Positions 1 through 64,000 of a stretch of DNA of 64,000 bases are shown here, piece after piece. The translations under genes were made by a program, and so were the position numbers. Positions within the stretch are counted from its first letter, which is position 1. Each line of letters opens with the position of its first letter. This DNA is from Closterium sp. NIES-65 (taxonomy: Eukaryota > Streptophyta > Zygnematophyceae > Desmidiales > Closteriaceae). The stretch spans positions 1,488,501 to 1,552,500 of the forward strand of contig CANXME010002001.1 of assembly GCA_948144175.1 (NCBI GenBank), read 5' to 3'. Under the pieces are notes generated by a model. It was not told where the DNA came from, made no database searches, and was given only the letters and a program-made list of their open reading frames with translations.

Positions 1-121
1 CGTGCAGAGGAGGCGAGTGGCATGCTGCAGTTCGAGGTGGCGCGGGCCATCATCAGCGAGCAGCCTCACAGCATCCGCGGCTGGTCGCTCTTCCACTCCC
101 TCACCCTCCGGTGCGCTCTGT

Positions 122-173
<52 letters not shown>

Positions 174-1497
174 GTACACATGTACCCCACTCTTTCGTTT
201 GCGCCCACTCTGATGGATTGAACAAGATGCCAAGATTTAGGGAGGGACCACTGTGTGTATTTGTCAGATGCACACACACACACCCACACGCCCACCCAAC
301 CACAACCACACAGATCCAACCACACACACACCCATGCACATCCAAAGCTCCATCACCACAAGCACAGGAGTCACGCATTAGACCTCCTTCCGCCCACCAC
401 GGTTGCGCCCCTTCCCCCCGTGCAGGGGCACGGAGAGCAACGACCGGCGGGCCAAGTTCCTGCAGCAGATGCGCATGCGGCACCCGGTGTGCGTGGCGGC
501 CATGCTGGTGTCGGGCCACCACCATGCGCTGCGCGGCCACATGCAGGGCGCCTGCCGCGAGTACCTGCGCGCCCACCGCCTGCACCCCCACGACCCCCTC
601 ATCTGCCTCTGCTGCGGTGCGCTGGGAGGGGCTTTCAGGGCGGTGCTGTGGTGAGGAGCAATGGGAAGGGGGTGGGGGAGGAAGCGGGGAGAGGGGGGGA
701 TGCTGTCATGGGTGTAGCTCTGGGAGCTGTCGTCTGCACTGTTCCTACCAGCTCATGTGTGTTTCACTACCGCAACTTTCTACAATCCTACCCTCACCCC
801 TCTCATCCCCCTCACCCCTCTCATCCCCCTCACCCCTCTCATCCCCCTCATCCCTCTCATCCCCCTCACCCGTCTCATCCCCCTCATCCCTCTCATCCCC
901 CTTTCCCTCCCACACCGCACACCCTCGCTGCCACCAGGAGTGGCGCTGCTGAATCTCTCCCTGGGCTCGCGCCTGCGTGACCGCAGCCAGTGTGTGCTGC
1001 AGGGCATGGCGCTGCTGCAGCAGTACGCCCAGCTATCAGGCGACACTCAGGTGAGGGCATCTTAGGAGGAGGCCAATGGGTACTCCATTTGAACCCTCAA
1101 CAAGCTCGATTGGTGATGTGCGCTCCCAAGTGGACCCGCCTTCTGCTCCCCTTGTCATCTCCTTCCCATGGCCAGCATTTCCTGTTTGGTTCCCTGTGGC
1201 ACATGTCAGGAGGTGCATTTCAACCTGGGTCGTGCGTTCCACCATGTGGGTCTGCTGCACCTCGCTGTCGACCACTACAAGCGCGTTCTCTCCTCCGCCA
1301 CTCCACATCGGCACCATGCCACGGCCGAGCAGCTGGGATTGAGAAGCCGCAGAAGCAGGGAGGTTAGAGATCAGGAAGGGCAGGAATATGACGCAGGGTT
1401 GAAACGAGAAGCAGCCCATAACTTGGTAGCCATTTACAGAAATAGCGGAGCTGATGCGTTAGCCAGACAAATCATGAGAAGCTATCTGACCATTTGA
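1..1497 (+). CDS. TFIIIC subunit (GTF3C3/TFIIIC102-like TPR protein), 3' end, four exons
   Basis: C-terminal part of a tetratricopeptide subunit of RNA polymerase III factor TFIIIC, which helps recognise tRNA-gene promoters in the nucleus. The gene enters from the left edge, so its start is not visible. Exons read 1-110, 426-616, 938-1050 and 1210-1497. All introns are GT-AG (donors at 111, 617, 1051; acceptors ending 425, 937, 1209) and the joined frame is continuous through each phase change. The last exon carries NLGRAFHHVGLLHLAVDHY and ends near AHNLVAIYRNSG...ARQIMRSYLTI-stop, matching from memory the C-terminal TPR layout of human GTF3C3 (a YNLGR...QLGLIHLAI-type stretch, then YNLSLIYQSSGN). 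Exon 3 (VALLNLSLGSRL...VLQGMALL) matches the preceding helices. Intron 1 holds a CT microsatellite and intron 2 a 15-bp minisatellite. It looks functional as far as visible and is the only ordinary host gene here. Family assignment is by motif recognition, not alignment. Confidence 0.85.
122..172. repeat. (CT)n microsatellite in intron 1
   Basis: About 24 uninterrupted CT dinucleotides begin shortly after the intron 1 donor at 111. CA/CCA-rich runs follow at about 270-350 in the same intron. Confidence 0.95.
783..905. repeat. 15-bp minisatellite in intron 2
   Basis: Roughly eight copies of a CTCATCCCCCTCACC-like unit lie just upstream of the acceptor that ends at 937. The pyrimidine-rich repeat may have grown out of the polypyrimidine tract. 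Confidence 0.9.
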
Positions 1498-1565
1498 GTT
1501 TGATGTAGGGCGTTGGCTCGCTAAAGTTCGTACGGTAATGAAAAACATCAATAGCACGGTTGATT

Positions 1566-1571
1566 AATAAA
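1566..1571 (+). terminator. AATAAA poly(A) signal candidate of the TFIIIC gene
   Basis: An AATAAA hexamer lies 69 nt after the stop codon at 1495-1497. Position and sequence suit the polyadenylation signal of the upstream gene. The algal TGTAA type is not seen in the same spot. Confidence 0.5.
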
Positions 1572-1675
1572 AATTGTGTTGTGTACTGAAATTACTCTAT
1601 ACGTTTCAATAACCAATGTAATGGAGACTGTTCTAAACCCTGCGTATTTTCCACATGTGTTACTACTACGAGGTA

Positions 1676-2233
1676 CCGTATTCTCCCGGACATAACACCC
1701 TAGGGTATAGCTAAAAATACAGGGAAAAAATGGGGGGGGTCTCCTCATAGGAAAAAAATACATAATACCCGGGTCTTTACATATGGCATATTTTAGTGTT
1801 AGTGTTTTTTTAATTAGTCAATGTGGGTGTTTTGCTGGTCGTTTTAGCATCACTGCCTGAGGCGCGAATGTCAGTTTCGGCCTCGAACTTCATCGCCCTC
1901 ACGAAAATGCCATGTGACACCTCTCTTGCCACTTGCAACGGAAGATTCACCTGCACGTGGCAACAGAGAAATAGTGGGAGAGGGCAAATCTCGGCAGATT
2001 GCCTTTGAATGTACCGCGAAATTTCATTGAGGGAGAAATTCACACGACATTCTTCCGTATTGCAGCTACTCGTTAACGACTATACTAATGAATCCTTAAG
2101 AAAAGGGGGGTGTTATAGAAAATCAGGCAAAAAGGGGGGTATAGTAGAAACGAGGTCTATCATAACACCCACCCCGCACAAGCTACCCGGGGGTGTACAA
2201 TTATGGGGGGGTGTTTTGTCCGGGAGTATACGG
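1676..2233. mobile_element. Non-autonomous TA-flanked DNA transposon (MITE), 558 bp
   Basis: 25-bp terminal inverted repeats at 1676-1700 and 2209-2233 agree at 23 of 25 positions (core CCGTATTCTCCCGGACATAA). The element is flanked by TA at 1674-1675 and 2234-2235, the target duplication of Tc1/mariner/pogo elements. No transposase is encoded; the interior is low-complexity and AT-rich with G-runs. The outer TIR bases (CCGTATT-TCCCG) closely resemble those of the transposase-bearing element at 7402-10294, so it could be mobilised by a related enzyme. It lies 179 bp past the TFIIIC stop codon. Confidence 0.85.
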
Positions 2234-2235
2234 TA

Positions 2236-3130
2236 GCTCGGTAACATCTGAGCGTTTATTGTTTATCATAAATATACAAGCTTTTTCAGAATCACTGTAC
2301 CGAATCGTAACCAGTTCCGTAATTGAGAAACATAACAGTTGGCATAACTTTCGAGCAAGCTCGCTATCGCTTTCGTTTTAGATTGTTCGACAAATCCGAT
2401 TGGCTTACGACTGTTAGTACGATCAGAAAGCTGGGAATAACGTGTCCTGGATTGTTCTCGTCATGTTCATTTCTACGCGAGAGTACAGATTAAATTTCAA
2501 TGTTCTTGTTATGAATGAACTTGCAGAGTGCGCAGTAAAACGAATAACGAGAATGTTGAATTACAGAATGACGATACAAGGAAAGGGACGAGACCTAAAT
2601 AGGGGAAGTCCTAGCTAAGCGGAGAGGTAGGGCGAAGATGGCTCGGTGATGGTTGCGATTGGTGCGGAGGCCGACTCGGGAGTGGTTCGTTGCGACGAAA
2701 TAGGCAGAACAGGTTCGTCGCGTGACCCTCGGGATGTCCTTGCTAACGAGTGCCTCAGTAAGGATGTATAAATCCTTACACTCTCCCACCTTCTAAATAA
2801 CGCAGCCCTGTACTGAAAACAGACCCCACACTAGCAAGGATGCCGTAGATCTCCTCTTCAGCTGAATCCAACGGCCGAAATGCCTTTGACAATAATTTTG
2901 AAAAGGTTGGAATGTAGGCCGTCGATGAAGTCCGATTTCGATCTGACGGTCGACGATGAACTGGCCCAAATGAAGTTGAAGGTTGGAATGTGGGCCGTAG
3001 ATCGAGCAGGTGTTAATCTGACGGTCGAAAGCTGACGCAAGTTTGGATGTGATGCCATCGCAGGCCATCGCATTCTTCCTGTCCCATACCATTCAATCAC
3101 ACCAACTTAGTTAGTCACATGGGCCATTAC
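2236..3130. other. Intergenic stretch, no gene seen; internal ~75-bp duplication
   Basis: No credible coding frame. Two diverged direct copies of a segment starting AAGGTTGGAATGT and ending TCTGACGGTCGA lie at about 2904-2953 and 2979-3028. A short hairpin (GTAAGGAT...ATCCTTAC) lies at about 2760-2779. The 3130-3180 part is C-rich and leads into the PHT1 fragment. Confidence 0.6.
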
Positions 3131-3189
3131 CTCAACACACCCCACCCACCCCACCCTACCCCACCGCACACCACCCCTTCCCCCGCCAG

Positions 3190-3262
3190 GGCATGTGCAT
3201 ACTAGCAGCGGCGCTATTCACAATGGCCAAACGAGCTCTTTTCAACACAGCCTTCCAACACT
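3190..3262 (+). repeat. Partial duplicate of the PHT1 exon start
   Basis: Diverged copy of 3352-3417, including the AG acceptor (CGCCAG before GGCATG). It encodes GMCILAAALFTMAKRALFNTAF against GMGILAAALFTMAIGALFNAAF in pieces, then loses its donor. It would act at most as a cryptic exon. Confidence 0.8.
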
Positions 3263-4323
3263 GGGAGCCCCATACACACACACTCTCCCCATGCAGATAC
3301 AGCAGGATACACCCTCCCTCCAACCCACCCCATCCCACTCCACCCCTGCAGGGCATGGGCATATTAGCAGCGGCGCTATTCACCATGGCCATCGGGGCTC
3401 TCTTCAACGCAGCCTTCCCCTCGCCCCCCTTCGACGAAGGCGCTATTGCCTTCGTGCCGCCCCAAGCCGACTACGCGTGGCGAGTGGTGCTGGCAGCGGG
3501 GGCGGTGCCAGCAAAGCTCACCTTCTATTTTCGAATGACCATGCTGGAGACACCGAGGTTTACCACGCTCGTGCAGAGGAATGCCAAGCAGGCTGCACGG
3601 GACATGGGGCAGGTGGGTAGGTGGGGTTGTGTGGAGGGGTTGGGTGGTGCGGTTGGGTGGGTTGCGGTTGGGTGGAATCTTGAGACGTCCGAAAAAACGC
3701 TTTGACGGGTGCGTAATGCTGTCTGCATGAGGCTCTTCAATTGCTCCCATTGCCCTTCCTCCCTTTGCTGAGGGTATTGCACTGTCTCATTGCTGTCCTA
3801 CTCCCACTCCTACTCCCATGCCGCAACCAATCCCAACCTCGTCATTGTAACGAGGTGACTTTGAGTCGACTCAACAGTCACCTCGTTACAATGGCACACA
3901 ACACTTTGAACGAGACTCCCTTTTCTGCCATCCACCCCTCTACCGCCCCCTTACCTCCTTCCCCTCTTCCTTCCTCCTCCAGATGTTTCACTCGGCCTTC
4001 GAGGAAGCAGAAGTGGAAATCGAGCTAGCAACAGCCCCTGTGCGAACATACAGCCTGCTGTCGCGAGAGTTCCTGCACCACCACGGCGTGCACCTGCTGG
4101 CCACGGCAGCCTGCTGGTTCCTGGTTGACACGGCCTACTACTCGCAAAACCTCTTGAATCGGGACCTCTTCACCGCCATTGGATGGGTCGCGCCGCCCTA
4201 CAGCATGAACGCTCTCACTGAGATGTACGAGCTCTCGAAAGATACGGTGAGTGGCATGTGGGGGGAACGGGGGGAAAGGGGGGAAAGGGAGGCTGTTCAG
4301 ATGACAGCATGATCGCTCTGCAG

Positions 4324-4350
4324 GAGATGTACGAGCTCTCCCAGGCCACG
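4324..4350 (+). repeat. 27-nt duplicate mini-exon of PHT1 exon end
   Basis: GAGATGTACGAGCTCTC is shared with 4220-4236. The copy is bounded by CTGCAG and by GTGAGTGGC, so it has both splice signals and would add nine codons (EMYELSQAT) in frame after exon 3983-4246. Confidence 0.75.
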
Positions 4351-4362
4351 GTGAGTGGCGTT

Positions 4363-5590
4363 GCAATGGAGCAAGTGAGGAGGAGGAGGAACTGTGGAGG
4401 GAGAGAAGATGGGAGGCAACGACTGAAGCTGCAGAGGCACGGGCACAGGAGCGGCTGACTCAGTGGCTACCGAAGCAAGGGCGACGGATTACTGGAGTAA
4501 CTGGCTCCGCGGCTATAGACAAGCGGCAGGAGCAACGGACCCACTGGCGAATGGTGCAACAGGCTCACTGGCTACCGAAGCAAGGGCGACGGACTACAGG
4601 CGCTGCAGGCGACACAACAGCTACCTTCACACAACCTCCTCCAGCTGCCCCACACCTCCCGACACACAACCCCTGCTCAAACCCTAGTTCTACTCCCAAA
4701 GCACCCCCCTTTCACACACCCCCTGCTGCACCCTAGGTTCACTCACACCCCACCCCCTAGCACCACTCCATCGACTCCCACACACCCACCCCCCTCAGCG
4801 GCAGCTGCAGCAGTGGGAGACAGAGGAGGAGGAGGAGCAGGGGAGACCACACACCCGCCACCCCCTACTCGCCACCCCCAAACCCTAACACAGGGCAGGG
4901 CGGGATGGCGGGTAGGGAGGTTACGGGGGGGGGGGGGGGGGGGAAGGGGGGGCCGACGCGCGGCCTCCCAGGGCGCCAAAGCAGGCGGCAGAAGGGGCGA
5001 CGCTCGCCCCCCCCTCCCCGCACGCGACCCCCTCAGGTCGCCTCGACAGGCGACGAGAAAAGAGGGGGGGGCGGTGCACGTGCCCCCGGTGCGCCGCGAC
5101 AGGCGACGGAGCATGGCCGGGGCGGGGCCGGGGCAGGGTCGAGGCAGGGCCGAAAGGGGCGGCGACGGGGCCGCAAGGGGCGGCGACGGGGCCGGTGGAG
5201 GCGGCGTCGGGGTCGGGAAGGGGCCGCGAGGGGCCTGGAAGGGCGGCGACAGTCCGCTAGGGCCGGCGACGGGGCTGCGAAGGGGCGGCGACGAGGCCGC
5301 TGGAGGCGGCGACGGGGCCGATAGGGGCGGCGACGGGGCCGCGAAGGGGCCGCGAGGGGCCTGGAAGGGCGGCGACGGGCCGCTAGGGGCGGCGACGGGG
5401 CCGCGAAGGGGCGGCGACGAGGCCGCGAAGGGGCCGCCAGGGGCCTGGAAGGGTGGCGACGGGCCGCTAGGGACGGCGACGGGGCCGCGAAGGGGCGGCG
5501 ACGAGGCCGCGAAGGGGCCGCGAGGGGCCTGGAAGGGCGGCGACGGGCCGCTAGGGGCGGCGACGGGGCCGTGAAGGGGCGGCGACGGAA
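4363..5590. repeat. GC-rich minisatellite region with G(19) run
   Basis: A 30-plus-bp direct repeat (CTGGCTACCGAAGCAAGGGC core) occurs at about 4466 and 4568. Poly(G) fills 4925-4943. From about 5100 to 5585 imperfect tandem units of GGCGGCGACGGGGCCGCGAA type recur, with a larger ~130-bp higher-order period. The reverse complement matches the leader repeats downstream of the copia LTRs at 12290-13110 and 44760-45240, so this is probably an inverted copia leader fragment without its LTR. The long open frames here are products of the repeat and I do not call them genes. Confidence 0.8.
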
Positions 5591-5939
5591 AGCGCCGATT
5601 TCGGGTACGTAAACCAGTTCCGCGATATTTTTTAACGCACCCCTTGAACCGGTTTTCGAACACTCCTCATGTCCAGTGGCGAAAAAGTTGGAATTTCGAC
5701 CGTCGGATTGATTCGAATCTCAACGGCACTGAGAATTTCGCACAGAAAAGTTGGAATTTGGAGTGTCGGATCGAATTTCTTCTCAACAACCAAAATCGGA
5801 CGCGAATTTCGACTAAGGGAGAACTACGCAACCTACAGAATCAGCCCTCGTCATTGCTACAGTCGATTCAACTCACAGTAAGATGACCAGCGTCTAGAAT
5901 TCATTTATTTTCGTCGCAAATCTTCCTGTAAATCGCAAA

Positions 5940-7048
5940 ATGGAGGAAAAAGGTGATAATTCCGCACGAAAAATTACGGAGTTACTCACCGGCTTGGACC
6001 AGACGCGAGCGGTACTCCAGCGAATAGAGGCGCTTCTCGCTAACCAGTCGGCAGCCGCCACGACAGCAACGAACGCAGCGGCGAATGCAGCAGCGACGTC
6101 AGCAGCGACGTCAGCAGCGACGTCAGCAGCAACAGCAGCGGCTACACCGACACTTCACCCAGCAGCACCGGCAGCAGCTACAGTGAATCTTGAGGCGGCA
6201 CGTCCGAGGCTACCGGAGAGCTTCAATCCGAATGCTAGAGACATCGACGTCCGTCGATTCATTACGACCCTCGAAATTTACTTCGAGGCCGTTGGCTGTA
6301 CGACCCCGACACACGATGCAATGTGGATTTGGCTCGCAGCGACATTGTTACGAGGCCCGGCGCTCGAGTGGATTTACAACAGCAATAAGATCCGAGGCGA
6401 GAGGTCATGGACACAGTTTCGGGAAGCTTTAACTTAACGTTTCGAACCAATCAACTCCAGCTACATGGCACGGCAGCAGATTCATCGGCATAAACTGTTC
6501 GGGGGTGTAAGGGTACATTCGTATTGAGTGTCAGACATCAAGTCATCAGTCCTTAGTCAAAATTTTGCCTCTTCCGAACTCGATTTTGCCTTACAAACGG
6601 GCCACTTCGGGTCTTTCGAGCCTCCACTTCGTGTCTGACCTGATGTCTGACACGGGCTACGAATGTATCCTAACACAGTATACGCAGAAGATGGAGAGCC
6701 TCTTCACCCGAATAACCGACCTGACCGAAGGGGAAAAAATCCAAGCGTATACCGAGGGGCTAAAGATGGAAGTCCGCCGACAGGTGATTGCCGCGACCTA
6801 CAACAATTACCGCGACTTGGTGTGTGCAGCAGAGAGATTAGATGCGTTGGCTTGAGGCGAACCAGACACGACGCCACATGCCGAACCGATCATTTGGCAC
6901 TAAGCGATCGGCACCACCCACGACCGCCGACCCGATGGATATCGACAAGATCGACGCGAAGCAGCGGCCGACACAATATGAGAAGTGCGAATTTTGCGGC
7001 GCAGCAGGACATCGACTCTTGGCGTGTTGGAAAATGAAGAAGGCATGA
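5940..7048 (+). pseudogene. Gypsy A1 gag (capsid and CCHC zinc knuckle), disrupted
   Basis: Capsid-nucleocapsid protein of the retrotransposon. It opens with MEEKGDNSARKITELL, then a coiled-coil-like stretch (TRAVLQRIEALLANQ) and an Ala/Thr-rich tract made of repeated GCGACGTCAGCA units. The capsid core includes RFITTLEIYFEAVGC and LEWIYNSN. A stop follows EALT at about 6435, a MITE interrupts at 6511-6670, and the frame resumes with MESLFTRITDLTEGEKIQAY. After another stop the nucleocapsid has one CX2CX4HX4C knuckle, CEFCGAAGHRLLAC, at about 6985-7030. A2 has the same knuckle. Non-functional in this copy. Confidence 0.85.
6511..6670. mobile_element. Harbinger/Tourist-like MITE, 160 bp
   Basis: Terminal inverted repeats of about 30 bp (outer parts GGGTACATTCGTA and TACGAATGTATCC; inner shared core GTGTCAGACATCA) are flanked by TAA at 6508-6510 and 6671-6673. 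A 3-bp TAA duplication is typical of PIF/Harbinger. The paralogous gag of A2 near 63335 lacks the insert and has one TAA in GTGTAACACAG, confirming the boundaries. No coding capacity. Confidence 0.85.
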
Positions 7049-7401
7049 GCGGAGCTGCAGGGCAACAACAGTGCGACATCCATGAGGGCGAAAAAAGGAG
7101 ATCATGATGGCGCGAATTTAAAACGCCACGACCGGCCAGCAACAGGGGAAATCGCCGAGACAAAAGGAGGCTCCGCAAAACAAGACTCTGCACCGATCGG
7201 GAAACTCCAGCCGAACACCCCCGAGAGTAAGAATATTCCCTCTCAAGGTTTTCAAGCCTTTTAAAAAATCCAGGGGAGATTTCGAGGCCAAGAAAAAGCC
7301 TTCAGACATTATTCAGGTACTTGAGAAGTTGGGCAAACCACTCCGGAGCGTTGAAAAGGGTCGTGCGTTCCAAGGAGTTACTATTCTCTCCCCGCAGCAT
7401 A

Positions 7402-10294
7402 CCGTATTTTCCCGTATTTAAGACCCGCCGGAATAACCGTCCCATGGGTCTTTAATGCGGGGGGTGGTACGCTTATTTAGGACCAATCTGTGAGGACCCC
7501 CCCTTGGCACCCAGAGTTTATAAGACCCTCCCCCTTCCTTAGAGTTCCCATTTATGGCATGAAGTACTTCGCATTTTCTAAATTTATACTTCAGATACGT
7601 ACATACACTAAACTCTCCCTCCCCTACCATTCATAATACCGTACCATACCTTGAATGTGAACATTCCATACACATGTGATCACGGTTAGCCTACCAGTAG
7701 TTGCCGTAGCTGTATCACGTTTCCTGGCTACCATGCATTCCTTGTTGTACGGTTGTGCTACTCATCATCCAAGTCCTCGTAGGTGGTGGGGTCGTCAGGG
7801 TCATGGTTGGGCTCATCAGCCTCAGAATCTGTCTCGGCGCCCTCGGCGGCGTCCTCATCCTGCACGGGGTTAGCAAAGAGTGGGTTGACCCACTCTTCTA
7901 CCTCTGCAGCCGCATTCACATCTTCCGCCACCTCAACCTCCGCCGCATCACGCATGTGGGCGAGGGTGAGGTGGTCCTCGCGACTGTCGGGGCTGTTTGT
8001 GATGCCGCACGTCTTGAAGGACCGCACGATGAGGTCCTCCGGCACCGCCGCCCACGACTCCGCGATCCACTTAAGGATGAGCTCGGCGGGAGGCTTGCGT
8101 AGATTCCCTGGGGGAAGGGGTGGGGCACAGAGGTGAAACGGAATCGGATTCGAGGCACATTCACACTCACTAAAACCAATGGTTACACATGCACGCATGG
8201 GAAACGAGGCGCACTGTACCTGCAGGCGTGAGGGAGTTGATTCCCTCGGTCGCGAACCAGTCATTGTACCGCCGGCGCATGCCAGCCTTGAAGCACCTGT
8301 TCACGCTCACGTCGAGAGGCTGGAGCAACGATGTGCATCCGCCGGGGTTGACGGCCGGCGTCACGCAGTTCCAGCGCAGTAAACCAAGGACCGGCTCGGT
8401 AAGATGGCCCCGATAAGAGTCTAGCACCAACAGCGACTAGCTCCGGTTGATACCTGCAAGGGGGCGCACAAAAGGTAGCAACACATGCTGCACCCAATCC
8501 TGCACAAGGGTGGCGTCCATCCACCCACGGTGATGCGCACGGACCAGGATGCCTGCAGCAGGTACAATGACAGGCTTTTAGTCACATATTCACTAGTGTA
8601 GCTTCCGGTAAAAGACAGGAAACTCACCCTCGGGATAGCGGATGTTCGGAATGGTCTTCCGTTTGAAGATCACCATCGGATTCAGTTTCCTGCCCGTTCC
8701 CGACACACCGAGCATCACGGTGAGTCGTTCCTTCTCGTACCCCGCCGTGCGTACATGGACAGTGTGCTCGCCTCAGTGGTGCAGTGTTCTCTCCTGCGGC
8801 ATCTCGAGGAACACGGGGGTTTGATCCGCGTTCACAATATTCCAAGGATCAATCCCGTCACGAGTGACTTGCCTCCGGACAAACGCCCAAAAGCTCTCAC
8901 ATTTGGGCTTGCAATCTGCACAAACAACTCGAGATAGTTAGTCACGGTTCCCTCGGACCTTTGAGCACAGGGCATTAACGACATGGCGAGGATTGTTTAC
9001 CTTTAGCGAGACGCTGGCCGATTTTGGTTTTCACTCGCATGGCGAGGCCCCACCGAGCACGGAATCGCATGCACCAACAAACAGAAGCCCGCCAGTCGAC
9101 ATTGGGATGGTGGCGTTTCATGTACGTGCCGCTCCAGTTCATGAGGAGGCGGGTAGGAACGGCTAGGCCGCGAGATCGAAATGAAATGAAGTTGCGGTAA
9201 ACGCTAAGTTCCATAGCAGGGAACTTGGCGTGACGGCCGCCGCCAACGAGGCGCTTGCGATAGCGTGCCGCCTTCTTCATGTGCTCCTCGCTCTTGAGCT
9301 AGCGGCGGATGCTAATCGGCTGCACACCTGCGAGGCGTGCAGTTGCACGCACCGTCATCTGTTCGCTCTTCATCCTCTCTAGGAAGCTTAGCTTCTCCGC
9401 CACAGCCCTTGACGTGCGTCGGTGCTTGGTGGGGCGGTTGCGGGGTGACGGTGGGCGAGCATCTCGATTACGAGTGGGCTCTTCCTCGTCGTGAACAAGG
9501 TCAGCAGGGAAGCGGGGGAGCGGGTACGTAGGAGCAGCTTTAGATGGCGATTCTGGAAGCGGAACTTCGCCTTCCAGATCCTCTTCGTTCACAGGCTCAA
9601 ACAACGGTGTCAACGGTGCAATGATGACTGGGGGAGCTGGAGGCGCTGGAGGAGCTGGAGGAGCTGGTGGCGCCAGTGGTGTCGGAGGCACTGGTGGAGA
9701 GGGTGGAGCTGGCGGGGCTACCACGATCGGGACCGAACGAACAGCGGGATCAGGAACGACTGGCATGGATCTACTGCCACCGCCTCGTAACTGCATGAGA
9801 ATAGAGAAGGCCGACATGGCGGCCAGTGCTAGCTTGAACGCTTGGTGACATCGCCCTAGGTGCGACCATATGAAGGGATTTCGGGTTGCTCGAGAAAGGA
9901 GCTGACAATCTGGGCTGACGAGAGACGTGGGGGCGATGGTCCCCACGACACTACGCCAAGATCAATTTGTTGGACCGCAGGCGGGAAGGGGGTCTTGACA
10001 GCGAGCGGTGAGAGTGGGAGGTAATTGCATCGTGCTGGCAAAAGATAAGCCCGCACGCCTCGTGATGCACAGTCTCTGACTCAGCGGCGTAAAAGCACGG
10101 TTTCCGGTACTAAGAACTCAAACTTCTGGAATAAAAGACCCCCCCGTTCCTTTAAATAGATAGTGTACAGCACTGTATAATGTTTTAAAAGAGTACATGG
10201 GTCTTATCTATTTCCATCCTCCATGTTGTTCACCCTAGCCTTTTTAATTGAATTTTTATAAAGTCCCCCGGGTCTTATATACGAGAAAATACGG
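7402..10294 (-). mobile_element. Pogo/Tigger-like DNA transposon, 2,893 bp, inside gypsy A1
   Basis: 25-bp TIRs at 7402-7426 and 10270-10294 match at 23 of 25 positions (start CCGTATTTTC). TA flanks both ends (7400-7401, 10295-10296). The A2 copy reads straight through this point (CCGCAGCACAGTGTTAAGG on its sense strand near 62600), so the insertion point is certain apart from a TA/CA difference. It contains one spliced transposase gene on the minus strand and belongs to the Tc1/mariner-pogo superfamily by TSD, TIR and transposase motifs. Confidence 0.9.
7758..9817 (-). pseudogene. Pogo/Tigger-like DDD transposase, four exons, three nonsense codons
   Basis: Cut-and-paste transposase. Reading the minus strand, exons are 9817-9001, 8915-8628, 8552 to about 8229 and 8107-7758, with GT-AG introns (9000-8916 and 8627-8553 are clear). 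After a long proline-rich N-terminus comes a helix-turn-helix (AEKLSFLERMKSEQMTVRATA), then a CENP-B/Tc5-type DNA-binding part (MNWSGTYMKRHH). The DDE_1 catalytic domain shows NADQTPVF (first Asp), LLVLDSYRGHL (second) and SLLQPLDVSVNRCFK (third), the DDD pattern of pogo/Tigger. The C-terminus is acidic and ends at DLDDE. Premature stops lie at 9299-9301 (TAG), in exon 2 after ERTLHH (TGA, perhaps from CGA) and at 8437-8439 (TAG). Start 9817 (MSAFSILMQL) is chosen over 9946 because the upstream part resembles leader. Inactive, but a good family reference. Confidence 0.85.
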
Positions 10295-10296
10295 TA

Positions 10297-10964
10297 GTGT
10301 TAAGGCTCCCCATTGCCCACAGGAGAAGCCTACACAGATGCAAAGGCTTAATGGAAGGTTCCAGGCCAAGACAAAGCTGAATCGGCCTCGGATAAATCCT
10401 TCTAACCCAACTCAGTTGAAAACTGATATGGAGTCAGCAGCTTCGAGCGCAGGACCGAGGGATGATCTATTCGACGTACCCTATGATCCTATAAGCGAGA
10501 CCATCTACGGTTACTCGGAGCAGCAACAACCACTACTACTCGAGGTGATCTGCAACGGGCGATGCCTCCAGGCACTAGTAGAGAGTGGTGCATCCCACTC
10601 GGTGTGCGACCGCGGGACGTTGGAGAAAATTGGAGAACCTTCGGAGGAGACCAAGTTCACGGCAACGATGGTGGACGGTACGAAACTTCCCATCCACGGC
10701 GAAGCATCACTGCAGCTGCACATAGGGGCGCTGTGGTGGAAGCCGACGTTGCCGATCACGAATATCAAAGGTCTAGATTTCATCTTGGGGCGAGATTTCC
10801 TGAAGCGGTTCAACCCCGAGATCGACTGGGTCAACAGGAAGGCGTGCATCTACAACAACGGGAAACGAGTGGACCTGCGAAGTTGGACGGATACAGGGAG
10901 TGTTCCTGAAACAACATTGACATGGTTTGAACAAACGGTGAACGAGAGTAACACGTGTTATTAA
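10297..10964 (+). pseudogene. Gypsy A1 protease region with catalytic Asp changed
   Basis: Continues the gag-protease frame after the DNA transposon (TVLRLPIAHR-type start, then QRLNGRFQAKTKLNRP). The retropepsin part has LLLEVICNGRCLQALVESGASHS and FILGRDFLKRFNPEIDW. The catalytic triplet reads ESG; A2 has DSG at the same place (ALVDSGASHS), so A1 has lost the catalytic aspartate. The frame ends NTCY-TAA at 10962-10964, nine nucleotides before the ATG of the next frame. Confidence 0.85.
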
Positions 10965-10973
10965 GCACTGGTT

Positions 10974-12020
10974 ATGGCAGCAGCAGAGGAGGAGAAGCCG
11001 AGTTCGGAGCTACCAGCAGCAGTGAAGGAGGTCTTGGAGCAGTACAAGGATATAATGCCCGACGACCTACCTGCAGGCGTACCTCCAGCACGCACCCACG
11101 AGCACGAGATCGTGGAGGAACCAAGTGCGAAACCCGTCTCACGTGCACCATACCGACTGAGTCCGACTGAACTGACAGACATGAAGAAACAGATAGAGTA
11201 TCTACTGGACAGACAACTGATCCGCCCATCCACCTCTCCCTACGGTGCACCAGTTCTCCTCACTCCAAAACCAGACAGCAGTCTACGGATGTGCATCGAC
11301 TACCGCGCACTGAACAAACCTATAGTAAAAAACAAATACCCCATACCGTGCATCGACGACCTTCTGGATCAACTGCGTGGTGCAACAGTCTTTTCGAAGC
11401 TGGACCTACGGTCGAGTTACTGGCAGATCAAGATGGCGGACAACTCGATCCACAAGACGGCGTTCCGTACCATATACGGCTCCTACGAATACTTGGTGAT
11501 GCCGTTCGGACTCTGCAACGCACCAGCAACGTTCCAGGCAGAGATGACTCACATCTTACGGCCCCTGTTGGACTAATGCGTGGTGGTGTACGTGGACGAC
11601 ATTCTCATCTACTCCAAGACCTGAAGGAGCACGTGGAGCATCTACGGAAGGTGTTTGAGATCCTGCGGAAAAACAAGTTCTACGTGAAGCTGTCGAAGAG
11701 CGACTTCGCGCTGAAGAAGGTGCAATTTCTTGGGCACGTGGTGAGTGCCGAGGGAGTACACGTGGACCCGCGGAAGATCAAAGCCGTGAAGAAGTGGAAA
11801 GTACCGGAGAACATGAAGGAGTTGCAACAGTTCCTAGGCTTTGCCAACTACTACTACAAGTTCGTGCCGCTGTACGCCAAGATAGCAGCGCCACTGACCG
11901 ATCTACTGAAAAAGGATACACCCTACAAATGGGATACTCCTCATCAGCAAGCCATGGAGCAGCTACAGATAGCACTGACTACAGCGCCGGTACTCATCCT
12001 ACCAGATCCAGACAAGGACT
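10974..12020 (+). pseudogene. Gypsy A1 reverse transcriptase, frameshifted and truncated
   Basis: Starts [15 protein letters not shown] motifs: [40 protein letters not shown], then a TAA at 11575-11577, then [13 protein letters not shown] with the YVDD active site, a frameshift, and the connection region (FLGHVVSAEGVHV, LQQFLGFANYYYKFVPLYAKIA). RNase H begins at LILPDPDKD and is cut at 12020 by the copia-2 LTR. A2 has a similar sequence with the frame intact over this junction. Dead. Confidence 0.9.
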
Positions 12021-12145
12021 TGTCAAAGTCTTATACTATAGTCTGTGTAGGCTGTAGTGGGGTAGACACTATAGGGTACAACACTTCTAGGTTTCCTACT
12101 TGTACCCACCTGCTTTCTAGTTCATTCATCCCTCATTTCTTCTCA
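12021..12145 (+). repeat. Copia-2 5' LTR
   Basis: Begins TGTCA and ends CA directly before the PBS. It shares the core GTGTAGGCTGTAGTGGGGTA and GGGGTACAACAC with copia D LTRs at 44529 and 51485, to which it is clearly related. Confidence 0.85.
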
Positions 12146-12163
12146 TGGTATAGAGCAGGTTCC
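12146..12163 (+). other. Copia-2 primer-binding site, iMet-like with missing base
   Basis: TGGTATAGAGCAGGTTCC follows the LTR directly. The usual plant copia PBS is TGGTATCAGAGC (initiator Met tRNA). Here one C is missing after TGGTAT. Copia D has the same sequence at 44655. Confidence 0.65.
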
Positions 12164-12289
12164 CTAGTGGGAACGCTTCCTTGGGCCCACCACTGAAACG
12201 TTTTTTTCTGACCGGAGCGACAGTCGCTCCTGCCCGAGGCGCGCCTTGTGGGCTGCCCTTCTGTCGAGCTCTCTTAGAGGCCCCTCTCA

Positions 12290-13290
12290 CGGGCCCTCGC
12301 GCCACCCTTAGCGGCCCCGTCGCCGCCCCTAGCGGCCCCGTAGCCGCCCTTCCAGGCCCCTCGCGGCCCCTAGCAGCCCCGTCGCCGCCCCTACGCGGCC
12401 CGGTCGCCGCCCCTAGCGGCCCTGTCGCTGCCCCTAGCGGCCCCGTTGCCGCCTCCTTCCCTACGCTGCCCCGTTGCCGCCCCTACACGGCCCCGTCGCC
12501 GCCCCTAGTGGCCCCGTCGCTGCCCCTATGCGGCCCCGTCGCCGCCCCTAGCGGCCCCGTAGCCGCTCCCCTCCCTACGCGGCCCCGTCGCCGCCCCTAC
12601 GCGGCCTCGTCGCCGCCCCTAGTGGCCCCGTCGCTGCCCCTAGCGGCCCCGTCGCCGCTCCCCTCCCTACGCGGCCCCGTCGCCGCCCCTACGCGGCCCC
12701 GTCGCCGCCCCTACGCGGCCCCGTCGCCACCCCTAGCGGCCCCGTCGCTGCTCCCCTCCCTACGCGGCCCCGTCGCCGCCCCTACGCGGCCCCGTCGCCG
12801 CCCCTAGCGGCCCCGTCGCCGCCCCTACGCGGCCCTGTCGCCGCCCCTAACGGCCCCGTCGCCTCCTCCCTCCCTACGCGGCCCTGTCGCCGCCCCTACG
12901 CGGCCCCGTCGCCGCCCCTAGCGGCCCCGTCGCCGCCTCCCTCCCTACGCGGCCCCGTCACCGCCCCTACGCGGCCTCGTAGCCGCCCCTACGCGGCCCC
13001 GTCGCCGCCCCTAGCGGCCCCGTCGCCGCTCCTCTCCCTACGCGGCCCCGTCGCCGCCCCTAGCGGCCCCGTCGCCGCCCCTACCCGGCCCCGTCGCTGC
13101 CCCTAGCGAGCAGCCGAGCCGCCGAGCCGCCCAGCAGCTGAGCCGCCGAGTCGCCCAGCAGCCGAGCCGCCCCTGGAGCAGCCGCCCCTAGAGCAGCCGC
13201 CACTGCAGCAGCCGCCCCTACAGCAGCCGCCCCCGGAGCAGCCGCCCCTGGAGCAGCCGCCCCTACAACTGCCGCCCCTGGAGCAGCCAC
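12290..13290 (+). repeat. Copia-2 leader: ~20-bp GC-rich tandem array
   Basis: Dozens of units of the type CCCCTAGCGGCCCCGTCGCCG, with AG/TCCCTACGCGG variants grouped in a ~100-bp higher order, then a change at about 13100 to GAGCAGCCGCC units. It lies between PBS and gag. Open frames here are artefacts of the periodicity. Confidence 0.9.
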
Positions 13291-13298
13291 CCCTGCAG

Positions 13299-14070
13299 TT
13301 GCCGCGTAGCTCTCGCTCTATAGTGGTAGTGGCATCGCCGTTGCCGCCGTCGTACGCCTGCCCTTCTCGCCACTGGTCAGCACTGCCCTGCCCGTACTGC
13401 TGTTACTGCTGCTCTTACTGCTGCTGCTCTTTCTACTGCTACTGCTGCTCCTGGCGTGGCCTGATGCAGCTCCAGCGTCGCCCGCGTGAGTCCCTCACCC
13501 CCCAACAGCTTCGTAAGTGGTACGCTAGTTGGGGTTGTCGGGTTGGCCGTAGTGGGAGTCGTCCTGGAGTGAGTCGTTCCACAGTTGCTTGTAGTGGCCA
13601 GGTGCAGGTGCAGCGTCGCCCGCGTGAGTCCCTCACCCCCCAACAGCTTCGTGAGTGGTACGCTAGTTGGGGTTGTCGGGGTGGCCTGTAGTGGGAGTCG
13701 TCCTGGAGTGAGTAGTTTGGCAGCTACTTGTAGTGGCCAGGTGCAGCCTCAGCGTCGTCCGCGAGTGGTCCTTTCGCCCCAGCAGCTTTGTGAGTGGTAC
13801 GCTCAGCGTGACGGGTCACGGGGTACTGCTCGCTGTCTGTACGTCATTCGCACTGGTGCTTGGACTGGTCAGCCTTGCGGGACGTTTGGTCACGCAGAGT
13901 CCCACTACTTCGCCCGTCTGAGCGACGCTTGGTGTACAGCGTTTGGCGACGTGGCTGGGCTCCCCAACTGGGTGGAGCTGCTTCGGCTGCGGGTAGATAT
14001 CTATACTCTTGACTATGATGCTATCCTCACTGCCATGTATGCATTGCCTACTAGTGATGAAGGTGACTAA
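13299..14070 (+). pseudogene. Copia-2 gag remnant with 138-bp tandem triplication
   Basis: The gag N-terminus seen in copia D and copia-1 (MATPSVLTF-type) is absent. What remains is three direct copies with period 138 bp (cores CAGCGTCG at 13473, 13611 and 13749), each encoding a variant of RPRESLTPQQLREWYASWG. Copy 3 runs into the Cys motif CLYVIRTGAWTGQPCGTFGH and then FARLSDAWCTAFGDVAGLPN and ILTAMYALPTSDEGD. Stops lie between copies 2 and 3. Confidence 0.8.
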
Positions 14071-15684
14071 GGTGTTCCGCCTGACCCGGGCATTGAGGCT
14101 GCTGCTCTAGGTGCTGGTGAGGCTGCTGCTCTAGGTGCTAGTGCGTCTGCTGCCCCAGGTGCTGGTGAGTCTGCTCTCTCAGGTCCAACGTCGGCTCAGG
14201 CCTTACACACCTTCATCCTTGACTCGGGTGCTTCCCGCTCCTTCTTTCGAGACCGCACCACACTTACGCCGCTTAGTCGGCCGGTTGCGGTCTCCCTGGC
14301 GGACCCTTCTAGGGGTCCTGTCCTTGCTAGCTTCTCCACTATCTTACCGTGCCCGGCAGCCCCCTCTGGCACCCTGTCAGGTCTCTACCTCCCCTCGTTC
14401 TCTACGAACTTGGTGATTGGAGCTGATCTACAGGATAGGGGTGTTGACCAGTTCACTCCCGCGAGTCAGCGGGTGACCCACTGCACGTGTGCTCGGACAG
14501 GCCGACACTTGGCCACGTTCACCCGTCGGCCGGGGTCAAGCCTGTACACACTTACTACTGAGTCTCCTCCGACTGCTGAGTCTGGTCAGGTAGCTACGTC
14601 GAGTCAGGTGTTTGCTGCAGCGTCCAGGTCTGGTCCTGAGTCTGCTCCCTGCTCGTGTCATCTCCTGTCCCACCAGACTCTCCTTTGGCACCACCGCCTT
14701 GGTCACCCCTCCCTGCCTCGTCTCCAAGGCATGGCCTCCCGTGTCCTTGTCTCTTGTCTCCTCCGGTCTCTCCCTCCTCTACCTCCGGGGCCTGCCCCTA
14801 CCTGCGTCCCCTGCGTAGAGGGGCGACAGCACGCCGCGCCTCACTCCTCCGAGTTTCCTCCGACAGAGGCTCCTCTGCTGACTCTCTTCATGGATGTGTG
14901 GGGCCCCGCCCGCGTCCGTGGCCAGGGGCACGAGCGTTACTTCCTGTTGGTGGTTGACGACTACTCGTATTACACCACAGTCTTCCCCTTGCGCAGCAAG
15001 GGTGACGTCACTGAGGTGTTGATCGACTGGATCCGCGCAGCTCGTCTCCAGCTCAGAGAGAGTTCCGGCTCGGACTTTCCTGTTCTGCGTCTGCACTCTG
15101 ACAGAGGCGGGGAGTTTTCCTCTGGCCGTCTGGGAGCCTTCTGTCGAGCACAGGGCATCCGCCAGACCTTCACGCTTCCGGCCTCTCCACAGCAAAATGG
15201 GATTGTTGAGCGCCGCATTGGCATGGTCATGGACGTCGCTCATACGTCCATGATCCATGCGGCTGCCCCCCATTTTCTGTGGCCGTTTGCGGTTCAGTAC
15301 GCAGCGCATCAGCTCAACCTTCAGCCCCAGGTCTCCTTGCCAGAGACCTCCCCCACCTTGCGGTGGACGGGGAAGGTTGGCGATGCGTCTGCGTTTCGGG
15401 TCTGGGGATCTCGGGCGTTTGTCCGCGACTTGTCTGCGGACAAGCTGTCCCCCTGTGCTGTTCCCTGCGTCTTCCTTGGCTTCCCCCCTGACGCGCCTGG
15501 GTGGCAGTTTTACCACCCCAGCTCGCGCCGTGTTCTGTCCTCCGAGGACGTCACCTTTGACGAGTCGGTGCCTTACTACCGTCTCTTCCCCTACCATACT
15601 GCTCCCCTCCCCCCGCCGCCGCTCTTCCTTGTGCCAGGTCCTCCCCCGGTAGACCCCCTCCTCCCTCAGGGTCCTGCCCCATGA
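14071..15684 (+). pseudogene. Copia-2 protease and integrase
   Basis: The protease part FILDSGASRSFFRDRTT lies near 14215-14270 with the DSGA active site. GAG-pre-integrase and integrase follow from 14410: LWHHRLGHPSLPRL and CVPCVEGRQ form the HHCC zinc site; the DDE core shows FMDVWGPARVRGQG with LLVVDDYSYYTTVF, LRLHSDRGGEFSS, and SPQQNGIVERRIG with the catalytic Glu. The Asp-rich copia C-terminal part (FRVWGSRAFVRD, PCVFLGFPPDAPGWQFY, VLSSEDVTFDESVPYY) is intact. The frame stops at 15682-15684. Upstream frame shifts separate it from gag. About 425 residues of uninterrupted integrase make this one of the best-kept copia integrases here. Confidence 0.9.
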
Positions 15685-15687
15685 GGT

Positions 15688-16187
15688 GTGTCCCAGGTAG
15701 ACGCAGTCGAGCTTGTCGAGGTAGCTGTTGACTCTGGTGCTGCTAGAGGTGCTGAGCCTGCGGGTGCCGGGTCTGGGGGTGCTGAGTCCAGGGGTGCGGA
15801 GCTTGGGGGTGCTGAGCCTGGGGGTGCTGAGTCTGGGGGTGCTGAGCCTGAGGGTGCTGAGTCTGGGGGTGCTGAGATTGGGGGTGCTGACCCTGGGGGT
15901 GCGCAGCCTAGGGGTGCTGGGTCCGCTCGTGTGGCCTCTTGGGGTGCTTCGTCGAGGCGGGAGCCACTCTCTCCGCAGGAGCTGCGCGAGTGGTTTGCCC
16001 GGCGCTGGAGCCGTGCTGCTGGAGCTGGTGGTACTACTATTGCTGCTAGTCCCAGAGGTACTCGTACTGGCGGTGCTGGAGCTGCTGGGACTAGGGGTGC
16101 TGCTGGGACTGCTAGAGTTGGTCCTGCTGGTGGTACTGCTGGAGCTACTGGCGGTACTGGAGCTACCAGTCCTACTGGAGTTGGTGC
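15688..16187 (+). repeat. Copia-2 integrase-RT hinge: 15-bp repeat encoding GGAE(P/S)
   Basis: Tandem GCTGAGCCTGGGGGT-type units (about 15733-15920) encode GAEPGGAESGG runs. They are followed by SSRREPLSPQELREWFARRW, a copy of the peptide seen in gag, then a second Gly/Thr/Ala-rich repeat (GTRTGGAGAAGT) up to the deletion junction. Confidence 0.9.
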
Positions 16188-16188
16188 T

Positions 16189-16996
16189 GCCTAGAGGGAG
16201 TCAAGACTACAGTCTATACTGACTACTGCAGTCTCAAATACATGAAGTCGCAGCCGACGCTCTCACGACGACAGATGCAGTGGGTGGACTTCTTAGAAAC
16301 TCACTTCCACTACGACATCGTCTACAAGCCTGGGCTACACAACAAGGCAGACGTGTTGAGCCGCCCCGGTCATGTAGCTGGCATCCAGCTTGACGGGATG
16401 AACCCTCTTCTCAAGGGTCTATTCCAACATGGGTACTCCGTGGACGCAGAGATCGCTACTGCATAGATCAAGAAGCTGTTACAGTGGGAGAAAGACTTAG
16501 CTGTAAGGAAGGGTTAAGGAAAGATTTGGGTACCGAATTACGCCCCGCTACGGCAGATCCTATTGGAGGAGTTTCACGACGTACCATACCGGGACATTTC
16601 GGGAGCAACAAGACGTTAGTGGGAATAGCAAAGTAATATTACTGGCCCGGGATGGAAGCAGACGTAGAGCAGTTCGTCAACTCTTGCGACACGTGCCAGC
16701 GGATGAAGAACAGCAAGTAGAAAAAAGCAGGGTTACTTCAGCCTCTACCTGTATCGGAGCAGCCATGGCAGGTCGTTAGCCTCGACTTCATCACAGGACT
16801 TCCCTCGACCTCACGGGGACATGATTCCATCCTCGTGGTGATCGACAAGTTCTCCAAAATGGGTCACTTCATACCGACCAACGCCACAGCTACAGCTGAA
16901 GCAACTGCTCGCCTCTTCTTCAACCGCATCATCACCATCCACGACATCCCCGCTACACTCATCTCAGACAGAGACCCCAAATTCACGAGTACGTTT
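16189..16996 (+). pseudogene. Gypsy A1 RNase H end and integrase N-terminal half
   Basis: Resumes gypsy A1: SLKYMKSQPTLSRRQMQWVDFLETHF and ADVLSRPGHVAG are the RNase H end. The HHCC region (FHDVPY...CDTCQRMK) is degraded by stops at about 16465 and 16515 and by frameshifts. The integrase core shows MVIDKFSKMGHFIPT, TARLFFNRIITIHDIPATLISDRDPKFTST and is cut at 16996 by copia-1. A2 carries the continuous version at 60608-59721. Confidence 0.85.
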
Positions 16997-17124
16997 TGTC
17001 AGAATGAGAGAAGTGGTTAGACTAGCAAGATTGGGAGTACAAGTAGGAAAACCCTAGAATGATGTACCCCCTAAGGCTAAACCCTCTGTAGCCTTCAGAA
17101 CAGTAACATATACAATGTTTGACA
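16997..17124 (-). repeat. Copia-1 3' LTR
   Basis: On the minus strand runs TGTCAAACATTG...TCTGACA and is preceded by a CTATGGGGGTG purine tract. Pairs with 30806-30933. Confidence 0.9.
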
Positions 17125-17364
17125 CACCCCCATAGGCTAAATGGGGGAGAACAAGGGGTCACAAGACCAGTCAAGAAAGACAAAGCAAGCTCAGGGTGAA
17201 TCACAACGTCACCACACACTCTGAGCACAAGCAAGAGGCCACAAGGCCAGTTCACATGCAAAGGCATATATGTAACACAAGCATCACAGTGATCTATACC
17301 TAGCAAAGCAAGCATGCAGGTATAGAAATATAGATCACAGTACAGGCAAAGTGTACAACAAGTG
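17125..17364 (-). other. Copia-1 3' untranslated region and purine tract
   Basis: Non-coding stretch between RNase H and the 3' LTR. Similar sequence lies after the RNase H of copia D (51288-51484) and copia C (33712-33950): GCTCAGAGTGTGTGGTGACG-like and TCTTGTGACC(C/T)CTTG blocks recur. Confidence 0.75.
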
Positions 17365-17772
17365 AGGAAAAGTGGGCACAAGCCCTAGCAAAGTGTTGAA
17401 ATGCTGATGATCACCAGACTGAAGTGCCTTGGTGAATATATCAGCAGTGTTGGCCTGAGTAGCCACGTAACGCAGACGAAGCTGACAACGCTGCTGCAAC
17501 TCTCAAGCCAAGAAGTAACGTAGAGCAATGTGCTTTGTTCTGTGCTCTAGTTTGTGCTCCTCACACAAGGCAATGGCAGCCTTGTTGTCGACGTACAGCA
17601 CTGGAGGAGAACGAGGCCGCTCTCCTAGGTCGGTCAGCAGGTAGGTGAGCCAGCATAACTCCTGTGCAGCCATAGCCTTGGCGTAGATCTCAGCGTGAGA
17701 ACTGAAGACGAACGCGTAGAACGCCACAAAACTCAGCCAGAGCCAAGGCTGAAGGTGTAACCTTGTGACGAC
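17365..17772 (-). pseudogene. Copia-1 RNase H, C-terminal part
   Basis: Encodes EIYAKAMAAQELCWLTYLL, PPVLYVDNKAAIALCEEHKLEHRTKHIALRYFLA in pieces, then TGA at about 17504 in place of Arg (copia D reads LARELQQRG), then VATQANTADIFTKAL. The upstream part of the same domain lies beyond the insert at 25819. Copia D 50870-51287 shows the uninterrupted form. Confidence 0.85.
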
Positions 17773-18189
17773 TGTCAACGCATATGCAAGGGATGCATAT
17801 GCAATAACAGTAGAGTGCGGTGCTGGGAAGTAGTATAGCAAATAGCTAAGAATGCATTGAGGTAGATAGATAAGAAGTAGTGTAGGAGGTGTAGCCAGTA
17901 GCGAAGTGTCGGTTGCAAAGGGGTGCAGAAAGGGGGAAATATGTGGGAGCGGTTGGGATGAAGGGGGAAAAGCACCGAAGGGCGAAATGTGGGATTCGAA
18001 CAAATCCCAACCTCGAGCCGCACATTGGAAATGTGCAAGCCGAGGTTGGGTAAGGTCACCCACGCCCACTCACTCGATGCCTATTGTTCAGTATTCTTTC
18101 ATACTAGTGCAGGGCTGTTATCCTAGCTACTACACGCGGTGGCACAGCACTAAGAAAGAACCGGTGGGGTGAGGGAGTGATCCCGTTCA
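17773..18189 (+). repeat. DNMT-gypsy 5' LTR (417 bp)
   Basis: Bounded by TGTCA and TTCA. Contains ATATGCAAGGGATGCATATGCA near the left edge (two ATGCATAT-like blocks), a strong stem-loop at 18006-18050 and the self-primer candidate at 18080-18094. Confidence 0.9.
18006..18050 (+). promoter_or_regulatory. Nested inverted repeat in the DNMT-gypsy LTR
   Basis: CCCAACCTCG (18006-18015) pairs perfectly with CGAGGTTGGG (18041-18050); inside, GCACATT (18020-18026) pairs with AATGTGC (18030-18036). The right LTR keeps the outer stem and has one mismatch inside. It lies 30 nt upstream of the self-primer segment, so it could be a promoter element, a binding site or an RNA hairpin. Confidence 0.7.
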
Positions 18190-18203
18190 TACTGAACAAT
18201 AGG
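18190..18203 (+). other. DNMT-gypsy primer-binding site, self-complementary to its LTR
   Basis: TACTGAACAATAGG starts one base after the LTR. It is the exact complement of 18080-18093 in the LTR (15 nt counting the last LTR base). It does not begin TGG as a tRNA-type PBS would. This matches Tf1/sushi-type self-priming, where the 5' end of the element RNA folds back on the PBS. The right LTR carries the same primer segment near 25613. Confidence 0.8.
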
Positions 18204-18218
18204 ACGCGACACGCAGTC

Positions 18219-21026
18219 ATGGATAAATATGAGCTACGTTGGGGTAGGGTGTTTAGTCGCCGGGAGGAGGAACGAGCACGAGGTGAGCCGTCACGCGAGC
18301 GCGGGCGATCTCTGGAGCGCTCGCCGCGAAGGCCGGCATTTCGCGCAGATAGAGTCCCCGTCGCTGGGGACCGACGGGCGGAAGGGAGGCCTAGCGTGGC
18401 AGCGGGTGGAGAAGGATACGCCGCAAGCGCGGACGGAGACGTGTGGCGAAGAGGGCATGATCGCGGAGATGGATACGGGAGCGGAGACCGACGCGCTGTG
18501 GGAGTGTTCCGCTCGCCGGAAGAGCGCGGGCGTCGCCGTGATGAGAGGGGCCGTCGGCAGGGCGTCGAGCGATTCGACGCCAACCAAGGAGGGGAGGCCG
18601 CAGAAAAGGAAGAAGCGTGGGAGACGTCCGGCGAGGAAGAGGCAGAGGAGGACGCAGCGAACCTGGAACAGGCGGTCGAAGACACCAACGGAGAAGATGA
18701 CGGCGAGGAACCCGCGGCTGGGATCGGAAGCGCCGAGCCTGAAGAGGCGGACGTTGCCGGGGGCGCAAGCCAGGCAGGGGCGGAAGGATCGCGGTCGGGA
18801 CGGTCGGAATCACGCGGCCGCGACGCAAGCCGCCAGGAGGAGCATTACGCGGAGAGGTCGCGTCAGCAGGAGCGGCGGGACTGGGGCGTGCATGCCGGCG
18901 CTGTGGGGACGCAAGGAGAACGCGGCAAAAGGGAGGAAGAGGGACCGCGCGCGTCAGGGGAAGGATCGCGGCGCTGGGAGCGGCCTTCTGTTAACCCTCG
19001 CGCACTCGACTGGCGCCAGGCACAAGGGGGCTGGGGCGAAGACGGCGCACGATCACCGGACAGGGAGCTGATGCACAAGGGAGGATGGGAGGGCGAGCCA
19101 CGCGCAGCCAGCCACCACTGGCGGCGGGAAGAAGGACGCGAGGAGGGGCCCAGCTCATCAGAGAGGCGCGGCCAGCGGCAAGAGGGGCGCGGCGGGGAGG
19201 CACGGACGTCTGGCCCGCAAGCGCTATGGGAGAGGAGGGTGAGCGGCGGATTCCGCTCGCCTCTCGTCCGGCAGCAGCGGGGAAGAGAAGGCGGCGGAGA
19301 CAGGCGCTCGCCCGGAGATCGTCGGCAGCAAGGAAGGGGAGAAGCATGGGAACCGTCGCCAGAGAGGCAGCGGCAGCGAGAGACGAGCACGGCGAGGTGG
19401 AGAGAGACACGAGTCTCGCCGGCACGAACGCGAGGGCGTGCGGGGGAGGAGAGGGGCCCGAGAGAAAGGCACGGTGACTCGGGCTGGAACCGGCGGGAGA
19501 GCAGAGCTGGAGGGGGGAGCTTAGCATATGGCGCTGAGCGGGCCCGAGAGGCCAGGGAAGGCATGGAGAGGGCCAAGGAGAGAAGGACTGGGGAAGAGCG
19601 GCTGGGAGGGGCCAGGGAATCGTGGGGAGAAGGGCGGGGAAGTACAGCCAGCGCGACGCGGGTGGAAGTGCCGGCGAGGTTCTCGGGGGACCAGCGGGTG
19701 GGGCCGGCCCTCAAGAATTACTTGATGCAGGTGGGGAACGTGAGATACCGCTGTGACAGGCAAGGCATGGACCCAGTAGACTTCTTCTTGAGCCTGCCCA
19801 ACACACTGGAGGGAGAGGCGGAGACCCTGTACCGCATGAGGATGGACGAGCTGCTGTGGAGGGCAGGGAGGTACGGGGAGGATCCCACCGAGGCATTTTT
19901 GGAGCGGCTTCAGCGTCAATTCCCGGGACACACGGCGGAGCGCATAAGGGAGTTTCAGGAGTTCAGGAGGGGACGAACAGAATCCCTACTGACCTACTAC
20001 AACCGACTGATAAACTTGGCGGAGGATGTGAAATGTTCGGACAGCAGCCTCCTCATCAGTAAGTTTCTTGGAGGCCTGGACGAAACACTGGGGGGGGGAC
20101 TGAGGATGAGGGTGTACGAGTTGGGGGCGGATGCGGCACTAGAGGAGGTGTTTGACCTGGCGGAAAGGGTGGAGCTGGCACAAAGGAGGTATGAGGCCTA
20201 CCTGCCGAGGCCGACAGAGAGGAGCCGCAGACCGACATGGGCGGCGGCTATGATACCAGAGGAGCGAGGGAGGGTGGACCCACACGGGGAAGAGAGAGCC
20301 GACGCGCGCACCTGCTACCGGTGTGGACAGATGGGGCACCTCCGCAGAGAGTGCAAAAACTGTGATGGATGTGGGAAGCCTGGGCACCGGAAACGAGAAT
20401 GTCCGGATGCGGCGAAGTGTGAAATCTGCGGGAAGAAGGGGCACGAGGCCAAGGAGTGTTACCAGCGGGAGGGAGGGGCAAGGAGGAAACCAGAGGAGCT
20501 GCAGCGGCAGATCAGCAGGCTGCAGTCTCAACTGCAGGCCATGGGGTCAGGGTGGGGAGCGGAGGCGGGGATGTACGCTAGGGACGAGGAGGGAGAAGGG
20601 GTGGAGCCGGACGTGCAATGTGCCCTCATGGCCTGGAGAGGCAGGGAACAGATGGGGCTGCGTAGCGGGGGGAAGGATGGCAGGCAGGAGCATAGCCGAA
20701 AGCCACGTGAGCAGGGGTCCAGGCCGGATGCGCCAGGAGGAGAGAAGACCCCAGCCCGCCACCCGCAGGAAAGACTCGCGTGCCAGACCTCGGTGCTGCT
20801 CGTGGAAGCAGGAGCGGTGGAAGTGGGGGGGATGAAGGTAAAGACGGCGATCATTGACACAGGAGCACAGAGCGTGATGCTGGGTAAGGGGATGGCCGAA
20901 CGGTTGGGGCTGATGGCCCCTGAGAGGCACGTGGCGAAGGGGATGTTAGTCATGACAGCAGAGGGAGGGGAACCAAAGTGGATGCCGTGCACACGGACCC
21001 CCATAGAGTTGACACTGCTGCCATGA
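18219..21026 (+). CDS. DNMT-gypsy Gag-protease
   Basis: Start chosen at ATG 18219 because the frame upstream lies in the LTR/PBS. Residues 1 to about 480 are an extremely Arg/Glu/Gly-rich, probably disordered region. A retrotransposon capsid domain follows from about 484 (FSGDQRVGPALKNYL, DPVDFFLSLPNTLEGEAETL, FLERLQRQFPGHTAERI, RGRTESLLTYYNRLINLA). Three consecutive CCHC knuckles, CYRCGQMGHLRREC, CDGCGKPGHRKREC and CEICGKKGHEAKEC, occupy about 699-747. The aspartic protease active site is IIDTGAQSVMLG (Asp about 880). Codon 936 is TGA (21024-21026), inside the protease: the same frame continues after it with ESEDFDLLMGTELV, the usual protease C-terminus. Gag packages RNA; the protease would mature the polyprotein. 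I read the TGA as a recent CGA-to-TGA change, but stop readthrough cannot be excluded. Confidence 0.9.
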   Translation: MDKYELRWGRVFSRREEERARGEPSRERGRSLERSPRRPAFRADRVPVAGDRRAEGRPSVAAGGEGYAASADGDVWRRGHDRGDGYGSGDRRAVGVFRSPEERGRRRDERGRRQGVERFDANQGGEAAEKEEAWETSGEEEAEEDAANLEQAVEDTNGEDDGEEPAAGIGSAEPEEADVAGGASQAGAEGSRSGRSESRGRDASRQEEHYAERSRQQERRDWGVHAGAVGTQGERGKREEEGPRASGEGSRRWERPSVNPRALDWRQAQGGWGEDGARSPDRELMHKGGWEGEPRAASHHWRREEGREEGPSSSERRGQRQEGRGGEARTSGPQALWERRVSGGFRSPLVRQQRGREGGGDRRSPGDRRQQGRGEAWEPSPERQRQRETSTARWRETRVSPARTRGRAGEERGPRERHGDSGWNRRESRAGGGSLAYGAERAREAREGMERAKERRTGEERLGGARESWGEGRGSTASATRVEVPARFSGDQRVGPALKNYLMQVGNVRYRCDRQGMDPVDFFLSLPNTLEGEAETLYRMRMDELLWRAGRYGEDPTEAFLERLQRQFPGHTAERIREFQEFRRGRTESLLTYYNRLINLAEDVKCSDSSLLISKFLGGLDETLGGGLRMRVYELGADAALEEVFDLAERVELAQRRYEAYLPRPTERSRRPTWAAAMIPEERGRVDPHGEERADARTCYRCGQMGHLRRECKNCDGCGKPGHRKRECPDAAKCEICGKKGHEAKECYQREGGARRKPEELQRQISRLQSQLQAMGSGWGAEAGMYARDEEGEGVEPDVQCALMAWRGREQMGLRSGGKDGRQEHSRKPREQGSRPDAPGGEKTPARHPQERLACQTSVLLVEAGAVEVGGMKVKTAIIDTGAQSVMLGKGMAERLGLMAPERHVAKGMLVMTAEGGEPKWMPCTRTPIELTLLP

Positions 21027-21050
21027 GGGGAGCATGAAACAAGGATCAGG

Positions 21051-24000
21051 ATGAAGTGTGGAATCTCGGAGTCCGAGGACTTTGATCTGCTGATGGGGAC
21101 GGAATTGGTGTTCGCTGTAGGCATGAGCATATGTACCTGGATGGAGAAGGTGGAGTTACGAACGAGATACTGGAAGAAGGAGGGACCATTGGGGCAGCTG
21201 CCAGTGCAGTTTGTAAGGGTGGAGCCGAAGCGGGCCTATCAGGTCGGAGCAGGAGGGGCACAAAGGGGGCAGAGAGGAGCAGCAGAGACCAAGGAGGGGC
21301 CCAGGATGAAACTGATGGACAAGCCGGGGCAGCATAGCGATTGGCAGCAGCCCATCCGGCTAGTAGAGTTGTTCGGAGGAATCGGGGCAGGGCTGGCGGC
21401 AGCAGTGAGGAGTGGGATTGCAGTGCAGCAGTGGGTCTATGTGGAACTGGCACCACAGGTGAGAAGGATGGCTGAGCATCACGCGCGGAAGCTGAGAGCT
21501 GAGTTCCCGGACCTCCTGAGTGAGAAAGTAATTCAGGAAGCCATGAGCAGTACGGTGCACGATGTGAGTCAGATCACAGAGGAGCAGGTGGCCAGCTGGG
21601 GGCAGGTGGACCTGCTGGTGGCGGGATGGGAGTGTCAAGGGGTGTCATGGGCAGGAAAACGGAAGGGAGGGGAGGACCCGAGGACGAAGCTGATGGACAA
21701 CCTGTTCAATATCCTGGAGTGGCTGCAGGAGAGGCAGGGCAGAGTGGCTTACTTGCTAGAGAATCTGGATCTAGAAGGGGATTGTAGAGAGCCGATTCGG
21801 CTGGTGAGGGAGAGGATTGGCCGGCACGTGGGAAAAGGGATGAGCTGTGATGCAGCCAGGGCAGGTTCGTACGCTCACCGCCTCAGGATGTACTGGCAAA
21901 ACGTGGTTCCCGTGCTGGATCTGCAGGAGGAAGCAGAGGGGATGAGGAGGGCTGCAGGGAGGAGGGTGGTGGACATCCTGGAGCCGGGACGGACTCCCGC
22001 GCCAGTTTGTCAAAGAAGTTACAGCAGGCACTACCCGTGCAACCAGGTGGGGCAGGACAGGAGGGCTCTGCCCACCTTGGTCGCTTTTGCAGAGGCAGCA
22101 GGCTACAGGTGGGAAAAGGGGGAGCCCGGACCCGGGCTGATATATGACCACAAGCGGGGACGGTGGGAGGAACCGACGGCATTAGAGAGGGAGCTGGCTA
22201 TGGGATATGGAGAAAACGTGACGGCAGCACCAGGGGTGAGCGAGGAAGACAGGAGGAGGGCAATGGGGAATGCCATGGATGGCTACATGATGAGGTGGCT
22301 GGTGCAGAGGATGTGGCGAGAGATGGTCTTGGGTGGGGGGCAAGAGGCAGATAAGGTGGCGGCAGCAGCAGCCCCACAAGGAGCATGGACCTGCCAGGAG
22401 GAGGAGGGAGGGAAGTGGACAGTGGGGGAAGCGATGAGTGAAGAGGGAAGGGAAGCTATGCTGGGACTGCTGGCCAAGCATAGGAAGTGCTTTGCCTTCA
22501 CACTGCAAGAACTGGGAAGGTGCAAAATGAAGGAGATGGAGCTGAAACTGAGCAGCACAGAGCCGGTGTTCCAACGGCGTAAGAAGATGCCGCACGGAGA
22601 TATAGAGATATGCAAGGAGAAGATTAAGGAGCTGCTAGCGGCCGGACTGATCCGGCGCTCAGAATCAGAATACGCCACACCAACAGTGGTGGCAGCGAGG
22701 AAGGACTTAACAGGGGAGATCCTGAGCAGGAGGATGTGCGGAGATTACCGAGCGCTCAACAAGATTACCGTGGCGGACAGGTACCCAATGCCGATGGCGG
22801 AGGAGATATTTGACAAGTTAGCAGAGGGGGTGTTCTTTACGACGCTGGACCTGCGGCAGGGGTTCAATCAGATAAAAATCAGGGAGGAGGACGTTAGGAA
22901 GACGGCATTTCACGGGCCGGATGGGCTGTACGAGTGGCTTTACATGCCATTCGGGCTGAGGAACGCATCAGCAGTGTTTCAGAGAGTCGTGGATGCAGTG
23001 CTGAGGGACGTAGAATGTGCAGCGTGCTACATAGATGACGTGGTGATATTCAGCACCTCCGAACAGCAGCACCTGCAGGATGTGGAGAAGACACTGGCAG
23101 CAATAGAAGCAGCGGGACTCACGTGTCACCCGAAGAAGTGTAGGTGGGGTGAGCAGACCGTTCAGTATCTGGGCTACGAGGTGACAGGGGGGCAGATCGG
23201 GATCCAGCAAGCAAAGGTGGAGGTGCTAGATAGGCTGCGAGAACCAAAGGACAAGACAGGGCTGAGAGCGGTGTTGGGGTTTCTGAGTTACTACCGGCGA
23301 TTTGTGCCCAACTTCAGCAGGCGGGCAGCGGTGTTGAACGGACTGTTAAGGGAGGACAAGACATGGGAGTGGGGGGAAGCGCAGAAGGGGGCATTGCAGG
23401 ACCTGATGGCGGCGGTGAAAACAGCAACCGTCTTGCAGCTGCCAGCAGCGGACCAACCCTTCACCCTCTACACCGACTGGAGCAGCCAAGGGATGGGTGG
23501 GATACTCTGCCAGGAGGTGGAAGGGGATGAGAAGGTGGTGGCCTACGCGAGTAGGAGCTGCAACTCGGCGGAGGCACAGTACAGCTCGTACACAGGGGAG
23601 GGACTGGCGGCAGTATGGGCTGTGGGGCACTTCAGGGTCTACTTGCAGGGGCGGGAGTTCACCCTGGTGACGGACCACCAGCCACTGACATGGCTGATGA
23701 CTACACCAGGGTTAACAGGCAGGAATGCACGATGGGCAATGAAGCTGCAGGAGTATGACTTCAAAATCAAGCACAGGCCAGGAAAAACCTTGCAGCATGT
23801 GGACGGCCTCTCCCGTAACCCCCCACCGCTAGAGCCAACAGTGACCCTTGCGCTCCTGGCCAGACAGGTGGAGCTGAGCGGGGCCAGGAGGAGCAAGGGG
23901 CCGGCTGATATCTGGGAGGATGAGCAGGCTGTGAGATGGGTGAAGGGAGAGACAGGGGCAGACGAGGAGATGAGCGAGAGGGTGAGAGCAAGGGGGCACC

Positions 24001-25220
24001 ACTACAGGTGGTACCAGCAGCAGTTGCAGATACAGACCGAGGGTGGGTGGAAGCTGGTGCCGGCCCCAGGTGACAGGGAAGCAGTGATAAAGGAGGTGCA
24101 CTCAAAGCTGGGGCACTTCGGGCATGAGAGGACAGTGCAGTTGTTGAAGACGGGCTGGTGGTGGGAGGGAATGCGCAGGCAGGTGCAGAAGTGGGTGGAG
24201 GGATGTGAGGCCTGCCAAAGGAGCCGAGCAAACCTGACCCAAGCCAAGGCCGAGCTGCAGTCCCTGCCCATCCGCGGGTTAGGCTTCAGATGGTCCTTGG
24301 ACCTGGCGGGGGAACTGCCGCTGAGCCGGGGGGGGAAACGGTACATAGTGCTCATGGTGGAGCACGTGAGTAAGTGGCTGGAGGTGAGGGCTATCCCCAG
24401 CAAGAGCTCAAGACATGTGGCAGCAGCATTCAAGGAGCAAGTAATATGCAGATTTGGGGCGTGTGCAGAGGTGCTCACCGATCAAGGCACAGAGTTTCAA
24501 AGGGAGTTCAGGGAGCTGTTAGAGGAAGCGGGAATCACCCACTGGCACACCTCTCGGTATCACCCACAGAGTGATGGGCTGACCGAGCGCCTAGTGCAGA
24601 CGTTGAAGCGAGGGCTACGGGCATATGGGGAGAAAAGGAAGCGGGAATGGGACAATGAGCTACACTGGATTGCGGCAGGATATAGGTTTGGGAAGCAGGC
24701 AGCCCTGAGAGACCATTCACCCTACAGCCTTCTGTTTGGTTGTGAGCCGGTGCTACCTGTGGGGGCACCACGGGTCCTCACGGACACAGTGACAGCAGGC
24801 ACCATAGACAACTGGGTGGCCTTGTCAGAGGCCAGAGCAAGGTACCTCCGAGTGATAATGCCAGCAGCGCTAGAAAACCTACACACGGCACAGCTGAGAG
24901 ACGCCAGACGTTATGAGCAACGCCAGCAGCAGGGGATGTTGGGAAGGAGAGAGAAAAAGGGAGCAAGCGAGGGGCAGGAGGTGTACCTGAAAAGGGCAAA
25001 ACAGGACACGCTGGACGTCGGGGTGGGGACCGAGAGGTGGAGAGTGAAGGAAGTTCGGCCCTCGGGTATTCTCGTGCTGGAGAACGAAAAGGGGGCACAG
25101 CTGAAGGAGCACCAGACCAACATGGCCCTGGTGAGGGGGAGCAAGCCTCAGCAAGCTGGTCCTGTGACACGAGCTCGAGCTACCCAAGCACGGGCACAGG
25201 AGGGGGCAGTGAGTGACTGA
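21051..25220 (+). CDS. DNMT-gypsy Pol: DNA cytosine methyltransferase + RT + RNase H + integrase
   Basis: In frame with Gag-protease; first ATG after the TGA used as start (1,389 aa). Residues 1-50 finish the protease. C5 methyltransferase about 101-425: motif I LVELFGGIGAG (SAM binding), motif II VYVELAP, motif IV AGWECQGVSWAGKRKG with the catalytic Cys195 (codon 21633-21635), motif VI YLLENLD, motif VIII AHRLRMYWQNV, motif X RRRAMGNAM. Motifs VIII and X resemble DNMT3/DRM. RT about 480-770 (CGDYRALN, TTLDLRQGFNQIKI, YMPFGLRNA, active site YIDD 660-663). RNase H about 800-920 (LYTDWSSQGMGG, LVTDHQPLTWL). Integrase with HHCC (HSKLGHFGHERT...CEACQRSR) and DDE (WSLDLAGEL, VLTDQGTEF, HPQSDGLTERL). 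No chromodomain. Every catalytic site is present, apart from Glu replacing the usual Pro before Cys195. Likely acts in cytoplasmic particles (RT) and the nucleus (integrase, methyltransferase). Confidence 0.92.
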   Translation: MKCGISESEDFDLLMGTELVFAVGMSICTWMEKVELRTRYWKKEGPLGQLPVQFVRVEPKRAYQVGAGGAQRGQRGAAETKEGPRMKLMDKPGQHSDWQQPIRLVELFGGIGAGLAAAVRSGIAVQQWVYVELAPQVRRMAEHHARKLRAEFPDLLSEKVIQEAMSSTVHDVSQITEEQVASWGQVDLLVAGWECQGVSWAGKRKGGEDPRTKLMDNLFNILEWLQERQGRVAYLLENLDLEGDCREPIRLVRERIGRHVGKGMSCDAARAGSYAHRLRMYWQNVVPVLDLQEEAEGMRRAAGRRVVDILEPGRTPAPVCQRSYSRHYPCNQVGQDRRALPTLVAFAEAAGYRWEKGEPGPGLIYDHKRGRWEEPTALERELAMGYGENVTAAPGVSEEDRRRAMGNAMDGYMMRWLVQRMWREMVLGGGQEADKVAAAAAPQGAWTCQEEEGGKWTVGEAMSEEGREAMLGLLAKHRKCFAFTLQELGRCKMKEMELKLSSTEPVFQRRKKMPHGDIEICKEKIKELLAAGLIRRSESEYATPTVVAARKDLTGEILSRRMCGDYRALNKITVADRYPMPMAEEIFDKLAEGVFFTTLDLRQGFNQIKIREEDVRKTAFHGPDGLYEWLYMPFGLRNASAVFQRVVDAVLRDVECAACYIDDVVIFSTSEQQHLQDVEKTLAAIEAAGLTCHPKKCRWGEQTVQYLGYEVTGGQIGIQQAKVEVLDRLREPKDKTGLRAVLGFLSYYRRFVPNFSRRAAVLNGLLREDKTWEWGEAQKGALQDLMAAVKTATVLQLPAADQPFTLYTDWSSQGMGGILCQEVEGDEKVVAYASRSCNSAEAQYSSYTGEGLAAVWAVGHFRVYLQGREFTLVTDHQPLTWLMTTPGLTGRNARWAMKLQEYDFKIKHRPGKTLQHVDGLSRNPPPLEPTVTLALLARQVELSGARRSKGPADIWEDEQAVRWVKGETGADEEMSERVRARGHHYRWYQQQLQIQTEGGWKLVPAPGDREAVIKEVHSKLGHFGHERTVQLLKTGWWWEGMRRQVQKWVEGCEACQRSRANLTQAKAELQSLPIRGLGFRWSLDLAGELPLSRGGKRYIVLMVEHVSKWLEVRAIPSKSSRHVAAAFKEQVICRFGACAEVLTDQGTEFQREFRELLEEAGITHWHTSRYHPQSDGLTERLVQTLKRGLRAYGEKRKREWDNELHWIAAGYRFGKQAALRDHSPYSLLFGCEPVLPVGAPRVLTDTVTAGTIDNWVALSEARARYLRVIMPAALENLHTAQLRDARRYEQRQQQGMLGRREKKGASEGQEVYLKRAKQDTLDVGVGTERWRVKEVRPSGILVLENEKGAQLKEHQTNMALVRGSKPQQAGPVTRARATQARAQEGAVSD

Positions 25221-25303
25221 GGCAGGGCAGCACAGAGCAGGGAGTGTTGAAGAAGAACAACAGGAAGAAGAGCAAGTGCTGGTGAGGGTCACACACTCCG
25301 ACA
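25209..25303 (+). repeat. 95-bp segment X, copy 1 (before right LTR)
   Basis: Runs from GTGAGTGACTGAGG to CACTCCGACA, overlapping the Pol stop codon and including a purine-rich part (GAAGAAGAACAACAGGAAGA). It is repeated without visible change at 25724-25818. Confidence 0.95.
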
Positions 25304-25305
25304 GC

Positions 25306-25722
25306 TGTCACCGCATATGCAAGGGATGCATATGCAATAACAGTAGAGTGCGGTGCTGGGAAGTAGTATAGCAAATAGCTAAGAATGCATTGAGGTAGAT
25401 AGATAAGAAGTAGTGTAGGAGGTGTAGCCAGTAGCGAAGTGTCGGTTGCAAAGGGGTGCAGAAAGGGGGAAATATGTGGGAGCGGTTGGGATGAAGGGGG
25501 AAAAGCACCGAAGGGCGAAATGTGGGATTCGAACAAATCCCAACCTCGAGCCGCACATTGGATATGTGCAAGCCGAGGTTGGGTAAGGTCACCCACGCCC
25601 ACTCACTCGATGCCTATTGTTCAGTATTCTTTCATACTAGTGCAGGGCTGTTATCCTAGCTACTACACGCGGTGGCACAGCACTAAGAAGGAACCGGTGG
25701 GGTGAGGGAGTGATCCCGTTCA
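25306..25722 (+). repeat. DNMT-gypsy 3' LTR (417 bp)
   Basis: Near-identical to 17773-18189 (about three differences), implying recent insertion. Confidence 0.95.
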
Positions 25723-25723
25723 C

Positions 25724-25818
25724 GTGAGTGACTGAGGCAGGGCAGCACAGAGCAGGGAGTGTTGAAGAAGAACAACAGGAAGAAGAGCAAGTGCTGGTGA
25801 GGGTCACACACTCCGACA
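25724..25818 (+). repeat. 95-bp segment X, copy 2 (outside the right LTR)
   Basis: Same sequence as 25209-25303. It sits between the LTR end and the copia-1 target-site copy (CGATC at 25819), so it came in with the element or arose at its end. Confidence 0.9.
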
Positions 25819-27009
25819 CGATCACTGAGTAGCCTGGTCATCAACCCAAGAAGCGTCTGAGTGCCCAGTGAGAACAACTGAGCTCCTCCCTCCAAGCACG
25901 AGCCCCATGCCCGATGTACTGCACAAGTAGCGCGATACCCTCTTTGCAGCATCCCAGTGCACCTTTCGGTGCCTACCAGCAGCCATGTAGCGGGCCAGAA
26001 GGCCAAGAGGGTATGCTAGGTCAGGACGAGTGCAAGTCATCAGGTACATGAGGTAGCCAACTAGCTCTGGGTAAGGACCACTCGGCTCTACGGACTCATC
26101 CGAAGGCAGAGCTGAGAGCGAGTGACTTGTAGCCAGAGGAGTGGCGTCTGCCGAGGACCAGGTGAAGCCGAAGTGCTGAAGGACCTGCTGCACCATGTGT
26201 GACTGAGTCAGTGTGATGGTGCGGCGTGCTCTGTCCCGGGTGATCTGCAAGCCAAGGTAGCTGCGCAGTTCACCCAGGTTTGTGCACGTGTGTCTCTTCT
26301 GCAGCTCCGACTTCACGTGGGCGAGAGCCTCAGTGTCAGTAGTGGCAAAGACCAAGTCGTCGACGTACACGAGGATGTAGAACGGCGGCATCGTCATGTC
26401 GGTGCGCAAAAACAGTGACGGGTCAGCAGTAGAGGGCGCGAACCCAAGAGCCGCAAGAGTAGTCCTCAGTGTGTCATGCCACTCACGTGGCGCCTGGCGG
26501 AGACCGTAGACCGGCCACCGGAGGCTCCATTGGGTACCGAGAGGAAACGACCTAGTGAAGCCAGGAGGGCGGCACAGCCAGATCTCCTCGTGCAGGCTGC
26601 CCTGCAAGAAAGCTGTGCTGAAGTCAAGAGAGTGAGGATCATAGTCACGCTGAGCGGCAACGTGCTGTAGCACCCAAAGAGTGGTCATCTTTGGGGTGGG
26701 GGAGAAGGTCTGAAAGTAGTCAACTCCCTGCCGCTGACTGAAGCCTCGAGCCACGTAACGAGCCTTGAAGACAGGCGGAGAACTTGGCGGCCGCTTCACC
26801 CTGAAAATCCACATGCCATTGACGATGTTCGCCCCAGGAGGGGGAACCTCGTCGACGTAAGTACCAGTGGACTTCCAGGATGCCATCTCTGCGTCCATGG
26901 CTGTCTGCCACTGAGAGGAGTACTCACCCGCGATCGCCTCAGCGTAAGAGCGCGGGGTCAGGATGTCTGGTGCATCCGGGTCTCCCTCAGGTGCAATCAG
27001 CATGGACAC
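25819..27009 (-). pseudogene. Copia-1 reverse transcriptase and RNase H start
   Basis: Copia RT of nearly 400 codons without a break: SMLIAPEGDPDAPDI, KSTGTYVDEVPPPGANIV, VFKARYVARGFSQRQGVDYF, LHSLDFSTAFLQGSLHEEIW, VYGLRQAPREWHD, and YILVYVDDLVFATTD with the YVDD active site. RNase H starts at LTGHSDASWVDDQATQ and is cut by the DNMT-gypsy insertion; the remainder lies at 17365-17772. Before that insertion this was probably the most intact copia RT in the window. Confidence 0.9.
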
Positions 27010-28328
27010 GAGATGAGGTAGAGCAGCGGCAAAGCACTCAAATTCCTCCTGCCTGTACTCAAGGACGTCCGTGCCAAGAGCACACTCACCCTTGACGGAC
27101 GGAGGACAGACAGACTCAGACTCAGCAACAACACTGGTGGCGTAGTCTAGATGACAGCGAGCAGCAAAGTCGACAAGCTCATCAACTAGGGCAGACGCAG
27201 CAGCAGACTTAAAGGAGGGTCAGTGACAGCTGTGGCCAGGATACGCGTGATAGTAGGACTAGCAGCACGAAGAGAGTCAGACTCTGGGTCAGCAAGGGCA
27301 CGAAGAGAGGACGCAGGAGAAGAAGGCAGAGGTACTCGCTGTGGAGCAGTAGAAAGGCGAAGCGTCATCTGGTGAGTGCCTGGGACAGCAGGAGGACGCT
27401 GACGCGGGACACTACGACCAGTGCGAGCAGCTCAAACAGGTGACGCAGAACGAGACTCAGGCGACACAGGACGAGACTCCGGCTCACGACGCTCCGTAAG
27501 ACCTCCTGTCGGACTAGTTTAGGGAGAAGGACTAGGTCGTGACGAGGCAAGCTGTAACTGTGCCTGCGACTGAACAGATGGAGGACACTCTAAGGAGGGA
27601 GCAGGACAAGGAGGAGGAGGCTGACCAAGAACCTGCTGAAGGAGCGGAACGAAGTACGGCTGCGGTCGTGAAGCGCCCTCAGAACCAGCAGAGACCGCAC
27701 CAGAACCCCCAGCAGCAGCTCCAACGGCATCCTCAGCTCCAGCGGCAGCTCCAGCAGCTCCAACACCTGCAGCTCCAACTCCAGCACCAGCAGCACCTCC
27801 AGTAGCACCAGCTCCAGCAAACCCCCCCCCCAAGTCCCAGCAGCTCCAGTATCGCCTGTACGAGCACCTCCAGGACCAGAGGCTCCCGTACCTCCAGCAG
27901 CACCACAGCCTCCAGCGGGCGGCACCCCAGTGCTAGGAGCACCGCTCCGGAGGCTGTAGTGCCGAGCGTACCACTCATGCAGTCGCTGTGGGGAAGGAGG
28001 CGACGGCTGCGACCCAGCACCCGCAGCACCACCAGCTCCAACTCCGGCAAAACCCCCAGCTCCAGCAGCCCCACGCCGGAGGCTGTAACACTGAGAGTAC
28101 CACTGACGCAACTGCTATGAAGAGGGAGCATCACCAGGCGCAGGGCGGTCAGTCTCAGCTGCCCCAGGCTAAGCACCCCTAGGCTCAGCACCCCCAGGCT
28201 TAGCACCCCCAGGCTCAACACCCCCAGTCTTAGCACCCCCAGTCTCAGCACCCCCAGGCTCAGCACCCCCAGGCTCAGCACTCCCAGGCTCAGCACCCCC
28301 AGTCTCAGTACCACCAGGCTCAGCACCC
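27010..28328 (-). pseudogene. Copia-1 integrase-RT linker and GAEPGG hinge
   Basis: Low-complexity linker with several frame breaks. 28160-28330 is a 15-bp CCCCCAGGCTCAGCA tandem (GAEPGG on the minus strand). Two copies of the LREWY peptide occur (QLRQWYSQCYSLRRG and SPQRLHEWYARHYSLRSG). A Gly/Ala/Val-rich tract at about 27700-27840 follows. No enzyme domain. Confidence 0.8.
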
Positions 28329-30188
28329 CTAGTCTTTGTACCCCTCGCAGGACCAGAGTCGACAGCTACCTCGACAGGCTCGACCGGGTCTACCTTGGAA
28401 ACACCTGAGGGAGCATGACCCAGGGGAGGGAGGGGGTCTACCGAAGTAGCACCTGGCGTGAGAAAGAGCGGCGAGGGGGGGACCGGCGCAGTGCGGTAGG
28501 GGGAGCGGCGCAGTGCGGTAGGGGAACAGACGGTAAAAGGGTACCGACTCGTCAAAAGTGACGTCCTGAGAGGGGAAGACACGGCGCGAGGTGGGGTGGT
28601 AAAACTGCCAGCCAGGCGCGTTAGGGACAAAGCCAAGAAAGACGCAGGGAACGGCATGGGAGGAGAGCTTGTCCACTGACGTATCGCGGACAAAGGCTCG
28701 ACATCCCCAGACTCGGAACACCGACGCATCTCCAACCTTCCCCGTCCAACGCAGTGTGGGCGAGGTCTCCGGAGCAGAGACACGGGGCCAGAGGTTGAGC
28801 TGATGCGCAGCGTACTGCACTGCAAACGGCCACAGGAAATGGGGGGCAGCCGCATGGATCATGGAGGTACGAGCGACCTCCATGACTAAGCCAGTGCGGC
28901 GCTCAGCAAAGATATCAATTCCCTTCTTAAGCAGATCAGCCCAGCGGGGCAGCTCAGAGGCGTCAGGGAATTGCTCGCGCCAGGCGTCGTCGAGACGAAA
29001 GAAGCAGCGCTACGCCGCGTGAAACCTCCCACAGGTCTGGCCAGTGCAGTCACCTGTGCGGATGACGTACGGGCAGGTACCCTCACCCCCAGACCCCCCA
29101 CGCTGAGAGAACCACTCACGGAGCTGCTGGGATGACGGGGTCTCGCTAGGACGCTGCTGCTGCTTCCTCTGGCCACCTCCGATCCCCCCACGCTGCAACG
29201 CTCCACCGCGCCCGCCACCGGCTCCACTGCCGCCACCACTGCCACCACCACCCCTGCCACCCCCGTCAGCGCCGCCGCCACCACCCCCGGCTCCGCCACT
29301 GACCCCCCCACCACCAGTACCACTCCCACCACCGCCACCACCCCCGCCGCCTCCACCCCCTCCACCACCGCCGCCCCTGCCGCCACCTCCGCCACCCCTG
29401 CCCCCCTTGCCCCTGCCGCCCTTGCGCCTCCCACTAGGAGCAGACGCAGCCGCGACCCCCTCAGCACCGAGGTAGTTGACAGCAGCAGCAGATGCAATGG
29501 AGGGGAGGAGGGGGACGGGGGAGCACCCCTCAAAGAAGGGAGTGCGAGGGTCGCCACGAGAGGCACCTACAGCTACAATGCTCTTCTTTGCTGCTAGGAG
29601 TTCCTTCTCGAGCAGGTCGGCAGTGAGGTCGGTAGGGGAGAGGGCGAGAAAGTGGTCCCTGACAGTGCGAAGGGAGTCAGGGAGGCGGGTGACTAGTTGA
29701 TAGAGTGTGAGGTACATCGGGGGAGGGTTCTTGGCTAGGAAATCGGGGGGAAGCGCGGCACGGTAGCGAAGATCACTAGTGCGGAGGTGCGTGATGACGT
29801 CAGCTACAGTGGCAAAAGCAGACGGATCGGGGAAGAGATAGGGCAGTGAGAGACGGCCTATCGCAGCAGTAGCAGGGGAGAATTAGCGTGCAACTACAGC
29901 GTCGTACAGCTCCTTAGCGGTCTTATGCTGGCCAAAGTGCTCGCGCTCATCTAACGGTAGGTGGCTGCGAACAGCTAGGCGAGCGTGAGCGTCACGGGTC
30001 TGCCACTGTGAGCGAGCAGTGCTGTCAGCAGTAGTAGCAGGTGCGGGAGCGGCGCCGGACGTGTGGTAAAAAAGGGAAACATCGTCCTTGGCAGTGATCT
30101 GGAGGAACAGGTGCAGGTCATCGAGCCAAACGTCAAACTTAATCGGACGGCCCTCAGAGTCAAAGGTGAGAACTGTAGGACTAGCCAT
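28329..30188 (-). pseudogene. Copia-1 gag fused to integrase C-terminus by internal deletion
   Basis: Gag begins MASPTVLTFDSEGRPIKFDV at 30188 and continues WLDDLHLFLQI, EHFGQHKTAKELYDAVVAR then TAA (copia D has Tyr). Further on: YLTLYQLVTRLPDSLRTVRDH, a long Gly-rich (GGN)n tract at 29200-29430, SSQQLREWFSQRGG and the Cys motif CPYVIRTGDCTGQTCGRFH. After DLLKKGIDIF at about 28906 the sequence jumps to AERRTGLVMEVARTSMIHAA, the integrase C-terminal half. The protease, pre-integrase and catalytic integrase core, roughly 1.2 kb in copia D, are missing. Non-autonomous. Confidence 0.85.
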
Positions 30189-30189
30189 A

Positions 30190-30805
30190 GTGACAGTAGC
30201 AGCAGTAGCAGTAGCAGTAAGAGCAGTAGCAGTAGCAGCTGTAGTAGTAGGAACAGGAACAGCAGGTGCTGCAGGTGGTGCACAGTAGGGCGGCGCGGCT
30301 CGTTCAGGGCGGCGCGGCTCGGTCAGAGCGGCGCGGCTCGGTCAGGGCGGTGCGGCGCGGCTTGGACTAGGCTATGCGGCGCGGCGCGACGGTGGGCCTG
30401 CGTGTGGGCGGCTGTAGCGTACGGGCCGCGGCTGTGCGTGGGCTGCAGTCGCGCGTGGGCGGCGACCTACACAGGTGACGCGGCGGCCTACGGGCGGGGC
30501 TGCAGCGCGCTGGATGGCCAGCAGGGCTGGTCGACGGGCGGCTAGCGGGCTGCTCGTGGGCGGCGCTGGTCGTGCGGGCGGCTAACAAGCGACGCGCGCG
30601 CGACTCGGGCCGTGCGCGGGCGGCTAGCGGGCTACGCACGCTAAAAATAAAAGAGGCCACGCACAGGGCTAGCGAGCTACGCACGGGCAGCAGAAGAGAG
30701 AGAGGCGCACGAGGGAGCTAAGTCGATAGGGCGCTCGAGGGCGCTTCTAGCGGATCGGTGGGCCCTTAGGTGGTCGTAGGTTCCTAACCTAGGCTCGTAA
30801 TACCA
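30190..30805 (-). repeat. Copia-1 leader: AGCAGT and GC-rich repeats, PBS at 30805
   Basis: A trinucleotide-like AGTAGC run lies at 30195-30245, then GGCGGCGCGGCTCGGTCAG units at about 30290-30360, then imperfect GGGCGGCTAGCGGGC units. PBS on the minus strand reads TGGTATTACGAGCCTAGG from 30805. Confidence 0.75.
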
Positions 30806-30933
30806 TGTCAGAATGAGAGAAGTGGTTAGACTTGCAAGATTGGGAGTACAAGTAGGAAAACCCTAGTATGTTGTACCCCCTAAGGCTAAACCTATTGTAG
30901 CCTATAGAACACTAACATATACAATGTTTGAAA
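30806..30933 (-). repeat. Copia-1 5' LTR
   Basis: Pairs with 16997-17124. Terminal CA has become AA on the + strand at 30932-30933. Confidence 0.9.
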
Positions 30934-31795
30934 AGTTTTGGAAGGAGCTCATGGGATTGTTGGGGACAAAACTTGCGATGTCTTCATAATACGACCCACA
31001 GACTGATGGACGGACTGAGCGACTCAATCAGGTGGTTGAACAGTTACTGTGCACAGCTTGCAAAGATGACATCAGCCACTGGGACACACAGTTACCGACA
31101 TTAGAGTTCGCTTACAACAACGCGTCACATGCGGCCACAGGGAAAACTCCTTCCTGTGTTACGGACAGGAACCACTTACCCCACAGCAGCCAGCCACACA
31201 AGCACACGTCCAAGCCGCACATGACTTTGTCACCACCATGCAGCAGCTATGGGAGAAGATTCAGCGAACTACTCACCACGATGTAGACCTCCCAGAAGCA
31301 GTATGCCGATCGGTGAGCGACGTGATCACTCAGTAGCAGTCGGAGATCAGGTGCTTCTTGACACGCGCAACTTGAACCTGTCTCACCTCCCATCCAAGCC
31401 CCGGCCTCGCTTCTGTGGTCCTTTTCTTGTTGAGGCACAGGTGACACCAGTAATATTCCGCTTGCGTTTACCAGATACATGGAAGCTTCACAACGCTTTC
31501 CATGTTCAGCTACTGAAGCCCTACAAGGACCCCAACCAGCAGTTCCAGGGACGCCAGCTACCGCCACCACCACCTGTTCTCATCCAGGATGAACCAGAGT
31601 ACGAAGTGGAGCGCGTTCTCACTCATCGGCGGCGCGGCGGCAAGACTCTCGAGTTCCTGATACGCTGGAAGGGATACGACCCCACTGAGGAAAGTTGGGT
31701 TGTTGAAGCTGATATGGGCAACGCACGCCGTGCTCTCAATGATTATCTTGTCGAGCAGGGTGTTTCTCACGCCACCCAGCTTTGAGGGGGGGACG
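30934..31795 (+). pseudogene. Gypsy A1 integrase C-terminal half, GPY/F and chromodomain
   Basis: Integrase resumes at KFWKELMGLLGTKLAMSS with the catalytic Glu region YDPQTDGRTERLNQVVEQ and PTLEFAYNNASHAATGKTP. After frame breaks the frame from 31321 gives RRDHSVAVGDQVLLDTRNL, the GPY/F-like FCGPFLVEAQVTPVIFRL, LHNAFHVQLLKPY, then the chromodomain: EYEVERVLTHRRRGGKTLEF, LIRWKGYDPTEESWVVEAD. Chromodomains of chromoviruses steer integration to heterochromatin. The frame ends HATQL-stop at 31783-31785, followed by the GAGGGGGGGACG polypurine tract. Confidence 0.9.
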
Positions 31796-32166
31796 TGTGA
31801 GAGTACGACGACTTATGCTGGCTTTGCTAGCTTGCCTAAACTTTATTGCGCTATATCAAGATCGGGTTTATTTTATCATGCATAGATATGCCTGATTTCC
31901 TAGGTTAGGTGCATTCCTACATTTTACTCTAGTTATAGCACCGAACCAGGTTACATGTACCGAACTCAAGCCTATTCGGTTTTCCACCGAATTGCTTTCT
32001 ACTGAGTTTGGGAAGGTTCTGTTTGGGGTGCTTCGCGACCCTCAGAACATTCGCGTAACACCTGGGTAACTGGCCTTGTGTCGAGACTATATATAGTCTC
32101 GTGTTGTACCCAGGTGAATCATTCAATTCAAGCCCACTTTTCTGAGCTCGATCCTAGATCCTCACA
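31796..32166 (+). repeat. Gypsy A1 3' LTR (371 bp)
   Basis: Begins TGTGAGAG and ends CCTCACA. Contains the TATA palindrome at 32082-32101. A second copy lies at 40303-40673. Confidence 0.9.
32059..32116 (+). promoter_or_regulatory. TATA box in a 20-bp perfect palindrome, within a larger inverted repeat
   Basis: CGAGACTATATATAGTCTCG (32082-32101) is a perfect palindrome around TATATATA. It is enclosed by CACCTGGGTA (32059-32068) and TACCCAGGTG (32107-32116), also perfect complements. The same arrangement is in the other LTR at about 40566-40623. It is the likely core promoter of the gypsy A LTR. Confidence 0.75.
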
Positions 32167-33711
32167 CAGCTGCCAGACAGTGTTCTCAGGGAAGGCTGCG
32201 TGAAACCCGGGGGCTCGCCGGAGGAAAATGCGCTCGTGCAGGTCGCCCTGCAGGAACGCATTGGAGACGTCCATGGAATCGATTTCCATGTTGTCACGTG
32301 CACCAATGTCGAGGGCGGTGCGAAGGGTGGGGGGTTTGGCGGTGGGGGCGTAGGTGAACCAGTAGTACTCAGCCCAAGTCTGCGTGAAGCCCTTGGCGCA
32401 GTAGCGTGCTTTGTACACCGGTTCTTCGCCCGGCAGCTGCTTCACCCGAAAGACCCATTTGCCGTCAACGAGGTTAGCGCCCGCAGGGAGGGGGACATCG
32501 ACAAAGGAGTCTTTGCGAATGAAAGCCTCACACTCCAAGAAGATCGCTGCCATACATTTATCCGCATCAAGGCAGGTGATGGCTTCCTGGAAGGTGGAGG
32601 GAGTGAAGATGGTGGGGGTGGTGGTGGCACCAAGGACGGGAAAGCCCAGGAAGTCAAGGTAGAGGGAGGTAAGGAACGGAGTGTGCTCCCGAATGTTGAG
32701 AAACTCTTCATGGGAGTCCTCAAGGAGCTGAATGGAGGCAGAAGGAGGAGCCCCAAGGATTTTGTCCACAGAGCGGGTATGGATGTAAGGGAGGAGGAAG
32801 GGGGAGGAGCGGGAAGTGGCACGACGCCGCTGCTGCTGCTGGTGCTGCTGAAGCTGCTGCCCTTGTTGTTGCGGCTGCGGCTGACCGTGCTGTTGCTGTG
32901 TCTACTGAGGCTGCTGCTGCTGCTGCTGCTGCTACTACTGCTGCTGCTGCTACTGCTGCTGCTGCTGCTGCTGCTGCTGTCCCGGTTGCCGCTGCTGCTG
33001 CTGCTGCCCCGGCTGCTGCGGCTGCTGTCCTGAGTGCTGTTGCTGCTGCTGCTCCCTCGGCTGCGGCTGCTGCTGCTGCTGCTGCTGATCCGGCTGCTGG
33101 AAGGAGGGAGAGGGAGAGGAGGAGGGAGAGGGGGGAGGGGATGCAGCCGAGTGAGCGGGGGAAGCGGGCGCGGCAGGGTCGTAGACGTCGGCGGAGGAGG
33201 AGGGCGGGAGTGGGGTGGCGACGGGTGGGAGGAGAGGGGCTGGAGGGAGAAGGGGCGGGAGGACGGTGTCAGTCCAGGCGAGGGGACGAGTGGGAGGAGG
33301 GAGAGGATCAGGGGGAGGAGTGGAGTAATAGGGAACCGATTCGTCGAAGACGACGTCGCTGCTGCGGATGAGGCGATTGGTGGGAGGGTGGAGGAAGAGG
33401 TAGCCTGGGGAGTCGCGGTTGTGCCCAAGGTAAACGCATTCCAGGGCGCAAGGAGCAAGCTTGCCAGCGGCGCGGGAGCGGTCGGCGGGTGGGATGAGAA
33501 CGAAGGCCTTGCAGCCCCAGACGCGAAGGCCGGCAGCGTCAGGTTTGGCGTTGGACCAAAGCTTTGTGGGGGAGGAGGAAGGATGCTGAGGGTGGGAGCG
33601 GAGATTAAGGAGAAGGGCGACGTGGAGGAGGGCATAGCTCCAGAGGGAAGGAGGGGTGGAGGCATGAGCAATGAGACAGCGAGCTATCTTGGTGATCTCA
33701 GGAATGCGGCT
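32167..33711 (-). pseudogene. Copia B, segment copy 1: integrase C-terminus, polyQ linker, RT start
   Basis: Minus-strand copia, different from the copia-1/D/F family. From right to left: PEITKIARCLIAHASTPPSLW, LRVWGCKAFVLIPPADRSRA, CVYLGHNRDSPGYLFLHPP, SSDVVFDESVPYYS (integrase C-terminal part); a long Gln-rich tract from CTG/CAG repeats (32817-33095); LVDGKWVFRVKQLPGEEPVYKARY, SMDVSNAFLQGDLHERIFL and PGFHAAFPENTVWQL (RT start). RT ends where the gypsy LTR begins (32166/32167). The left element boundary is therefore a gypsy A insertion into copia B RT. At 33711 the sequence breaks into copia C. Confidence 0.85.
32817..33095 (-). repeat. CTG/CAG repeat encoding polyglutamine in copia B linker (copy 1)
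   Basis: Runs of CTG with CTA, CCC and CGG interruptions give up to about 15 consecutive Gln codons. The paralogous tract at 41335-41565 is shorter and differently interrupted. Confidence 0.9.
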
Positions 33712-33950
33712 CAGGGTGGGCCTCGAGGACACACACAGTCTGAGAGCAAGCAAGGGTCACATGACCAATCAGCAAGAACGAGAAAGGGTCACAAGACCAG
33801 TGCACAAGAACAAGACAAATCTCAGGGTGGAGCTCAAAGTCACCACACACTCCGAGGACAAGCAAGGGGCCACAGGGCCAGTCCACATGCAGATATATAT
33901 AGCAAATATAATGAGATGCAAGAGTACAAGACAAGCAAGACAAAGCATCT

Positions 33951-35360
33951 CTACGTAAGCAAGTGAGGACGGGTAGGCACAAGGCCAAGCTGGGTGCAGA
34001 AACGCTGGTGGTCACCAGGCGGTAGCGCCTTGGTGAAGAGATCTGCAGTGTTGGCCTCAGAGACCACACGTCGTACGAGTGCCTGGCCACGCTGCTGCAA
34101 CTCACGCAGAAGGAAGTAACAAAGCTGGATGTGCTTCGCCTTCCCAACTAGTCGGGGCTCCTCACACAACAGGACAGCAGACCTGTTGTCGGCGAACAAG
34201 ACGGGGGGAGAGCGAGGCCGCTCACCAAGGTCGTTGAGAAGGAAAGACAGCCAGCAAAGCTCCTGAGCGGCCATGGCCGCAGCGTACACCTCTGCCTCAT
34301 AGCTGGAACCGGCCACGGACGATGCCCCAGTCGACCGCCACGAAACAGCGCCTGTCCCGAGGCTAAAGGAGTACCCCTGTGTAGACAGAGGCGTCTCCGT
34401 GTCGTCGCCCCACGACGAGTCCGAGTAACCTGTGAGTGTAACTGGCTGCTTCCCTCCAAGGACAAGTCCCATGCCTGATGTACTCGCCACATACTTCGCC
34501 ACCCTCTTAGCAGCAGACCAGTGGGAAGGTCGGTGTCTCCCAGGCGCAACAAAGCGCGCAAGAACGCTAAGAGGGTAGGCTAAGTCTGGGCGAGTGCAGG
34601 TCATCAGGTACATGAGACAACCCACCAGCTCAAGATATGGACCACTGGACTCAAATGACTCGTCCGAAGGTGGAGCCGTGAGCCCATGATCCACACCAAG
34701 AGGGGTGAGCTGTACCTTGGAGAACGGGAAGCAGAACCGCGTGAGGATCTGCTCGACCATATGCGACTGCGTCAGCGTAATGGTGCGAGCTGCCCTGTCC
34801 CTAGTGATCTACAGGCCAAGGTAGTGGTGCAGCTCACCAAGGTCAGTGCAGGTGTGTCTCCTCTGCAGTTCCTCCTTCACGGAGGCCAGTGCGTGTCGGT
34901 CGGGAGTGGCAAAGACCAGGTCGTCAACGTAAACAAGAACAAAGAACGGGGTCGAGCCACGGCGGACGAACAGTGACGGGTCGGCAGACGACGGAAAGAA
35001 GTCAAGCGCTGCAAGGGTTGAGCGAAGTGTGTCGTGCCACTCACGTAGAGCCTGGCGCAGGCCGTAGACTGGTCGACGCAGCTGCCACTGGGTCCCAGGT
35101 AGGAAAGAGCCAGTGAAGTCAGGCGGCCGACGCAGCCAGATCTGCTCGTGTAGGCTCCCCTGAAGGAACGCGGTGGAAAAGTCCAAGGAGTGCAACTCGT
35201 AGTCGCGCTGGGCTGCAATATGCAGCAACACCCGAAGAGTACTCATCTTCGGGGTGGGAGCGAAGGTCTGGAAGAAGTCCACCCCCTCTCGCTGACTGAA
35301 GCCTCTCGCCACATAGCGCGCCTTGAACACAGGTGGTGATCCAGGCGGCCACTTCACCTT
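33951..35360 (-). pseudogene. Copia C reverse transcriptase and RNase H
   Basis: RT: VFKARYVARGFSQREGVDFF, LHSLDFSTAFLQGSLHEQIW, VYGLRQALREWHDTL, FFVLVYVDDLVFATPD (YVDD). After LGELHHYLGL a TAG replaces Gln at about 34808, then ITRDRAARTITLTQSHMVEQ, PYLELVGCLMYLMTCTRPDL, LTGYSDSSWGDD, SSYEAEVYAAAMAAQELCW and SEANTADLFTKALPPGDHQ. One nonsense codon over about 470 codons makes this a fairly recent copy. Confidence 0.9.
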
Positions 35361-35369
35361 GTAGAGCCA

Positions 35370-36901
35370 TCACCCACTGACGACGTTCGTCCCAGGTGGT
35401 GGGACTGCGTCGACGTAAGTGCTTGTGGACCTATAAGATGCCATCTCTGCCTCCTCAGCTGCTATCCAATACGAAGCCCAGGGTCCCGAGACCGCCTCGG
35501 CGTGAGTGCGAGGGATCGGGATGTCAAGAGCGTCTGGATCCCCCTCAGGGGCAAGCAACATGGCGCAGAGATGAGGAACAGCGGCCGCAAGAAAACCAAG
35601 CTCAAACTGCCTGTCCTCGAGGACCTCTAGGGGAAAAACAGGAGCACCCCCAAAGAACGGAGAACGAGCAGGGCCACTCACCAAGTGAGCGGCGTAGTCA
35701 AGGCGGTGGGAAGAGGCAAAGCCAGCGACAGTGGTAACAAGTGCCGAAACAGACGACAGAGGTGCAGTCGGGTGAGTGACCAACGCGGACAAAACACGGG
35801 AGACGACAGGACGGGAGGCACGGAGGTAGTCCGACAACGGGTCGTGAAGCACAGTGAGGAACGACTCAGGGGGCTGTGGAAGGACAGGAGGAGGTGGAAC
35901 ACGAGAGCGAAGAACAAGGTGGAACGGACCGTCTGCACGGTAACGGGACCGAGGATGCTCTGGGGATACAGCACGATTGAGGGGAGAACGACGAGTCCAC
36001 TGGGACGAGGAAAGGGACTAAACAGGGGGAACATGAGGGGACGGTAGGGGACCATGAACAAAGCGTGCAGGTGCTGGGTCGGGGAGGTCATGTAGTCGCA
36101 GTCGGTGCTGCTCCGCCTCCTCTGGCGTCTGCTGCAATGGCACCGGCCCCTGCTGCTGCTCCTGTGGCTCCGCCTCTGCCCTGTCTTGCTGCGACTGCAG
36201 CTGCACCCGCTGCTGCGAGCGGGACTCCTGCGCTACCCTCTCCTGCTGAGGTCGTGACTCCTCCTGTACTCTCTCCTGCGGGGCCTGTAACTGCGCCTGC
36301 TGCTGCGGGTGGGGCTCCGGCTCTACCCTCTCCTGGTGCAGCCGTGACTCCTCCTGTACTCTCTCCTGCTGTGTCTGTAACTGCACCTGCTGCTGCGGGC
36401 TGGACTCCTGCTCTACCCTCTTGTGGTGCGGCCGTGACTCCTCCTCTACCCTCTCCTGTTGCGGCTGCAGCTGCACCCGCCACTGCGACCGGGACTCTTG
36501 CTCGACTCTCTCGTGCTGCTGCTACTGCTGCTCCTGTTGTGCCCTCTCAAACCGCTCACGCTCCTCCCTCTCCAGCCGGAGGAGACGCTGCCGTGTCCTC
36601 CACAGGAGTGACCTCCACTCCCACACCCAATGCCCCCCCTGAACCGACACCACGAGCTCCTGCAGCCCCAGTACCCGCACCCTCTGCAATTGCACCTCCC
36701 GCACCCCCAGACACGACAGGGACTGGACGCTGCGGGGGGGACGACTGCGGAGTGACATGCGACACACCTGACGGGGCAGGATGCAAAGCGGGGGGGGGGG
36801 CTACTGGGGCAACTAGGGGGAGCTCAAGGGTGAGGAACAGCGGGGGGGAAAAGACCTCAGTACCTCGGTGGGGGCAACTCCTGTAGTAACAGACAGACTC
36901 G
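35370..36901 (-). pseudogene. Copia C linker with Glu/Gln/Arg repeat
   Basis: 35370-36000 encodes the region before RT (MLLAPEGDPDALDIPIPRTH, YVDAVPPPGTNVV) and a serine/proline linker. 36050-36520 is an imperfect 60-bp-class repeat encoding QQERVEEESRPHHKRVEQE-type heptad-like units, likely coiled coil. 36556-36890 covers the end of the integrase C-terminal region (VGCSTTRSPAGSSLL in another frame) with frameshifts. No enzyme motif. Confidence 0.75.
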
Positions 36902-38335
36902 TCAAACTGTGACGTCCTGAGAAGCGAAGAACCCGCAGGTGACCGGGTCGTAGAACACCCAACCGGAGGCGTCCAAAGGGAAGCCAAGAAAGACCCAGGC
37001 ACGAGTGCGCGGAGACAACTTGTTCGCGCCAGGGGCGCGAACGTGGGCCAGACAACCCCAGACGCGGAAGTCAGCTGCTACGCCCTGTAAACCTGACCAG
37101 AGATAGACCGGCGTCACCCGTGGCCGTGCGTCACTGGGCCACAGGTTCAGCTGGTGCGCGGCGTAGCGGACTACCTGAGGCCACAAGAACTGAGGGGCAC
37201 CAGCATGGCACATGGAGGTCCGGGCAACCTCCATGACCAGGCCGATGCGACGCTCGGCTACCCCGTTCTGCTGCGGCGAGGCTGGTAGCGTGTACGAATG
37301 AATGACTCCCCGACTCTGACAGAACGTCTCTAGGCGAGTGGAAGAGAACTCACCACCACGGTCCGAGTGTAGGCGAAGCCCACACAGGACATGGGCGCCA
37401 CCCCACGCTAGGAGCCACGGCTCCGAGGACGGTAGGCACGTCGGCCTTCCGTCGCAAGGGGAAAACCGTGGTGTAGCGGGAATAGTCGTCCACCACAATC
37501 AAGAAGTAGCGTTCTTGACGTGGGCCAAGGACAAGGGAGGGGCCCCAAACGTCCAAGTGCAGGGTCTGGAAGGGATCCGTGGTCGGGGGGAACTAGGAGG
37601 AGTGAGGGGCGGTGCGCTGCCGACCCTCGACGCAAGGAGTGCACGGCGGCGCAGGCGAGCGAGGAAGCGGGGCAAGCAACGCTGGGAGACCTGAGACCAG
37701 ACGGTGACGTACCATCCTACTAAGACGTGGGAACGACGGGTGACCTAGACGGTGGTGCCAAAGGACTGACGGGTGGGCGAGTGACCGACAGTCGCACGAC
37801 ACAGCAGCTACCTGACCTGACCTGACCTGACCTGACCCGACTCAGTGTGGTGGGACCCAGTCTGTAGTGAGTACGGACCAGATCCCAGCTCTCTGTGGAA
37901 AGTGGCCAGAGGCTCCCCAGTGGCACCGACGGTGCAGGAGGCAACAGGCTCGTCCAGTGGGAATGTAGTGACTACGCCTAGGTCGTGGAGGTGACTGACA
38001 CCCACCAGGTTCCTAGAGAACGAGGGGGTGTAGTAACCTGTAAGAAAACCTGAGGGAGCCGCCGGACACGGAAGAGTGGTGGTGCTGCTAGCAACTACAC
38101 ATCCCACAGAGGGGTCAGCCAAGGCAACAGTGACTGGAGTGCGCAGTGGTGTGAGGTCAGTACAGTCGCGAAAGAAACAGCTGGACGCTCCAGAGTCTAG
38201 GGTGAAGGAAAGCTGTGCAGTCTCTGGGGTTGCACCCGAACTAGCTACAAAGGCTAGTGCTAGACTAGTGGTAGCTGCAGGTCCTACACAAAGACCCTCA
38301 GAGGCTGGCCCTGCCGCTGTAGAACCCCAGTACAC
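36902..38335 (-). pseudogene. Copia C protease, pre-integrase and integrase
   Basis: Protease: SFTLDSGASSCFFRDCTDL with DSGA near 38200. A 5-bp CCTGA repeat (37811-37835) encodes SGQVRSGQVR. Zinc part: VLWHHRLGHPSFPRL, CTPCVEGRQ. Core: MDVWGPSLVLGPRQERYFL, VVDDYSRYTTVFPL; then LRLHSDRGGEFSSTRLETF, PASPQQNGVAERRIGLVMEV, FRVWGCLAHVRAPGANKLSP, FLGFPLDASGWVFYDP. Several frameshifts divide it. The GEFSS and NGVAERR catalytic positions are kept. Confidence 0.85.
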
Positions 38336-38342
38336 GCCATGA

Positions 38343-39639
38343 CAGCCTATGCTGCTGCTGGTTCTACTGGGGGCAGCCTAAGCTGCTGCTGGTGCGCTGG
38401 GGGCAGCCTGTGCTGCTGATGGTGCGCTGGCAGTAGCCTAAGCTGCTGCTGGTGCGCTGGGGGCAGCCTATGCTGCTGCTGGTTTGCTGGGGGCAGCTTA
38501 TGCTGTTGCTGCTGGTGCGCTGGCGGCAGCCTATGCTGCGTCTGGTTCTGCTGGGGGCAGCCTACGCTGCTGCTGGTGCGCTGGGGGCAGCCTGTGCTGC
38601 TGGTGGTGCGCTGGCGATAGCCTAAGCTGCTGCTGGTGCGCTGGGGGCAGCATATGCTGTTGCTGGTTCGCTGGGGGCAGCCTAAGCTGCAACTGGTTTT
38701 TCTGGTGGCTGCCTAAGCTGCTGCTGGTTTTACTGGGGGTCGCCTCAGGTGCAACTGGTACTGCTAGTGGCAGCCTAAGTGTCTGCTGGTTCTGCTGGTG
38801 GCAGCCTAAACTGCTGCTGGTTTAACTGGGGGCAGCCTAAGCTGCTACTGGTTTTGCTGGTGGCAGCCAATGCTGTTGCAGGTTGAAGCGGGGGGGCAGC
38901 CTAAGTTGCTACTAGTCCGGTATGTGCGGTTCTGTGCGGTTGAATGCGGTTCAGTGCGGTAGTGTGCGGTTGAGTGCGGTACTGTGCGGTTGAATGCGGT
39001 GGAGTGCGGTCGAGGGCTGTTCCAGGGTGCAGGTGACAGGTAGGGCGGCGGGTTAGGTTTCCAGGTGGGGCGGCGGGTGGGGCAACAGGTCGAGTGGCGG
39101 GTTACCAGGTGGGGCGGCGGTTGTAGGTCATGGGGAGGGTGATAACTGGTGGGGCGGCGGTTTAAGGGCGTGGGGAAGGAGCTAACGCGTGGGGCAGCGG
39201 GTGGGGACGATATCTGACCGGTGGGGACGACTTCTACCCGGTGGGGAGGTGGGTTTCGACGGGTTCTAGGTAAGTCTACGGTTTCAGCCCAAATGGGCGA
39301 CGGGTAAGGCGACGGGCGCGGGTAGCGGGCTCCTCCCCTACTCGCGAACTGTCGCGACTGACGTGCGCATGGGTGCGCGTGCGCCTAGGGATGCGCGCGC
39401 GGGTCTGACGCGCGCTTAACGAGTGACGCGCGGGGCTTAACGGGTGACAGGCGGGACTTAACGGGTGACGCGTGGGGCAGAAACCGGTGACGCGAGGGCA
39501 AAAAACGGGTGACGCGACAGGCGGAAAACGGGTGACGCGACGGGCTACGGGGCTACCGGGGCGCTTCAGGCCTTAGGGCGCTTCGGGCTAGGACGGGTCA
39601 CGGGGCGGTGAGCCCATCGGATCGGTTAGCTCTATACCA
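38343..39639 (-). repeat. Copia C leader minisatellites (30-bp and ~11-bp units)
   Basis: 38343-38890: about 18 units of CAGCCTAAGCTGCTGCTGGT + GCGCTGGGGG (30 bp). 38920-39020: TGCGGTTGAG/TGCGGTTCAG units of 10-11 bp. 39040-39250: GGGGCGGCGGGT-like units. 39400-39550: ACGGGTGACGCG-like units. It takes the place where gag and leader lie in related elements. Confidence 0.85.
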
Positions 39640-39777
39640 TGTTAGAATCTAACTAGCGTGAAGAATTGACTAAGGATGAAGTTACAAACAAGATATAGGA
39701 AACCCTAGCAAATGTCCTAGCACAAGTGTAACACATTGTACAACACCTAGTAGAAACTATATAAATATAGTTTGACA
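39640..39777 (-). repeat. Copia C 5' LTR
   Basis: Starts TGTTAGAATC and ends GTTTGACA on the + strand; flanked right by GACTC. The corresponding gypsy copy 1 reads TACTC, so a 5-bp target duplication is plausible, but the left partner is not preserved. Confidence 0.8.
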
Positions 39778-40302
39778 GACTCACCACGATGCAGGCCTCC
39801 CAGAAGCAGTTTGCCAATCGTCAGCGACGTGATCACTCAGTAGCAGTCGGAGATCAGGTGCTTCTTGACACGCGCAACTTGAACCTGTCTCACCTCCCAT
39901 CCAAGCCCCGGCCTCGCTTCTGTGGTCCTTTTCTTGTTGAGGCACAGGTGACACCAGTAATATTCCGCTTGCGCTTACCAGATACATGGAAGCTTCACAA
40001 CGCTTTCCATGTTCAGCTACTGAAGCCCTACAAGGACCCCAACCAGCAGTTCCAGGGACGCCAGCTACCGCCACCACCACCTGTTCTCATCCAGGATGAA
40101 CCAGAGTACGAAGTGGAGCACGTTCTCACTCATCCGCGCCGCGGCGGCAAGACCCTCGAGTTCCTGATACGCTGGAAGGGATACGACCCCACTGAGGACA
40201 GTTGGGCTGCAGAAGCTGATATGGGCAACGCACGCCGTGCTCTCAATGATTATCTTGTCAAGCAGGGTGTTTCTCACGCCACCCAGCTTTGAGGGGGGGA
40301 CG
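39778..40302 (+). pseudogene. Gypsy A 3' end, segment copy 2: GPY/F and chromodomain
   Basis: Near copy of 31263-31795. Encodes RRDHSVAVGDQVLLDTRNL, FCGPFLVEAQVTPVIFRL and chromodomain EYEVEHVLTHPRRGGKTLEF, LIRWKGYDPTEDSWAAEAD, ending HATQL-stop. No upstream gypsy sequence; its left edge is the copia C LTR. It keeps an open frame of 167 codons. Confidence 0.9.
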
Positions 40303-40673
40303 TGTGAGAGTACGACGTCTTATGCTGGCTTTGCTAGCTTGCCTAAACTTTATTACGCTATATCTAGCTTGGGTTAATTTTATCAGACATAGATATGCCT
40401 GATTTCCTAGGTTAGGTGCATTCCTATATTTTATTATAGTTATAGCACTGAACCACGTTACGTGTACCGAACTCAAGCCTATTCGGTTTTCCACCGAATT
40501 GCTTTCTACTGAGTTCGGGTAGGTTCTGTTCGGGGTGCTTCGCGACCCTGAGAACATTCGCGTAACACCTGGGTAACGGGCCTTGTGTCGAGACTATATA
40601 TAGTCTCGTGTTTTACCCAGGTGAATCATTCAATTCAAGCCCACTTTTCTGAGCTCGATCCTAGATCCTCACA
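40303..40673 (+). repeat. Gypsy A LTR, segment copy 2 (371 bp)
   Basis: Same length and ends as 31796-32166 with a few percent differences. Joins copia B at the same nucleotide (CCTCACA before CAGCTGCCAG). Confidence 0.9.
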
Positions 40674-43063
40674 CAGCTGCCAGACAGTGTTCTCAGGGAA
40701 GGCTGCGTGAAACCCGGGGGGTCGCCGGAGGAAAATGCGCTCGTGCAGGTCGCCCTGCAGGAACGCATTGGAGACGTCCATGGAATCGATTTCCATGTTG
40801 TCACGTGCACCAATGTCGAGGGCGGTGCGAAGGGTGGGGGGTTTGCCGGTGGGGGCGTAGGTGAACCAGTAGTCCTCAGCCCAAGTCTGCGTGAACCCGT
40901 TGGCGCAGTAGCGTGCTTTGTACACTGGTTCCTCGCCCGGCAGCTGCTTCACCCGAAAGACCCATTTTGCCGTCAACGAGGTTAGCGCCCGCAGGGAGGG
41001 GGACATCGACAAAGGAGTCGTTGCGAATGAAAGCCTCACACTCCAGGAAGATCGCTGCTATCCATTTATCCGCATCAGGGCAGGTGATGGCTTCCTGGAA
41101 GGTGGAGGGAGTGAAGATGGTGGGGGTGGTGGTGGCGCCAAGGACGGGAAAGCCCATGAAGTCAAGGTAGAGGGAGGCAAGGAGCGGAGTGTGCTCCCGA
41201 ATGTTGAGAAACTCTTCATGGGAGTCCTCAAGGAGCTGAATGGAGGCAGAAGGAGGAGCCCCAAGGATTTTGTCCACAGAGCGGGTATGGATGTAAGGGA
41301 GGAGGAAGGGGGAGGAGCGGGAAGTGGCACGATGCCGCTGCTGCTGCTGGTGCTGCTGAAGCTGCTGCCCTTGTTGCTGCGGCTTGCGGCTGACCGTGTT
41401 GTTGCTGTGTCTGCTGAGGCTACTGCTGCTGCTGCTGTCCCGGTTGCCGCTGCTGCTGCTGCTGCCCCGGCTGCCGCTGCTGCGGCTGCTGTCCCGAGTG
41501 CTGCTGGTGCTGCTGCTGCTGCTGCCCCGGCTGCGGCTGCTGCTGCTGCTGCCACTGATCCGGCTGCTGGAAGGAGGGAGAGGGAGAGGAGGAGGGAGAG
41601 GGGGGAGGGGGTGCAGCCGAGTGAGCGGGGGAAGCTGGAGCGGCAGGGTCGTAGACGTCGGCGGAGGAGGAGGGCGGGAGTGGGGTGGCGACGGGTGGGA
41701 GGAGAGGGGCTGGAGGGAGAAGGGGCGGGAGAACGGTGTCAGTCCAGGCGAGGGGACGAGTGGGAGGAGGGAGAGGATCAGGGGGAGGAGTGGAGTAATA
41801 GGGAACGGATTCGTCGAAGACGACGTCGCTGCTGCGGATGAGGCGATTGGTGGGAGGGTGGAGGAAGAGGAAGCATGGGGAGTCGTGGTTGTGCCCAAGG
41901 TAAACGCATTCCAGGGCGCGAGGAGCAAGCTTGCCAGCGGCGCGGGAGCGGTCGGCGGGTGGGATGAGAACGAAGGCCTTGCAGCCCCAGATGCGAAGGC
42001 CGGCAGCGTCAGGTTTGGCGTTGGACCAAAGCTTTGTGGGGGAGGAAGAAGGATGCTGAGGGTGGGAGCGGAGATTAAGGAGAAGGGCGGCGTGGAGGAG
42101 GGCATAGCTCCAGAGGGAAGGAGGGGTGGAGGCATGAGCAATGAGACAGCGAGCTATCTTGGTGATCCCAGGAATGCGGCTCTCAGCAATGCCGTTCTGC
42201 TGAGGGGAGTGGGGAAGGGTGGAGGTTTTTTGGATGCCGTAGGTTTTACAGTATGTGGAAAGGGTGTTATTGATGAACTCACCCCCATCGTCAGAGTGAA
42301 GGCGGCCGATGGGGCGTTCGAAGTGATTGCGGCACAGTTCGGCCCAGTTGATGACCACTGCCAGCACCTGGTCTTTCGTGTGAAGAAAGAAGGTGGTGGA
42401 GTACCGGCTGTGGTCGTCAACGAGGACGAGCATGTACCGATGCCTCTGGCGGGAGCGGATGGGATAGGGGCCCCAGAGGTCCATGTGCACAAGGTCAATG
42501 GGGGCGGCGGCGAAGGTGGGATGAGTGTGGTGGGAGGACTGTTTGAGCTTGCCGTGAATGCATGAAGGGCATGGGGGAGAGGGGGAGGAGGGGAGGGGGG
42601 GTAAGACGGGAGGAAGGCTGCGGAGGAGGCGAGAGGTGACTGTGGTGCGAAGGGCGGTGAAGTTGGGATGGTCGAGTCAGTGGTGTAAGAGGACAGCAGG
42701 GTGCCAGAGGGTAGTGGAGGAGGGAGATGGAGTGATGGAAGGGACGGGAGGGGAGGAGGAGGATGGTGGGGAGGGAGAAGAGGATACTCGAGGGAGAGGG
42801 GAAGGGGGAAGTAAAGGAGGAGGAGGTGGACCGGTGGAAGTATCGGCACGAGTGGTGACGTGGCAGAAGGATGGGCGAGGTGTGCGGAGTGTGTAGAGGC
42901 GAGTGCGGGGGCAAAGCGGAATGCGGAGAAGGAAGCGGCCGGAGGAGGTTTGGTAGAGATCCCAGTAATTGGCATAACCGGGGTAAATGGCAGTGACACC
43001 AACACCTTGGAGCTCACGGTGGGAGAGGAGGTTGTTGCAGAGAGTGGGGATATGGAGACCTGT
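40674..43063 (-). pseudogene. Copia B, segment copy 2: RT start, polyQ linker, integrase, pre-integrase
   Basis: Longer version of 32167-33711. Right to left on the minus strand: LHIPTLCNNLLSHRELQGVGV, YPGYANYWDLYQTSSGRFLL (gag-pre-integrase region), STLWHPAVLLHH and LDHPNFTALR; integrase core VHMDLWGPYPIRSRQRHRYM, LVDDHSRYSTTFFL, GRLHSDDGGEFINNTLSTYC, SPQQNGIAESRIPGITKIAR; C-terminal part; Gln-rich linker; RT start as in copy 1, ending at the gypsy LTR. The catalytic Asp, Asp and Glu positions are kept. Frames change several times. The right end is interrupted by a retroposed insert at 43064. Confidence 0.88.
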
Positions 43064-44493
43064 TTTTTTTTTTTTTTTTTTGGTAGGTGAAAATGCATTA
43101 TACAACGCAAAAACACCGTCGGTCACAACCGGAGCTAGAGGGCTTAGGTAGAGTTTCTACTATACCCTCGCAGATTCCTATGGAGGTCTAAAAGTCAAAT
43201 GCCTAAAATCATTTCCTTGCCCGTATGGAGCTTCCTTTGCACACTTGCCACATTTCAGATCTGGTAACCTGTGGACACTTCTTTGTCGCGTGGTTTTCTT
43301 CAGCCTTGATTGAGTCGCCACCACTAAGTGGTTGAGTGAGGTGGTTTCAGCAACCCGTGTTTTGACGTTGAAGCGGTAGAAAGTGGTAACAATAGCAGGT
43401 CTGTCCCGGCGAGCTTGCCACAAGAGAATTGCACGAAATCTTCTGGGCGTTTTTCGACGCCTATGAGGACCAGCTTCTACTGTCCTGGCTCTAGAGAGCA
43501 CAGCAACTTCAGGAAAATCTTGCATCAATCCATGTCGTCCAGCAGTAATAAAACTCCCGTCAGCATTATCCTCCAGTTGCAGATGCACTTCCTGTAACTT
43601 CCAGCCTTTCTCATGGCGAACTTTATATGTCGTTCCGTCGTCCGCAGCCTTAGTAAATAAGTACTCGTCGTTGAACAGGTGAGCCAAGGAAAAATCATCC
43701 AGGTCGAACGTTTCCAACGGAAACACCTCTTCGCCTTCAAACACTTCAGCAGCCGTTAACATAGTTATTTCGGACGTTTTGAGAGTCGAACGTCGTTGCT
43801 CTGGTTCCTTGAAGAAATACTTCTCACGTTCTCCAGAGCATGAAATTTCTTCTCCATGCCATCTTGGGTGATGACTTGAAATAGATCCAGCCATGACCTT
43901 AGCTAGTGAAACCACTTGATTAATGTCTGGCGCTTTATTCCGAGCTTTCTTCCTCTTCACGGGTTGTTGATAGATGGCAGCAAAAACTGATAATCTGAAA
44001 ATATTACGTGGTCCAGCTTCCTTGTACTTGCATTTTTTTACTTCTGGTGAAAAATGCCTTGATTCTCAGGTCCCATTTTAGGTGACGATTTGAAATGAAC
44101 TCGACCATTGAAGCTTCCTTGGAATAACCCAATGTCTTGAGCTTAAGATCAGCTTTATAACCCGAAAGTACAGATCTTCTCAAGTGACGTTAAGACGAAC
44201 CGATGTTCGCTGTTTGAACACAATGTTGGTGTCATTAACAAGCCCATGAAGAGTAGATCCAGAAAATAGATTCAGATTGCTGAACTGGTTGAGGTAAGCT
44301 GGACATTTGCTGAACCAAAGTTCTCCTAAGGAGCCATGGCGGAGAGCTAGGCTTGATGGGAAGAATCATAGAGTCCCATTTTGGTGTTTACAGAACTCAC
44401 AACTATAAATTTTGGCTGTTAAAGAGTCGACTCTGATTCGGCCACCTCGTCGTTGTTCGCGAAAAATATGACGACCATTTGAGTTTCTAAATT
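43064..44493 (-). mobile_element. Retroposed AT-rich insert with poly(A) tail and 15-bp target duplication
   Basis: Flanked by a perfect 15-bp direct repeat, GATATGGAGACCTGT, at 43049-43063 and 44494-44508. On the minus strand it ends in about 18 A residues (43081-43064). Poly(A) plus a long target duplication is the mark of LINE-machinery retroposition (processed retrocopy or 5'-truncated LINE). Its composition is clearly more AT-rich than the surrounding elements. Removing it rejoins copia B (GKVTGLHIPTLCNN). Confidence 0.88.
43178..44070 (-). pseudogene. Unrecognised ~295-codon open frame in the retroposed insert
   Basis: On the minus strand a frame is open from after a TGA at about 44072 to the stop at 43178-43180; an ATG-initiated version begins at MAGSISSHHPRWHGEE. 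I do not recognise the family. Visible features: basic start (KRKKARNK), a central acidic stretch (VFEGEEVFPLETFDLDDFSL), GTTYKVRHEKGWKLQEVHLQ, and a late CXXC (LKCGKCAKEA). DNA around MAGSISSHHPRW resembles the upstream piece around MVEFISNRHLKWD (about 44105-44060), suggesting an internal ~250-bp diverged repeat. It has no RT or endonuclease motifs, so a retrocopy of a host transcript is more likely than a LINE. It may be a dead copy; the upstream part is frame-broken. Confidence 0.5.
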
Positions 44494-44508
44494 GATATGG
44501 AGACCTGT

Positions 44509-44528
44509 GACCTTACCGGAGGGGAAGG
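44509..44528 (-). pseudogene. Copia B sliver between two insertions
   Basis: Twenty bases encoding part of PSGKVTG that link copia B across the retroposed insert (left) and copia D (right). Ends in the GAAGG target duplication of copia D. Confidence 0.8.
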
Positions 44529-44654
44529 TGTCAAACTCATATGCTATAGTCTGTGTAGGCTGTAGTGGGGTAGACAGTATGGGGTACAACACTTTTAGGT
44601 TTTCCTACTTGTACTCACCTGCTTGTTAGTTCATTTCATTCCTCAATTCTCACA
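44529..44654 (+). repeat. Copia D 5' LTR
   Basis: TGTCAAACTCATATGC...ATTCTCACA, followed directly by the PBS TGGTATAGAGCAGGTTCC at 44655. Confidence 0.92.
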
Positions 44655-44759
44655 TGGTATAGAGCAGGTTCCCTAGTGGGAACTTCCTAGGGCCCACCAC
44701 TGAAAATCGATTTTTTTTTCCTGCCCTGAGATCGAGTCGCCCCTGATCGAGGCGTGCCA

Positions 44760-45460
44760 TGTGTGCTGCCCTCCCCTTAGCGACCCGTCGCGCCGCCCGT
44801 AGCGGCCCCGCCCCCTCTCTCACGGCCCCTCGCGACCCCGTCGCCGCCCCCTAGGGGCCCGTCACGCCGCCCTGAACGGCCCGTCGCGCCGCCCTCAGCG
44901 GCCCCTTGCGGCCCCACCTCCACGGCCCCGTCGCCACCCTCTCGCGGCCCCGTCGCCTCCCTCTCGCGGCCCCGTCGCCGCCGTTCGCAGCCCCGCCGCC
45001 CCCTTAGCGGCCGCGTCGCCGCCCGTCATGGCCCTACAGCCGCTCCTCGCGGCCTCGTCGCCGCCCTCTCGCGGCCCCGTCGCCACCCTCTTGCGGCCTC
45101 GTCGCCGCCCTCTCACGGCCCCGTTCCCGCCCTCTTGCGGCCCCGTCGCCGCCCTCTTGCGGCCCCGTCGCCGCCCTCTTGAGCCCCGTCGCCGCCCTCT
45201 TGCGGCCCCGTCGCCGCCCTCTTGCGGCCCCGTTGCCGTCCCGGCCCCTTCATCGCCGAGCCGCCGAGCAGCTGAGCCGCCGAGCCGCCGAGCAGCCGAG
45301 CCGCCGAGCCGCCGAGTCGCCTGCAGCCAAGCCGCCGAGCCGCTGAGCAGCCGAGCCGCCGAGGCCGCCGTCGAGCCGCCACTGCCTCTGTTGAGCCGCT
45401 ACCACCGCTGTTGCAGCCCTGTTTCTACCGGCGCGCCCCGGCCCTACCCACCCGGACTGG
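44760..45460 (+). repeat. Copia D leader: GC-rich tandem repeats
   Basis: Units of CTCTTGCGGCCCCGTCGCCGC type to about 45240, then GAGCCGCCGAGCAGC units to about 45370. Same style as copia-2 and copia F leaders, with different unit sequences. Confidence 0.9.
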
Positions 45461-45491
45461 TGAGAGCACTCCCTCCTAGACCACTGCTGTC

Positions 45492-46700
45492 ATGGCTACC
45501 CCCAGTGTCCTTACCTTTGATGCTGAGGGTCGTGCTGTTGACTTCGAGGTCTGGGTCGATGACCTGCAGCTTTTACTACAGTGCGATAGGGCAGACGGAC
45601 TCTCCCTGTTCGATCTCACCTCTGGTGCCTCTCCTGCCCCACCTGCTGATGCTGACAGCACTGTTCGCTCACAGTGGGCCACACGTGATGCTGCTGCCCG
45701 TCTTGCTGTGCGTCGCCACTTACCGACCGCTGAGCGTGCGCACTTTAGTCAGTACAAGAGGGCTAAGACCTTGTACGACGCTGTAGTTGCACGCTACTCT
45801 TCCCCTGCCACTACTGCTCTTAGCCGCCTAATACTGCCGTACCTTTTTCCTGACCTCGCCGCCTTTCCCACTGTCGCTGACCTCGTTACGCACCTTCGCA
45901 CTAGTGACACCCGCTACCGCGCTGCGCTTCCTGCTGAGTTCTGCGCCAAGAACACCCCCCCCCATGTACATCACCCTTTACTACATAGTCACCCGGCTCC
46001 CTGACTCCCTTCGCTCGGTCAGGGACCACTTCCTCTCTGTTTGCCCCACCACACTCACCGTTGACCTCCTCGAGGAGCGCCTCCTGGCAGCTGAGAAGAG
46101 TATAGTCGCTGTAGGAGCCTCTAGAGGTGATGCCCCTGTCTTTGAGGGGTGCTCCCCCTCCCCCCTTTTGCCCTCTGTTGCCTCTGTTGCTGCCGTCGAC
46201 TTCGTTGGCACTGAGTCGTACGGCGCTGCGTCTGCCCCTAGCGGGCGACGCCGCACCAGCAAGGGCATGGGGGGCAAGGGCGCTGGAGGGGCTGGCGGGG
46301 GCGGTGGAGGTGGAGGAGGCGGACGGAGTGGGGGTGGTGGTGGGAGTGGTGGCGGGGATGGGGGCTTCGGTGGCGGCGGTGGCGGCGGAGGCGGCGGCGG
46401 CGGTGGCGGTGGGAGCGGAGGAGGAGGCGGTGGCGGCGGTGGCAGAGGTGGCGGCAGAGGAGGTGGAGCTAGTCGAGTTGGCTCTGCGCAGCAGGGGCGG
46501 ATTAGGTGGTGGTCAGCGCCAGCAGCAACAACGCACTCGTGAGACCCGTCCCCCCAGCAGCTTCGTGAGTGGTACGCTGGGCATCAGCGAGGTGGGGGTA
46601 CTGGTCCCTGTACCTACGTCCTCCGTACCGGCGATCGCGCTGGTGAGCAGTGCCGGGGCTCGCACTCCACCCAGCGCTGCTTCGGCCGCCTGACGGATGC
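45492..46700 (+). pseudogene. Copia D gag
   Basis: MATPSVLTFDAEGRAVDFEV, WVDDLQLLLQC, RSQWATRDAAARLAVRRHL, KTLYDAVVARYSSPATTAL, then a frameshift near 45955 (C-run) and LYYIVTRLPDSLRSVRDHFL, LLEERLLAAEKSIVAVGAS. A long Gly-rich (GGN)n tract spans 46260-46470. Then QQLREWYAGHQ (after a frame change) and the Cys motif CTYVLRTGDRAGEQCRGSHS and CFGRLTDAWLHQFPDATEIP. UBN2-like copia capsid; forms the virus-like particle. Confidence 0.85.
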
Positions 46701-48477
46701 TTGGCTTCACCAGTTCCCTGACGCCACTGAGATTCCTCGCTAGGGAGAGCTGTCTAGGGCGGGGGTTGCTATCTTTGATCTTGACTATGATGCTATTTTT
46801 GCTGCCATGTATGCAGTGTCTACTAGTGATGAGGGTTCCTGTTACCTGTGTGTTCCGCCTGACCTGGGCATTGAGGCTGCTGCTCTAGGTGCTGGTGAGG
46901 CTGCTGCTCTAGGTGCTAGTGCATCTGCTGCCCCAGGTGCTGGTGAGTCTGCTCTCTCAGGTACCACGTCGGCTCAAGCCTTACACACCTTCACCCTTGA
47001 CTCGGGTGCTTCCCGCTCCTACTTTCGAGACCGCACCACGCATACACCACTTAGTCGGCCGGTTGCGGTCTCCCTGGCGGACCCCTCTGGGGGTCCTGTC
47101 CTTGCTCGCTTCTCCACTATCTTACTGTGTCCGGCAGCCCCCTCTGGCACCCTGTCACGTCTCTACCTCCCCTCATTCTCTATGAACTTGGTGAGTGGTG
47201 CTGATCTACAGAATGGGGGGGTTGACCAGTTCACTCTTACGAGTCAGCGGGTGACCCACTGTACGTGTGCTCGGACGGGCCGACACTTGGCCACGTTTAC
47301 CCGTCGGCCGGGGTCGAGCCTGTACACACTGACTACTGAGTCTCCTCTGGTTGCTGAGTCTGGTTAGGTAGCTGCGTCGAGTCAGGTGTTTGCTGCAGCG
47401 TCCAGGTTTGGTCCTGAGTCTGCTCCCTGCTCGTGTCGTCTCCTGTCCCACCAAACTCTCCTTTGGCACCACCGCCTTGGTCACCCCTCCCTGCCTCGTC
47501 TCCGAGGCATGGCCTCCCGTGTCCTTGTCTCTGGTCTCCCCCGGTCCCTCCCTCCCCTCCCTCCGGGGCCTGCCCCTACCTGCGTTCCCTGCGTCGAGGG
47601 GAGGCAGCGCGCCGCCCCTCACTCCTCCGAGTTTCCTCCAAGAGAGGCTCCGCTGCAGACTCTTCACATTGACGTGTGGGGCCCCGCCCGCGTCCGTGGC
47701 CAGGGTCACGAGCGTTACTTCCTGTTGGTGGTTGACGACTACTCGCGTTACACCACGGTGTTCCCCTTGCGCAGCAAGGGTGACGTCACTGAGGTGTTGA
47801 TCGACTGGATCCGCGCAGCTCGTCTCCAGCTCAGAGAGAGTTTCGGCTCGGACTTTCCGGTTCTGCGTCTGCACTCTGACAGAGGCGGGGAGTTTTCCTC
47901 TGCCCGTCTAGGAGCCTTCTGTCATACACAGGGCATCCGCCAGACGTTCACGGTTCCGGCCTCTCTACGGCAAAATGGGATTGCTGAGCGCCGCATTGGC
48001 ATGGTCATGGACGTCGCTCGTACATCAATGATCCATGTGGCTGCTCCCCATTTCCTGTGGCCATTTGCGGTTCAGTACGCAGCGCATCAGCTCAACCTTC
48101 AGCCCCGGGTCTCCTTGCCACAGACCTCCCCCACCTTGCGGTGGACGGGGAAGGTTGGCGATGCGTCTGCGTTTCGGGTCTGGGGATCTCGGGCGTTTGT
48201 TCGCGACTTGTCTGCGGACAAGCTGTCCCCCCGTGCTGTTCCCTGTGTCTTCCTTGGCTTCCCCCCTGACGCGCATGGTTGGCAGTTTTACCACCCCACC
48301 TCGCGCCGTGTTCTGTCCTCCCAGGACGTCACCTTTGACGAGTCGGTGCCTTACTACCGTCTCTTCCCCTACCGCACTGCGCCCCTCCCCCCGCTGCCGC
48401 TCTTCCTTGCGCCAGGTCCTCCCCTGGTAGACCCTCTCCCCCCTCAGGGTCCTGCCCTGCAGGTGTGTCCCAGGTAG
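46701..48477 (+). pseudogene. Copia D protease and integrase
   Basis: Linker ALGAGEAAALGASASAAPGA, then protease TFTLDSGASRSYFRDRTT (DSGA near 46999) and LVSGADLQNGGVDQFTL. TAG at about 47365 precedes the pre-integrase. Zinc part LLWHHRLGHPSLPRL and CVPCVEGRQR; core HIDVWGPARVRGQGHERYF, LLVVDDYSRYTTVFPL; LRLHSDRGGEFSSARL; NGIAERRIGMVMDVARTS; C-terminal SRAFVRDLSADKLSPRAV, CVFLGFPPDAHGWQFYHP. About 360 codons of open integrase. Catalytic Asp-Asp-Glu retained. Confidence 0.9.
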
Positions 48478-49640
48478 ACGCAGTCGAGCCTGTCGAGGTA
48501 GCTGTTGACTCTGGTGCTGCTAGGGGTGCTGAGCTTGCGGGTGCCGGGTCTGGGGGTACTGACCCTGGGGGTGCTGAGCCTGGGGGTACGGAGCGTGGGG
48601 GTGCGGAGCCTGGGGGTGCTGGGTTTGCTCGTGTGACCTCTGGCGGTGCTTCGTCGAGGAGGGAGCTACTCTCTCCGTAGGAGCTGCACGAGTGGTTTGC
48701 CTGGCGCTGGAGCCTTGCTGCTGAAGCTAGAGGTGCTACTGTTGCTGCTGGTCCTGGAGGTGCTCGTACTGGCGGTACTAGAGCTGCTGGGACTGGGGGT
48801 GCTACAGGGGCTGCTGGAGCTGGTCCTGCTGGAGGTACTGCTGGAGATGCTGGCGGTACTGGAGCTGACGGTCCTGCTGGAGCTAGAGCTGCTGGAGGTG
48901 CTGGTGGCGCTGGTGCGTCTGAGGGTGCTTGAGTTGGCGCTGTTGGAACAGGAGGTGCTGCTGGCGCTGGTGCTGCCGCTGAGGGTACTGGTGCTGTCCC
49001 TGGTGGTTTTGGAGGCGCTGCACGGCCGCGGCCGTACTTCGTTCCGCTCCTTGAGCAGGTTCTTGGTCTCCCGCCCTCTACTGGTCCTGCTCCTCCCTTA
49101 GAGTGTCCACAACCTGTCCAGTCGCGGTCACAGTTACAGCCCGCCTCCCCCCTACCTGCTCCTTCTCCCTACACTTGTCCCACTGGAGGTCTTGCTGAGC
49201 GTCGTGAGCCTGCGTCTCGTCCTGCGTCGCCTGTTCGTGCTGCTCGCACTAGTAGTCGTGCTCCGTGTCCGCGTCCTCCTGCGGTCCCAGGCACACACCA
49301 GATGGCACTGCGTCCTTCCACTGCTCCTCTACGTGTCCCATTGCCGTCTCCTTCAGAGTCCTCTCTTCCTGTCCTTGCTGACCCGGAGTCTGACTCTCTT
49401 TGTGCTGCTAGTGCTTCTGTCACGCGTCTCCTGGCTACTGTTGTCATTGACCCTTCCTTTGAGTCCACTGCTGCGTCTGCCCTAGTTGCTGAGCTTGTCG
49501 ACTTCGTTGCTCGCTGTTGTCTAGACTACGCTGCTAGTCTTGTTGCTGAGTCTGAGTCTGTCTGTCCTCCGTCCGTCGGGGGTGAGTGTGCTCTTAGCAC
49601 GAACGTCCTTGAGGACAGGCAGGAGGAGTTCTAGTGTTTT
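48465..49640 (+). pseudogene. Copia D integrase-RT linker with GAEPGG hinge
   Basis: 15-bp GGTGCTGAGCCTGGG units at 48525-48625 encode GGAEPGGTERGG. SSRRELLSP-stop-ELHEWFAWRW (about 48648-48705) is the linker copy of the gag peptide. Then a VLLELVLLEV-type repeat tract appears in one frame (GAAGTARV-like in another), then PSVGGECALSTNVLEDRQEE. Several stops; no enzyme domain. Confidence 0.8.
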
Positions 49641-49649
49641 GCTGCTGCT

Positions 49650-51287
49650 TTGCCTCATCTCGTGTCCACGCTGATTGCCCCTGAGGGAGACCCGGATGCA
49701 CCAGACATCCCGACTCCTCGATCGTACGCTGAGGCGATCGAGGGTCCCTACTCCTCTAAGTGGCAGTCACCCATGGACGCAGAGATGGCTTCCTGGAAGT
49801 CCACAGGCACCTACGTCGACGAGGTTCCCCCACCTGGGGCGAACATCGTCATTGGCATGTGGATTTTAAGGGTGAAGCGGCCGCCGGGTTCTCCGCCTGT
49901 CTTCAAGGCGCGTTATGTGGCTCGAGGCTTCAGTCAGCGGTAGGGAGTTGACTACTTTCAGACATTCTCTCCCACCTCAAAGATGACCACTCTCCGGGTG
50001 CTGCTGCACATAGCCGCTCAGCGCGACTACGAGCTTCACTCTCTTGACTTCAGCACACCTTTCCTGCAGGGAAACCTGCACGAGGAGATCTGGCTGCGCC
50101 GCCCTCCTAGCTTCACTGGGTCGTTTCCCCCTGGTACCCAGTGGAGCCCCCGGCGGCCAGTCTACGGTCTCCGCCAGGCGACCCGTGAGTGGCATGACAC
50201 ACTGAGGACTATACTTGCGGCTCTTGGGTTTGCTCCTTCTACTGCCGACCCGTCGCTGTTTTTGCACAGCGACACCTCTTTGCCGCCGCTCTACATCCTC
50301 GTGTACGTCGACGACTTGGTCTTTGCCACTACTGACACTGCTGGACTCACCCACGTGAAGTCCGAGCTGCAGAAGAGACACACGTGCACAGACCTGGGTG
50401 AACTGCGCAGCTACCTTGGCTTGCAGATCACCTGGGACAGAGCACAGCGCACCATTACCCTGACTCAGTCACACATGGTGCAGCAGGTCCTTCAGCGCTT
50501 CGACTTCACGTACTCCTCGCCTCAGGCCACTCCTCTGTCTACTCGCCCCTCGCTCTCAGCTCTGCCTTCAGATGAGTCTGTAGAGCCGAGTGGCCCATAC
50601 CCAGAGCTTGTTGGCTGCCTCATGTACCTGATGACCTGCACACGACCTGACCTTGCATACCCTCTTAGCATCTTGGCACGCTATGTTGCTCCTGGGAGAC
50701 ACCGACCAGAGCACATGGCTGCAGCGAAGAGGGTGTTGCGCTACTTGTGCAGTACGTCGGGCATGGGGCTAGTGCTTGGAGGGCGACGTCTAGTGGTCCT
50801 CACAGGTCACGCAGACGCTTCTTGGGCTGACAACCAGGCTACGCAGCGGTCGTCACAGGGTTACACCTTCAGCCTTGGTTCCGGCTCTGTTTCGTGGCGG
50901 TCTACCCGTCCGTCTTCTGTTCTCGGCTCCAGCTGTGAGGCTGAGATCTACGCAGGGGCCATGGCTGCACAGGAGCTACGCTGGCTCACCTACCTGCTGA
51001 TTGACCTAGGAGTGCCGCCTCGTTCTCCTCCAGTTCTGTACGTAGACAACAAGGCCATGCTGGCCTTGTGTTGGGAGCACAGACTGGAGCACAGAACAAA
51101 GCACATTGCTCTTCGCTACTTCCTTGCTCGTGAGCTGCAGCAGCGTGGTCAGCTGCGCCTTGCTTACGTGGCCTCTGAGGCTAACACAGCTGATATCTTT
51201 ACCAAGACACTTCCGCCTTGTGATCATCAGCGCTTCTGTACTATGCTAGGTCTTGTGCCTACTTGGCCACACTTGCTCACTTCTTGA
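49650..51287 (+). pseudogene. Copia D reverse transcriptase and RNase H
   Basis: STLIAPEGDPDAPDIPTPRS, KSTGTYVDEVPPPGANIV, VFKARYVARGFSQR then TAG at 49942, GVDYFQTFSP, LHSLDFSTPFLQGNLHEEIW, VYGLRQATREWHDTL, YILVYVDDLVFATTD (YVDD), LGELRSYLGLQITWD, PYPELVGCLMYLMTCTRPDL. RNase H: LTGHADASWADNQATQRSSQ, SSCEAEIYAGAMAAQELRW, LYVDNKAMLALCW, ASEANTADIFTKTLPPCDHQ. One stop in about 545 codons. This copy is the empty-site reference for the DNMT-gypsy insertion in copia-1. Confidence 0.92.
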
Positions 51288-51484
51288 CCTTGCTTGTACT
51301 GTGATCTTTCTATACCTGCACTTGCTTGTTTACCTTTATACATGATCTTGCATATGAACTGGCCTTGTGGCCTTGAACTTGTGCTCGGAATGTGTGGTGA
51401 CGTTGTGATCCGCCCTGAGCCTGCTTTGTTTTGCTTGACTGGTCTTGTGACCTCTTGTTCTCCCCCACTTTGCCTATGGGGGTG

Positions 51485-51610
51485 TGTCAAACTCATATGC
51501 TATAGTCTGTGTAGGCTGTAGTGGGGTAAACTGTATGGGGTACAACACTTTTAGGTTTTCCTACTTGTACCCACCTGCTTGCTAGTTCATTTCATTCCTC
51601 GATTCTCACA
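51485..51610 (+). repeat. Copia D 3' LTR
   Basis: Pairs with 44529-44654; preceded by the purine tract CTATGGGGGTG. Confidence 0.92.
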
Positions 51611-51615
51611 GAAGG

Positions 51616-52258
51616 CAGTGCAAGGGAGGGTGGAGAGGTGAGTGCATGGAATGGAAAAGCTGTAATCAGCTCCGTGAACCTGAGTGGGAACTGGTAGGGG
51701 GGTGAGAGTGCCAGCGTCTTTCAGTGCGGTTTCAGTGGCCCACTGTCAAGGACAAAGTCCAGGGTGGGGGAAGAGGGAGGAGGAGGTGGGATGGGATACT
51801 GAAACGAAGTCTCATTGATAGCAGAGGGATACATGGAAGCAACGAACGGTGCAACACTGGCATTACCAAGGAAACTACCCGAAGTGTCGGGGACATTGGG
51901 GGGGGGTAGAGGGGAAGGAACCCCAGGGGGGAGAGGGAGGAAGGGAGACGTGAGCGGCCATGGCCGCTGTGCTGAAGGTAAGCGGCTGCTGCTGCCAATG
52001 TGGGGGAAGGAACTGTTGCTGCTGCTGCGGCGGTGGCTGGAAGAACTGCGGCGGCGGCGGCAGCTGCGGCTGGAGAAACTGCGGCTGGAGAAACTGCGGC
52101 TGCTGCTGGTGGTGGTGGAAGTACTGGTGCTGCTGAAATTACTGCAGCTGCGAAGGTGGGGAGAGGGTAACCAGGCGGAGGTGAGCAGGGAGGAAAGAGT
52201 TGAGGGTTTGAACATCCACCAAGGAGGGGCGAGGGGTGACAGAGTGCCTGAACGGGGC
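51616..52258 (-). pseudogene. Copia B gag C-terminus and protease
   Basis: Minus strand: a Ser/Arg- or Pro-rich tract (depending on frame), then YPSAINETSFQYPIPPPPPS and LDFVLDSGPLKPH-stop. VLDSG fits a copia protease active site after a one-base change from the usual DSGA. The remainder (KDAGTLTPLPVPTQVH-like) runs to the copia D insertion. No zinc knuckle is legible. Confidence 0.55.
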
Positions 52259-52628
52259 TAGCGCGGGGCCTGAACGGGGCCTTAAAGGGGCCGACGGGGC
52301 CTGAACGGGGCCGCTAGGGAGAGCGGGCGTGGGGCCAACGGGGCCTGAACGGGGCTAGCGCGGGGCCGTCAAGAGGGGCCTCTAGGGGCGTGACACGCCG
52401 AGGCGCCCTAGGGCACAGGTAGGTAGGTAAGTAGTTATTACGTAGTGGTGGGCCCTTAGAAAATTTCGGTCCTAGGAAGGACCTGCTCTATACCATGTTG
52501 GAATCACTGAACAGGAATGAAATGAACTAGCAGTGAAATGAGTACAAGTACCTAACCCTAGAATTGTGTACCCCCTATAGGCTAACCCACTGTAGCCTAA
52601 ACTAACACAACGTATATAATGTTTGATA
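52259..52628 (-). mobile_element. Copia E fragment: LTR (52496-52628) plus leader
   Basis: LTR on the + strand TGTTGGAATCACTG...GTTTGATA; PBS on the minus strand TGGTATAGAGCAGGTCC at 52495; leader with GCCTGAACGGGGC units at 52260-52400. Nothing of gag or pol remains. It splits the copia B gag region. Confidence 0.75.
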
Positions 52629-52904
52629 GAAATGACCATAAAGGTCAGAAGGTGAGCAACGCGAAACTCCGACCAGAGTTCCACTTCCTCCTCGTCCGGC
52701 GCCAGAACAGTTCCGTCGACAAACTTCTTCAATCCAGCGATCTCCAGCTGGGGCTCGATGGATTCAATCCACGTGATCAAGTCGTGGCAACCTTCCAGCA
52801 ACTTCGGCACAATGATCTTGTCCGGCGAGAATTTGAAGTATCCGTACGCCGGCGCGATGCCTCCATCTCGACCAGCCGACGTATGAGTCGCCGAAGTCGG
52901 CCCA
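52629..52904 (-). pseudogene. Copia gag fragment (probably copia B N-terminal part)
   Basis: Minus strand: APAYGYFKFSPDKIIVPKLL, EGCHDLITWIESIEPQLEIA, GLKKFVDGTVLAPDEEEVEL, WSEFRVAHLLTFMVIS. This is the UBN2-like copia capsid pattern (short helices before a W..F..AHLL segment). Orientation and place fit copia B. It is cut on the right by copia F at about 52904. Confidence 0.6.
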
Positions 52905-54434
52905 ACTTCCAGGAAGCCATCTCTGCGTCCATAGCTGCCTGCCACTAAGAGGAGTAGGGACCCTCTATCGCCTCCGCGTAAGAGCGCGGAGTCGGGATGT
53001 CAAGTGCATCCGGGTCTCCCTAAGGGGTAAGCAGTACGGACACGAGATGAGGTGAAGCAGCTGCCAGACACTGGAACTCCTCCTGCCTGTCCTCAAGGAC
53101 GTCCGTGCTAAGGGCACACTCACCCCCGACGGACGGAGGACAGACAGACTCAGACTCAGCAACAAGACTGGCGGCGTAGTCTAGGCGACAGCGAGCAGCA
53201 AAGTCGATGAGCTCCGCAACTAGGGCAGACGCAGCAGTGGACTCAAAGGAAGGGTCAGTGACAACAGTAGCAAGGAGACGCGTGACAGTAGGACTGGCAG
53301 CACGAAGAGAGTCCGACTCTGGGTCGGCAAGGGCAGGAAGAGAAGACTCAGGAGGAGAAAGTAAAGGGGCACGCAGAGGAGCAGTGGACGGACGCAGAGA
53401 CATCCGGTGCGTGCCAGGGACAGGAGGAGGACGCTGACACGAACCGCGACCACTAGTGCGAGCAGCACGGACAGGCGACGCAGGGCGAGACGCAGGCTCA
53501 CAACGCTCAGCAAGACCTCCAGTAGGACCAGTGTAGGGAGACGGAGCAGGCAGTGGGGAGGCCGGCTGTAACTGTAACTGTGACGGGACAGGCTGTGGAC
53601 ACTCGAAGGGAGGAGGAGGACAAGTAGAAGGCATGAGACGAAGAACCTGCTGAAGGAGCGGAACGAAGTACGACCGGGGCCGCGCGGTGACTCCAGACAC
53701 AGTAGCGGTAGCACCAGCACCAGCAGCACCTCAAGCTCCAATACCTCCAGCAGCACCAGTAGCACCCCCAGCAGGACCGCCTCCAGGACCGACAGCAGTA
53801 GCCTCCGCGCCAACACCCGCAGCAGCTCCAACTCCAGAAGTACCCGCAGGCCCAGCAACTCCAGTACTCCCAGTACGAGCACCTCCGGGACCCGCGGCAC
53901 CAGCACCCTCAGCAGCAGCAGAACCTCCAGTACCCGCAGCACCTCCAGCTCCAACAGCTCGCCTCCAGCGCCGGGCAAACCACTCACGCAGCTCCTGTGG
54001 AGAGAGTGGTTCCCGGCGAGACGAAGCACCCGGAGAACCGCCAGGCACAGCACCGCCAGGCGCCACACGAGCAGGCCCAGCTCCCTCAGGCTCAGCACCT
54101 CCAGGCTCAGCACCTCCAGGCGTAGCACCCCCAGGCGTAGCACCTTCAGGCTCAACACCCCCAGGCTCAGCACTCCCAGGCTCAACACCCCCAGGCTCAG
54201 CACCCCCAGGCTCAGCATCCCCAGGCTCAGCACCCCCAGGCTCAGCACTCCCAGGCTCAGCACCCCCAGGCTCAGCACCCCCAGGCGTAGCACCCACACG
54301 CTCAGCACCCCCAGAGTCAGCACCCTCAGGCTCAGCACCCTCAGCAGCACCAGAGTCACTAGCGACCTCGACAGGCTCAACAGCATCTACCTGGGACACA
54401 CCTGAAGGGGCAGGACCCTGAGGGGGGAGGGGGT
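52905..54434 (-). pseudogene. Copia F linker and GAEPGG hinge
   Basis: 54080-54350 is a long CCCCCAGGCTCAGCA array (about 18 units of 15 bp) encoding GGAEPGGAEPGG. Left of it SSRREPLSPQELREWFARRW (54030-53970), then ATAVGPGGGPAGG-like repeats, RPRSYFVPLLQQVL and SVGGECALSTDVLEDRQEEF as in copia D. The truncated end reads EMASW-like text. Confidence 0.85.
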
Positions 54435-56560
54435 CTACCGGGGGGGGACCTGGCACAAGGAAGAGCGGTGGCGGGGGGAGGGATGGAGTGCTGTGGAGGA
54501 AGAGACGGTAGTAGGGGACCGACTCGTCAAACGTGACGTCCTAGGAGGACAGAACACGGCGAGAGGTGGGGTGGTAGAACTGCCACCTTGGCGCGTCAGG
54601 GGGGAAACCCAGGAACACGCAGGGAGCAGCACGAGGGGACAGCTTGTCCGCAGACCAGACGCGGACAAACGCCCGAGATCCCGAGACACGGAACGTAGAC
54701 TCATTGCCAACCTTCCCCGTCCACAGCAAAGCTGGGGAGGTCACCGGCATGGAGACCCTGGGCTGAAGGTTGATCTGATGCGCCGCGTACCGGACCGCAA
54801 ACGGCCACAGAAAATGGGGGGCAGCCGCATGCATCATGGACGTAAGGGCGACGTCCATGACCATGCCAATGCGACGCTCAGCAATCCCATTTTGCTGTGG
54901 AGAGTCCGGAAGCGTGAAGGTCTGGCGGATGCCTCGTGCACGACAGTAGGCTCGCAGAAGGCCAGAGGAGAACTCTCAGCCTCTGTCAGAGTGCAGACGC
55001 GGAACAGGAAAGTCCGAGCCAAAGCTCCGCCTGAGCTGGAGACGAGCTGCGCGGATCCAGTCGATCAACACCTCAGTGACATCACCCTTGCTGCGCAAGG
55101 GGAAGACTGTGGTGTAACGCGAGTAGTCGTCAACCACCAGCAGAAAGTAGCGCTCGTGACCCTGTCCACGGACGCGAGCTGGGCCCCACACGTCCATGTG
55201 AAGCGTCTGCAGCGGGGCCTCTGTCGGAGGAAACTGAGAGGAGTGAGGGGCAGCCCGCTGCCGCCCCTCGACACAGGGGACGCAGGTAGGGCCAGGCCCC
55301 GGAGGAAGGGGAGGGAGGGACCGGGGAAGACCAGAGACAAGGACACGGGAGGCCATGCTTCGGAGACGAAGCAGGGAGGGGTGACCAAGGCGGTGGTGCC
55401 AGAGGAGAGTCTCGTGAGACAGGAGGCGACACGAACAGGGGGCAGACTCAGGACCAGACCTTGACGCTGCAGCAAACACCTGACCCGACGCAGCTACCCT
55501 ACCAGGCTCAGCAACTGGAGGAGACGCAGTGGTCAGTGTGTACAGGCTCGACCCCGGCCGACGAGTAAACGTGGCCAGGTGTTGGCCTGTCCGAGCGTCT
55601 GTGCAGTGGGTCACCCGCTGACTCGCAGGAGTGAACTGGTGAACCCCCGCATCCTGTAGGTCAGCACCACTCACCAAGTTCGTAGAGAACGAGGGGAGGT
55701 AAAGACCAGACAGGGTGCCAGAGGGGGCCGCCGGACACGGGAGGACAGTGGAGAAGTGAGCAAGGACAGGACCCCCAGAGGGGTCTGCCAGAGAGACTGC
55801 AACTGGCCGACCAAGCGGCGTGAGTGTGGTGCGGTCTGGAAGGAAGGAGCGGGAAGCCTCCGAGTCAAGAGTGAAGGTGTGAGAGGCCGGAGCCGACGCG
55901 GTACCTGAGAGAGCAGACTCACCCGCACCTGAGGAAGCAGACTCACTAGCACCTAGAGCAGCAGCCGCACCTGTACCTGGAGCAGGAGACTCACTAGCAT
56001 CCAGAGCAGCAGCCTCACCAGCACCTAGAGCAGCAGGCTCTATAACCGGGTCAGGCGGTACGCACAGGTGACCGGCACGGTCAGCACTAGTAGGCAATGC
56101 ATGCATGGCAGTGAGAATAGCATCATAGTCAAGAGCAAATATATCTACCCTCTGCCTAAGCAACTCCACCCAATCGGGGAGCTCAGCCTCGTTGCCAAAC
56201 TCGGTACGCCAGGCGTCGCTCAGACGGGCGAAGTAGCGGGACTGTGTGTGACTAGGTGTCCCACAAGGCTGACCAGTCCGAGCACCAGTGCGAATCACGT
56301 AAGAGCAGCGAACAGAACTGAGAGACACTCTACTCTGAGCGTACCACTCACGAAGCTGCTGGGGCGTGAGAGACGTGCGTGGGCGTTGCTGGAGCTGCAT
56401 CTGGCCGCCGTCAGTAGCAGTAGCAGCAGTAGTGGTAGCAGTAGCAGCGCCGCCACCCCTACAACCCCAACCAGCGTACCACTCACGCAGCTGCTGGGGC
56501 GTGAGGGACTCGCGCGGACGTCGCTGGGGCTGCATCTGGCTCCGCTAGTAGAAGCAGGAG
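54435..56560 (-). pseudogene. Copia F gag C-terminus, protease and integrase
   Basis: A 519-codon frame (56535-54976) reads: QRRPRESLTPQQLREWYAGW, a second copy RPRTSLTPQQLREWYAQSR, Cys motif CSYVIRTGARTGQPCGTPSH, WRTEFGNEAELPDWVELL, ILTAMHALPTSADRAGH; protease TFTLDSEASRSFLPDRTT; LLWHHRLGHPSLLRL, CVPCVEGRQR; HMDVWGPARVRGQGHERYF, LLVVDDYSRYTTVF; PRLHSDRG-TGA-EFSSGLL. Then NGIAERRIGMVMDVALTS and the integrase C-terminus to 54435. The protease site reads DSE instead of DSG, so it is probably dead. The gag N-terminus is missing, as in copia-2. Confidence 0.9.
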
Positions 56561-57828
56561 CAGGAGTAGCAGCAGTAAGGCAGGCAGCCAGGCAGGCCGA
56601 AAGGCAGGCAGGCAGGCAAGCAGGCGGCGGGCAGCGTGCTAGCAGGGCAGGGGCTCACCAGTGGTGGGAAGAGCAGGCTCAGCGACTCGGCGACTCGGCG
56701 GTGCGGGCGGCTCGGGCGGCTCGGCAGCACGGCGGCTCGGCAGCAACTGTGGCTCGGCGGCTCGGGCGGCTCGGCGGCAACTGCGGCTCGGCGACTCGGC
56801 GGCTCGGGCGGCTCGAGCGGCTCGGCGGTACGGCGCCCGGCAGCAGCTGCAGCTCGGCGGCTTGGCGACCCGGTGGCTCGGGCGGCTCAGGTGGTGCCGC
56901 GGCTCAGGCGGCTCGGGTGGCTCGGGCGGCTCGGTAGCAGCTCGGCGGCGCCGGCGGCTCGGTGGTGACGGCGTGGCCGCTTGGGGACGGCGGCGGGGCC
57001 GGGTGGAGCGGCGACGGGGCCAGCAGAGGTGGCGCCGGGGCCGCAGGGTAGGTGAAGGGGCCAGCAGAGGCGGCGCCGGGGCCGGGAAGGGCGGCGCCGG
57101 GGCAGCAGATGTAGGCGACGGGGCCAGTAGAGGCGGCGCCGGGGCCGGTAAGGGCGGCGTCGGGGCCAGCAGAGGTGGCGCCGGGGCCAGGAAGGGCAGC
57201 GCCGGGGCCGCAGGGGTAGGCGACGGGGCCAGCAGGGGTGGGGCCGGGTCGGGAAGGGCGGCGTCGGGGTCGCCGGGGTAGGCGACGGGGCCAGCCGAGG
57301 TGGCGCCGGGGCCAGGAAGGGCAGAGCCGGGGCCGCAGGGGCAGGCGACGGGGCCAGGAGAGGCGGGGCCGGGTCGGGAAGGGCGGCGTCGGGGTCGCCG
57401 CGGTAGGCGACGGGGCCAGCCGAGGTGGCGCCGGGGCCAGGAAGGGCGGAGCCGGGGCCGGGATGGGCGGCGCTGGGGCCGCAGGGGTAGGTGACAGGGC
57501 CGCTAGGGCGGCGGATCGGGGCCGCGAGGGCGGCGCGACGCGGCCGCTAGGGCGGCGCGACGAGATGGGGCCGCGACGGGGTAGCAAGGGGTCGCGCACG
57601 GCTCCCCTGGGCGCCGCGACGGGTTAGCGGGGAGTGGCGCGCCTAGAAGGAACGGGGCCGCGCGCCTCGGGGCGCGCGCCGGAGAGAAAATCGCCACGCG
57701 CCGTTGGCCAGGAGCATATGTGCCAGAGATGAAAAATAGGTCGCACGCGACGGGGCGTGCGACAGATCAACTAGCAGCGGAAGCAGTAGTAGGGCCCACA
57801 GGCCAGGAGCATATGTGCTCTGAAACCA
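56561..57828 (-). repeat. Copia F leader: two GC-rich minisatellites
   Basis: 56570-56640: GGCAGGCAGGCAG units. 56690-56960: GGCGGCTCGG units. 57000-57500: a 30-60-bp class repeat with GGCGCCGGGGCCGGGAAGGG core. Long open frames in both directions result from the repeat. Confidence 0.85.
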
Positions 57829-57957
57829 TGTGAGAATGAACGAGAATGAATGCACTATGGAAGAGTTGGGTACAAGTGCTAACCCTAATTGGGTTGTACC
57901 CCATATAGGCTACCCCACTACAGCCTACACAAAAGCATAAGCTATAATGTTCTGACA
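57829..57957 (-). repeat. Copia F 5' LTR
   Basis: Shares the family core (TGTAGGCTGTAGTGGGGTA and GGGGTACAAC on the minus strand). PBS TGGTTTCAGAGC adjoins it, one base from the usual iMet TGGTATCAGAGC. Confidence 0.88.
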
Positions 57958-59458
57958 CTTACTGCTTGCTGTGTTCACAAAAAAGTTTTGCAAGAGTTTC
58001 CACTAAGAAAGAACAACTTGCAATGAAAAGTTGATAGTACAATTGAGGCATGCAGAACAAAAGGAACTAGAAGGGAATTCAACTCCTAGCAAGGGCGAAA
58101 TCTGCCAGCGCAACAGAAGAGTGGCTTGCCAACATTGCAGCAGAGTGATCTGCCAACGTTGCACTGCGCGCGGTCTGCCAGCACTGCAGTCGTAGGTGAC
58201 TAACTGCAGTCGCATGTAACTATTTGTAGTTGCATGTTGTCTATCTGCGCAGATGTGCGCACCTACCAAGTAGGTGCAGGTTGGCGGTTCCACCGTCAGG
58301 CACATTGCGCAGGTGCCAGGTAGAAAACACGTCGTCAGTTTTGCCAGGTGCGCACCGTCTACCACGTGATGCCGTTTCGCAGGTAGAACTTCGCCAAAAT
58401 CTCCCGGGCGAAAGTTCGCACACCTCCGCAGAGTTTCGCAGAACTCTGCAACTTCGGTCGAAGGACTCGCCATCGCTCGGTCGAATAGAGTTCGACGAGC
58501 AGAGCTCCTCGACCAGAACTCTTTGACCAAAGTTCCTTGACTCGAACTCCTCAACCAGAGTTCCTCGACGGAAGTTCGTCGCGCAGAGATCGTCGACAAG
58601 AGCTCGTCGTGCAGAGCTCGTCGACCAGATTCCGTCGAGCAGAGCCTGCTCGACCGCAACTTCCGTCAATCTGCAGAAGCCTACTTCTTCAACCAATCCG
58701 TCGAGAACTTCCCGTCGAAGGCGAGATCGGCTGCGCCCAAGCGAGGGCGGGGCCTTTCTCTTCAACAGCGGATTCGCGCAAAGGCTGGGTGCAAGTTGGG
58801 GGTTGGGAAACCCGAAGGCGACGTGAAGGACGTTCGGAAGGCAAGGTCGGCGGACCGAGCCTGAACTCCGAAAAGTTGGAATTGTACGCGTACGGAGTGC
58901 CTCAATAAGAAATTAGGAAATTTCCTTACACATTGCCATGTTCAGTTACCACAGCTACTACGTACTCGCAGAAAAGCCGTGTGCTTCACGCTAGTCGACC
59001 GACCGCTGCGCGTCCCCGCTCGCCCCGCTTCTGTCGCTGGACCGTTGCTCTGTTGCGCGACGCGATCTCTGACACCCACCTGTAACATGTCGTCAGATTA
59101 TCCTTAGCTCCGTCTTCTCAGCCGCACCCCTCTTAGTCAGCAGCAGCATCAATCTTGGGGACGCGTCGGGACTCGTCGTCAGTAACGTTCGCAAAAATCT
59201 TGAGCAGCACAAGTTATTAAGCTCCTTCTGAGCGACGTCGCTCACCCAACGTCGTCACCAACGTCGTGAGCGATAGCAGAAGCAGCAGCATGACGGCGCG
59301 CAAGGGGTGTCTACTAAGCTCAAGAAGGAACTCGCGTCCTTCCTCAAAGAACATCTGCCGCACATTCCACTAGTAATTTCAATGGAAACGATTTCCTCCA
59401 AACGACCCAACACTCGCCTCGTACTACCTGCTCGATCCTCTCCCCTCCCTTCCTCCTT
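57958..59458. other. Unassigned stretch with a degenerate ~42-bp repeat
   Basis: No recognisable gene. 58380-58660 contains a degenerate repeat: blocks such as CGACGAGCAGAGCTCCTCGACCAGA recur at a ~21/42-bp period, giving a minus-strand peptide repeat (SARRALVDDLCATN, FRRGTLVEEFESRN, FGQRVLVEELCSSN). Short TGCCAGC/TGCCAAC repeats occur at 58080-58190. Around 59290-59400 there is a possible short frame (KKELASFLKEHLPHIPLVIS) without known homology. Confidence 0.5.
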
Positions 59459-59485
59459 CCCCCCCCCCCCCCCCCCCCCCCCCCC
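59459..59485. repeat. Poly(C) tract, 27 nt
   Basis: Uninterrupted C run in a pyrimidine-rich stretch just left of the gypsy A2 junction. Confidence 0.95.
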
Positions 59486-59577
59486 GCCCGCTTCCGCCGT
59501 GACAAGCCCCTTCCCACGTCCTTTCCTTCCCCCTTTCATCCCAACCAGTCTCCATAATATGAAATACTCGCAATATG

Positions 59578-60607
59578 TTGCATGGTGGTGACGAAATCAT
59601 GTGCGGCTTGGACGTGTGCTGGTGTGGTTGGCTGCTGTGGTGTAAGTGGTTCCCGTCCATAACACAGGAAGAAAGGAGTTTTCCCTGTGGCCGCATGTGA
59701 CGCGTTGTTGTAAGCGAACTCTAATGTCGGTAACTGTGTGTCCGAGTGGCTGACGTCGTCTTTGCAAGCTGTGCGCGGTAACTGTTCAACCACCTGATTG
59801 AGTCACTCATTCTGTCCGTCAGTCTGTGGGTGGTATTCTGAAGACATCGCAAGTTTGTCCCCAACAGTCCCATGAGCTCCTTCCAGAACTTACTCGTAAA
59901 TTTGGGGTCTCTATCTGAGATGAGTGTAGCGGGGATGTCGTGGATGGTGATGATGCGGTCTAAGAAGAGGCGAGCAGTTGCTTCAGCTGTAGTTGTGGCG
60001 TTGGTCGGTATGAAGTGACCCATTTTGGAGAACTTGTCGATCACCACGAGGATGGAATCATGTCCCCGTGAGGTCGAAGGAAGTCCTGTGATGAAGTCGA
60101 GGCTAACGACCTGCCATGGCTACTCCGATACAGGTAGAGGCTGAAGTAACCCTGCTTTTTTCTGCTTGCTGCTCTTCATCCGCTGGCACGTGTCGCAAGA
60201 GGTGACGAACTGCTGTACGTCTGCTGCCATCCCGGGCCAGTAATAATACTTTGCTATTCCCACTAACGTCTTGTTGCTCCCGAAATGTCCCGCGTATGGT
60301 ACGTCGTGAAACTCCTCCAATAGGATCTGCCGTAGCGGGGCGTAATTTGGTACCCAAATCTTTCCTGAACCCTTCCTTACAGCTAAGTCTTTCTCCCACT
60401 GTAACAGCTTCTTGATCTGTGATGTACCAATCTCTGCGTCCACGGAGTACCCATGTTGGAATAGACCCTTGAGCAGAGGGTTCATCCCGTCGAGCTGGAT
60501 GCCTGCTATATGACCAGGGCGGCTCAACAGGTGTGCCTTGTTGTGTAGCTCAGGCTTGTAGACGATGTCATGGTGGAAGTGAGTTTCCAAGAAGTCCACC
60601 CACCGCA
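59578..60607 (-). pseudogene. Gypsy A2 RNase H end and integrase
   Basis: RWVDFLETHFHHDIVYKPEL and LLSRPGHIAGIQLDGMNPLL, then integrase zinc part EEFHDVPYAGHFGSNKTLVG with CDTCQRMKSSKQ, then core MVIDKFSKMGHFIPTNATTT, HDIPATLISDRDPKFTSKFW, KELMGLLGTNLRC and THRLTDRMSD (degraded Glu region), PTLEFAYNNASHAATGKTPF, LCYGREPLTPQQ. It ends at VTTMQH near 59578. It gives the empty site for copia-1 in A1. Confidence 0.88.
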
Positions 60608-61923
60608 TCTTTCGTCATCAGAGCGTCGGCTGCGAATTCAGGTATTTGAGACTGCAGTGGTCAGTGTAGACTGTAGTCTTGGCTCCCTCTAGGTAACACC
60701 TCCACGTCTTGAAGGCTATGACTATCGCTAAGGCTTCTTGTCATGGATGGGATAGTTCAGTTCTGCTCCGTGTAGCTTCTTGCTGAGGTAGGCGATGGGC
60801 TGCAAACCGCGTCCGTGATCCTGCAATAGTACTGCTCCGACTGCTTGGTCACAAGCGTCTGCTTCCACCACGTAGTCCTTGTCTGGATCTGGTAGGATGA
60901 GTACTGGCGCTGTAGTCAGTGCTGTCTGTAGCTGCTCCATGGCTTGCTGATGAGGAGTATCCCATTTGTAGGGTGTATCCTTTTTCAGTAGATCGGTCAG
61001 TGGCGCCGCTATATTGGCGTACTGCGGCACGAATCTGTTGTAGTAGTTGGCAAAGCATGGGAACTGCTGCAACTCCTTCACGTTCTCCGGTACTTTCCAC
61101 TTCTTCACGGCTTTGATCTTCCGCGGGTCCACGTGTAGTCCCTCGGCACTCACCACGTGCCCGAGAAATTGCACCTTCTTCAGCGCGAAGTCGCTCTTCG
61201 ACAGCTTCACGTAGAACCCGTTTTTCCGCAGGATCTCAAACACCTTCCGTAGGATGCTCCACGTGCTCCTTCATGTTCTTGGAGTAGATGAGAATGTCGT
61301 CCAGGTTCACCACCACGCATACGTCCAACAGGGGCCGTAAGATGTGAGTCATCTCCGCCTGGAACGTTGCTGGTGCATTGTAGAGTCCGAACGGCATCAC
61401 CAAGTATTCGTAGGAGCCCTATCTGGTACGGAACGCCGTCTTGTGGATCGAGTTGTCCGCCATCTTGATCTGCCAGTAACCCGACCGTAGGTCCAGCTTC
61501 GAAAAGACTGTTGCACCACGCAGTTGATCCAGAAGGTCGTCGATGCGCGGTATGGGGTATTTGTTTTTAACTGTCTGTTTGTTCAGTGCGCGGTAGTCGA
61601 TGCACATCCGTAGACTGCTGTCTGGTTTTGGAGTGAAGAGAACTAGGTGCACCATAGGGAGAGGTGGATGGGCGGACCAGTTGTCTGTCCAGTAGATACT
61701 CTATCTGTTTCTTCATGTCTGTCAGTTCAGTCGGACTCAGTCGGTATGGTGCACGTGAGACGGGTTTCGCACCTGGTTCCTCCACGATCTCGTGCTCGTG
61801 GGTGCGTGCTGGAGGTACGCATGCAGGTAGGTCGTCGGGCATTATATCCTTGTACTGCTCCAAGACCTCCTTCACTTCTGCAGGTAGCTCTGTGTTCGGC
61901 TTCTCCTCCTCTGCTGCTGCCAT
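60608..61923 (-). pseudogene. Gypsy A2 reverse transcriptase and RNase H
   Basis: [55 protein letters not shown], a stop in the [12 protein letters not shown] region (frame break near 61420), then the active-site region, which reads [17 protein letters not shown] instead of YVDD. Then FLGHVVSAEGLHV, LQQFPCFANYYNRFVPQYAN, VLILPDPDKDYVVEADACDQ, IAYLSKKLHGAELNYPIHDK. This copy preserves the RNase H part deleted from A1. Confidence 0.88.
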
Positions 61924-61932
61924 AACCAGTGC

Positions 61933-63066
61933 TTAATAACACGTGTTACTCTCGTTCAGCGTCTTCTCAAACCGTGCCAGTGTTGTTTTAGGAACACTCC
62001 CTATATCTGTCCTGCTTCGCAGCTCCAGTCGTTTCCCGTTGTTGTAGATGCACGCCTTCTTGTTGACCCAGTCGATCTCGGGGTTGAACCGCTTCTGGAA
62101 ATCTCGCCCCAAGATGAAATCTAGACCTTTGATATTCGTGATCGGCAACGTCGGATTCCACCACAGCGCCCCTATGTGCAGCTGCAGTGATGCTTCGCCG
62201 TGGATGGGAAGTTTCGTACCGTCCACCATCGTTGCCGTGAACTTGGTCTCCTCCGAAGGTTCTCCAATTTTCTCCAACGTCCCGCAGTCGCACACAGAGT
62301 GGGATGCACCACTGTCTACTAGTGCCTGGAGGCGTCGCCCGTTGCAGATCACCTCGAGTAGTAGTGGTTGTTGTTGCTCCGAGTAACCGTAGATGGTGTC
62401 GCTTCTAGGATCATAGGGTATGTCGAATATATCTCCCCTAGGTCCTGCGGTCGAAGCTGCTGACTCCATATCAGTTTTCAAGTGAGCTGGGTTAGAAGGA
62501 TTTATCAGAGGCCGATTCAGCTTCGTCTTGGCCTGGAACGTTCCCCTAAGCCTTTGCAGCTGTGTAGGCTTCATCTGTGGGCAATAGGGAGCCTTAACAC
62601 TGTGCTGCGGGGAGAGAATATTAAATCCTTGGAACGCACGACCCTTTTCAACACTCCGGAGTGGTTTGCCCAACTTCTCAAGTACTTGAATAATGTCTGA
62701 AGGCTTTTTCTTGGCCTCGAAATCTCCCCTGAATTTTTTGAAGGCTTGAAAACCTCGAGAGGGAATATTCTTACTCTCGGGGGTGTTCGGCTGGAGTTTC
62801 CCGGTCGGTGCGGAGTCTTGTTTCGCAGAGTCTCCATTTGTCTCGGCGATTTCCCCTATTGCCGGCCGGTTATGACGTTTTAAGTTCACGCCATCATGTC
62901 TTCCTTTTTTCGCCATCATGGATGTCGCACTATTGTTGCCCTGCAGCTCCGCTCGTGCCTTCTTCATTTTCCAACACGCCAAGAATCGATGTCCTGCTGC
63001 GCCGCAGAATTCGCAGTTCCTATATTTTCTCGGCCGCTGCTTAGCGTCGATCTTGTCGATATCCAT
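61933..63066 (-). CDS. Gypsy A2 nucleocapsid and protease, open frame
   Basis: 377-codon open frame. CCHC knuckle CEFCGAAGHRFLAC close to the start; a basic linker; protease YGYSEQQQPLLLEVICNG, LQALVDSGASHSVC with intact DSG, FILGRDFQKRFNPEIDWVNK. It ends NTCY-TAA as in A1, and the next ATG ([10 protein letters not shown]) follows after nine nucleotides. The frame is intact, but the capsid upstream is broken, so the product would lack capsid. Confidence 0.85.
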   Translation of the reverse strand: MDIDKIDAKQRPRKYRNCEFCGAAGHRFLACWKMKKARAELQGNNSATSMMAKKGRHDGVNLKRHNRPAIGEIAETNGDSAKQDSAPTGKLQPNTPESKNIPSRGFQAFKKFRGDFEAKKKPSDIIQVLEKLGKPLRSVEKGRAFQGFNILSPQHSVKAPYCPQMKPTQLQRLRGTFQAKTKLNRPLINPSNPAHLKTDMESAASTAGPRGDIFDIPYDPRSDTIYGYSEQQQPLLLEVICNGRRLQALVDSGASHSVCDCGTLEKIGEPSEETKFTATMVDGTKLPIHGEASLQLHIGALWWNPTLPITNIKGLDFILGRDFQKRFNPEIDWVNKKACIYNNGKRLELRSRTDIGSVPKTTLARFEKTLNESNTCY

Positions 63067-63894
63067 CGGGTCGGCGGTCGTGGGTGGTGCCGATCACTTC
63101 GTGTCAAATGATCTTTTCGGCACGTGGCGTCATGTCTCGGGTTGATCTTGCGTCAGCGCATCGAATCTCTCTGCTGCACACACCATGTCGCGGTAGTTGT
63201 TGTAGTTCGCGGCAATCACCAGTCGGTGGACTTCCATTTTTAGCCCCTCAGTATACGCTTGGATTTTTTCCCCTTCGGTCAGGTCGGTTATTCGGTTAAA
63301 GAGGCTCTCCATCTGCTGTGTGTGCTGTGTTACACTGCCGAACTGTTTATGCCGATGAATCTACTGCCGCGCCATGTAGCTGGAGTTGATTGGTTCAGAA
63401 CGTTGAATTAAAGCTTCCCGAAACTGCGTCTATGACCCCTCGCCTCGGACTTCGTTGCTATTGTAAATCCACTCGAGCACCGGGCCTCATAACAGTGTCG
63501 CTGCGAGCTGAATCCGCAATGCATCATGTCTCGGGGTCGTACAGCCAACGGCCTCGAAGTAGATTTCGAGGGCCGCTATGAATCGACGGACGTCAGTGTC
63601 TCTCGTATTCGGATTGAACGTCTCCGGTTGCCTCAGACGTGCCGCCTCGAGATTCACTGTAGCTGCTGCCGCTGCTACTAGGTGAAGTGTCGGTGTCGCT
63701 GCTGCTGCTGCTGGCGTCGCTGCTGCTACTGCTGGCGTCGCCGCTGCATTCGCTGCTACGTTCGCTGCTGCTGTGGCGGCTACCGACTGATTCGCGAGAA
63801 GCTCCTCTATCCGTTGGAGTGCCGCTCGCGTCTGGTCCAGGCCGGTGTGTAACTCCGTAATTTTTCGTACGGAATTATCACCGTTTTCCTCCAT
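63067..63894 (-). pseudogene. Gypsy A2 gag, N-terminal and capsid part
   Basis: MEENGDNSVRKITELHTGLD, QRIEELLANQ, an Ala-rich tract, RFIAALEIYFEAVGC and LAATLL-stop, then LEWIYNSNE, MESLFNRITDLTEGEKIQAY and YRDMVCAAERFDALTQ. Several stops. Compared with A1 the Ala tract differs in repeat number. Confidence 0.88.
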
Positions 63895-64000
63895 TTGGCG
63901 ATTTACAGGAAGATTTGCGACGAAAATATATGAATTTTAAGCGCTGGTCATCTTACTGTGAGTCGAATCGACTGTAGAAATGACGAGCGCTGATTTTGTA

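Follow-up and report, generated by a model that had tools for sequence, protein, structure and literature searches.

Transposons are normally silenced by DNA methylation and, given this, elements that keep a DNA methyltransferase (DNMT) over long times pose an open question. Gypsy retrotransposons bearing such an enzyme have been known since 2018, when KnitGypsy-Dnmt3 of Klebsormidium nitens was described with a DNMT and, by a figure legend, DIRS-type repeats (de Mendoza 2018, PMC5890265). The same paper reports SymbioDIRS-Dnmt3 elements from Symbiodinium, which are DIRS-like, use a tyrosine recombinase and carry a DNMT3 domain in Pol in two coexisting domain orders. Both SymbioDIRS-Dnmt3 domains tested in yeast methylated CG; KnitGypsy-Dnmt3 produced no methylation there, an outcome that the paper calls inconclusive, human DNMT3B being negative too (PMC5890265). 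According to a 2025 survey, DNMT3 members occur in retrotransposons of both streptophytes and dinoflagellates (PMC12344493).

Here we describe a member of this class in a 64,000-nucleotide stretch of DNA from Closterium sp. NIES-65 (hereafter, the window). A first-pass annotation of the window had treated the class as already known, and the 2018 paper bears this out (PMC5890265); the Closterium element is a new member, and what our analysis adds is the breadth of the group. Among openly licensed papers searched by these host names, by KnitGypsy and by the general subject, none was found to report such elements from Closterium, Marchantia, Cymbomonas or Haematococcus. The element resembles KnitGypsy-Dnmt3 in having a DNMT3-type domain in a gypsy Pol and DIRS-type repeats, the latter seen here in the window copy alone, and differs from it in host class. 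With SymbioDIRS-Dnmt3 it shares a DNMT3 domain in Pol and the coexistence of two domain orders, whereas it encodes a DDE integrase in place of the tyrosine recombinase. We consider it probable that the window copy is a recent insertion of a multi-copy Closterium Ty3/gypsy family whose Pol carries a DNMT3-type enzyme between protease and reverse transcriptase (RT), that this family belongs to one lineage of chlorophytes, charophytes and liverworts with KnitGypsy-Dnmt3 as a most likely member, and that it would work by self-methylation and split-repeat integration.

A DNMT3-type domain in the Pol of a Ty3/gypsy element

The element occupies positions 17773-25818 of the window on the forward strand (Table 1), and its coding order of protease, DNMT, RT, RNase H and DDE integrase (H2C2/rve) is that of a Ty3/gypsy element, with a protease match that lies under the curated cut-off. 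The gag and pol frames are one frame split by a single TGA, after which 1397 aa are open. The frame had been described as nearly clean, which holds for pol and needs qualifying for gag-pol, where the one stop stands ahead of the domain. A programmed stop at this place was considered and is unsupported, as the Closterium relative P0001 has no stop there and reads through. Pfam placed PF00145 (E=2.1e-6; 27.8 bits, cut-off 22) in the pol-frame protein together with RVT_1, RNase H, H2C2 and rve. Neither the gag nor the pol frame has a tyrosine recombinase among its Pfam matches, and the window element has no match to PWWP, ADD, chromodomain or PHD finger. With a significant PF00145 match over its cut-off and a match of the whole domain to a profile built from relatives, the captured C5 methyltransferase that the first-pass annotation had proposed in a Ty3/gypsy Pol, after the protease and ahead of RT, is confirmed. 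The same profile detected no second methyltransferase copy at E<=0.01 in the six frames of the window.

Table 1. Features of the DNMT-bearing element, in window positions
Feature	Position	Strand	Basis or remark
Left target site duplication (CGAC), 4 bp	17769..17772	.	flank compared with empty site 50849-50853
Repeat A1, LTR-like TG...CA, left terminus	17773..18189	+	3 differences in 417 bp from A2
Proposed self-primer in A1, inferred RNA 5' end	18080..18094	+	perfect 15-nt complement of 18189-18203
Proposed primer binding site, directly after A1	18189..18203	+	complement of 18080-18094
gag, zinc knuckles, protease part of gag-pol	18219..21026	+	PF00098 E=6.6e-11; gag-asp protease 9.2e-5, under curated cut-off; ORF 18108-21026
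TGA stop closing gag part	21024-21026	+	about 310-325 bases ahead of DNMT domain
pol frame: DNMT, RT, RNase H, integrase	21027..25220	+	ORF list, Pfam
DNMT3-type C5 cytosine methyltransferase domain	21336..22322	+	PF00145, profile of relatives (443 bits), predicted structure
Motif I	21360-21392	+	counted on sequence
Motif IV (GWECQG)	Cys codon 21633-21635	+	counted on sequence
Motif VI (EN)	21759-21764	+	counted on sequence
Motif VIII (AHRLR)	21873-21887	+	counted on sequence
Motif X (GNAMD)	22266-22280	+	counted on sequence
Reverse transcriptase and RNase H	22464..23774	+	Pfam, profile of relatives
DDE integrase (H2C2 and rve)	24045..24704	+	Pfam, profile of relatives
Purine-rich tract before B1, possible plus-strand primer	25198..25208	+	inference from sequence
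Repeat B1, overlaps last pol codons	25209..25303	+	95 bp identical to B2
Repeat A2	25306..25722	+	self-BLAST of window
Repeat B2, right terminus (...GACA)	25724..25818	+	self-BLAST of window
Right target site duplication (CGAT)	25819..25822	.	one mismatch to left CGAC; flank comparison

The C5-methyltransferase motifs I, IV, VI, VIII and X follow one another in canonical order with the catalytic Cys, Glu and Arg present, as had been noticed from the sequence, save that motif IV reads ECQ and not PCQ, its Pro being replaced by Glu. The predicted structure of the domain (pLDDT 90.6) has DNMT3A/B as its nearest solved structures. When its sequence profile was compared with solved C5 methyltransferases, DNMT3A was best (1.5e-22), with chains named DRM2 at 2.2e-8, a profile score itself lowered by the DRM motif rearrangement, and DNMT2 at 8e-4; NCBIfam returned only the general dcm model, under its cut-off. 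The catalytic domain of DNMT3A/DNMT3B is alike in fold, in motif order and in motif VIII (AHR.R..W.N), and differs in sequence (about 20% identity), in having PCN against ECQ and in the PWWP and ADD domains for which the window element has no match. The earlier label "DNMT3/DRM-like" is thus retained in its first half and dropped in its second: DRM has a rearranged methyltransferase domain (PMC5890265), whereas the motifs here run unpermuted from I to X, and a DRM-like origin is rejected on this order.

A phage or viral origin of the domain is possible. PHROG phage-methyltransferase families match almost its full length (phrog_116, 3e-16), and three viral contigs encode enzymes 21-26% identical to it. 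Against such an origin, the best viral match in the fold comparison (BFVD, 6.4e-15) is weaker than DNMT3A (2.0e-17), although scores from profiles and from single sequences are not directly comparable. Scans of viral contigs returned none bearing the element, and the DNMT tree described below is rooted on DNMT3A and phage enzymes together.

Split terminal repeats and a putative self-priming signature

Self-BLAST of the window returned two pairs of direct repeats in the element, 17772-18189 with 25305-25722 (99.3%) and 25209-25303 with 25724-25818 (100%). The terminal repeats are thereby split, A at the left end and B at the right, in the layout A-coding-B-A-B: CGAC flank, A1 (TGTC...), coding region, B1, GC, A2, C, B2, CGAT flank. 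The two junctions between repeats inside the element read CAGCTG (B|A) and CACGTG (A|B), each following the pattern CA-NN-TG. Judged by the few differences between its A repeats (3 in 417 bp), the window copy is young. It sits inside a copia-like element (17021-17772 and 25818-28909; called by eye from ORF 25822-27219), a related copy of which, at 48705-51586, keeps the empty site without insertion at 50849-50853. This empty site in the window supports the target duplication of the DNMT element, which lies outside B2.

PAT and Ngaro also have A and B direct repeats split between their ends, but use a tyrosine recombinase (PMC4157794), whereas the window element has a DDE integrase and a target duplication. 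The layout is known from the window copy alone, so that it might be peculiar to this copy, through integration of a two-LTR circle or a mistake in the assembly, and not a feature of the family; linear cDNA with an LTR composed of B and A would, on circularisation, be expected to yield an A|B junction. We find this rather doubtful, as the target duplication stands outside B2 and a DIRS-type repeat structure is given for KnitGypsy-Dnmt3 as well (PMC5890265), and we prefer to read the split repeats as belonging to the family.

The start of minus-strand synthesis may be read from the same region. In 2000 shuffles of A1 the longest complement to the proposed primer binding site was 11 nt, against 15 observed, and the leader folds with the 15-nt stem (z=-4.2). 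This would fit Tf1-like self-priming. In Tf1 and Tj1, likewise, a site after the LTR can pair with a segment lying upstream in the LTR (PMC4600332), the RNA start in the window being a presumed one; unlike them, the window element has no chromodomain among its Pfam matches.

Relatives in Closterium, other green algae and liverworts

The closest relatives of the window element are Closterium proteins (29 of 31 in the first search came from Closterium strains). Among the 53 Closterium proteins with the domain, it is nearly whole in 12, meaning a single match that spans 270 or more profile positions, and partial, split or in truncated models in 41. The family is thus multi-copy, some of its copies or gene models being sound and others decayed, and the domain is not peculiar to the window: other copies carry it in one piece, where the first-pass annotation had left room for its being interrupted in all of them.

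Searches with the length of Pol and with the DNMT part yielded 53 proteins, including some from Cymbomonas, Haematococcus and, weakly, Edaphochlamys (7e-3). The RT part gave 537 matches below 1e-10; among the best 120 of these, which were listed, are Marchantia polymorpha P0146 and P0157 with PF00145, an RT of K. nitens (P0122) and one of Calypogeia (P0147). Both Marchantia proteins have the DNMT directly ahead of the gypsy RT and a motif IV reading WPCQ. The domain is present in 120 of the 189 proteins collected, 67 times nearly whole, counts that do not measure frequency because the searches were aimed at DNMT bearers. Its position is variable: in the 87 proteins with both DNMT and RT, it lies before RT in 48 (PR-RT type) and after RT-RNase H in 39 (RNase H-IN type), and it precedes the integrase in each of the 53 proteins that have one. 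A PHD finger follows the integrase in all five RNase H-IN-type proteins whose order was checked (P0049, P0051, P0065, P0072, P0077), and one is also found in P0112, P0142 and P0143 of the PR-RT type, with no position relative to the integrase implied.

Across the relatives, the catalytic Cys, the motif VI Glu and the motif VIII Arg are nearly invariant, and the residue beside the Cys is E in 70 of the 93 aligned rows with a letter, P in 20, with D, S or G in a single row apiece. Over 56 rows of the DNMT tree, at least 7 E/P switches are needed. To judge from the motif, enzyme activity could suffer from the exchange of Pro for Glu next to the catalytic Cys, and the widespread ECQ variant provides a natural test of the role of this proline in C5 methyltransferases. 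The prevalence of E and its repeated exchange with P would also fit a methyltransferase fold kept either for a non-catalytic role, as in DNMT3L, or to act on something else, for instance the RNA of the element, with the Glu marking the change. We hold this to be decidedly unlikely: the near-invariance of the three catalytic residues is unlike a dead enzyme, PCQ is retained in some relatives, and the RNA methyltransferase DNMT2 matched at 8e-4 against 1.5e-22 for DNMT3A. A catalytic DNMT3-type enzyme is the reading that we follow below.

RT and DNMT trees group the elements into one lineage

A careful RT tree (LG+C20) was built from 48 of the 111 RT rows, including 9 of the 22 rows outside the lineage. 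It separates 39 rows from the 9 DNMT-less gypsy rows at 100/100; 32 of the 39 have the domain, and 7 are not judgeable. The RNase H-IN type forms one group (100/100), and the PR-RT type lies on one side of a branch with weaker support (85/49). In FastTree, with the 110 RT rows other than P0146, the lineage likewise holds together (88 rows, support 99). Of these 110 rows, 56 show no visible domain; 22 of them fall outside the lineage and the other 34 within it, but in 31 of the 34 the sequence starts no more than 145 residues ahead of RT, where absence ahead of RT is unjudgeable. The other three are P0098, P0183 and P0150, the last ending 117 residues past RT; no domain was found in P0098 within its 632 residues before RT, nor in P0183 within 181 residues before RT and 207 between RT and integrase, stretches in which one might be expected, both being members of the RT group.

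The careful DNMT tree comprised 57 of 71 rows, 14 near-copies being omitted, with DNMT3A and three phage enzymes as outgroup and no plant or algal DNMT3 or ChloroDNMT. In it, a branch with 100/99 support separates 53 retro-DNMT rows from DNMT3A and the phage enzymes, and the RNase H-IN type is again one group (91/87). The free tree nests this group within the PR-RT type; two sister groups are not rejected (AU p=0.51). Distances between RTs and between DNMTs correlate over the 38 elements with both (r=0.66), as they do within the two position types (0.88 for 13 elements, 0.58 for 25). In none of the three comparisons did any of 2000 permutations reach the observed value, as expected if RT and DNMT travelled together.

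The K. nitens RT P0122, which may not be KnitGypsy-Dnmt3 itself, falls inside the RT group of the DNMT lineage (100/100). As far as this partial protein without the domain allows, its placement suggests one wider gypsy lineage rather than an independent acquisition in K. nitens. The 2018 paper does describe that acquisition as independent (PMC5890265), and several gypsy elements each capturing a host DNMT3 gene on their own would explain the two positions in Pol; in a tree holding neither plant DNMT3 nor ChloroDNMT, a host gene could moreover fall between the two types. We nevertheless rate independent captures as unlikely, since both types belong to one RT group at 100/100 and the 53 retro-DNMT rows stand together, apart from DNMT3A and the phage enzymes. 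Tentatively, and at slightly less than even confidence, we propose that a single DNMT3-type capture founded a gypsy lineage of chlorophytes, charophytes and liverworts that kept its catalytic residues, shifted the domain between two sites in Pol, exchanged Pro for Glu repeatedly, and is characterised by self-priming, split repeats and a DDE integrase. If true, self-methylation would be a long-standing replication strategy of gypsy elements in green plants and not a rare accident. Transfer of elements between algae is possible.

A possible role in self-methylation

In LTR elements, the proteins derived from Pol are packaged alongside the RNA and work on the cDNA. As one portion of Gag-Pol, the DNMT would enter the particle along with RT and integrase and could there methylate the double-stranded cDNA of its own element de novo, before or at integration, so that a new insertion would be born methylated. 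Minus-strand synthesis would begin by self-priming, as in Tf1, and lead to circular or end-joined DNA in which A and B are joined; cleavage of the B|A junction by integrase would then give the split-repeat insertion. What the element gains may be that it falls silent early and spares the host, or that it evades a sensor of unmethylated DNA, both being possible.

The enzyme might also work in trans, with the host genome and not element cDNA as its target, and silence competitors or alter host chromatin. The many copies in Closterium would suit such a role, and the Symbiodinium authors discuss whether the host methylome may be affected (PMC5890265). It seems to us very unlikely, because the fusion within Pol ties the enzyme to particles and the methylome of K. 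nitens looks, by the same paper, plant-like despite such elements. For the preferred action on element cDNA, a multi-copy family in several Closterium strains and relatives in Marchantia, a genetic model, make the question testable: whether new copies are methylated, and whether this helps or harms.

CpG content and neighbouring repeats

CpG observed/expected is 0.51 in the DNMT, 0.46 in the integrase, 0.61 in the RT, 0.98 in gag and 0.70 over the whole element. Among DNMT-less neighbours it is 0.40-0.65 in the surrounding copia and 0.87-0.89 in the other gypsy family of the window. Since copia without a DNMT is equally CpG-poor, the element bears no clear scar of self-methylation.

This second gypsy family is decayed and lies at 59576-64000 on the reverse strand and at 5834-12020, 16183-16998 and 30933-31245 on the forward strand, in pieces 88-95% alike. 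The profile of relatives found no DNMT in it, RT and integrase being present. Its RT groups on a long branch with DNMT-less rows, in a quick tree whose named outgroup is not one side of a branch. The window further contains diverged tandem repeat arrays of one family (5092-5588, 12279-13108, 44770-45257, 56751-57623), those near 12 kb and 45 kb being inverted relative to the others, and a pair of direct repeats at 31271-33712 and 39779-42182 (2.4 kb, 95% alike).
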